From Bacteroidales bacterium (GTDB taxonomy: Bacteria; Bacteroidota; Bacteroidia; Bacteroidales; VadinHA17), in NCBI GenBank assembly GCA_029932855.1, contig JAOZPG010000025.1, forward strand, positions 1-34,231: DNA of 34,231 nucleotides, read 5' to 3'. The position numbers were made by a program, and so were the translations under genes. The notes beneath the pieces are model-generated. The model saw only the letters and a program-made list of their open reading frames with translations. It ran no database searches and was not told the origin of the DNA. This document shows, piece by piece, positions 1 through 34,231 of the stretch (position 1 is its first letter; every line of letters starts with the position of its first letter).

Positions 1-177
1 ACTGCAGCTGACAGGACACTGGCCCTGGATACTCTTACTACTATTTTAGTTGCAGGAATGGTATTGCTTGCTTATGTCTTTAACCGTTTCATCTATATGG
101 ATGTAGCTCTTATTTACGGGGTGCTTGGTTTTATAGGTGTGCTGGTTATTGCCAGATATCTGGAGGGCGCCTTATGA
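1..177 (+). CDS. mrpF: Mrp/Mnh antiporter subunit F, 3' part only
   Basis: This is the C-terminal 58 residues of a small membrane protein that enters from the left edge in frame 1 and stops at 175-177. The segment beginning at Asp4-Arg5 (DRTLALDTL) matches the conserved loop of MrpF/MnhF (MbhB in membrane-bound hydrogenase). Two hydrophobic segments follow, and the protein ends in the typical ARYLEG tail. MrpF is a small multi-span subunit of Mrp-type Na+/H+ antiporters and of the antiporter-like membrane arm of MBH/MBX complexes. Its stop codon overlaps the mrpG start (ATGA at 174-177), which implies translational coupling. Upstream mrpE and the operon promoter lie outside the window. The identification is firm; the role within an MBX/MBS-type complex is inferred from the downstream genes. 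Confidence 0.9.
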   Translation, partial: TAADRTLALDTLTTILVAGMVLLAYVFNRFIYMDVALIYGVLGFIGVLVIARYLEGAL

Positions 178-533
178 ACGAAATACTTGAGATTATCGGA
201 GCCTTGTTCGTATTACTCGGGGGATTTTTTCTCTTTCTCGGGGGATTGGGTATTTTTAGAATGCCGGATGCATTAACCAGACTGCAGGCAGGAACAAAAG
301 CTACTACTCTTGGAGGGATGAGCCTGATACTTGGTGTAGGCCTTATGGAAACTGCATGGCTTGTAAAGGCCCTGGTTATAATAGTATTTATTGCCTTCTC
401 CAATCCCATCAGTTCTCATGCACTGGCACGTGCAAATTATAAAAGAAAGAACTTCCCGTATTTTAAAGATAATAAAGGGGTGGATGCCTACAGGGAGGCA
501 TATTCAGATGAAAAGAAGGAGGAAAAATCATGA
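174..533 (+). CDS. mrpG: Mrp/Mnh antiporter subunit G (MbhC/MbxC-like)
   Basis: This 119-residue protein has three predicted membrane segments (about residues 4-26, 45-65 and 68-85) and the MrpG signature RMPDALTRLQAGTKATTLG at about residues 29-47. MrpG/PhaG is a small subunit of Mrp cation/proton antiporters; in MBH and MBX complexes its homologue (subunit C) helps form the sodium-translocation part of the membrane arm. The start ATG overlaps the mrpF stop, and its own stop overlaps the start of the next gene (ATGA at 530-533). The C-terminal tail (about residues 86-119) is charged and probably cytoplasmic. The family call is secure. Confidence 0.92.
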   Translation: MNEILEIIGALFVLLGGFFLFLGGLGIFRMPDALTRLQAGTKATTLGGMSLILGVGLMETAWLVKALVIIVFIAFSNPISSHALARANYKRKNFPYFKDNKGVDAYREAYSDEKKEEKS

Positions 534-826
534 TAATTTACCTGGTATTCTTATTTATATTACTAGCACTAATGGTTGGGGCTGCAATTTTTTCAATAAT
601 ACAAAAGGATCTTTTATATGCGGTTATTGGTACCGGTGTTATCAGCCTGATACTTTCTGTTTTGTTCTTTCTGCTCCAGGCACCTGACGTGGCACTTACA
701 GAAGCTGCAATTGGTGTTGCTCTTACAACCATTATTTTTATTATTACTATAAGGAATACTGTAAGATTTGAAGATGAGCACGACAGGAAGGAAGCAGGGG
801 AGAGTAAAAAATTTATAAATAATTAA
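530..826 (+). CDS. DUF4040 membrane protein (MbhD/MbxD-like, MrpA C-terminal-like)
   Basis: This 98-residue protein has three hydrophobic helices (about residues 2-18, 26-46 and 53-74). The core stretch around residues 45-65 (LQAPDVALTEAAIGVALTT) is the signature of DUF4040, the segment that is the C-terminal part of MrpA in Mrp antiporters and a stand-alone subunit D in MBH/MBX complexes. It has a conserved Asp and Glu (APDVALTEA) inside the membrane region, as expected for a subunit lining an ion path. Its start overlaps the mrpG stop by 4 bases. A stand-alone DUF4040 gene beside Mrp genes and a NuoBCDHI-like set is typical of MBH/MBX-type operons rather than of plain Mrp antiporters. Confidence 0.85.
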   Translation: MIIYLVFLFILLALMVGAAIFSIIQKDLLYAVIGTGVISLILSVLFFLLQAPDVALTEAAIGVALTTIIFIITIRNTVRFEDEHDRKEAGESKKFINN

Positions 827-838
827 TAATCAGACAAG

Positions 839-1534
839 GTGAAAAAAGTACTGGTTTTATTGCTCTTGGTCATTTTTGGGGTTTACCTGGCAGATGTGAT
901 GTTCAGCCTGGAATTTGGCAGGCAGGTATTTACTGACGGGGTAAGGGATTTTTATCTTGAAAAATCTCCCCTTGACCTGAAAGTGTCAAACACCATAACG
1001 GCTATAGTAGTTAATTTCAGGGGTTTTGATACCTTGGGTGAAGTAACTGTCCTGTTCCTGGCTACTACGGCAATGGGTGGCATACTTTATAAAAAGAGGC
1101 ATGCTGCAGGAACCCGCTCTGTGTTATTTTCTTCAAGTAAGATAGTAATGGCCGGTTCCAAGATTTTATTCCCTGCTATCATCCTTCTGGGAGTATATGT
1201 TTTTATTCATGGTCACCTTAGCCCGGGTGGAGGGTTTCAGGGAGGAACAATTATTGCTACCGGATTTTTACTGATGTTAATGGCATATTATGATTATTCA
1301 GTTAACCACAATGTATTAACTATTATTGAATCACTGGCAGGGATAACTTTTGCCGGAATAGGTTTGATGGGACTTGTAAAAGGGGGTTCCTTCCTTGAAA
1401 ACACTATGCCGGTGGGAGTAATGAATAATTTATTCAGCGGCGGACTTATCCCTCTGATATATATAGCTGTTGGTTTTAAGGTAGGGGCTGAGCTTACAGG
1501 TTTAATATATACTGCCCTGCACGAAAAAGATTAA
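839..1534 (+). CDS. Fused MbhE-like and MrpB/MbhF-like membrane subunit
   Basis: This 231-residue protein starts at GTG; no ATG fits the N-terminus. Residues 1 to about 90 look like MbhE (the last part of MrpA), with one helix at the N-terminus, an amphipathic loop, and a helix around FDTLGEVTVLFLATTAMGG (63-81). Residues about 105-231 are MrpB/MnhB (MbhF), with the family-defining loop HGHLSPGGGFQGGTIIATG (about 124-142) between helices. In Pyrococcus MBH these are separate genes E and F; here they form one polypeptide. The gene lies 12 bases after DUF4040 and 4 bases before mrpC. It belongs to the sodium/proton-translocating arm of the complex. The family assignment is solid and the exact domain boundary is approximate. 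Confidence 0.85.
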   Translation: MKKVLVLLLLVIFGVYLADVMFSLEFGRQVFTDGVRDFYLEKSPLDLKVSNTITAIVVNFRGFDTLGEVTVLFLATTAMGGILYKKRHAAGTRSVLFSSSKIVMAGSKILFPAIILLGVYVFIHGHLSPGGGFQGGTIIATGFLLMLMAYYDYSVNHNVLTIIESLAGITFAGIGLMGLVKGGSFLENTMPVGVMNNLFSGGLIPLIYIAVGFKVGAELTGLIYTALHEKD

Positions 1535-1538
1535 GAAT

Positions 1539-1952
1539 ATGGATCAGGTAAAATTTGATATAAGCTTAATTGAATATGGTTTTTTTATATCAGCCATATT
1601 AGTAATTATGATAGGCCTGTATGGAGCCATGGTAAAGAAATCGCTTATTAAGATAGTGATTGGGCTTTCCATCCTGGAGTCAGGAGTTAACCTTTTACTG
1701 ATAACTATTGCTTATGTACAGGGAGGAACCGCACCTATTTTCTCGCCCGGCCTGCTTAAGGATATGCCACTGACCGTAGAAAATATAAAGGCCCTGGGAG
1801 CCGGGATGGTTGACCCGGTTCCGCAGGCACTGGTGCTTACAGCTATTGTAATCGGTTTTGGTGTGACAGCCGTTGCGCTTGCCCTTGTAATAAGGTTATA
1901 CCGACATCATCATACACTTGTTATTGACGAAATAAAGAATTTAAAATGGTAG
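1539..1952 (+). CDS. mrpC: MrpC/NuoK-like antiporter subunit (MbhG/MbxG)
   Basis: This 137-residue protein has three predicted helices and is homologous to MrpC/MnhC and to NuoK of complex I. The second helix has the conserved membrane glutamate in GLSILESGVNLLLI, the residue that aligns with an essential NuoK Glu. An insert of about 30 residues (PIFSPGLLKDMPLTVEN) between helices 2 and 3 is usual in MrpC, followed by DPVPQALVLTAIVIGFG, a strongly conserved family block. The 3' end overlaps the next gene by 7 bases (1946-1952), so the two are probably translationally coupled. It would sit between the B-like subunit and the large antiporter subunits in the membrane arm. Confidence 0.92.
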   Translation: MDQVKFDISLIEYGFFISAILVIMIGLYGAMVKKSLIKIVIGLSILESGVNLLLITIAYVQGGTAPIFSPGLLKDMPLTVENIKALGAGMVDPVPQALVLTAIVIGFGVTAVALALVIRLYRHHHTLVIDEIKNLKW

Positions 1953-3439
1953 GAAGTCCTGTACTTTTTGTAGCTATTCCCCTGCTTACTGCTTTCCTTA
2001 TTCCCCTGTTTGCTTATATATGGAAAGAGCTGGTACGTATAATACCGGGGATTGTTATTCTATATTTATTAGTGTTGTCGGTCAGCCTGTACGGACAGGT
2101 TTTGCGGGAAGGCACTATTGTAGAACAAATAGCCGGCTGGGCTCCCCCATGGGGAATAAACCTGGTGTTTAGTCCGTTTACCGGTTTGCTTAGCACCCTT
2201 ATGTTGTTCATGGCATTTATTATCTGGATGTATAGCTACAGGTTTAAAAACATTGATTTCGAACCTTCCAAAAAATACTTTATCCTCTTGTTGATGCTTG
2301 TAACCGGTTCTATAGGTATTGTTCTTACCGGGGATATCTTTAACCAGTTCGTATTTATTGAGATAATGAGTATCTCGGGCTATGGTCTTACTGCTTTTTA
2401 TGTTGGCAGGGATAGTGCGGAAGCATCATTTAAGTACTTGATTATGGGTTCTATATCAAGCATGTTCCTGCTTCTTGCAATCATTCTTATCTATTCTCAG
2501 CTGGGAACACTTAACATGGCTGATATTGCCTCGAAAGCACATTTGATGAAGCCCGAATTTAAGATACTTGCATTAATATTTTTCATTCTGGGACTAGGGA
2601 TTGAGGCGGAGATATTTCCGCTCAACGGCTGGGCTCCTGATGTTTATTCGCAGGCTCCGGGGCCAATTGGGGCTGCTTTTTCAGGCATAGTAGTCAAAGC
2701 AGGTATTTATGCTCTTATAAGGGTGATATATACTCTATTTGATGTAGAGGGCAGTTTGCAATTTCTTGTTATCATTGGAATGATCACGCTCATTATTGCA
2801 GAGATGGCCGCAATAAGGCAGGATAAGATAAAGAGAATGCTTGCTTATTCCAGTATAGGACAGATGGGACTGGTTCTTGTTGCTTTTGGCATTGGTACCC
2901 ATGAAGGAGTTTTTGCCGCATTGTTCCTGATGGTGAGTCATGCACTTATAAAACCCCTTCTCTTTCTATCAGGATCTTACCTGGTGTTTAATTCGACCGA
3001 GAAAAGCATTAAAGAGCTTAATGGCCTCGGGAAATTTATGCCATTAACATCTTTCCTGTTTGCACTGGGAGCAATAGCCATTGTCGGCCTGCCTCCCCTG
3101 TCGGGGTTCTGGGCAAAGTGGTCTGTGCTTACAGCTGCTGCAAATTCAGGTATGCTGCTTGTAATAGGCCTCGTTCTTGCGATTAGCATTGTAGAAATTG
3201 TTTATTATTTCAGGGTGGTTAACCGTATATATTTCTTTAAGAAAGAAGAAAGTGTTGTTCCTAAAATACCTACTATCAATGCAAAATTTGCCATGGTTAT
3301 ACTTGCTGTTATAATAGTGGCCATAGGTTTTTATCCCGATCTTATTACTTCATATCTGCATGAAGCATCTGAGACTTTACTTGATAAAGGAAATTATATT
3401 CAAAATATTTTATCTGTCGCACAGCAGGTAACTCAATAA
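1946..3439 (+). CDS. Proton-antiporter subunit H (MrpD/MbhH/MbxH-like)
   Basis: This 497-residue polytopic membrane protein (about 14 helices) belongs to the NuoL/M/N-MrpA/D family (Proton_antipo_M domain). The conserved TM5 glutamate is E139 (FVFIEIMS), and the later lysines are present at K251 (GIVVKAG), in HALIKPLLF and in GFWAKW. The position normally held by the TM7 lysine (GF-x-x-KA in MrpD and NuoL relatives) is Glu220 (GLGIEAEIFPLNGWAPD). This may be a subfamily trait of MBH/MBX H subunits or a real change in the proton path. It overlaps mrpC by 7 bases and is followed 10 bases later by a second antiporter subunit, the H-H' pair expected for MBX/MBS rather than MBH. Confidence 0.9.
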   Translation: MVGSPVLFVAIPLLTAFLIPLFAYIWKELVRIIPGIVILYLLVLSVSLYGQVLREGTIVEQIAGWAPPWGINLVFSPFTGLLSTLMLFMAFIIWMYSYRFKNIDFEPSKKYFILLLMLVTGSIGIVLTGDIFNQFVFIEIMSISGYGLTAFYVGRDSAEASFKYLIMGSISSMFLLLAIILIYSQLGTLNMADIASKAHLMKPEFKILALIFFILGLGIEAEIFPLNGWAPDVYSQAPGPIGAAFSGIVVKAGIYALIRVIYTLFDVEGSLQFLVIIGMITLIIAEMAAIRQDKIKRMLAYSSIGQMGLVLVAFGIGTHEGVFAALFLMVSHALIKPLLFLSGSYLVFNSTEKSIKELNGLGKFMPLTSFLFALGAIAIVGLPPLSGFWAKWSVLTAAANSGMLLVIGLVLAISIVEIVYYFRVVNRIYFFKKEESVVPKIPTINAKFAMVILAVIIVAIGFYPDLITSYLHEASETLLDKGNYIQNILSVAQQVTQ

Positions 3440-3449
3440 GCCGATAATA

Positions 3450-5300
3450 ATGAATAGTATAGTAATAATATTTTTGATATTTCTTGCAGGGGCTGTCCTG
3501 ACTTACATCGGACAGAGATTATCGAACATTCTGGGGAGTTCCTTGTTCCTGCTTACGATTTTTGCGGCCACTGCACAGTTCTATTTAAGAGTTAATACAG
3601 GCGATATATTTTCCTTTTCTCTGAATGGTTTAGAAATGGAATGGGGAATTACTCCTATTAGCTGGCTGTTTAGTCTGATAGTTCTGGGCCTTGGAAGCAT
3701 GGCTGCGGTGTATAGCATTTCAGCAATGAAAGCTAAAGAAAGGCTTGGCTATTTCTATTTTAATTTTATCATGGGCATTTTTTCCATGATGGGCATACTT
3801 CTTAGCCGCGATTTGGTCTCATTCTTTATTTTTTGGGAAATAATGACCTGGTCTTCTTATATGATAGTTATCTATGAAGGCAGATCTGTTCAGAAGGTAG
3901 GGATTAAATATTTTTTATTCAGTGCTATTGGTGCCTATGCTATGTTAATGGCTATTGTTATAATATACAGCCAGGTACACAGTGTATTAATCGAAGACCT
4001 GGTATATTCTTTCTCTTCATTTACACTTGCTTACAAAATATGGTTGCCCATTCTTCTTCTTACCGGATTTGGGGTTAAGGCCGGTATGATGCCATTGCAT
4101 GTATGGGCTCCCGGAGCTTACAGTCACAGTCCCATGGCCTACAGCTCGCTCTTTTCAGGAGCCCTTTCAAAGATGGGTGTTTACGGAATGGTGCTGGTTT
4201 TTTCAATGCTTATAACACAAATACCTGAACATTTGCTGATTCGGGAAGTTATAGCCTGGTTGGGTGCCTTAACTGCAGCCATTGGCACCCTCTGGGCAAT
4301 TGCCCAGGACGATGCAAAGAAACTACTCGCTTATTCTTCTGTTGCTCAGCTTGGTTATATAATAACGGGGGTAGCAGTTGGGACAGAGCTGGCAATGCTT
4401 GCTGCTATTTTTCTTGCTGTGCTTCATGCATTGTTTAAGGGTACTCTTTTTATGGTTGTTGGTGCCATTGAGAAGCAAACAGGGACAACTAATTTAACAG
4501 AAGTAACGGGCCTGATAAGAAAGATGCCCTGGACTTTTATTGCGGCACTGATGTCTATTATAGCCCTGGCTGGAATACCTCCCCTGGGTGGTTTTGTTGG
4601 GAAGTGGATGCTTTATGAAGCCCTGATAGCAAGTGATCATTATATCCTGGTTGTATTGATATTTTTTGCCAGTACTGCCGGCTTCCTTTATTGTTATAAA
4701 TTCCTGTTTGGTTTTTTCCTTGGCCAGGAAGAGAAAGAATGGGCTCATGTAAAAGAAGCACCTGCCACCATGGTGGTGCCAATGCTCATTTTTTCAGTTC
4801 TGCTTTTTGTGCTGGGTACATTCCCGGGCCTTCTTTTAAAACCAATAGATATTGGAATGCAGGAACTTGGGTATGCAGCCAGCGAGGGACATTATTGGAC
4901 CATGTCGGTTCTTTTTAATGAATATGGAAATGCAATAATGCTTCAGCCCATTTTGTATGCTATCATTGCAATATTTCTTTTCTTCCTTGTTTTCCTTACA
5001 GCCAAAGCTTTTAAAGGCACACGTTATGTAAGCACCAAGGATATAAGTAGCTCGGGAGAGGTACCCGGGGAATTTGAGAACCTGTCTTTTAAGGAAAACT
5101 TTTTTCAGCCTTTTCTACGTGCGGTGGAACCTGTTATGAAAAGACAGATAGACTGGTATTATACGCTTGTGGGAAATGGAATGGAAGCACTGTTTAATTT
5201 TGTAAGAAGGGTTTATACCGGCAATGGACAGACCTATGCCATTTATGCCATTGTTTTCCTTGTCATATTATTATTGTTAAAATCCAATTTATTCGGGTAA
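3450..5300 (+). CDS. Second proton-antiporter subunit H' (NuoL/MrpA-N-like)
   Basis: This 616-residue polytopic protein of the NuoL/MrpA/HyfB family has the conserved TM5 Glu (SFFIFWEIMTW), the TM7 Lys (TGFGVKAGMMPLHVWAPGA), a lysine in GALSKMGVYG, and HALFKGTLF and GGFVGKWM in the later helices. Residues about 515-616 form an extension with an amphipathic stretch and a final membrane helix, comparable with the lateral-helix tail of NuoL-type subunits. With the preceding H gene it gives the complex two large pump modules. In P. furiosus MBS two such subunits distinguish the sulfur reductase from the single-pump hydrogenase. It lies 14 bases before the NuoH-like gene. The family call is secure. 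Confidence 0.9.
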   Translation: MNSIVIIFLIFLAGAVLTYIGQRLSNILGSSLFLLTIFAATAQFYLRVNTGDIFSFSLNGLEMEWGITPISWLFSLIVLGLGSMAAVYSISAMKAKERLGYFYFNFIMGIFSMMGILLSRDLVSFFIFWEIMTWSSYMIVIYEGRSVQKVGIKYFLFSAIGAYAMLMAIVIIYSQVHSVLIEDLVYSFSSFTLAYKIWLPILLLTGFGVKAGMMPLHVWAPGAYSHSPMAYSSLFSGALSKMGVYGMVLVFSMLITQIPEHLLIREVIAWLGALTAAIGTLWAIAQDDAKKLLAYSSVAQLGYIITGVAVGTELAMLAAIFLAVLHALFKGTLFMVVGAIEKQTGTTNLTEVTGLIRKMPWTFIAALMSIIALAGIPPLGGFVGKWMLYEALIASDHYILVVLIFFASTAGFLYCYKFLFGFFLGQEEKEWAHVKEAPATMVVPMLIFSVLLFVLGTFPGLLLKPIDIGMQELGYAASEGHYWTMSVLFNEYGNAIMLQPILYAIIAIFLFFLVFLTAKAFKGTRYVSTKDISSSGEVPGEFENLSFKENFFQPFLRAVEPVMKRQIDWYYTLVGNGMEALFNFVRRVYTGNGQTYAIYAIVFLVILLLLKSNLFG

Positions 5301-5314
5301 TAAAATAAATTTAA

Positions 5315-6226
5315 ATGGAGTCTTTGTTATATAGTATTTTAGGAGTCCTTGTCTCACTTATCCTGGCATTTACAGTGGGGATGACCTATATGGGTCTCAG
5401 CAGGAAAATTACGGCCAGGATTCAGAACAGGATAGGCCCTCCCTTCTACCAGAACTTCATTGATGCCATGAAGCTTTATTCAAAGAGCACGGGGATACAT
5501 CATGGTGTTATGCATCATTTGGGTCCTGCATTTATTATGGTTACATCGGTAATGTCATTAATGATAATTCCTATCCTTAATGACAGTGCTTTCTTTACAA
5601 ACATGAATTTTCACGGTGACCTGATCTTTCTTTTATACATAATGACATTCGGTCCCCTTGGAATGGCACTGGGTGCCGGTCAGACAGGTAATCCTAATTC
5701 AGCTATAGGCGTAACACGTGGCCTGAGCCAGATGGTTGGTTTTGAGATACCATGGGTGATGGCCATTATTGCCTTAATGATAAGATACGATACCAGCTCC
5801 ATAGTGGACATTATGAACATACAGGCTGATGCAGGCAGATGGATAATGTTTTCTTCACCCTTTACTTTTATAGCTGCCCTGCTTGCAATGCTTGGGATGT
5901 TCAGGTATTCTCCTTTCGATATTGTAGGAGCTCCCACAGAACTGGCCTCTGGACCCATGTCCGAGAATGGAGGTAAATACTTGTTTACCATGATGTCGTC
6001 AAGTTCTATTTTTGCCTTTGCCAAGCTTACCTTATATGTTAACCTTTTTATGGGAGGGGCAGATAACCTGCTTGTACTGATAATTAAAACATTTGCTCTC
6101 TATATGGTTCCTTTATTGTATGGAACAGTAAGTCCGCGATACAGGACCGAGCAGGCGGTAAGATATTTCTGGGGATGGCCAAGCTTTTTCGGATTGCTGG
6201 CAATTTTATATGCTGTTTTCTTTTAA
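5315..6226 (+). CDS. NuoH-like membrane anchor subunit (MbhM/MbxM)
   Basis: This 303-residue protein has about eight helices and is homologous to complex I NuoH and group 4 hydrogenase subunit M. The first cytoplasmic loop has the family signature TARIQNRIGPP (about residues 34-44). The quinone-chamber-type acidic loop is also recognisable: GFEIPWVM (about 142-149) and SPFDIVGAPTELASGP (about 207-222). This subunit connects the peripheral redox arm to the antiporter modules and transmits conformational change. It is followed 12 bases later by the NuoB-like gene, giving the M-J-K-L-N order of MBX/MBS operons. Confidence 0.92.
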   Translation: MESLLYSILGVLVSLILAFTVGMTYMGLSRKITARIQNRIGPPFYQNFIDAMKLYSKSTGIHHGVMHHLGPAFIMVTSVMSLMIIPILNDSAFFTNMNFHGDLIFLLYIMTFGPLGMALGAGQTGNPNSAIGVTRGLSQMVGFEIPWVMAIIALMIRYDTSSIVDIMNIQADAGRWIMFSSPFTFIAALLAMLGMFRYSPFDIVGAPTELASGPMSENGGKYLFTMMSSSSIFAFAKLTLYVNLFMGGADNLLVLIIKTFALYMVPLLYGTVSPRYRTEQAVRYFWGWPSFFGLLAILYAVFF

Positions 6227-6238
6227 TAAGCTTTCAAA

Positions 6239-6784
6239 ATGATTAATGATAAGAATTCACAAAAGATAGTTGACCATATTCATAATTTTGCAAGGAAGCA
6301 TTCTCTTTGGGTATTGGCTTATGGTACGGGTTGCGGGGCAATAGAAATCCCTCCTACCATGACATCGAGGTATGATGCCGAGCGGCTTGGTGTAAGAGGA
6401 GCCGCTACACCGCGTCAGGCCGACCTGTTGTTGATTACGGGTTACCTTACTACAAAGACACTGAAAAGAGTAATTCGTGTTTATGAACAGATGCAGGATC
6501 CTAAATATGTTATAGGATTTGGTTCATGTACCATAAATGGTGGTATGTACTACGATTCATATAATACTATAAATGCTCTTGATCGTTACTTACCGGTTGA
6601 TGTTTATATAAACGGGTGTATGCCAAGACCTGAAGCTGTTATTGCAGGATTTACAAAGCTACAGGAACTTATTACTGCAGGGAAAGCTGATGGTGCAGCA
6701 AAGTATAAAGAAAAGCTCGAATGGTATAGAAAGAACCAGAAGAATGTTATACCCAACTGGACTATGCCGGAATATAACTGGTAA
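6239..6784 (+). CDS. NuoB/MbhJ-like small subunit with only three cysteines (MbxJ/MbsJ)
   Basis: This 181-residue soluble subunit of the NuoB/hydrogenase small-subunit family would carry the proximal (N2-type) [4Fe-4S] cluster. The conserved blocks are GTGCGAIEI (C32), GFGSCTINGGMY (C97) and INGCMPRPEA (C127). These are the only cysteines in the protein. NuoB has a tandem CC and MBH has CxxC in the first block, so one of the four usual ligands is missing; position 33 is Gly. A three-Cys, site-differentiated cluster has been described for Pyrococcus MbsJ, where the open iron is proposed to reduce sulfane sulfur. The same arrangement here supports an MBS-type rather than hydrogenase or quinone chemistry. 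The assignment to the family is firm; the reaction is inferred. Confidence 0.93.
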   Translation: MINDKNSQKIVDHIHNFARKHSLWVLAYGTGCGAIEIPPTMTSRYDAERLGVRGAATPRQADLLLITGYLTTKTLKRVIRVYEQMQDPKYVIGFGSCTINGGMYYDSYNTINALDRYLPVDVYINGCMPRPEAVIAGFTKLQELITAGKADGAAKYKEKLEWYRKNQKNVIPNWTMPEYNW

Positions 6785-6853
6785 ATAAAGGATTACCCGG
6801 AAGGATTGAAATTAAGAAGACATGAATAAATATAAAGTGGAACTTGTAAAAAA

Positions 6854-7432
6854 ATGATACAAGGAATGAAAGAAAACAAAGTTAAGCTGGCTAAATACCT
6901 GAAAGAACATTTTCCTGCAATAATAGAAAAAGATTATAATTATAACAGGATTGATTTCAGTATTAATAGAGAGCTGGTGCCTTCTGTTCTGCGTTTACTG
7001 AAAGAGGAGTCAGGATATATTCACCTGTCTCATATAAGCTGTGTCGACTGGTTAGAGGAAGAAGAGTTCGAACTGGTTTTTATTATCTGGTCGCCAGTGG
7101 ATAAAATAAAAATCCTTATACATACCCGTATTGATCGTAATAACCCTGTTATGGATAATATTGATAAAATATGGAGGCAGGCAAATACTTATGAGAGGGA
7201 AATAAAAGAGATGTATGGTATAGAATTTACGGGGCTTGAAGCTGCTGATGAATTCCTACTGGAGGATTGGAATGGTATGCCACCTATGCGCAGGGATTTT
7301 GATACAGCTGCCTATGCAAGTAATAAATATTATAATCGTCCCGGGAGGGAAGATGCAATGGACGTGCGTGAGGAGATTGCCCGGCATTCAGGGGAAGAGA
7401 TTCCTGATTTTGCAAAAAAATATTCCAGATAA
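6854..7432 (+). CDS. NuoC-like subunit (MbhK/MbxK)
   Basis: This 192-residue soluble protein is homologous to the 30-kDa NuoC subunit of complex I. The signature YEREIKEMYGIEFTG (about residues 116-130) is followed by DWNGMPPMRRDFD (about 141-153), the usual end of the NuoC domain. The N-terminal region contains the expected alpha/beta fold with HLSHISCVDW around residue 60. It lies 69 bases after the NuoB-like gene, the largest gap in this operon. Its stop is immediately followed by the ATG of the NuoD-like gene with no spacing. It is a structural subunit of the peripheral arm and carries no cofactor. Confidence 0.9.
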   Translation: MIQGMKENKVKLAKYLKEHFPAIIEKDYNYNRIDFSINRELVPSVLRLLKEESGYIHLSHISCVDWLEEEEFELVFIIWSPVDKIKILIHTRIDRNNPVMDNIDKIWRQANTYEREIKEMYGIEFTGLEAADEFLLEDWNGMPPMRRDFDTAAYASNKYYNRPGREDAMDVREEIARHSGEEIPDFAKKYSR

Positions 7433-8536
7433 ATGAGAGAAAAAGCTACAACCTTATATATAGGGCCCCAGCATCCGGGGATAACCGGGAATATGATGAT
7501 CCGCCTTAAGGTGGAAGGAGATACTATTGTTAAGGCTATTACTGAAGTAGGATACTTGCACAGGTCCTTCGAGAAGCTGGCCGAAAGGAGAAACTGGCTG
7601 CAGGCATTTACGCTTATGTGCCGTTTTTGTGTTCCTGAACCGGACCCGGTTGAAGAAACATATTCACGTGCTGTTGAACTGCTTGAAGGAAGGTCGGTTC
7701 CCGACAGGGCAAAATTCCTGCGGGTTCTTGTACTTGAACTGGCCCGTATCTCTTCACAGTTACTGTGGTATGGCGGACAGGGTGCTTCTTTGGGCCTTTA
7801 TACAATTGGCCAGTGGAGTGTGGGAGACAGGAATTATATCCTTGACCTGTTTGAGGAACTTACCGGAGCAAGGGTTTACCATATGTATATCTGGCCCGGA
7901 GGAGTTCGCAGGGATATGCCGGAAGGATTTGAAAAGAGGGTCTTGAAGACAATGGATTACCTTGAAGGCAGGCTGGATGAGTATGAAGCACTGATGTTTG
8001 ATAATGCGATATTTAAAAAGAGAACACAGGGTATAGCAATAATTGATAAAGAGAAGGCTATAGAATGGGGTGTTGTGGGTCCGCCTCTGAGAGGCTGCGG
8101 CATTAAAAGTGATATACGTATTGATGATCCTTATGAAGTGTATGAGCATCTTGATTTTGAGATTCCTGTTTATGAAGGAGGAGATATATGGGCAAGAGCA
8201 TTGGTTAGAAGAGATGAGATAAGGCAGTCAATAAGAATTGTGAGGCAGGTTATAAAAGAAATGCCGGGTGGTTCTTATTATAACAAGGTGCCTAATCCTC
8301 AAAAGTGGACTATTCAGAAAGGAGATGCTTATGCCCGTACTGAGGCTGTACGTGGAGAGATTGGCTTTTATGTTGTTAGTGATGGCAGTAATCATCCCAG
8401 GCGTGCCCACATGAGGGGTGCTGCCTATGTTCATGGTATTACACTGCTGGAAGATATTCTTAAAGGAGCCAATGTTGCGGATGTTTCATCTATTATGAAT
8501 AGCCTGGGGACATGTCCCCCTGAAATTGAACGTTAA
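7433..8536 (+). CDS. NuoD/[NiFe]-hydrogenase large-subunit-like protein lacking a full NiFe site (MbxL/MbsL)
   Basis: This 367-residue protein is homologous to NuoD and to the large subunit of group 4 [NiFe] hydrogenases. N-terminal blocks GPQHPG (11-16) and GYLHRSFEKLAERR (40-53) are conserved. The N-terminal cysteine pair is present as C63-x-x-C66 (LMCRFCVPEPD). At the C-terminus the hydrogenase motif DPCxxCxxR is replaced by GTCPPEIER: C361 remains but the last ligand is E364, the residue found at that place in complex I (GEVDR ending). Three of four Ni-Fe ligands are therefore present, and no C-terminal maturation extension follows Arg367. No hydrogenase maturation genes are nearby. A working [NiFe] site is unlikely; sulfane or disulfide reduction as in MBS is the best inference. 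Confidence 0.9.
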   Translation: MREKATTLYIGPQHPGITGNMMIRLKVEGDTIVKAITEVGYLHRSFEKLAERRNWLQAFTLMCRFCVPEPDPVEETYSRAVELLEGRSVPDRAKFLRVLVLELARISSQLLWYGGQGASLGLYTIGQWSVGDRNYILDLFEELTGARVYHMYIWPGGVRRDMPEGFEKRVLKTMDYLEGRLDEYEALMFDNAIFKKRTQGIAIIDKEKAIEWGVVGPPLRGCGIKSDIRIDDPYEVYEHLDFEIPVYEGGDIWARALVRRDEIRQSIRIVRQVIKEMPGGSYYNKVPNPQKWTIQKGDAYARTEAVRGEIGFYVVSDGSNHPRRAHMRGAAYVHGITLLEDILKGANVADVSSIMNSLGTCPPEIER

Positions 8537-8548
8537 AGATTGTAGATT

Positions 8549-10342
8549 ATGAGTTTTTTCGATTTAAAAGGAACGCTTAGCCCTTTCTCTGCCTTGAAGC
8601 AGTTTGGCAGGAAGCCGCATACTATTCAATACCCGAAAGAGGATAAGGAGGCAGCTGACCGTTACAGAGGCTTTCATTATAATGAGATGGAGGATTGCAT
8701 TGGATGTGGGAACTGTTCTACAATATGTCAGAATGCAGCCATTGATATGGTTAAGGTGGAAGGACAGGAAGCATCTAAAGGAGATTCGGGACTCAGGCCC
8801 AGGGTGGATAACGGAAGGTGTTGCTGGTGCGGATTATGTGTGGATGTTTGTCCCACAGGAAGCCTGAGCCTTACCAAAGATTACCTTTATGTTAGTGATG
8901 ATGCAGATTCTTTTTTATTTACTCCCGGTCTTGATAATCCCGGGGGAAAAGATAATGTTTCTTTCTTCAGTACCAAAGAATCGAGCCTCAACGACTTTGC
9001 CAGGATACCAATGCCTGAACTGGAGGGAAAAGAAAGAATAAAATCATTTGCTGAGGTAGTGCTTGGATATAATGAAGCTGAAGCAAGGGCTGAGGCAAGC
9101 AGGTGTATCAGTTGCGGATTGTGTAGCGAGGTGTGTCCCGAGCACATGCATATTCCTGAGTATATTAATGCAATTGCCGGCGGTAATGACCAGGATGCCT
9201 TGAGGATAATCTATGATAATAACCCCTTACCTGAGATGTGTGGCAAGGTTTGTACACGCAGGTGTGAGGATGTTTGTGCCATTCAGACACGTGGCGAAGC
9301 TATTGCAATTCGCTGGCTGAAGAGGTATGCAACGGAGACTGCTGATAATGCAGAACTGATAAGGGAAATAGTAAATCCTGAGATCAAAGAGGCTAATGGC
9401 TATAAGGTTGGAATAGTAGGGGCCGGTCCATCGGGACTAACAGCTGCATATTATCTTGCACTGAGGGGATTTGATGTAAGTATATATGAATCAAACAAAC
9501 AGGCCGGGGGTATGACCATGTATGGTATTCCAAAATACCGTTTCCCCGAGGATAGCCTGCAAAAGCAGATTGATTATATAACTTCTATTGGAGTAAAAAT
9601 TCATTTCAATACCAGTGTAGGTAAAGATATAAGCTTCGAAGAGGTCTATAAGCAGAACGATGCAGTTTTTATGGGTGTTGGATTCCTTAAGCCATGGACA
9701 CTTGGCATTGAGGGAGAAGAGCTGAAAGGTTCTGAGCAGGCGGTGACTTTTCTGCATGCAGCAAACAGCGGATTGCAGGTAGATGTTGGTGATAAAGTGG
9801 CAGTGATAGGTGGCGGTAATGTTGCCATTGACGCTGCACGTGTTTCTGCCAGGATGAATGCTGAAGTGACTATACTGTATCGTCGCAGGGTTGAAGATAT
9901 GCCTGCCGACTGGGAAGAGATTGAGGGAGCCGAAGATGAAGGAATAAACATTGTGCCCCAGGCTATTCCAATTAAGTTTCATAGTGATGAAACAGGCAGG
10001 ATCAAGTCGGTTGAATACCTTAAGGCAAAAATGGTTCCTGATGAGGGAGGAGGAAGGCCAAAGCCTGTGCCTATTGAGGGCAGCAACACTATTGTAGAGG
10101 TTACAGCGGTACTGGGAGCTATTGGACAGCAGGGTGATTACAGCTTCCTGAAGGGAGAGTTTGAGGAAAAGATTAAAACTGAAAGAGGCAGGTTTGTTGT
10201 GAATGAATTTCAGCAAACTTCTGATCCAAAAGTATTTGCAGGGGGCGATGCTGTAAACCGCACGGCAGATGCTATATCAGCAATAGCAGATGGTTATCGT
10301 GCAGTGAAAGGTATAGAAGAGATGTTAATGAAGAAAGCTTAA
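8549..10342 (+). CDS. Fusion of a NuoI-like ferredoxin (MbxN) and a GltD/NfnB-like NAD(P)H oxidoreductase
   Basis: This 597-residue protein combines two modules. Residues 1 to about 110 are a two-cluster ferredoxin, with C50-C53-C56-C60 and C91-C94-C97-C101 in CxxCxxCxxxC spacing and an extra C92. Residues about 165-597 resemble the GltD/NfnB/SudA family. They have a CxxCxxCxxxCP motif (C186, C189, C192, C196), a C231-x3-C235-x3-C239-x3-C243 set, an FAD-binding GAGPSG (291-296), an NAD(P)-binding GGGNVA (421-426) followed by YRRR (444-447), and a GGDAVNRT end block (565-572). The basic YRRR favours NADPH, but this is inference. In archaeal MBX/MBS operons the last gene encodes only the ferredoxin part (N). 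The fusion would let the complex exchange electrons directly with NAD(P)H. It is the last gene of the operon. Confidence 0.92.
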   Translation: MSFFDLKGTLSPFSALKQFGRKPHTIQYPKEDKEAADRYRGFHYNEMEDCIGCGNCSTICQNAAIDMVKVEGQEASKGDSGLRPRVDNGRCCWCGLCVDVCPTGSLSLTKDYLYVSDDADSFLFTPGLDNPGGKDNVSFFSTKESSLNDFARIPMPELEGKERIKSFAEVVLGYNEAEARAEASRCISCGLCSEVCPEHMHIPEYINAIAGGNDQDALRIIYDNNPLPEMCGKVCTRRCEDVCAIQTRGEAIAIRWLKRYATETADNAELIREIVNPEIKEANGYKVGIVGAGPSGLTAAYYLALRGFDVSIYESNKQAGGMTMYGIPKYRFPEDSLQKQIDYITSIGVKIHFNTSVGKDISFEEVYKQNDAVFMGVGFLKPWTLGIEGEELKGSEQAVTFLHAANSGLQVDVGDKVAVIGGGNVAIDAARVSARMNAEVTILYRRRVEDMPADWEEIEGAEDEGINIVPQAIPIKFHSDETGRIKSVEYLKAKMVPDEGGGRPKPVPIEGSNTIVEVTAVLGAIGQQGDYSFLKGEFEEKIKTERGRFVVNEFQQTSDPKVFAGGDAVNRTADAISAIADGYRAVKGIEEMLMKKA

Positions 10343-10378
10343 ACAAAGCTGGCAGCCCGTGTAAATTCTACGGAGGCC

Positions 10379-10399
10379 CGGACAAATGTCTTTGTTCCG
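10379..10399. terminator. Possible weak hairpin between convergent genes
   Basis: The gap between the NAD(P)H fusion gene and the convergent cupin gene holds an imperfect stem: CGGACAAA pairs with TTTG-T-TCCG with one bulged T and a 4-base loop. No clean T-run follows on either strand. It is the only stem seen in the gap and could end the long operon weakly, but the evidence is thin. Confidence 0.25.
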
Positions 10400-10416
10400 C
10401 CCAAAACTATTACTGT

Positions 10417-10767
10417 TTATTCAAATTCTTTGGGAACTCCACAGATAATTACCAGGTCTTTGTCTTTCGACTTATTGCGGTACTGGTGTTTTTCATTTGG
10501 CAGCACCAGTGCAAAATCGCCTGTCTTTATTGGTTTTTCATCCCCGGCTTCATTTATCAGTGCACCTTCACCATCAATGATATAGTTCATATGCTCATAA
10601 TCGTGCCGGTGGTAGGGGGTATAACCCCCTGCCTCTACTGTAAAAACACGATATGAATATACAGGAGCCCCATCCTCACCGGAAAGCGGGATTTGCTTCC
10701 AGGCCTTATAGGCACCTTCCATGCTTACTTTATTTTTCTTAACATCTGAAAGAGATATTACTTTCAT
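10417..10767 (-). CDS. Small single-domain cupin protein
   Basis: This 116-residue protein begins at the ATG at 10767 (MKVISLSD); an in-frame ATG 27 bases upstream would add nine unconvincing residues. It folds as one cupin barrel: the first motif contributes H53, H55 and H59 (PYHRHDYEHMNYIIDGEG region) and the second contributes H94 (LPNEKHQYRN), a normal set of metal ligands. It has no signal peptide, so it is cytoplasmic. The substrate cannot be read from the sequence; cupins of this size are sugar isomerase-like, dioxygenase-like or purely sensory. It lies 53 bases downstream of the aldolase gene on the same strand and may be cotranscribed with it. Confidence 0.8.
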   Translation of the reverse strand: MKVISLSDVKKNKVSMEGAYKAWKQIPLSGEDGAPVYSYRVFTVEAGGYTPYHRHDYEHMNYIIDGEGALINEAGDEKPIKTGDFALVLPNEKHQYRNKSKDKDLVIICGVPKEFE

Positions 10768-10820
10768 AGTAAAAAAATTATTATTCCGGGGCATGGATCA
10801 GCTTCTTAATTAGCAATCAG

Positions 10821-11891
10821 TTAGTTCTTATTTATTGCATTAAGATCTTCAAATGCTTCCTCAAGACGTGCTATAAAACTTGCTTCACCTTTCCTGAGCC
10901 ATGCACGTGGATCATAGTACTTTTTGTTTGGCTTATCATCTCCCTCGGGATTTCCTATCTGGGTTTGCAGGTAATCTTTTGAGGCTTTGTAATAATCATG
11001 AACTCCGTCCCAGAAAGCCCATTGCATATCTGTGTCGAGATTCATTTTAATTACACCATAATCAATAGCTTCTTTAATCTGGTGTTTTTCTGAACCTGAT
11101 CCACCATGAAATACGAAGTGTACAGGATTGACCCCGGTTTTGTATTTCTTTTGGATATAGTCCTGTGAGTTTTTAAGAATAATAGGCTTAAGCTCAACAT
11201 TTCCGGGCTTGTAAACACCGTGAACATTGCCAAATGAAGCTGCAATAGTAAAAGCATCACTGATATTGGATAATTCTTCGTAGGCATATGCCACTTCTTC
11301 GGGCTGGGTGTATAAACGCGAACTGTCAATATCTGAATTATCAACTCCATCTTCTTCGCCCCCGGTTATTCCTAATTCAATTTCCAATGTCATACCTATC
11401 TTGCTCATTCTTTGAAGGTATCCCTTGCTTATTTCAATATTTTCTTTAATGGGTTCCTCTGAAAGGTCAAGCATATGAGAACTGAAAAGGGGGCTTCCTG
11501 ATTGCTCATAATATTTTTCTCCGGCATCCAGCAGTCCGGATATCCATGGCAGCAGTTTTTTTGCAGCATGATCGGTATGCAGGATCACAGGAATATCATA
11601 ATATTTGGCCATTATATGTATATGATGTGCTGCAGAAATAGCTCCTGCAATAGCTGCTTTCTGGTTTTCATTTGAAATACTCTTACCTCCATAAAATACA
11701 GCACCTCCGTTTGAGAGTTGTATAATTACTGGAGAATTAACTTTTGCGGCAGTTTCAAGTACTGCGTTTACCGAGTTTGTGCCAATTACATTTACGGCAG
11801 GAATAGCAAAGTTTTCAGCATTAGCATAATCGAATAATTCTTTTACTTCCTTACCATATAATACACCTGATCTGAATTTTTTGGTTGTCAT
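10821..11891 (-). CDS. fbaA: Class II fructose-1,6-bisphosphate aldolase
   Basis: This 356-residue enzyme has the length and motifs of the E. coli FbaA type (class IIA). The catalytic Asp and zinc His lie in HTDHAA (D107, H108), further zinc ligands are H224 (GNVHG) and H262 (FHGGSGS), and the phosphate-binding NLDTD block is at 284-288. The protein cleaves fructose 1,6-bisphosphate to dihydroxyacetone phosphate and glyceraldehyde 3-phosphate in glycolysis and catalyses the reverse reaction in gluconeogenesis. It is cytoplasmic and zinc dependent. The start ATG at 11891 fits the usual N-terminus. A -7-like element lies about 50 bases upstream. Confidence 0.96.
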   Translation of the reverse strand: MTTKKFRSGVLYGKEVKELFDYANAENFAIPAVNVIGTNSVNAVLETAAKVNSPVIIQLSNGGAVFYGGKSISNENQKAAIAGAISAAHHIHIMAKYYDIPVILHTDHAAKKLLPWISGLLDAGEKYYEQSGSPLFSSHMLDLSEEPIKENIEISKGYLQRMSKIGMTLEIELGITGGEEDGVDNSDIDSSRLYTQPEEVAYAYEELSNISDAFTIAASFGNVHGVYKPGNVELKPIILKNSQDYIQKKYKTGVNPVHFVFHGGSGSEKHQIKEAIDYGVIKMNLDTDMQWAFWDGVHDYYKASKDYLQTQIGNPEGDDKPNKKYYDPRAWLRKGEASFIARLEEAFEDLNAINKN

Positions 11892-11940
11892 AATATTGTT
11901 TTTGTTATAGAATGGTAAATTTTATTAATATATCAATCAT

Positions 11941-11948
11941 CAAAGATA
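11941..11948 (-). promoter_or_regulatory. Candidate -7 element upstream of the aldolase gene
   Basis: On the minus strand this reads TATCTTTG, an exact match to the Bacteroidota -7 consensus TAnnTTTG, and it lies 50 bases before the fbaA start codon. No TTTG or TTG is found 19-21 bases upstream, so the -33 half is missing or degenerate. Confidence 0.35.
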
Positions 11949-12028
11949 ATATTTAGGGAATTGGAAATCCAGTCGCTTTATAAAATCTTTTTAGCTTTAA
12001 CTGCTTTAATATGTTTTTCAGGAGAAAT

Positions 12029-13348
12029 TTATTTCCGCCTTATTATTTTCCCGGTGTAATTAAATCCGGAGCCTGAGATCTTTAATAAATATATTCCATC
12101 TGGCAGATTTTGCAGTTTTATGACAAAGCTGCTGTTATAAGTTGAATATGAATATAATTTAATTCCTGCCAGACTGTATATATCGATATTTACTTTAGTA
12201 CTTTTTTCAGCTAGTATGATAGTTAATGCATCCCGGAAAGGATTTGGGAAGACCTGTATGCTTTTTCCCGGATCAGGATGGCCGGCTGACAGTTCGGCTG
12301 AGTAATAATATTCAAGTCGATCGTAATAATGCCAGGAATTATCTTTCCAGTTATGACTTTCTTCAGAGACGAGGTCTTCATATAGATCATACTCATATAT
12401 GTATCGGGTATTAACATTCCAGATGCTGTTATCCCAGATAAAATATTGAATAAGGGTGTTTTGCAGCTGTTCATTATAACTGTATTCATATTTTACCACA
12501 TTATTCCATTGGAGACCGTCCCATGACTGGTATTTTTTCTCAATAGGATTATCAAAGTCTGAATAGCTATAAGTTATAAGGCTTGACGGAACCCAATCTG
12601 TGGTATTGTTGTCCCATTTGCTCTGAATTTCACTGCTAAGCAGATCGGCATTATAATCATAGCTGCTGTGATTCTGGTTATTCCAGGAGTGCTGGCTCGT
12701 ATCCCACTTCATCCTGGTCATAGCGCTTTTTTTGTTATCAGCATACTCATACAGGAACTGGTAATCATTAATGAACCCGGAGCTGTCTGAAAGCCAGTAT
12801 TGTCTTTTATAATTTATTAAATTATTATTCCCGTCAAAGAGATATGAATACATTGAAAGACTATCCCAGCCCGATGTTATTACATTCCATGAAAACACAA
12901 GATAATGATCAAGCAGGGATGATGCATTATAATAATATTCCCTCCTGGAAGATAATTCCCAATTAGCGGATATTGCAGACCATTTACTGCTTACGATATT
13001 GCTTAACCGGTTATTATCTTCATAAACACGTTCTTCCTTGCTGTAAGCAGCCCAGATAGAAAGCCCGGAATCCCATAAACTGGTATTTATGGTGGTAAGC
13101 TTCCCCTGCTCATTATAATCATAGCTTATGTTCTGATAATTTTCCCAGCTTGTTTGATCCGGGGAATAAAGGAGATAATATACCGAATCCAGCAACCTTG
13201 AAGATGATTTTACAGGCTGTTGAAATGAGTATGGATAGTATATTGAGTCTGGCAAGCTTTCCATTGCCAGGTCGGGAGAATAAATATCTTCCTGTGAAAA
13301 AGAGACAAAGCTTATTAAACTGAACAATAATAATGTAGAAAACCTCAT
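12029..13348 (-). CDS. T9SS-secreted protein built of ~30-residue Trp/Tyr repeats
   Basis: The start at 13348 gives 439 residues and a clean signal peptide (MRFSTLLLFSLISFVSFSQ). Residues about 60-350 consist of about ten tandem repeats with the pattern W-D-x5-W-x7-Y-x-Y. The leading tryptophans fall at 92, 123, 154, 185, 215, 245, 276, 305 and 334, a period of 29-31 residues, with a partial unit at W68. The C-terminal 75 residues form a type A type IX sorting domain (VFPNPF near 366-371, LPDGIYLLKISG, ending KIIRRK). The protein is therefore exported and probably attached to or released from the cell surface. The repeats resemble YD-type or sugar-binding aromatic repeats, but I do not recognise the family. 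It stands alone on its strand. Confidence 0.85.
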   Translation of the reverse strand: MRFSTLLLFSLISFVSFSQEDIYSPDLAMESLPDSIYYPYSFQQPVKSSSRLLDSVYYLLYSPDQTSWENYQNISYDYNEQGKLTTINTSLWDSGLSIWAAYSKEERVYEDNNRLSNIVSSKWSAISANWELSSRREYYYNASSLLDHYLVFSWNVITSGWDSLSMYSYLFDGNNNLINYKRQYWLSDSSGFINDYQFLYEYADNKKSAMTRMKWDTSQHSWNNQNHSSYDYNADLLSSEIQSKWDNNTTDWVPSSLITYSYSDFDNPIEKKYQSWDGLQWNNVVKYEYSYNEQLQNTLIQYFIWDNSIWNVNTRYIYEYDLYEDLVSEESHNWKDNSWHYYDRLEYYYSAELSAGHPDPGKSIQVFPNPFRDALTIILAEKSTKVNIDIYSLAGIKLYSYSTYNSSFVIKLQNLPDGIYLLKISGSGFNYTGKIIRRK

Positions 13349-13497
13349 TTTTGTATTTAACAGATTTAAATGTCTTAAAATCTTAAAGTAATAGAAATAT
13401 AATAACACAAAGCAGTATAAATGCAAATTCCCGGATTATTATATTTACAGCTATCTAATAATTAATAGTATTATAAAATAATATACGTAAAGATAAT

Positions 13498-14082
13498 TTA
13501 ATTAGTTTCCTGATTGGTGTTGACCCCGGTTATCCTGTAGCTCCTGAGTTCTTTTGCCAGTGTTCTTGCACCGGGACTATACTGCTCAAGAGTTCTCCAA
13601 AAAGCCGGTCCGTGATTTTTCTGAACAGTATGTGTCAGTTCATGAAGTATTACATAATCTATCAAATGATCCGGCAGGTCCATAAGCTTAATGTTAAGGC
13701 TGATGTTGTTCTTTGCTGAGCAACTACCCCATAAGGTTTTTTGATTTCTTAGGCTTAGTTTGCGGTATTCTAAACCATGCTTTTTTGAAAGGTAGGCCAG
13801 TCTTGAAGGTAAATATACCTTTGCCCTGGCTTTCAGAGTGTTGTAATCAAGCCCTTTGTCATTTATTTTTTGCCTTTCCAGGTTTTTTAAACTTTTCTCT
13901 TTATGTTTTAATATCCAGGATTTTTCTTTTTGTGCAAAGCTCAAAGCCAGTTTGTAAGGTATCCATACAGGAATAACGACAAGCACTTTGCCGTCATTAG
14001 CAATACGAATGCTTAATCTTTTAGCTTTCTTGCTCTTATTAATATTTATCTCACCTATTTCTTTAATAAAAAATTCTTTCAC
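13498..14082 (-). CDS. ygjP: YgjP-type (DUF45) zinc metallopeptidase-like protein
   Basis: This 194-residue cytoplasmic protein starts at GTG (no in-frame ATG fits). It belongs to the YgjP/DUF45 family of M48-like predicted metallopeptidases. The zinc motif is H147-E148-L-T-H151, with H157 (NHGPAFWRTLE) as the likely third ligand. The upstream family signature LWGSCSAKNNISLN (118-130) is present. The physiological substrate of the family is not established to my knowledge, so only a hydrolase activity is suggested. It is divergently transcribed from the TolC-like gene, with 171 bases between the starts. Confidence 0.85.
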   Translation of the reverse strand: MKEFFIKEIGEININKSKKAKRLSIRIANDGKVLVVIPVWIPYKLALSFAQKEKSWILKHKEKSLKNLERQKINDKGLDYNTLKARAKVYLPSRLAYLSKKHGLEYRKLSLRNQKTLWGSCSAKNNISLNIKLMDLPDHLIDYVILHELTHTVQKNHGPAFWRTLEQYSPGARTLAKELRSYRITGVNTNQETN

Positions 14083-14253
14083 CTTATTTCAATATCTTTG
14101 TTTACAAACCTACATAAAAATATAAGTTAATAAGAGTATCAATAAATAGCCAGATATTTAACGGATTATTTGAATTTAAGACATCTGTCATATTAAAATG
14201 CTATAATTATCAATATATTTAGAGGCTGATTTTAATAATGAATTTGTTTTACT

Positions 14254-15621
14254 ATGCGTATCGTTATATTTATAATTACACTTTCAGTTTTACAATTCAC
14301 AACTATTCTGTACGGGCAGGAACAGAAGGTATGGACTTTGCAGGATTGTATAGATTATGCTTATGAGAATAATATTGGTATAAAACAGCAGGGTCTGAAT
14401 ACAATATTCAACGAAAATACCCTGAAGCAATCCAGGATAGGTCAGGCTCCCAGTGTTAATGCAGGGGCTACACATACATATTCCCAGGGAAGGTCTTTGA
14501 ATGAGGCTACTTATCTGTATACTACTGAGGATCAAAATTCTTCGAATTTTAATATCAACAGTAATATTACCTTATTCAATGGTCTTCAGGTGAGGAATAC
14601 TATTAAGCAGAATAAATACAAACTGGAAGCAGGCATCCAGGATATAGAGAAGCTTAAGAACGATATTTCAGTGAACATTGCTCTTTCTTACCTTCAGATA
14701 CTTCTTAATAAGGAGTTATTGGAGGTTTCTGAAAACCAGCTTATTATCACAAAACAACAGGTAGATCGTACAAGGTCGCTTGTTGAAGCCGGCAGTCTGC
14801 CTGAAGGCAAGTTACTTGAGATAGACGCACAGGCGGCAAGAGAAGAGATGCAGGTAATAAATCGTCAGAACCAGCTTGATATTTCTTATCTCAGTTTGAC
14901 ACAAATACTTGATCTCGATTCCGTAGGAGACTTTGAGATAGAACTTCCTGAGCTTGAAAGCCTGATGGCCGAGGATTATATAATTAGCCCGGTTAGTGTA
15001 GTATACCAGGAGGCTCTTAATGTTATGCCTGAAGTACAGGGGGCTGAATTAAGACTTAAAAGTTCAGAGAATGATCTGAAAATTGCAAAAGGGGCAAGGT
15101 CGCCCAGGCTTTCATTGAATGGTAGCTGGGGTGCCAGATATTCTGATGCCTGGCATGAGTTTGATCCCTCTACCGGTTCATTTTCCAGTGATGTTACTCC
15201 TTTCTGGGATCAGATAGATAATAGCCGCAATTGGGGAGTAAGCCTGGGAATGTCTATACCTATTTTTAATGGATGGATGGTTAATACCGGTATAAGTAAT
15301 GCAAGAATAAATATTGAGAATTATCAGTATGAGTTGAAAAATACCCGGAATGTATTATATAAAGAAGTTCAACAGGCTTATGCAGACGCAGTTGCAGCTA
15401 TAAAAAAATACCGGGCAAGCGAAACGGCCGTAATATCAATGAAGAAAGCATTCAGTTATACTGAGGATAAATTCAATGTTGGCCTGATAAATACAGTAGA
15501 TTATAACACATCGAAGAACCAGCTTACACAGGCCCAGTCAGAGCTTCTGCAAGCAAAGTATGAGTATGTGTTTTATATTAATGTTCTTGAATTTTACAGG
15601 GGCAGACCTATAAATTTTTAA
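14254..15621 (+). CDS. TolC-family outer-membrane efflux channel
   Basis: This 455-residue protein begins with a signal peptide (MRIVIFIITLSVLQFTTILYG) and continues with two OEP/TolC repeats of long helices and paired beta strands. The typical start WTLQDCIDYAYENN (about residues 27-40) and the later block YPELQGAELRL-like (VMPEVQGAELRLK, about 258-270) are present. It forms a trimeric channel across the outer membrane for export driven by an inner-membrane pump. It is followed 28 bases later by a HlyD-type adaptor, so the pair makes a two-part outer/periplasmic efflux conduit. No inner-membrane ABC or RND pump is found next to it. Confidence 0.92.
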   Translation: MRIVIFIITLSVLQFTTILYGQEQKVWTLQDCIDYAYENNIGIKQQGLNTIFNENTLKQSRIGQAPSVNAGATHTYSQGRSLNEATYLYTTEDQNSSNFNINSNITLFNGLQVRNTIKQNKYKLEAGIQDIEKLKNDISVNIALSYLQILLNKELLEVSENQLIITKQQVDRTRSLVEAGSLPEGKLLEIDAQAAREEMQVINRQNQLDISYLSLTQILDLDSVGDFEIELPELESLMAEDYIISPVSVVYQEALNVMPEVQGAELRLKSSENDLKIAKGARSPRLSLNGSWGARYSDAWHEFDPSTGSFSSDVTPFWDQIDNSRNWGVSLGMSIPIFNGWMVNTGISNARINIENYQYELKNTRNVLYKEVQQAYADAVAAIKKYRASETAVISMKKAFSYTEDKFNVGLINTVDYNTSKNQLTQAQSELLQAKYEYVFYINVLEFYRGRPINF

Positions 15622-15649
15622 GTAAATAAAATCGTCAAATATTCTGGAT

Positions 15650-16933
15650 ATGAAGACAAATGAGCTATTAAAAATACTTGGCATTATTACAGTACTTCTG
15701 TTAATATTGGCTTTTGTTGGGAAAAAACTTGAATGGTTTGGAAAAGCAGAAACAGTTAAGGTGGCTGTTGAGACAGGGGAATTACGCACAATAGTGGAAA
15801 CAATTAATGCTAACGGCAGGATAAATCCTGAAACAGAAGTCAGAATTACTCCTGAAATATCAGGTGAGATAATTCAATTATACATTAAGGAGGGGCAAAA
15901 TATAGAAGCAGGGACACTGCTGGCAAAGATTAAGCCTGACATTTATATTTCGGCTCAAAACAGGGCTGAAGCTTCATTAAGTTCTGCCAAAGCCCGGTTG
16001 GCACAGGTTGAAGCCAGTTATGACCAGGCTAAATTATCATTTGACAGGAATAAAAAATTATGGGATCAGAAAACTATTTCAAGAGCTGAGTATGAGCAGG
16101 CTGATGCTTCTTATAAAATGGCCAGGGCAGATGTAGAGGCCGGCAAGGCATCGGTTAGAAGTGCCGAAGCTTCACTGAATGAAGCAAAGGAAAACCTTGT
16201 TAAGACTACTTTATATGCACCTATTGGCGGAACTATTTATAGTTTAAAGGTTGAGACAGGAGAAAAGGTGGTTGGGACGGCAATGATGACCGGAACTGAA
16301 ATGATGAGGATTGCTGACCTTGACAGGATGGAGGTTGTTGTTGAGGTAAATGAGAATGATATTGTCAGGGTGAGTCTTTATGATACTGCTGTTGTTGAAG
16401 TGGATGCTTACCTCGATCATGAATTCAGGGGTGTAGTAACTGAGATAGCAAATTCTGCAACATCATCAGGAATGAATGTTGACCAGGTTACAAGCTTTAA
16501 TGTTAAGATACTTCTTATCAGGGATTCTTATAAAGACCTAATAGACGAATCCCATAAAACGCCATTCAGACCGGGTATGTCGGCAACAGTTGAGATAATG
16601 ACTGAGACACGGAACAATATCCTGTCTATCCCGATTCAGGCTGTAACAACCAGGGCTGACACTTCCGGTATTAATGAAGAAGATATGATATCTGCTGCTG
16701 ACCGGGAAAGCAAAGAAGTGGTTTTTGTTGTTAGTGAAGATGAAGAAATGGCCTTAAGCAAAGAAGTTAAAACCGGGATCCAGGACAGGAATTATATAGA
16801 GATTTTATCTGGTATTCAGGAAAATGAGAAGGTTATTGTTTCTCCTTACAGTGCTATTTCAAAGAAACTGAGTGATAGTACACTTATTGAGATTGTTTCG
16901 AAAAAAGATCTTTTCAAAACGGATAAGAAATAA
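15650..16933 (+). CDS. HlyD/MacA-type periplasmic adaptor (membrane fusion protein)
   Basis: This 427-residue protein is anchored by an N-terminal membrane helix (about residues 9-25). Biotinyl-lipoyl-like half-motifs flank an alpha-helical hairpin: residues about 65-90 (ITPEISGEIIQLYIKEGQ) and 180-200 (LYAPIGGTIYSLKVETGE), with the coiled coil about 100-175 rich in Ala, Lys and Glu. A beta-barrel domain and a membrane-proximal domain follow. The architecture fits MacA and related adaptors that link ABC exporters to TolC. In this operon it directly follows the TolC gene, but the next gene is tsaB rather than an ATPase. The pump partner must be encoded elsewhere or shared. Confidence 0.9.
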   Translation: MKTNELLKILGIITVLLLILAFVGKKLEWFGKAETVKVAVETGELRTIVETINANGRINPETEVRITPEISGEIIQLYIKEGQNIEAGTLLAKIKPDIYISAQNRAEASLSSAKARLAQVEASYDQAKLSFDRNKKLWDQKTISRAEYEQADASYKMARADVEAGKASVRSAEASLNEAKENLVKTTLYAPIGGTIYSLKVETGEKVVGTAMMTGTEMMRIADLDRMEVVVEVNENDIVRVSLYDTAVVEVDAYLDHEFRGVVTEIANSATSSGMNVDQVTSFNVKILLIRDSYKDLIDESHKTPFRPGMSATVEIMTETRNNILSIPIQAVTTRADTSGINEEDMISAADRESKEVVFVVSEDEEMALSKEVKTGIQDRNYIEILSGIQENEKVIVSPYSAISKKLSDSTLIEIVSKKDLFKTDKK

Positions 16934-16950
16934 AGTATTTCTAATGGATC

Positions 16951-17658
16951 ATGGCAAAAATTGTTCATATAGAAACTGCAACAAACACTTGTTCTGCAGC
17001 TCTTTCTTCCGGCGAGGAGTTGATATCATTCAGGGAAAGCCATATTGACAAATCACATGCAGGCTTATTAACTGTTTTTATAGGAGAGCTGTTTAAAGAG
17101 GCTGGTATTTCTCCTAAAGATATTGATGCAATATCTGTAAGCATGGGACCCGGATCATATACGGGTCTTAGAATTGGTGTTTCGGTAGCAAAGGGCATGG
17201 CTTATAGTCTTAATATACCCCTTATAGCAGTTGATACATTAAAAGCAATGACTCAGGGCTATTTAAAAAGAGATTTTGTGGATAATAATAAATCTTTTCT
17301 TTTATGTCCGATGATAGATGCCAGGAGAATGGAGGTATATCTTTCATTATTTGATCAGAAAATGCAAAGGATGAAGGAAACAGAGGCTGTTGTAATAGAT
17401 AAAAATTCATTTTCTGAAGAACTGGAGGAAAACAAAATATTTTTCTTTGGTTCAGGTGCCCCAAAATGTAAAGCCATTATCAGTCATAATAATGCTGTAT
17501 TTATTGAAGATTTTCAGAATTCAGCCAGAGATATGATAAGTCTTGCATACCGGCAGTTTAAAATAGAAGACTTTGTGGATGTCGCCTATTTTGAGCCCTA
17601 TTACCTTAAAGATTTTATTGCTACAACTCCTAAGAATAAAATTTTAGGTTCTTATTAG
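16951..17658 (+). CDS. tsaB: tRNA threonylcarbamoyladenosine biosynthesis protein TsaB
   Basis: This 235-residue ASKHA-fold protein has the TsaB signature HIETATNTCSAALS at residues 6-19 and MGPGSYTGLRIGVSVAKG near residues 65-82. TsaB scaffolds TsaD (and TsaE) in the synthesis of N6-threonylcarbamoyladenosine at position 37 of ANN-decoding tRNAs, an essential cytoplasmic modification. The length is usual. It lies 17 bases after the adaptor gene on the same strand, so it may be read through from the efflux genes without a functional connection. Confidence 0.93.
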   Translation: MAKIVHIETATNTCSAALSSGEELISFRESHIDKSHAGLLTVFIGELFKEAGISPKDIDAISVSMGPGSYTGLRIGVSVAKGMAYSLNIPLIAVDTLKAMTQGYLKRDFVDNNKSFLLCPMIDARRMEVYLSLFDQKMQRMKETEAVVIDKNSFSEELEENKIFFFGSGAPKCKAIISHNNAVFIEDFQNSARDMISLAYRQFKIEDFVDVAYFEPYYLKDFIATTPKNKILGSY

Positions 17659-17800
17659 TTTTTTCTACTTTTTATTTCTTTTTGGGGACTGTCATTATGA
17701 AAGAATATGTAGGTTTGGCATTATTAATGAAGTAGTTTGTGAGTAATTGATTCATGGACTAAAATGAATTGGACTTGAGAACAAACTGAAGTATTAAAAA

Positions 17801-18586
17801 ATGTTACGATCAGCATATATAAGTGGACTGGTATTATTATTTGCATTCATGACCGGAGCTGGGGCATATTGCCAGGAAAGCAGGATGGCGGATTATCTGG
17901 GTGAATCACTTGAGTATTCTTTGTATTATAGTTTTATCAGGGCCGGTGAGGCAAAATTGAGTTTTGATAAGGATTCTTCCGGGATGTATCATATTAAGAT
18001 GGATTCGAAAACAATTGGACTGGCTAATTCTCTTTACCATATACGTGATATTTATGAATGTATTATGGATCCGCAAACAGCTTATCCCTTACTGGCAATA
18101 CGCAATGTAAGAGAAGGGCGTTACAGAGCGTATAATGAAGTTACTTTCGATCATTCTTCCAGGGAGGATTCAAGCATAGTTTACAGCCAGAAAAAAGGGA
18201 TGCTTGTAGTGCCTAAGGATATATATGATATATTGTCGGGGTTTTACCTGCTTAGGAAAGAGTATTTAACAGATTCACTGCAGATAGGTGATACCATACT
18301 TATTGAAACATATTTTACAGATGAGGTATTTGACCTGAAAGTCAGGTATGTAGGTAAGGAAAAAATAAAAACCGAATATGGAAAGATTAATTGCCTGAAA
18401 TTTAATCCTGTTACAGAAGTTGGAAGGGCCTTTAAAACACAGAATGATATGTCAATATGGTTTAGTGATGATAAGAACCATCTGCCTGTAAAGGTTTGGC
18501 TGGATCTCAGGTTTGGCTCAGTAAGAGTTGATCTGATTGGTTTTAAAGGCCTTAAGTATGAGCATAGGCTCAGCCTTGATAAATAA
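17801..18586 (+). CDS. DUF3108 family exported protein
   Basis: This 261-residue protein has an N-terminal signal peptide (about residues 1-24, ending before QES) and a single DUF3108 domain: a beta-rich lipocalin/LolB-like fold starting at GESLEYSLYYSFIRAGEA and including the HIRDIYECIMD and IWFSDDKNHLPVKVW blocks. Family members are periplasmic or outer-membrane-associated and of unknown function. It follows tsaB after a 142-base gap with no clear terminator and precedes efp by 76 bases. The domain call is firm, but I assign no biochemical role. Confidence 0.8.
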   Translation: MLRSAYISGLVLLFAFMTGAGAYCQESRMADYLGESLEYSLYYSFIRAGEAKLSFDKDSSGMYHIKMDSKTIGLANSLYHIRDIYECIMDPQTAYPLLAIRNVREGRYRAYNEVTFDHSSREDSSIVYSQKKGMLVVPKDIYDILSGFYLLRKEYLTDSLQIGDTILIETYFTDEVFDLKVRYVGKEKIKTEYGKINCLKFNPVTEVGRAFKTQNDMSIWFSDDKNHLPVKVWLDLRFGSVRVDLIGFKGLKYEHRLSLDK

Positions 18587-18622
18587 AGTTCAACAGGATT
18601 CTTATAATAAGAAGCTTTCTGT

Positions 18623-18630
18623 TATTTTTG
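18623..18630 (+). promoter_or_regulatory. Candidate -7 element before efp
   Basis: TATTTTTG matches the TAnnTTTG -7 consensus 32 bases before the efp start. The expected TTTG is not present 19-21 bases upstream, so the match is only half supported. Confidence 0.3.
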
Positions 18631-18662
18631 TATTTTAGAAACCGGCAGATTAATAAATAATT

Positions 18663-19232
18663 ATGGCTTCAACAGCAGATTTTAGAAATGGATTGTGTAT
18701 TGAATTTAATAATGATCTGTTCACAATAGTACAATTTCAACATGTGAAACCTGGAAAGGGACCGGCCTTTGTAAGGACAAAACTTAAGAGCATTAAAACG
18801 GGCAAAGTAATTGATAATACTTTTTCGGCAGGACATAAGGTTACAGTTGCCCGAATAGAAAGACGAACATACCAGTTCCTTTATAAGGATGATATAGGGT
18901 TTCATTTTATGCATAATGAAACATTTGAACAGATAAATCTTCCTGAAGATCTGATGCCCTCAGCGGGTTTTATGAAAGAAGGTCAGGAAGTGGAGATAGT
19001 ATTCCATGCCGAAACAGAAACAGCTCTTTCATGCGATCTGCCAGCCTTTGTTACGCTCGAGGTTACTTATACTGAACCGGGAGTTAAGGGTGATACGACA
19101 TCTACTACAGCCCTTAAAGTTGCCGAACTTGAAACAGGTGCAAAATTAAATGTTCCTTTATTTGTAAATACAGGGGATTTAATAAAAGTAGATACAAGAG
19201 ATAATTCATATTCTGAACGAGTGAAGAAATAG
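18663..19232 (+). CDS. efp: Translation elongation factor P
   Basis: This 189-residue protein shows the three beta-barrel domains of EF-P, with the modified-lysine loop at PGKGPAF (K32) and the typical end block NTGDLIKVDTRDNSYSERVK. EF-P binds between the P and E sites of the ribosome and relieves stalling at consecutive prolines. The loop carries Lys as in the EpmA/YmfI-type or unmodified groups; no modification enzyme is encoded here. The start is fixed by MASTADFRNG. It is followed 12 bases later by a PP2C-type phosphatase gene. Confidence 0.96.
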   Translation: MASTADFRNGLCIEFNNDLFTIVQFQHVKPGKGPAFVRTKLKSIKTGKVIDNTFSAGHKVTVARIERRTYQFLYKDDIGFHFMHNETFEQINLPEDLMPSAGFMKEGQEVEIVFHAETETALSCDLPAFVTLEVTYTEPGVKGDTTSTTALKVAELETGAKLNVPLFVNTGDLIKVDTRDNSYSERVKK

Positions 19233-19244
19233 AATACCTCTTTT

Positions 19245-20477
19245 ATGACGGATAAAGCATCTATTAAGAGATTAAAGCTTACCAGGTTTAAACTTGATTC
19301 CCTGTTAAATATTACTCAGGCGATTAATGAGAACCTGTCGGCTGACGAACTTTTAAATAAAGCTGAATATATACTCCGTAAGGAGTTGAATATTGGGAAA
19401 CTTGTAATTTTCAAGAAGTCTGACAACTGGGAATGCGTACTTGAATCGGGTTGCCCCGAAGGTAGTTGTGCAAATATCAATGTAGAGGAAGTATTGCTGC
19501 CCCACACAGAAATTACTTTTATTACTTCATCTTATGAGGATAGCCTGAAAGGTTTTGATATTATAATTCCCGTATATAACAATAATTCTCCCCTGGCATT
19601 TGTAATAATTGGTGATATTGACGAAGAAGGTGAGGGCGTGAGTCCGGTTATCAAGCACCTGAATTTCATACAGACTCTTTCTAATATAGTTATGGTTGCC
19701 ATTGAGAATATAAGGCTTTTTGAAGATAGCCTTAAGCAGGAGGCACTGAAAAAGGAGCTTGAACTCGCATCTCATATGCAGGCAATGCTTATACCTGACA
19801 ATAAGGCACTTCCGCAGAATGATCAATTTAAAGTCTCGGGCTTTTACCAGCCACATTATGAAGTTGGAGGAGATTATTATGATTGCATAGATCTTGGGAA
19901 ACACCAGCTGGGATTTTGTATGGCCGATGTATCCGGGAAGGGAATATCTGCTGCTTTACTTATGGCTAATTTCCAGGCTTCATTAAGATCATTGTTCACC
20001 AGTGAGATATTACTGGATGAGCTTGTTCGTAAGCTTAACACCCGCGTAATTGATTCGGTTCATGGAGAGAAGTTCATTACCATTTTTATTGGAAAATATA
20101 ATACAGAAACACATATATTGGAATATATCAATGCTGCCCATAATCCTCCTGTGTTTTTTGAACTTGATTCCGGTAATATTATTAAATTTAACAGTAGCTG
20201 TGTTGGGATTGGTATGCTTGATGAGATACCAAAGATAGATGTTGGCTCATATCAGCTTACTGGAAACTCGAAGATTATTTGTTATACTGACGGTTTATCT
20301 GAGTTACCTGATGAAAATGATAAAGAAATTGGGACCAGTGCCATTGAAGAGAATATAAAAAACACGAAAAGCATAGCATCCAATATTAAATCACTTATAG
20401 CAAGTCTTGAAATAAACAGTGATAACGATAAGTTGTTTGATGACGTTTCTATACTGGGACTGGAATTCCTGGTTTAA
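19245..20477 (+). CDS. GAF domain-PP2C (SpoIIE/RsbU-type) serine phosphatase
   Basis: This 410-residue cytoplasmic protein has two parts. Residues about 15-165 form a GAF-like sensory domain, with a short helical linker (about 165-190). Residues about 190-410 form a SpoIIE/RsbU-type PP2C phosphatase domain with metal-binding motifs VGGDYYDCI (about 207-215), MADVSGKGISAALLMA (about 225-240) and CYTDGLSE (about 346-353). Such enzymes dephosphorylate anti-sigma-factor antagonists in partner-switching pathways. No anti-sigma kinase or STAS antagonist is adjacent, so the target is unknown. It converges with the O-antigen ligase gene with only 20 bases between them. Confidence 0.88.
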   Translation: MTDKASIKRLKLTRFKLDSLLNITQAINENLSADELLNKAEYILRKELNIGKLVIFKKSDNWECVLESGCPEGSCANINVEEVLLPHTEITFITSSYEDSLKGFDIIIPVYNNNSPLAFVIIGDIDEEGEGVSPVIKHLNFIQTLSNIVMVAIENIRLFEDSLKQEALKKELELASHMQAMLIPDNKALPQNDQFKVSGFYQPHYEVGGDYYDCIDLGKHQLGFCMADVSGKGISAALLMANFQASLRSLFTSEILLDELVRKLNTRVIDSVHGEKFITIFIGKYNTETHILEYINAAHNPPVFFELDSGNIIKFNSSCVGIGMLDEIPKIDVGSYQLTGNSKIICYTDGLSELPDENDKEIGTSAIEENIKNTKSIASNIKSLIASLEINSDNDKLFDDVSILGLEFLV

Positions 20478-20497
20478 ATAAATCATTTGCCATCATT

Positions 20498-21970
20498 TTA
20501 TTCTCTAGGGGCTTCTTGCTTTAATGCCTTTTCATTATTATGGAATACATCCAAGGCAACTATTATAGCCATAAAGCCCCAAAACAGGGCTGATGCTTTA
20601 TCTGTATCCAGGAAATTATTTAATAAACCATGAACAGCATAGCTTGTAAGTCCCAGGCTGACAGACAGAGCCAGCCAGTTATTTTCTGAAGTACTTTTAA
20701 TATAGAACCTGAAGCCGGTATATAAAGCAAGGTAAATAATGAGTATAATAGAAAAAGCTCCCGGGATGCCTGTTTCAGCCAGAGGCCCCAGGTACTCACT
20801 GTGAGCATTTCCCCAATCAGCGAAATTTGTACTTATAATGGTACGGTTTGCAGAATTCTGCCATCCTGCGTACTGGAACATATAGGTGCCGGGGCCCCAG
20901 CCAAACAGGGGCTTTTGTTCAAACATGTCAAGAGCGGCTTCCCACCTGTTTATCCTTTCAAGGTTTGATGCATCTGAAGAAATATTGGAAATAGATTGTA
21001 TATGTTTGGCAATATTTGTTGATGAATCTTGTCTGTTTTTTTCAAGCTTCATAATAATTGTTGACCATGAACTAATAACAACGATTAGGATTAATGCGCT
21101 GGTTAGAAGCAATATAACAGGTTTAATTTTAAGTTTTACAAGAATGAATACCCCAATAGCTGCTATACTGCTTAACCATGCTGCTCTTGAATAGGAAAAT
21201 GCAAGTCCTGTTAAAAAAAGTAGCACGGCAAGCCATATTAGATACTTATTATTTCCCTTATAGTTGCCGGCAGGAATAAATCCAATCATAGCCATGAGTA
21301 TCATTGCTATTACAGCGCCATATGAAGTGTGATCATTAAAAAAGGGAGTTGAAGCTATATGTGCGGCCGGCTGATTAAATAATCCTTCCCCTGCCAGCCT
21401 GACCATGGCATAAATGATAATTATTGATAATCCGAGAGAGAATAAAAACAAGAATCTGTTCATATTTTCTTTCTTTTTGAACAATACAACTGCCAGGAAG
21501 TAAAAACTTGTAATGAACCACAGCCTTGATATAAGAAACTTTACTGAAACAAGTGGCATGGTACTGCTAAGCGTTGTAATAAATATCCATCCTATATGGA
21601 AGAAAATAGCCAGACTGAGAGGATGTTTCAAAATGGCTTTTGGATACTTAGCCTCAAGAAAGAATTTTAACCAGAAAATGAGTGTAAGAAGAATCATTAT
21701 TGGTTCAGTCGGCAGGTAGAGATTAAAGTCAAGTCCGGGTACAAGTTCTTTTAGCTGTAAAGACATAGGTACCAGGAATACCAGGACCAAGAAACTTAGT
21801 TCAAGAGAGTAAAAACTTAGCCATGCAAAAAAAAGCAAAACAGGGAAAATACTAAAGTAATAAATCCCGAAATAAAGGAAGAAACTGTTGCTTACAATGA
21901 AGAGGAGGCTAATATAAAAAAGCCATCTGAGGTTCTTATCTTCCAGGAACTTTTTTCCCAATAATCCCAT
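20498..21970 (-). CDS. O-antigen ligase/polymerase-like membrane protein (Wzy_C domain)
   Basis: This 490-residue protein has about 11-12 predicted membrane helices and the Wzy_C signature region, including FGWGPGTYMFQYA and the loop NWGNAHSEYLGPLAETG-like segment (NAHSEYLGPLAETGIPG) with its conserved His and Glu. The family contains WaaL O-antigen ligases, Wzy polymerases and related exopolysaccharide polymerases; sequence alone does not separate them. The gene starts exactly one base before the stop of the Wzz-like gene upstream, so the pair is surely cotranscribed and points to surface polysaccharide assembly. Confidence 0.85.
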   Translation of the reverse strand: MGLLGKKFLEDKNLRWLFYISLLFIVSNSFFLYFGIYYFSIFPVLLFFAWLSFYSLELSFLVLVFLVPMSLQLKELVPGLDFNLYLPTEPIMILLTLIFWLKFFLEAKYPKAILKHPLSLAIFFHIGWIFITTLSSTMPLVSVKFLISRLWFITSFYFLAVVLFKKKENMNRFLFLFSLGLSIIIIYAMVRLAGEGLFNQPAAHIASTPFFNDHTSYGAVIAMILMAMIGFIPAGNYKGNNKYLIWLAVLLFLTGLAFSYSRAAWLSSIAAIGVFILVKLKIKPVILLLTSALILIVVISSWSTIIMKLEKNRQDSSTNIAKHIQSISNISSDASNLERINRWEAALDMFEQKPLFGWGPGTYMFQYAGWQNSANRTIISTNFADWGNAHSEYLGPLAETGIPGAFSIILIIYLALYTGFRFYIKSTSENNWLALSVSLGLTSYAVHGLLNNFLDTDKASALFWGFMAIIVALDVFHNNEKALKQEAPRE

Positions 21971-22987
21971 TTAGATCTGGTCTTTCTTAATAGTTTCTAT
22001 GATGATCATACCAAAAAGACTGAATAAAAGGGCAGAGAAAACAGAGATAATAACTATCAGGCTTTTCTTGGGATAAGTTTTCTTTTCAGCTTTTTCAGCT
22101 TTGTTTACAATAAAAGTATGGGGAAGGTTTAATTGTGCATCTACCCTGGATCTTGTATATTTATCCTTAAGCAGGCTCAGGCGTTCACTTTCATCTTCAA
22201 GGAATTCTTTTAAAAATAAAAAACTGCCACCATATTTACCCAATATCTCTATTCGTTTTTCAAGTTTGTCGGCCAGCTCTGTATTCCCTTTGGTTTGTGC
22301 TATTAACCAGGCTTCATTTAATCCGACAGATTGGGTTTCGACATTGTATATCCCCATTTCTCCAAGCCTTGTAAGAGAGTCTTCGATTGCTTTTATTTCA
22401 TCCTGTAACTGCTCATATTCTTTAGAGACTATTTTATAAGCTTCTTTTGCCCTTTTCTTTTGCATCCGGTTCATGGTGGAATCGAGAAGCATAGCTATTT
22501 CATTTGCCATATCAGCAGCGATCTGTGGGTCCTCATCAAGCACGCTGATATTTATAGACATATATTCGGTTTTCCTGAAGCTGACATTGCTTTTAAATTT
22601 TTTATTCAGCTGTGTATACCTGTATTTAGCATCATCTTTAATGCCATAATGTTCAAATAGATTATACTTTAGTACAAGTTGTTGTTTTATCTCCTCAGAC
22701 CTCAGGATTTGCAATAGTTGCTCAGTTTCTTCTTCTTCTCCAAAGGATAATACACCTGATCGCTGATTATCACTGGTTGTGGAAACCAAAGCTTGTGATA
22801 CAGAGATCCCTGAAGCCGGAAACATTACAACTGAAGACTTGAATTTGGGTGTTATAGTCAGGGAAACGGCAGTTGATATAATGGCCGCAATTATTCCAAT
22901 AATTATTAGAGGTTTTCTTCTGGCATACAAATATAGGATCAGGTTTGTTGAATTTAGACTGAAATCGTCCTTTTGCTTTTTTTCCAT
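21971..22987 (-). CDS. Wzz/GNVR-type polysaccharide chain-length determinant
   Basis: This 338-residue protein has the typical layout of a Wzz co-polymerase: membrane helix 1 at about residues 30-49, a long periplasmic region with coiled-coil character (about 160-290, charged and heptad-like), and membrane helix 2 at about 308-330, preceded by a Pro-Lys-Lys boundary. No C-terminal tyrosine kinase domain is present, so it is the kinase-free form. It determines the modal length of O-antigen or capsule made by a Wzy polymerase; the gene immediately downstream encodes such a protein. No other glycan genes are in the window. Confidence 0.85.
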   Translation of the reverse strand: MEKKQKDDFSLNSTNLILYLYARRKPLIIIGIIAAIISTAVSLTITPKFKSSVVMFPASGISVSQALVSTTSDNQRSGVLSFGEEEETEQLLQILRSEEIKQQLVLKYNLFEHYGIKDDAKYRYTQLNKKFKSNVSFRKTEYMSINISVLDEDPQIAADMANEIAMLLDSTMNRMQKKRAKEAYKIVSKEYEQLQDEIKAIEDSLTRLGEMGIYNVETQSVGLNEAWLIAQTKGNTELADKLEKRIEILGKYGGSFLFLKEFLEDESERLSLLKDKYTRSRVDAQLNLPHTFIVNKAEKAEKKTYPKKSLIVIISVFSALLFSLFGMIIIETIKKDQI

Positions 22988-23095
22988 GTTAGGGATTTAT
23001 TTAGAGATAAATAAGTTCAATTATGCTGATATTTCAGAAACGTCTTATTCCTGCCAATATTATAAGCTTGAGGAGAAAAATTTCAGCTTATATTC

Positions 23096-24394
23096 TTATT
23101 TGATAACAATGAGAAAATAGTTCTTTTTGCCTTTTTGGATCAATATATATTTGTTGTTTAACAGGAAGCTGTTATTAATTAATAATTCCAGGTCCATTAT
23201 TTTTTCCTTATTAATATTCAGACCTCCCCCGCTTACCAGCCTTTTCAGCTCTCCTCTCGAAGGGAAAATTCCGGTTTTTTCTGTCAGAAGTTCAATAAGG
23301 GGAATGCCATTATTAATAGTTTCAGATGTTAATTCAAATTGAGGGACCCCTTCAAATACTGCAAGAAAAGTATTTTCATCTATCTTTCTCAGCGACTCGG
23401 TTGTTCCCTTTCCAAATAATATTCCGGATGCTTCTTTCGAAGCTTCCAGCTCCTTAATGCCGTGAGTAAGAATAGTAACCTCGTCAGCAAGTTTTTTTTG
23501 CAGAAGCCTTTGGTGAGGGGCTTCCCTGTGGAGGGATATCAGCTCTTCAATTTCTTTTCTTGGCAGTACGGTGAATATTTTAATATATTTTTCGGCATCC
23601 TCATCTGACACATTCAGCCAGAACTGGTAAAACTTATATGGAGATGTTTTTGTTCCGTCAAGCCATATATTCCCTGATTCTGTTTTTCCGAATTTTGTCC
23701 CGTCAGATTTGGTTATAAGAGGGCATGTAAGAGCATAAGCCTCACCCGATGCCTTTCTTCTTATTAGCTCGGTTCCGGTTACAATGTTTCCCCATTGGTC
23801 AGACCCTCCCATTTGTAATTTACAATCGTAGGTTTTAAAAAGATGAAGGAAATCCGTTCCCTGTACAAGCTGGTACGAAAACTCGGTAAAAGACATTCCT
23901 TCCTTTGATTCAGATCCAATCCTGTTTTTTACAGAATCTTTTGCCATCATATAATTTACGGTAATATGTTTTCCAATATCACGAATGAAATCCAGAAAGC
24001 TGAATTCTTTCATCCAGTCGTAATTGTTTACCAGCACCGCATCGTTTGGTTTTTCTGAATTAAAATCAAGGAAATTAGACAGTTGTTTCTTAATAGCTTC
24101 CTGGTTATGGCGAAGGGTTTTTTCATCAAGCAGGTTTCTTTCCTGGGATTTCCCGGAAGGGTCACCAATCATGCCAGTGGCGCCTCCGACAAGCACGACA
24201 GGCTTGTGTCCGGCCAGCTGGAAGAATTTAAGTAGCATAATACCGGCCAGATTCCCTATATGCAGTGAGTTGGCTGAAGGATCAAAACCAATATATCCTA
24301 TACCCATATTATTATTAAGGTAGTCTTCTGTACCGGGCATGATATCATGTATCATACCCCTCCATTTCAATTCTTCAACAAAATTCATAGCCAT
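23096..24394 (-). CDS. tyrS: Tyrosyl-tRNA synthetase
   Basis: The start at 24394 ([14 protein letters not shown]) gives 432 residues; MNFVEEL at 24388 is an equally good choice, while the longer frame would need a TTG start. This is a class I aminoacyl-tRNA synthetase with an HIGH-type motif HIGN (residues 45-48) and a KMSKS-type motif KFGKT (234-238). The tyrosine pocket is recognisable in [11 protein letters not shown] (about 194-204), and an S4 RNA-binding domain lies at the C-terminus (about 360-430). It charges tRNA-Tyr in the cytoplasm. Confidence 0.96.
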
Positions 24395-24432
24395 ATTCTG
24401 ATTTTTGGACAACCCGATTTTAATTTTTTATG

Positions 24433-24440
24433 CAAATATA
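24433..24440 (-). promoter_or_regulatory. Candidate -7 element for tyrS
   Basis: The minus strand reads TATATTTG, an exact TAnnTTTG match, 38 bases before the chosen tyrS start. Only a T-run (no TTTG) lies at the expected -33 distance. Confidence 0.4.
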
Positions 24441-24475
24441 CATTAACTGCATAAAAAAAATTCATACTGAGGCTC

Positions 24476-24509
24476 CCTCTGACCTATTAAATTAATAAAT
24501 TATCAGAGG
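24476..24509. repeat. Inverted repeat in the gap between tyrS and a T9SS protein gene
   Basis: CCTCTGA (24476-24482) and TCAGAGG (24503-24509) are exact complements separated by 20 AT-rich bases. The 289-base gap 24395-24683 holds three more small symmetries: a hairpin TGTGC-CTTA-GCACA at 24525-24538, the 10-base inverted pair AACATTTGTT/AACAAATGTT (24564-24573 and 24622-24631), and the direct repeat AAGCTATTCGA (24608-24618 and 24681-24691). No open frame of note is present. The role is unknown; terminator or remnant-element roles are possible. Confidence 0.4.
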
Positions 24510-24683
24510 AAAGATAGTAAATAATGTGCCTTAGCACACTTTCGGGTAATTGAAAGAGGAAAGAACATTTGTTTCATTTTCTTTTTGAAACTAGTAGTAA
24601 ACAATATAAGCTATTCGAATTAACAAATGTTTCAAAAATGTGTTAAATCGCCAATAACTCGTCCCCAATAATTTAATTTCAAG

Positions 24684-26120
24684 CTATTCGACAATCAATT
24701 TGGAACTATGGTGAATCTTATCAGAATCAATTAAGAGTAAATATAGACCTTTTGGCAAATCCAATTGAATACTGTGCTGATCAGATGAAAGTATTTTGCT
24801 AATTAATTTTTCACCTGTAACAGAGAATATAGTCACTTTTGAAACCTGCTCTTTTTCAAGGATAGTAATATTTAGGAGTCCGTTTTTTAAGGGATTAGGA
24901 TATATCCGAATATTTTTATCACTTATGTTAGAGTTTACAGAAGAGGCACTTGAAACAATGAGTTCTTTAACTACCGGTTCGGCCGCTTTAATAGAATCAT
25001 TTCCGGATTGAGATGCTGTAATATTGGCTGCTCCTGCTCCTGCGATATGTATCATATTGTTTATTATGCTAGCAACCGATTCATTATCACTAGAATAAGT
25101 AATATCCAAATTTCGATTAGATCTGGCACCCGGATCAAAATCCGCATCTCCAACATTTTTTTCGGGCAAGTCACTAAAGCTGATTTCCTGACTGTATTTC
25201 ACATAAAAACTAAGTAAATTTTCTGAAGAAGTATCCGGCACATAAGCCTGGCCGTCACTTTTGCTGTAATATTCAAAAACCCTGGCTGTATATTTTTCCC
25301 CTAATTGCAGATTTGAAATATTTACGCTTGTATCTGTACTATTATATACACAATACCATCCGGATGAATCAATTTCATTTCCGTTACCAAAAACTGTGTC
25401 AGCAATGTAGTATGAATCATTTTCCGGGAGGTCTTCTGTAACATCACCAAGCCTAAGGAAAACACTTCTTTTATCTCCACTTCCTTTATTCCAGCTAATT
25501 ATTGCAGATGTATCGGTATAGGAGGACAAAGACAAATCATATGCCTGGGATGCCGAAAATAAAGTATAAAGACGAGGTATTGGTAATAGATAGTATTCCA
25601 ACCCAGTGTCATCATTCTTTCGAATTTGAAATTTATATGTTTGAAGATCACTAATATTACTTGTAGGTCTGAAACAATATTCAGTTTCAGAAAAAGATTC
25701 GGAATTTAGGGTTTCTGTAAACAGTTCACTGCTATCAATAAGGAATCCCCCCTGAAAAGTCCCATTATTTCCCACATAATTGATATTAGTCGGGGTACTG
25801 TCATTAATAAAACTTGAGTTAAAAAGTTGAAAGTCATTAGTGTCAGACCGGTTTATTGGTTCCCAGGTAATTTCATCTTTTGAATAATAAAACCGGACTA
25901 TTTGTGTATTATTTATTGGACCGCCCTGATTAAATTTTTCAATACGAAGCCGTAAAACAGAATCGCCCCGAAGACTTAAGGATTTATCAAGCCCTGCAAT
26001 GAAACTTGCCGTTGAGTCACTTCCATTATCTGCCCGCCATCTCCAGTGCCCTTGTTTAGTATTAGACCAGGATTGTATTGGGATTGTCAGGATTAGAATA
26101 AGTAAGAATATGTTTTTCAT
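24684..26120 (-). CDS. T9SS-sorted secreted protein with Ig-like domain
   Basis: The start at 26120 gives 478 residues and a signal peptide (MKNIFLLILILTIPIQSWS). The N-terminal part begins with an HWRWR-containing beta-rich domain that I have seen in secreted Bacteroidota proteins. A fibronectin-like segment follows (about 195-310; SQAYDLSLSSYTDTSAIISW). Next comes an Ig-like segment (about 313-390) with the pattern ISFSDLPEKNVGDADFDPGA and GAGAANITASQSGND. The last 70 residues form a type A T9SS sorting domain (IRIYPNPLKNG, LPKGLYLLLI). It is exported through the outer membrane and probably displayed on the surface. No catalytic motif is visible. The gene stands alone, with small repeats downstream. 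Confidence 0.82.
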   Translation of the reverse strand: MKNIFLLILILTIPIQSWSNTKQGHWRWRADNGSDSTASFIAGLDKSLSLRGDSVLRLRIEKFNQGGPINNTQIVRFYYSKDEITWEPINRSDTNDFQLFNSSFINDSTPTNINYVGNNGTFQGGFLIDSSELFTETLNSESFSETEYCFRPTSNISDLQTYKFQIRKNDDTGLEYYLLPIPRLYTLFSASQAYDLSLSSYTDTSAIISWNKGSGDKRSVFLRLGDVTEDLPENDSYYIADTVFGNGNEIDSSGWYCVYNSTDTSVNISNLQLGEKYTARVFEYYSKSDGQAYVPDTSSENLLSFYVKYSQEISFSDLPEKNVGDADFDPGARSNRNLDITYSSDNESVASIINNMIHIAGAGAANITASQSGNDSIKAAEPVVKELIVSSASSVNSNISDKNIRIYPNPLKNGLLNITILEKEQVSKVTIFSVTGEKLISKILSSDQHSIQLDLPKGLYLLLIDSDKIHHSSKLIVE

Positions 26121-26173
26121 GTCATGTTTAATTATAAACCCGAAGATGATTTCTAAATAGAAAAACAAAACTA

Positions 26174-26204
26174 ATTAAACACTGTAGGAGGAAAAATGTT
26201 TAAT
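26174..26204 (-). terminator. AT-rich hairpin downstream of the Lnt-like gene
   Basis: ATTAAACA (26174-26181) pairs with TGTTTAAT (26197-26204) around a 15-base loop. On the minus strand it is followed by a T-rich run (TAGTTTTGTTTTT). It could end transcription of the Lnt-like gene before the T9SS gene. Confidence 0.4.
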
Positions 26205-26226
26205 AGCATACTTGTGGCATATTTTT

Positions 26227-27666
26227 TTAAAAAAGAGACTTAAGACTTATTTCAGTATTCAGAATAAAACTTAAATCTGATTTTTTATGTTCAATAATTT
26301 TTCCATTGGCGTCAATAAACCCCGAGATACCCATATTGCTATTTATAATTATAGGAATATGGTTTTCCAGTGCCCGGAAACGGGTAAGATAAAAATGATG
26401 TTGAACTACCTGAGTGCCTGCAAACCAGCCATCATTACTCATTACAATAAGCAGCTCAATTCCATCTTTTTTTAATTTTCGGGTAGCCGCTGGAAGCAGA
26501 GATTCATTACAGATCAGGACACCAAATTTCCCTTTAGGTATTTGAAAAATATTTCTATGATTACCAGCTAATACATTATCCATCAATCCCTCTGCCAAAA
26601 AAGAAAGTTTTGTTTTACTTATGCCTGGGAACAATGGTTTCTCTAAAGCATTTAAAAGATCAATTTTATCATATTGTTCTGTAAAATTACCATTCCCGTC
26701 AAACAGTAAAGCTGAATTATAAACAGTTCCTTTTCCCGTACCCTTTTGTAGCATTCCGATTAGTTGATAAGAATTTGTTGGAGCAGAAAATATTTTTTCA
26801 AGGAAAGGATCATCTTCACTATAGGGCCAGGGAATAGCCGTTTCGCTCCAGACAATCAAATCAGGCATGTGTTTAATGGCTTCTGTGTTAAGAGTAAAAA
26901 ATATGTTTACCAGGGAGTCGCCTGTTTGATCATTCCAGCGAATATCAGCCGCAATATTTTCTGAGAGTAAAGCTACTTTTATGGTTTCATTTCCTGTCTG
27001 TGATTGTTTGTTGTTGGTTAATAAAGCACTAATAGAAATATTAAGCAGGAATAAACAAATTGCTACAAATAAAAAAAAGCGTCTTTTTTTTATAAGAGAA
27101 TATCCCAGAAAGAAATTAACCAGGACCAGTATAGCAGAAAGAAAATAAATACTACCAAGGGAAACTATCCCAATTAATGGAAACACTTTTGCCTGACTGA
27201 TAGCAATAGGATAGCTAAACCAGGGGAAAGAATTGCCGAAGGCCTTGTCTTTTAGTAATTCTATGCCAATCCAGATAAATGTCCCTGTAAGAATATTGAC
27301 GAATGATTTTTTTGAAATATTATGAGATATGAAAGAGACAAGCCATGAAAATAGGGTGAGCTGTATTGCCGCATAGAAAATTGATATTAAGAAAAGAAAA
27401 AATACAGATATTGGATGTACTTCTCCCATATAGGAAGAAGTAACTTTTGCCATCCAAAAATACATTATTACAGCCTGGACCAATCCGGCAAGAAAACCAA
27501 ATTTAAAAGCCCTGGAAGGGGGTTCGGAAAGAATTACAAATAGGAGCGGGACAAGGGCAACCCAGGCAATGGGAGAAAACATATAATAATAAGAAACTCC
27601 CAATAACAGGCCGGAAACTATACTATAAATAATTTTCCATCTGTATGAATTTCTTTTGTCTGACAT
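26227..27666 (-). CDS. lnt: Apolipoprotein N-acyltransferase (Lnt-like)
   Basis: This 479-residue protein has about six to eight N-terminal membrane helices (residues 10-215) and a nitrilase-fold periplasmic domain (about 228-450). The catalytic triad is visible as E275 (VWSETAIPWP), K334 (YDKIDLL) and C386 (LICNESLLP). NDGWFAG (411-417) and RFRALE (429-434) are also conserved. Lnt adds the third acyl chain to the N-terminal Cys of lipoproteins. The usual segment after the catalytic Lys (HLVPFGEYVP in Proteobacteria) is rewritten here, as is frequent in Bacteroidota. Bacteroidota often have Lnt-like paralogues, so the exact substrate is not certain. Confidence 0.87.
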   Translation of the reverse strand: MSDKRNSYRWKIIYSIVSGLLLGVSYYYMFSPIAWVALVPLLFVILSEPPSRAFKFGFLAGLVQAVIMYFWMAKVTSSYMGEVHPISVFFLFLISIFYAAIQLTLFSWLVSFISHNISKKSFVNILTGTFIWIGIELLKDKAFGNSFPWFSYPIAISQAKVFPLIGIVSLGSIYFLSAILVLVNFFLGYSLIKKRRFFLFVAICLFLLNISISALLTNNKQSQTGNETIKVALLSENIAADIRWNDQTGDSLVNIFFTLNTEAIKHMPDLIVWSETAIPWPYSEDDPFLEKIFSAPTNSYQLIGMLQKGTGKGTVYNSALLFDGNGNFTEQYDKIDLLNALEKPLFPGISKTKLSFLAEGLMDNVLAGNHRNIFQIPKGKFGVLICNESLLPAATRKLKKDGIELLIVMSNDGWFAGTQVVQHHFYLTRFRALENHIPIIINSNMGISGFIDANGKIIEHKKSDLSFILNTEISLKSLF

Positions 27667-27708
27667 TTATTTTATAGTTACAGGAATTTCTATTTGAATT
27701 TTCCAGCT

Positions 27709-27716
27709 CAAAAGTA
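27709..27716 (-). promoter_or_regulatory. Candidate -7 element for the Lnt-like gene
   Basis: The minus strand reads TACTTTTG (TAnnTTTG) 42 bases before the start codon. No -33 TTTG is found at the normal spacing. Confidence 0.3.
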
Positions 27717-27829
27717 TTCTACAAGATAGTTTTATGAATTCGAAAATATTGCAATCAGATAAAGATATTAGAGTTACTAAATTATTGAAATAAAATAGAA
27801 AATAGTAATACCTGAGAAAATTAGCAAAG

Positions 27830-28369
27830 CTAAATCTTAGTACTCTTAATGTTTTCGAAACTATCTTTTATCCTTGGTATTTTGATGGTTTTCAGGTCGA
27901 TTCTTTGAAAAAGAAAAGGGAATAACTCTGCCACAGGTTGATAAAACATTGAGTTTTCAATTTTATCCCGGGGAAGAAATTGAGCTTTTTCATTTATTGA
28001 ATTCAGTAAGAAAATGATAATGCTTATTATAAAAGCAGTCTTCAGAATACCAAATATTGCACCGGATATACGATTTACCAGTCCCAGGGCTACTGCTTTG
28101 ATAAGTTTATCCATAACGCCAGCCAGGAAATGAACAGCAATTACAATTACAACAAAAGTAATTGCAAATGATATTATCGGCAGGTACCTGCCGGAAAGCT
28201 CGAAATGTTCAATAAGCAGATCAGAGGTGTAATCTGAGAAATGTATTGCTCCGAATATTCCGAGTATTAAAGCTGCAAGAGACGCCACTTCATGTACAAG
28301 GCCATTTTTAAATCCTTTAAAAAGGCCCCATGCAAGCAGGATAAGAAGAACCAGGTCAATGATATTCAT
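27830..28369 (-). CDS. cvpA: CvpA family membrane protein
   Basis: This 179-residue protein has four predicted helices (about residues 3-15, 25-45, 62-84 and 102-122) and the CvpA start block MNIIDLVLLILLAWGLFKGFKNG-like (residues 1-12 and GLFKGFKNGLVHEV). CvpA proteins are inner-membrane proteins required for colicin V production in E. coli and linked to envelope stress; their biochemical activity is not settled. The C-terminal 40 residues are cytoplasmic and charged. The gene lies between the barrel protein gene and the Lnt-like gene on the same strand, with gaps of about 60 and 160 bases. Confidence 0.85.
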   Translation of the reverse strand: MNIIDLVLLILLAWGLFKGFKNGLVHEVASLAALILGIFGAIHFSDYTSDLLIEHFELSGRYLPIISFAITFVVIVIAVHFLAGVMDKLIKAVALGLVNRISGAIFGILKTAFIISIIIFLLNSINEKAQFLPRDKIENSMFYQPVAELFPFLFQRIDLKTIKIPRIKDSFENIKSTKI

Positions 28370-28428
28370 AATTCAAACAAATATTTTAACATATATGATA
28401 TGCTTTATTAAAGATAATCTTAATTATA

Positions 28429-29697
28429 CTAATACATAATATAATAACTACCTGAGCCACCAAATCGCGGGTTAACAACATTGTTGAATATTGAGCCAAA
28501 TGTATAGGAGATTGAAAAATGGAAGAAATAGTTGAAACTGGTTGCCAGCTCTCTTCTTCGTAAAAGGATCTCATCATCTGTGGCAATCCCTTTAGGAAGG
28601 TTTATCTGGTCGTGAATAAGAGAGGCACCTCCCCCCAGGCTGAATTGCAAGCCTTTTGTTATTCTTACATTCATGGATGTAAAAAGATTCAGGTTATTTA
28701 TTGACCAGTCGTGGAAATAATTTTTCCAGCTAAGTGATGTGGAAACAGAACCCCATTTTTGCTTTATCTCAAATGCCATTTCCAGTCGTTGAACCCATAA
28801 GAACTCTTCTGTTTTATTGTAAATGGTAGTATCTGTATATCTGTTAAATTCAACTCCAGGCATATAGAGTATCCTAAGCTGTTTACGTGTTGATTCTGAG
28901 TAGGGAAAGATATCATATTCTATTCCGGGTGCAAGTGTTAGGTTAATATCATAATTTCTGTAGGTTGATGAGTTAATTTCAAATTCTCCGCCTGTAGACC
29001 AATGGTTACCCATGCTTTTTACTATCAGACCGTCAATTGATTCGGAATGCCTGTTGTCTTTTAATATACCTTCGGAGGTTTCATAGCTGGAATGGTTTTT
29101 TGAATAATCAATGTCGAATTCATATTTCCATTCGCTGGTAATTCGGGTAGCTGATATTGAACTGGAAAAATTACTTCTCTGGTAACTCTGTTCACCACTT
29201 GCGTAACCCCCTAACTTGGTTTTAAAGATCCAGCTGTTCCATTTATCTTCTTTAACTTCTTCATTATTCCGGATCGAATAGCTTATATTGATTTGTTTTG
29301 CCAATGGGGTTCTGGCTACGTATTTCATAAGCCCCAGTTTCAATGATCTTGTCTGTCCTTGCCTTTTTTCATCTCTTGTATTATTAGAATTACTAATAAA
29401 AGTGAGAGTATCATTAATCCCTTTAAATTCCTGCTGGCCAAGAAAATGGAAAGTATATTCGGTCCCTCCTGAGCCTGTCCTTTGAGAGGTAACCATTACA
29501 TGTACCTGGGCTTCCTTGCGGTCTCTGACATAATTTACGAATTGTACTTCCTGACGGGTATAATCTTCATCACAGAATGCACAATCGAAAAAGATTTTTA
29601 AAGCGTCTTTACGATTTATTGTTGTGTCACCATCTTTCTGTGAAAATGCAGGCAGAATAGAAATTCCCAGTATTATGTTAAGGAGAATATTTTTCAT
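28429..29697 (-). CDS. Putative outer-membrane beta-barrel protein with conserved N-terminal Cys-pair domain
   Basis: The start at 29697 gives 422 residues with a signal peptide (MKNILLNIILGISILPAFS). The first 90 mature residues hold a highly patterned block: FFDCAFCDEDYTRQE (C39 and C42, two residues apart), FVNYVRDRKEAQVHVMVT and a GSGGTEYTFHF strand. From about residue 120 the protein alternates aromatic-ended amphipathic strands up to a C-terminal FGSIFNN region and a final Tyr, as expected for an outer-membrane barrel. I have a sense of a family with the same N-terminal block in many Bacteroidota, but do not know its function. It has its own convincing promoter at 29737-29767. Confidence 0.7.
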   Translation of the reverse strand: MKNILLNIILGISILPAFSQKDGDTTINRKDALKIFFDCAFCDEDYTRQEVQFVNYVRDRKEAQVHVMVTSQRTGSGGTEYTFHFLGQQEFKGINDTLTFISNSNNTRDEKRQGQTRSLKLGLMKYVARTPLAKQINISYSIRNNEEVKEDKWNSWIFKTKLGGYASGEQSYQRSNFSSSISATRITSEWKYEFDIDYSKNHSSYETSEGILKDNRHSESIDGLIVKSMGNHWSTGGEFEINSSTYRNYDINLTLAPGIEYDIFPYSESTRKQLRILYMPGVEFNRYTDTTIYNKTEEFLWVQRLEMAFEIKQKWGSVSTSLSWKNYFHDWSINNLNLFTSMNVRITKGLQFSLGGGASLIHDQINLPKGIATDDEILLRRRELATSFNYFFHFSISYTFGSIFNNVVNPRFGGSGSYYIMY

Positions 29698-29736
29698 TGA
29701 TTTGAAGTTATTTTTATAAGCAGATCTTAGCTGTTG

Positions 29737-29767
29737 CAAATATATATATTTTGGCTTCCTGTACAAA
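29737..29767 (-). promoter_or_regulatory. Bacteroidota-type promoter of the barrel protein gene
   Basis: On the minus strand TTTG (29764-29767) is separated by exactly 19 bases from TATATTTG (29737-29744). This is a full match to the TTTG-N19-TAnnTTTG (-33/-7) consensus and lies about 40 bases before the start codon. It supports both the chosen start and a Bacteroidota host. Confidence 0.7.
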
Positions 29768-29842
29768 TCATGGCTGGGATGGGGGTTTCATTATAAAAAC
29801 TTTCTGTATTTTGCGAAAAAGTATTTACTAAATAGTCAGGCT

Positions 29843-30895
29843 ATGAATAATACCGGAAATGAAGAATATATGAATAGATCGGTATCCACGGTTTTAAGGA
29901 TAGGGTTTGTAGCTTTACTTATAGTCTTGAGTTACTGGATACTTAAACCTTTCCTTATACCTGTGTTATGGGGCATTATTGTTGCCACGGGGATATATCC
30001 TGTTCATGTGAAATTGTCTGCTGTTTTTGGAGACAGAAAAAAATTATCAGCGATAGTATTAACATTGCTGGCGATAGCATTATTGGTTGTTCCTTCAATT
30101 TTCTTTACAAATTCAACCATTGACACTGTTAAGGAACTTGTAGCCGATATTGAGGCGGGGACGCTGGCAATCCCTCCTCCACCCTCAAATGTTGCTGAAT
30201 GGCCTCTGGTCGGGGGATCGGTTTACAGTATATGGGAGACCTCTTATGAAAATATTGAGTCTCTGCTTATCAGGTTTGAGCCTCAGTTAAAAACTTATGT
30301 TCCCCGGCTTCTTACATCAGCTGCCAATCTTGGGGGAGCTATACTCTTATTTCTGATTTCTTTGATTATTTCAGGGGCTTTACTAATAAATGCAGAGGCA
30401 GCAGAAAAAGTTGCTATTTCAGTTTTTAAGGGTCTTGCCGGTGAAAGGGGAGAGGAATTTGTTTCCCTGGGAGGGAAAACAATCAGGAGTGTTGTTCAGG
30501 GAGTGCTTGGAGTGGCATTGTTACAAACATTTTTTCTGAGTGTTGGTCTGTTTGTTATTGGTTTTCCTGCTGCTGGTGTGATTTCACTTATCATACTTAT
30601 TGCTTCGATTATTCAACTCCCTACAGCCTTGATTACAATTCCTGTTATAATCTATACTTTTAGTTTTGCTGATACTACACCTGCTATTTTATTTCTTATA
30701 TGGACTGTTATCTGGAGTCTTTCAGATAATGTATTAAAACCAATCCTGTTTGGGAAGGGAGTGAATATTCCCATGCTGATTGTTTTGCTGGGAGCAATTG
30801 GAGGAATGATGTTCGGAGGAATAATTGGGCTGTTTGTAGGACCAGTAATTCTTGCTTTTGCATATAAGATATTTGGAGCAATGCTTGAGATATAA
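29843..30895 (+). CDS. AI-2E family transporter (YdiK/PerM type)
   Basis: This 350-residue membrane protein has about eight helices and belongs to the AI-2E_transport (DUF20/PerM/YdiK) family: an N-terminal two-helix unit (LLIVLSYWILKPFLIPVLWG), a soluble-like middle loop (about 85-155), and a conserved C-terminal set including SDNVLKPILFGKGVNIPML (about 291-309) and GGIIGLFVGPVI. Some members export autoinducer-2 or act as Na+/H+ antiporters; the activity cannot be read from the sequence. It is divergent from the barrel protein gene and 35 bases before arsC on the same strand. Confidence 0.87.
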   Translation: MNNTGNEEYMNRSVSTVLRIGFVALLIVLSYWILKPFLIPVLWGIIVATGIYPVHVKLSAVFGDRKKLSAIVLTLLAIALLVVPSIFFTNSTIDTVKELVADIEAGTLAIPPPPSNVAEWPLVGGSVYSIWETSYENIESLLIRFEPQLKTYVPRLLTSAANLGGAILLFLISLIISGALLINAEAAEKVAISVFKGLAGERGEEFVSLGGKTIRSVVQGVLGVALLQTFFLSVGLFVIGFPAAGVISLIILIASIIQLPTALITIPVIIYTFSFADTTPAILFLIWTVIWSLSDNVLKPILFGKGVNIPMLIVLLGAIGGMMFGGIIGLFVGPVILAFAYKIFGAMLEI

Positions 30896-30930
30896 AGCTA
30901 TAAACTACTGTGCTTTAATATTTTTTAAAA

Positions 30931-31350
30931 ATGAAAATTATAATACTTTGTACAGGAAACAGTTGTCGTTCACAGATGGCAGAAGCTTTTCTGAAGTTAT
31001 ATGACAAAAATTTAGAGGTGAATAGTGCCGGTACCGAACCCTCTGAAAAAGTACATCCAAAAGCAATTAAGGTAATGGCAGAGGCTGGGATTGATATTAG
31101 TGGCAATTCCACTAAACCGGCAGATGAATTCGTTTCCCGCTCATTTGATTATGTAATTACAGTTTGTGATAATGCAAGGGAGCATTGCCCGGTATTTACA
31201 GGTGAGGTTAAACATAGTTTACATATCCGCTTTGATGATCCTGCAGAAGCCACAGGTACAGAAGAGGAAATTTATGCTGAGTACAGAAGAATAAGAGATG
31301 AGATAAGGGAAAGTTTTTATGCTCTTTATCATGAGATAATTAAGAAATAG
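30931..31350 (+). CDS. arsC: Thioredoxin-coupled arsenate reductase ArsC (LMW phosphatase fold)
   Basis: This 139-residue protein of the low-molecular-weight phosphatase fold has the P-loop CTGNSCRSQMAE (C7, C12, R13). The relay cysteines C79 and C86 lie in ITVCDNAREHCPVF and have the same seven-residue spacing as Cys82/Cys89 of plasmid pI258 ArsC. All four residues needed for the thioredoxin-coupled disulfide cascade are therefore present. It reduces arsenate to arsenite in the cytoplasm. It lies on the + strand near the arsR-thioredoxin-permease set on the opposite strand. The nearest thioredoxin-like protein (33447-33686) is a possible electron donor. Confidence 0.92.
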   Translation: MKIIILCTGNSCRSQMAEAFLKLYDKNLEVNSAGTEPSEKVHPKAIKVMAEAGIDISGNSTKPADEFVSRSFDYVITVCDNAREHCPVFTGEVKHSLHIRFDDPAEATGTEEEIYAEYRRIRDEIRESFYALYHEIIKK

Positions 31351-31478
31351 GATATGATTATTAGTGATAATGTATCCGCCCCTGGCCAGGTTAAAGTATG
31401 GGGAACTGAAGAATATTTTATTAATTAGTTTTATGCTCTCAGAAGCATTTAGCCAGAGTGGCAAACAAGATAGTTGTA

Positions 31479-31856
31479 ATGATTAAGACAATTTTATTAA
31501 TTGGAACGGGAGGGTTTGTGGGAAGTGTGGCAAGGTATTTTGTTTCAAAATTAAACCTGTATATCGATTTTTTTTCTATTCCCGTGGGGACTTTGATAGT
31601 TAATATTCTGGGTAGTTTTTTAATAGGATTCTTAGTAGGAATTTCTGAGAAAAGTCCCATTCTTGATGCCGACATGAGATTATTTCTGATGGTTGGATTA
31701 TGTGGCGGATTTACAACATTTTCAACATTTACCAGTGAGAACCTGTCCCTGATGCATCACGGTCAGATTTTAGCAGTTTTCTTATATGCCGGACTGAGTA
31801 TTTTCTTAGGATTTATAGCAGTATTCCTGGGTTTCAGTACATCAAATCTATTATAG
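31479..31856 (+). CDS. crcB: Fluoride ion channel CrcB/FluC
   Basis: Starting at the ATG at 31479 (a GTG 21 bases upstream is less likely), this 125-residue protein has four helices and the Fluc motifs GTLIVNILGSFLIGF (about residues 38-52) and GLCGGFTTFSTFTSEN (about 73-88). The latter contains the Phe-box and the Thr/Ser of the central sodium site. The channel is a dual-topology dimer that exports fluoride. It lies 1 base before a DUF190 gene, a common pairing, and 128 bases after arsC. I looked for the crcB (fluoride) riboswitch in the 128-base leader and did not see its conserved core. Confidence 0.92.
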   Translation: MIKTILLIGTGGFVGSVARYFVSKLNLYIDFFSIPVGTLIVNILGSFLIGFLVGISEKSPILDADMRLFLMVGLCGGFTTFSTFTSENLSLMHHGQILAVFLYAGLSIFLGFIAVFLGFSTSNLL

Positions 31857-31857
31857 T

Positions 31858-32208
31858 ATGGAAACAAAAGACAATTGTGTATTAAAGATATATGCCAGTA
31901 CCACTGACAGGATAGGATCGAAATTACTTTACGAGTATATTGTTAAGCTTGCTAAGGAGAATGGAATTTCAGGAGTAACGGTTTATCGGGGTATTATGGG
32001 CTATGGCCAGAGCAGTAAACATATAAACTCTTCAAAGTTTTGGGAACTGACAGAAAAGCTTCCCGTTATGATAGAAATGATAGATAAGAAAGACATTCTG
32101 GAGAATTTTTACGATCAGATTGAGCCCGAATTATTAAAAATGTCTAAAGGTTGCCTTGTATCAATTGAGGCAATACAAATTAAGTTGCTGAAGTCGGGAG
32201 AAAAGTAA
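31858..32208 (+). CDS. DUF190 (PII-like) protein paired with CrcB
   Basis: This 116-residue cytoplasmic protein of the DUF190/COG1993 family has a ferredoxin-like, PII-resembling fold. Family landmarks are KIYASTTDRIGSKLLYEYIV (about residues 10-29), GVTVYRGIMGYGQSS (about 39-53) and LPVMIEMID (about 68-76). It starts one base after the crcB stop. DUF190 genes are frequently found beside crcB, so a regulatory role with fluoride or ion homeostasis is likely, but the ligand is not known to me. It is the last gene of the + strand group and is followed by a hairpin with a T-run. Confidence 0.88.
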   Translation: METKDNCVLKIYASTTDRIGSKLLYEYIVKLAKENGISGVTVYRGIMGYGQSSKHINSSKFWELTEKLPVMIEMIDKKDILENFYDQIEPELLKMSKGCLVSIEAIQIKLLKSGEK

Positions 32209-32221
32209 AAAGGTTTTCCTT

Positions 32222-32260
32222 ATAATGAAAGACTTTCGTACTCTTGCTTCATTATTTTTT
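32222..32260 (+). terminator. Terminator after the arsC-crcB-DUF190 group
   Basis: ATAATGAA (32222-32229) pairs with TTCATTAT (32248-32255), with an 18-base loop and a run of T directly after (32256-32260). It lies 13 bases beyond the DUF190 stop in the gap between convergent genes. The long loop lowers confidence. Confidence 0.5.
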
Positions 32261-32313
32261 ACAACATGATAAGTCATGATGGAGGAATATGTTTTGTTTT
32301 CCGAATTGCTAAT

Positions 32314-33342
32314 TTAAGTAAATACTATATAGTTAAATATTAAACCAACTATAGCAATTCCTGTTGCAACTACAAGCACAAATATCCCTATCAGTTGCCA
32401 TTTCAAGACTTTCTTAAGAATAATGATCTCGGGCAGCGACAGTGCAATAACAGACATCATAAATGCAAGTGCTGTTCCAAGGCTTACTCCTTTTTCGATA
32501 AGGACGCTTACAATAGGGATTATCCCTGCTGCATTTGAATATAAAGGGATACCTGTAAGAATGGCAAGGGGGACTGAATACCAGTTTTGGCTGCCAAGTG
32601 CTCCAGCAAGATATTCATCAGGCACAAAACCATGTGCTCCTGCTCCAACAGCGATCCCAAGAAGAATATAAATCCAGATCTTCCCGACAATCTCTTTCAC
32701 TACCACTCCACCTGCCGAAATTCTTTGATTAATAGTCATGGATTCCTCTTTTTCAAGGCCTTGTTTTGCCTGAGTTTTAAAGACCCAGTCAGCCACATAT
32801 TTATTTAGATTAAGCTTTTCAAGAATAAATCCTGCCAGTATAGCAATCGTTAATCCGGTTATAACATAAATCACTGCAACTTTCCATCCAAATAATCCAA
32901 TGAGCAGTACCACTGCAACTTCATTGATCATTGGAGCGGCAATAAGAAATGAGAAGGTGACGCCCAGTGGGATTCCTGCCTCTACAAAGCCTAAGAACAG
33001 GGGAATGGCCGAGCAAGAACAAAAGGGTGTTACAATTCCCAGTAAGGAAGCCATAACATTCCCTGTGAAAAGCGACTTTCCCTCAAGTGCTTTGCGTGTT
33101 TTCTCAGGCGAAAAATATGTTCTGATTATCCCTACAATAAAAATGATTAAGGTCAGCAGCAATAGTACTTTTGGCACTTCATAACAAAAGAAACGAATCG
33201 ATTTTGTTAAATGTGTTTCATCTGTCATCTTAAACAACTTAAAAACAATAAAGTCTGAAATTTCCTGCAGATTAGTATAGATGATAATCCAGATGGGGAT
33301 CAGGAGAATCACAGCTACTATTTTATTTTTTATGCTATTCAT
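32314..33342 (-). CDS. ArsP-like permease (DUF318/YraQ family)
   Basis: This 342-residue protein has about eight to ten helices and belongs to the DUF318/ArsP/YraQ permease family. The signature TPFCSCSAIPLFLGF (C108 and C110) lies at the start of a conserved membrane segment, followed by SFLIAAPMINEVA (about 131-143), and a second half-repeat has GIPLYSNAAGIIP. Members export trivalent organoarsenicals (ArsP) or other metal species. The cytoplasmic loop around residues 185-205 is charged. It is downstream of arsR and the small thioredoxin on the same strand (gap 104 bases), so arsenic or a related metalloid is the likely substrate. Confidence 0.85.
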   Translation of the reverse strand: MNSIKNKIVAVILLIPIWIIIYTNLQEISDFIVFKLFKMTDETHLTKSIRFFCYEVPKVLLLLTLIIFIVGIIRTYFSPEKTRKALEGKSLFTGNVMASLLGIVTPFCSCSAIPLFLGFVEAGIPLGVTFSFLIAAPMINEVAVVLLIGLFGWKVAVIYVITGLTIAILAGFILEKLNLNKYVADWVFKTQAKQGLEKEESMTINQRISAGGVVVKEIVGKIWIYILLGIAVGAGAHGFVPDEYLAGALGSQNWYSVPLAILTGIPLYSNAAGIIPIVSVLIEKGVSLGTALAFMMSVIALSLPEIIILKKVLKWQLIGIFVLVVATGIAIVGLIFNYIVFT

Positions 33343-33446
33343 CCGGCTAAATAGTTCGTGTACTTACTTCCATAATTAATAGAGTTGATTTATATCCGGG
33401 CTGTAACAGATAAGTGTCTGGCTGAAACTAAGGGTTGCTACCGGGC

Positions 33447-33686
33447 TCATAGATTATTAGTCAATAATTTTTTCAAATCAGCAATTTTTGGAATCTGTCC
33501 GGATATTACTACTTTTTCGTTTATTACCAGGGCAGGAGTACGCATAACTGCGTATTCCATGATCTTCCGGATGTCTTCAACCTTTTCTACCCTTGCATCT
33601 ATTTTCAATTCACCCAGGGCTTTTGTTGTAAGCCTGAAAAGTGCTTTACATCTGGCACAGCCAGTGCCTAAAATTTTTATTTTCAT
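33447..33686 (-). CDS. Mini-thioredoxin (redox-active disulfide protein 2 type)
   Basis: This 79-residue protein has the thioredoxin-like fold of the redox-active disulfide protein 2 family, with a C10-x-x-C13 active site (LGTGCARCKAL, C at 10 and 13), a cis-Pro loop (MRTPALVIN), and little else. It is cytoplasmic and may reduce or relay thiols for the neighbouring permease or arsC. It sits between arsR and the ArsP-like permease, the usual arrangement for this trio. Its promoter contains the palindrome shared with arsR. No signal peptide is visible. Confidence 0.87.
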   Translation of the reverse strand: MKIKILGTGCARCKALFRLTTKALGELKIDARVEKVEDIRKIMEYAVMRTPALVINEKVVISGQIPKIADLKKLLTNNL

Positions 33687-33717
33687 AGCGTATGTTTTTT
33701 ATTATTTTTATTCGTTA

Positions 33718-33733
33718 TTCGCAAAACTACGAA
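33718..33733. promoter_or_regulatory. Candidate ArsR operator at the thioredoxin promoter
   Basis: TTCG (33718-33721), eight bases, CGAA (33730-33733). The spacer CAAAACTA is on the minus strand TAGTTTTG, an exact TAnnTTTG -7 box, so a bound repressor would cover the promoter. An extra half site ATTCG lies at 33710-33714. The same palindrome is found before arsR. Confidence 0.55.
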
Positions 33734-33751
33734 CTAATTATATAAATTTTT

Positions 33752-34051
33752 TTAACTATCCAGTAATTCATTAAAAAGATTCCGGGCCAGTTTCCAGTTT
33801 TCCTGGTTCAGGCAATACCGGATTTTTGGTGCTTCAATCTCACCCTGTATTAATCCTGCATCTCTTAGTTCCTTCAAATGTTGTGAAAGAGTAGATTTTG
33901 CAATTGGAAGCATATCTGTCAGGTCGCCGCTATAACAGCACATTTGCTTTGAAAGCAACTCAAGAACGTACATACGTATAGGATGGCCCATTGCTTTAGC
34001 AAAGCGTGCAAGTATCTTTTGATTTTCTGATATTACTTTTTCGGACTTCAT
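33752..34051 (-). CDS. arsR: ArsR family metalloregulator
   Basis: The ATG at 34051 (MKSEKVISENQK) gives 99 residues; a longer reading would need TTG at 34063, inside the operator. It has a winged-helix ArsR fold, with recognition region SKQMCCYSGDLTDMLPIAKSTLSQHLKELRDAGLI-like segments (recognition helix AKSTLSQHLKELRDAG). The adjacent cysteines in QMCCYSGD align with the ELCVC arsenite site of E. coli ArsR; a third Cys lies in IRYCLN. It should repress its own operon and release DNA on binding As(III) or a similar thiophilic ion. It heads the arsR-thioredoxin-permease group. Confidence 0.92.
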   Translation of the reverse strand: MKSEKVISENQKILARFAKAMGHPIRMYVLELLSKQMCCYSGDLTDMLPIAKSTLSQHLKELRDAGLIQGEIEAPKIRYCLNQENWKLARNLFNELLDS

Positions 34052-34055
34052 GTCA

Positions 34056-34071
34056 TTCGTCAATTACCGAA
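34056..34071. promoter_or_regulatory. Candidate ArsR operator at the arsR promoter
   Basis: TTCG (34056-34059), eight bases, CGAA (34068-34071). It lies between the -7 box and the arsR ATG, directly adjoining the -7 box, where binding would block initiation. The half sites and spacer length are identical to the palindrome before the thioredoxin gene. Confidence 0.55.
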
Positions 34072-34102
34072 CAAAGATATACTAAGTTTTTATTTGCTGC
34101 AA
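34072..34102 (-). promoter_or_regulatory. arsR promoter (-33/-7)
   Basis: On the minus strand TTG (34100-34102) is followed after 20 bases by TATCTTTG (34072-34079), matching the Bacteroidota TTTG/TAnnTTTG consensus. The -7 box is about 20 bases before the arsR ATG, so the leader would be short. Confidence 0.6.
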
Positions 34103-34122
34103 CTTTTTATATAAAGTAAAAA

Positions 34123-34152
34123 AACTGCTTAAAATTAAGGTTTTAAGCAGTT
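34123..34152 (-). terminator. Rho-independent terminator of the tRNA-Arg gene
   Basis: The 12-base perfect stem AACTGCTTAAAA (34123-34134) and TTTTAAGCAGTT (34141-34152) with a 6-base loop is flanked by A-runs on the + strand, i.e. T-runs when read on the minus strand. It lies 22 bases beyond the 3' end of the tRNA. Confidence 0.8.
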
Positions 34153-34174
34153 AAAAAAATCATGAGATTTGTAT

Positions 34175-34231
34175 TGGTAGCTCCACCAGGAATCGAACCT
34201 GGATCTACGGTTTAGGAAACCGCTATTCTAT
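34175..34231 (-). tRNA. tRNA-Arg (anticodon CCT), 5' part cut by the window edge
   Basis: The minus strand gives 57 bases of a tRNA: an anticodon arm with loop TTCCTAA (anticodon CCT, complement at 34214-34216), a T arm with CCAGG-TTCGATT-CCTGG, the acceptor strand TGGAGCT, discriminator A and an encoded CCA ending at 34175. It reads AGG (Arg) codons. The D arm and 5' acceptor strand lie beyond the right edge. Confidence 0.93.

Follow-up and report, generated by a model that had tools for sequence, protein, structure and literature searches.

The window, a stretch of 34,231 nucleotides from a Bacteroidales bacterium, carries at positions 1 to 10342 an operon of the MBX/MBS type in which, as read from the open reading frames, every gene is in frame and all lie on the same strand. 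The families were assigned by Pfam matches above cut-off, and the genes are the following:

1..177, + strand: MnhF/MbsB-type antiporter subunit, 5′ end lost at the contig edge (frame open from base 1, stop at 177)
174..533, + strand: MnhG/MbsC (PF03334, 85.6 bits)
530..826, + strand: MbhD/MbsD (PF13244, 72.2 bits)
839..1534, + strand: MbsE, MbhE fused to MnhB (PF20501 and PF04039)
1539..1952, + strand: MbsG, MnhC/NuoK-like (PF00420, 92.5 bits)
1946..3439, + strand: MbsH, antiporter-like pump subunit (PF00361, 218.9 bits; best NCBIfam NF006241, 466 bits)
3450..5300, + strand: MbsH′, antiporter-like pump subunit (PF00361; top PDB chain 6u8y_X of MBS, 311 bits, then 6cfw_H, 181)
5315..6226, + strand: MbsM, NuoH-like membrane anchor (PF00146, 178.7 bits)
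6239..6784, + strand: MbsJ, NuoB-like (6u8y_J, 229 bits, versus 142 for NDH and 115 for MBH; C32, C97, C127)
6854..7432, + strand: MbsK, NuoC-like (PF00329, 91.9 bits)
7433..8536, + strand: MbsL, NuoD-like (6u8y_L, 361.5 bits, versus 242 for complex I and 145 for MBH; tree)
8549..10342, + strand: N fused to a GltD/NfnB-like FAD/NADP(H) module, 597 amino acids (NF010590, 645.5 bits; NfnL 5jca, 307.6 bits)

All genes of the order F-G-D-(E+F)-G-H-H′-M-J-K-L-N, which the initial annotation had claimed, are present by Pfam and open reading frames, with F incomplete at the edge. The sequence of this F gene, used as query, finds F adjoining MnhG in relatives. Because the window begins at base 1 of its contig (C41), MnhE/MbsA, the expected first gene, lies off the contig; 46 of the 82 compared sequences have an MnhE gene next to the operon, mostly upstream in those shown, and in loci L076, L079 and L081 it is downstream of N. 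A sequence scan 3′ of the window operon gave two promoter-like sites and no terminator-like site. An upstream gene cluster is found in 5 loci, and one of its members was typed as Rex, which hints at control by NADH.

Core subunits J and L

The best PDB match of J, L and H′ is the MBS of P. furiosus (6u8y), with wide margins over complex I and hydrogenases. C32, C97 and C127 of J make up the three-Cys site of a proximal cluster, seen as a motif only. Aligned to known structures, J has Gly at the C25 position, keeps the equivalents of C28, C93 and C123 and lacks the Cys-Cys pair of complex I. L keeps C66 and C361 (equivalent to C85 and C385), lacks the other two NiFe cysteines and has T18 and V67 in place of the quinone residues (H38 and Y87 of Nqo4). 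MBS, too, is described in the accessible text of PMC7684303 as having a three-Cys cluster, no Cys-Cys pair and no quinone residues, and in MBS mutants the two retained L cysteines were not needed (same text).

The sample of relatives consists of the best 80 of at least 562 confirmed loci (among at least 576 pattern matches); it leans toward the window type because the best-scoring loci were taken. In these best 80 of at least 562 loci the cavity features of J and L are conserved; the residue after C28 of J is Gly in 74 of 75 proteins, with a gap in the other one, and loci L107 and L108 are without both retained L cysteines. In the tree of L an MBX clade of 81 rows (support 100) contains P. furiosus MbsL and is separated from the 5 rows of complex I and the 3 of hydrogenases. 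The trees were made by a quick method, and the program warned of long branches. One of these is P. furiosus MbsL, whose exact position within the clade is therefore unsure.

The tree rules out that L is a hydrogenase or complex I subunit. A group 4 NiFe hydrogenase (MBH) requires four Cys ligands in L, of which two are kept, and L lies outside the hydrogenase rows. Complex I (Nuo) was rejected likewise: there is no NuoEFG module in the operon, no Cys-Cys pair in the NuoB-like J and no quinone residue in the NuoD-like L. The initial annotation had proposed an MBX/MBS-type complex, which Pfam, the PDB-chain matches and the L tree bear out, and a non-hydrogenase active site, with which the J and L residues and the same tree agree; a position of L within hydrogenases or complex I, named there as a possible refutation, was not what the tree gave.

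The host genome (96% complete) has no complex I NuoD apart from two MBX L genes (PF00346 search), and a Rieske/cytochrome b gene pair adjoining its second MBX operon (C33, see below) suggests quinone use. Both points would suit an NADPH:menaquinone oxidoreductase that substitutes for complex I, but this is very unlikely, given that the H38 and Y87 equivalents are missing from all 80 L proteins (best 80 of at least 562 loci), that J has no Cys-Cys pair and that the tree sets L apart.

The N-GltD fusion and its coenzyme

Residues 7–596 of the 597 of the fusion protein align to positions 9–609 of the 611 of NCBIfam NF010590 (PRK13984, ‘putative oxidoreductase’), a model with the same full-length domain layout whose name gives no function; the score of 645.5 bits is below the curated cut-off of 946, though the match is full length. 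The N domain carries two 4Fe-4S motifs (amino acids 50–101) and is a homologue of MbsN (6u8y_N, 84.5 bits), which takes electrons from ferredoxin. The GltD domain has eight Cys (186–243), Lys258 and a YRR motif (444–446). Among solved folds, an AlphaFold2 model of the chain (pLDDT 90.2, pTM 0.85) comes closest to NfnL/NfnB (5jca; Z 48.8, rmsd 1.8 Å, 447 aligned) in a PDB comparison that covers mainly residues 142–597; the GltD domain is nearest to NfnL in sequence as well.

DsrL-2 and NfnB carry YRR as the motif for NADP(H) (accessible text of PMC7596348), and because of it the GltD module of the window is predicted to use this coenzyme and not NAD(H). From the start a module for NAD(P)H that differs from NuoEFG had been suggested; the NF010590 and NfnL matches confirm it and YRR sharpens it to NADP(H).

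A single gene encodes N and GltD in 55 of 80 related loci (best 80 of at least 562), from Bacteroidota to tubeworm symbionts, as came out of the search for the fusion beside mbx genes that the annotation had recommended. A frameshift separating the two parts in relatives, which it had feared, was not seen, and a chance or frameshift origin of the fusion is ruled out by these relatives together with the single frame in the window.

NfnL, the nearest relative of the GltD domain, has a FAD that bifurcates, which would favor a complex that splits NADPH electrons between ferredoxin and polysulfide. This we consider extremely unlikely, since the Glu cluster ligand of NfnL is Lys258 here, as in the non-bifurcating StnC, and the operon is without an NfnA-like partner gene; a bifurcating Nfn was rejected for the same reasons. 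Lys258 aligns by offset to K170 of StnC, is invariant in 39 of 39 fusions aligned and is present in 54 of 55 fusions, with a gap in one (best 80 of at least 562 loci). In StnC of the Stn transhydrogenase (8oh5) a GltD module also feeds an Fe-S wire and has lost bifurcation; it differs in that the partners of GltD are a NuoG domain and the soluble, bifurcating StnAB instead of a membrane pump (accessible text of PMC10482914).

Relatives, coenzyme classes and a second complex

By record titles the fusion spans about a dozen phyla, mostly as MAGs, among the matches listed, which rules out that it is unique to Bacteroidota. The idea that the fusion or its host may be new was not supported, for the fusion is found in these phyla and in other genomes of the host's family, and NF010590 covers its layout. 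Because the same design is found in many other bacteria, the complex is no isolated case but a known machine in a variant that has been little studied. A literature search, with subscription papers largely outside its reach, found no description of a NuoI-GltD fusion of MBX and no biochemistry on any MBX-GltD complex.

Within Bacteroidota, a J profile matched 2 of 395 evenly drawn genomes at 372–390 bits (next best 170 bits), and a search with the full-length fusion gave the same 2 of 395 (three candidates scored per genome); the complex is rare in the phylum as a whole. In the host's family 9 of 35 other genomes score 340–374 bits, and a third type is present in two further ones, with scores of about 232 bits; the 35 include two genomes of the host's genus (76% and 89% complete), in which none was found; of the order-mates 2 of 24 score 322–338 bits. 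Presence in the family is patchy. A plasmid search returned 97 records, all below 60% identity; the 20 listed were 35–36% identical, and the named genes were complex I nuoD.

The fusions of the best 80 of at least 562 loci fall into 31 with YRR and 22 without. This split matches a residue change in the L cavity, Thr with YRR and mostly Glu without. From the precedent of DsrL, the non-YRR class is probably NAD(H)-dependent.

Among the matches listed, the wider family is present in Thiodiazotropha, Sedimenticola, Thiomargarita, Parasulfuritortus and tubeworm symbionts, which we take from their names to be sulfur oxidizers. This occurrence would fit a window complex working in reverse, in which the ion gradient drives electrons from sulfide or polysulfide to NADP+ as a supply of reductant. 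In the Riftia symbiont a ‘putative Mrp-Mbx’ of the same machine class shares network neighbors with the rTCA cycle; it is listed as of unknown function and direction, and the accessible text does not mention the GltD module (PMC11636981). For the window complex the reverse direction is unlikely, because the fusions readable in the sulfur-oxidizer groups (L096 and L100 from tubeworm symbionts included; no N was readable in four Thiomargarita loci) are of the non-YRR class, and because the host, with a Psr-like reductase, two NiFe hydrogenases (types assigned by eye) and Rnf, looks like a sulfur reducer.

The second MBX operon of the host genome, C33, lies outside the window. In the trees its core and its N domain fall on the YRR side and its GltD module comes from the non-YRR clade, a mosaic common to two further genomes. 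This mosaic second complex with a swapped GltD module is what is new here. The AU test gave p = 0.086 for the N domain of C33 alone, 0.028 with two more C33-type rows and 0.046 for its GltD when set against all YRR rows after removal of the motif columns, values that are too favorable because the groups were named after the trees had been seen. Alignment A4 comprises the window, C33, G009 and 36 loci, 39 rows in all, of which three, from Spirochaetes, are truncated and lack the N domain; the tests after A4, including that of C33 GltD, used full-length Spirochaete rows.

A PsrA-like protein (2vpw, 658 bits; next 171) is encoded 4.6 kb from C33, followed by PsrB-, NrfD-, two Sulf_transp and two rhodanese genes. 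These genes adjoin C33 and not the window operon, which counts against the sulfur reading. At locus L055 the contig ends inside a PsrA-like reading frame that begins about 260 bp after the fusion. Among the 464 flank ORFs of the 82 compared sequences, one was matched by the sulfur genes of C33 as queries, so the genomic context lends thin support to a sulfur role.

Proposed function

We consider it fairly probable, with the chemistry deduced from sequence, that the window complex is an ion-pumping NADPH:sulfane-sulfur (polysulfide) reductase. It resembles the P. furiosus MBS (6u8y) in subunit set, three-Cys proximal cluster, a cavity without quinone residues and the L clade; in that complex MbsN stands alone and is fed by ferredoxin, whereas N of the window is fused to the FAD/NADP(H) module, and we therefore file the complex as a variant and not as an archaeal-type MBS. 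In Thermotoga maritima a bacterial 13-subunit MBS homologue has ferredoxin as proposed donor, and its sulfur-induced mbxA transcript is up 4.36-fold on S0 (accessible text of PMC9431562). For another NiFe-less, Hyf-like relative sulfur reduction was disfavored, its carriers living in non-sulfidic places (accessible text of PMC4053972). On sequence grounds the substrate may also be quinone-like or another disulfide.

As the fold and YRR suggest, NADPH would bind to the GltD domain and reduce FAD, standing in for ferredoxin as direct donor. The electrons would leave singly via the Fe-S sites of this domain, one of them with Lys258 as ligand, and would then cross the N domain of the same polypeptide by its two [4Fe-4S] clusters before reaching the three-Cys cluster of J, a wire whose clusters are read as conserved motifs only. 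This cluster, atop the J/L/M cavity, would reduce sulfane sulfur as in the archaeal MBS. In MBS and complex I coupling passes through the J/L/M cavity and its loops (accessible text of PMC7684303); by analogy, oxidation of the cluster would shift loops of M, L and H′ and lead to export of Na+ (or H+) via H, H′ and the Mrp subunits. Such a machine should also work in reverse, and the non-YRR relatives in sulfur oxidizers may do so, the ion gradient pushing electrons from sulfide to NAD+. The potential drop from NADPH to polysulfide is smaller than that from ferredoxin, which leaves little energy for pumping.

The initial annotation had offered an ion-pumping NAD(P)H:polysulfide/disulfide reductase, now favored as an NADPH:polysulfide reductase, beside a reversible ferredoxin:NAD(P) oxidoreductase. 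The latter, as a ferredoxin:NADP+ oxidoreductase coupled to ion transport, had earlier been the idea for P. furiosus Mbx (cited in PMC6349859, accessible text) and gains from the homology of the N domain to MbsN. As a pump it is quite unlikely, since the two carriers would come together at the N/GltD end, away from the J/L/M coupling cavity, which would then have no substrate, and the J and L cavity features are conserved.

Beyond the window complex as NADPH:polysulfide reductase, we propose, tentatively and at less than even confidence, that MBX-GltD is a widespread but little-noticed form of the complex I machine, an ion-coupled NAD(P)H:sulfane-sulfur oxidoreductase of two classes: NADP(H) complexes (YRR, Thr) that would reduce polysulfide in anaerobes, and NAD(H) complexes (non-YRR, mostly Glu) that would run backwards in sulfur-oxidizing autotrophs and symbionts to make NADH from sulfide, the coenzyme being switched by a swap of GltD within the fused gene, as in C33.

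In accounts of the evolution of respiration, MBS, characterized as ferredoxin-driven, is placed between hydrogenases and complex I. NAD(P)H wired into an MBS core would be a route to pyridine-nucleotide input of complex-I-like pumps that is independent of NuoEFG. The class split allows direct tests of NADH formation from sulfide in sulfur-oxidizing symbionts, and a host genome with one complex per coenzyme type, one of them a module swap, would be a natural experiment on the matching of coenzyme and active site.

Operon architecture and MBX/MBS core

The host genome measures 2.6 Mb, and the window is a 34,231-base contig from its base 1. The operon is made up as follows:

1-10342, + strand: Mrp-type block of F (truncated at the contig edge), G, D, E+B and C, followed by the antiporter-like pump subunits H and H', the anchor M, then J, K, L and a final protein of 597 aa

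Downstream, genes for a cupin and a class II aldolase run on the minus strand; neither is evidently linked to the operon. Further along the window, 30931-33342 groups a low-molecular-weight phosphatase-family protein with CrcB and an ArsP-type permease; a protein with a Por_Secre_tail sorting domain (12029-13426) agrees with a Bacteroidota host.

J, L and H' were each compared with all PDB chains. L scored 361.5 bits with MbsL of the membrane-bound sulfane reductase (MBS) of P. furiosus vs 242 for complex I and 145 for the membrane-bound NiFe hydrogenase MBH; the values for J were 229 (MBS), 142 (complex I) and 115 (MBH), and those for H' 311 (MBS) and 181 (MBH). The marks that set MBS apart, J ligands C28, C93 and C123 with C25 dispensable, are described in the MBS structure paper (PMC7684303). 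Window J has C32, C97 and C127 at the three ligand positions and Gly where MBS has C25, and window L has C66 and C361 at MBS C85 and C385, with T18 and V67 where the quinone residues H38 and Y87 stand. When named genomes were scanned with the L alignment, at least 562 relatives were confirmed, and the best 80 were retained. Across these 80 loci, 74 of 75 J proteins place Gly directly after C28 (the other has a gap), the Y87 position is Val in 80/80 L proteins, and the H38 position is Thr in 52, Glu in 26, Ser in 1 and Pro in 1.

The L tree, built by a quick method, held 89 proteins (78 loci, the window, the second MBX operon on contig C33 of the same genome, P. furiosus MbsL, 5 complex I and 3 hydrogenase proteins; L061 and L095 were too short and were omitted). 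The 78 loci, the window, C33 and MbsL formed one 81-row clade at 100, apart from complex I and hydrogenases, with a long-branch warning that covers MbsL. By these marks, read from sequence, the window complex is an MBX/MBS core, and the MBX-GltD complex is a variant of the known MBX/MBS machine.

Some related loci are irregular. The L proteins of L107 and L108 have Ala and Tyr instead of the retained cysteines C85 and C385; in L110 the J gene is spread over two reading frames, through either a sequencing error or gene breakage; and L050, from a contig filed as Sulfurovum sp., is an MBX of Bacteroidota type that stands beside L052 in the tree, perhaps through misbinning.

The N-GltD module and its two coenzyme classes

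The final protein joins N to a GltD/NfnB-like module. Residues 1-140 are NuoI/MbsN-like with two 4Fe-4S motifs, and residues 146-595 match the NfnL fold (Z 48.8, rmsd 1.8 Å, 447 aligned). Because the whole chain is predicted to fold with pLDDT 90.2 and pTM 0.85, the model suggests that the two parts are held in a fixed arrangement. Lys258 and all eight Cys in the Fe-S region of GltD are invariant across 39 fusions; Lys258 corresponds to StnC K170 when its position is computed arithmetically from the matched segments 191-592 and 103-496. StnC has Lys in place of the NfnB Glu, and its GltD domain no longer bifurcates (PMC10482914). For DsrL and NfnB the rule has been stated that YRR denotes NADP(H) (PMC7596348). 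By this rule, the YRR at 444-446 predicts NADP(H) as the coenzyme of the window fusion, and motif and fold together give good support to an NADP(H) input of the complex.

Among the best 80 of at least 562 relatives, 55 have fused proteins: 31 with YRR, 22 without and 2 cut. The H38 position of L is Thr in 31/31 YRR loci, and in the 22 others it is Glu (20), Ser (1) or Pro (1). This association is perfect in the 55-fusion sample but is based on very few evolutionary events, because the motif changes once on the 39-row fusion tree, and still only once for the GltD part when the motif columns are removed. The 22 non-YRR loci comprise 18 from Pseudomonadota or animal symbionts, 3 from Spirochaetes and 1 from a Desulfurellales MAG; judged by their names, many presumably belong to sulfur oxidisers.

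In the same best 80 the fusion is complete in 51 loci and cut by the contig end in 4, N stands alone with its own stop in 14 (7 Campylobacterota, 4 Chromatiaceae, 2 DHVE2 archaea, 1 Spirochaete) and is cut by the contig end in 2, and no N is visible in 9, where the contig stops <=560 bases past L in 8 and the ninth, L097, has 3.2 kb after L. Fused vs alone requires three changes on the tree (72 scored rows). An MBX J protein was found in just 2/395 evenly drawn Bacteroidota genomes and in 9/35 other genomes of the host's family.

Several gene clusters flank the related loci. A rubrerythrin-cluster gene (PF02915, typed in L111) lies 3' of the fusion in 15 loci, e.g. L058, L093, L096, L104, L106 and L111, at <=180 bp in the 14 displayed. 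A gene of the cluster of the redox-sensing repressor Rex (typed in L080) lies 5' of the operon in L071, L072, L077, L080 and L083, and one of the cluster of a dihydroorotate-dehydrogenase-like protein (PRK07565, typed in L040) upstream of MnhE in 10 loci, nine from Bacteroidota plus L068 from Rectinema. An MnhE-like gene directly follows N in L076, L079 and L081, where N is alone.

Sulfur context and acceptor

Two features lie on contig C33:

L036 (G000:C33:262000-281999), 4720-15778, minus strand: second MBX operon of the same genome
L153 (G000:C33:281500-301400), 875-7121: sulfur island near the C33 operon, with a PsrABC-like reductase (PsrA-, PsrB- and NrfD-like), two Sulf_transp and two rhodaneses

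Upstream of the C33 operon, genes for a cytochrome b/multihaem and a Rieske protein come first, followed at 4.6 kb from the operon by that of the PsrA-like molybdoprotein, which matches 2vpw of T. thermophilus with 658 bits (next 171). In the related locus L055 a PsrA-like fragment begins ~260 bp past the fusion, the only match of the sulfur-gene queries among 464 flank ORFs of 82 sequences. The host genome also encodes two NiFe hydrogenases, one adjoining a NuoE/F-like gene, and RnfC; no NuoD was found in it beyond the two MBX L genes. T. maritima mbxA is reported to be induced by sulfur (PMC9431562), and a network analysis links the 'Mrp-Mbx' of the Riftia symbiont to the rTCA cycle (PMC11636981). 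Active-site identity and this modest context support sulfane sulfur as the acceptor of the window complex; by analogy with MBS, the complex would pump ions, and in the same direction.

A second complex with a swapped module

In the C33 operon H and H' are joined in one protein of 1041 aa, and the GltD domain is without YRR; a CBS-domain gene lies 7 bp 3' of the operon. A core clade was defined as Aminicenantes/Fermentibacteria/Cloacimonadota/Calditrichota/Acidobacteriota, in which every readable fusion has YRR. Among the best 80 of at least 562 loci, this clade gave the best BLAST match for C33 L, K, J, M, H-H', EB, MnhG and the N domain, with near ties for MnhC and MnhE; the best match of C33 GltD was a non-YRR protein (548 bits, 60%) vs 386 bits for the top core-clade row. 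Along the C33 fusion, similarity favours the core clade up to about residue 125, is ambiguous over 126-300 and, from about 276, favours the non-YRR proteins.

In AU tests, whose p values are too favourable since the groups were named after the trees had been seen, constraining C33 L to the non-YRR clade cost 99 log units (p 2.5e-38), and constraining C33 GltD to the core clade cost 192 (p 2.6e-93). The order-mate genomes G453 and G446 hold a C33-type complex; with both added, forcing GltD to the core cost 230 (p 3.3e-69) and forcing N to the non-YRR clade 27 (p 0.028). The family-mate G404 has a C33-type core on a contig that stops before N. From these sequence comparisons the C33 GltD module is a mosaic without YRR. 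Among the window, C33 and the best 80 of at least 562 loci, the C33 fusion is the sole one that breaks the YRR/Thr pairing, having Thr in L and no YRR. The most telling new finding is that one genome holds two complexes, one of them with a swapped coenzyme module.
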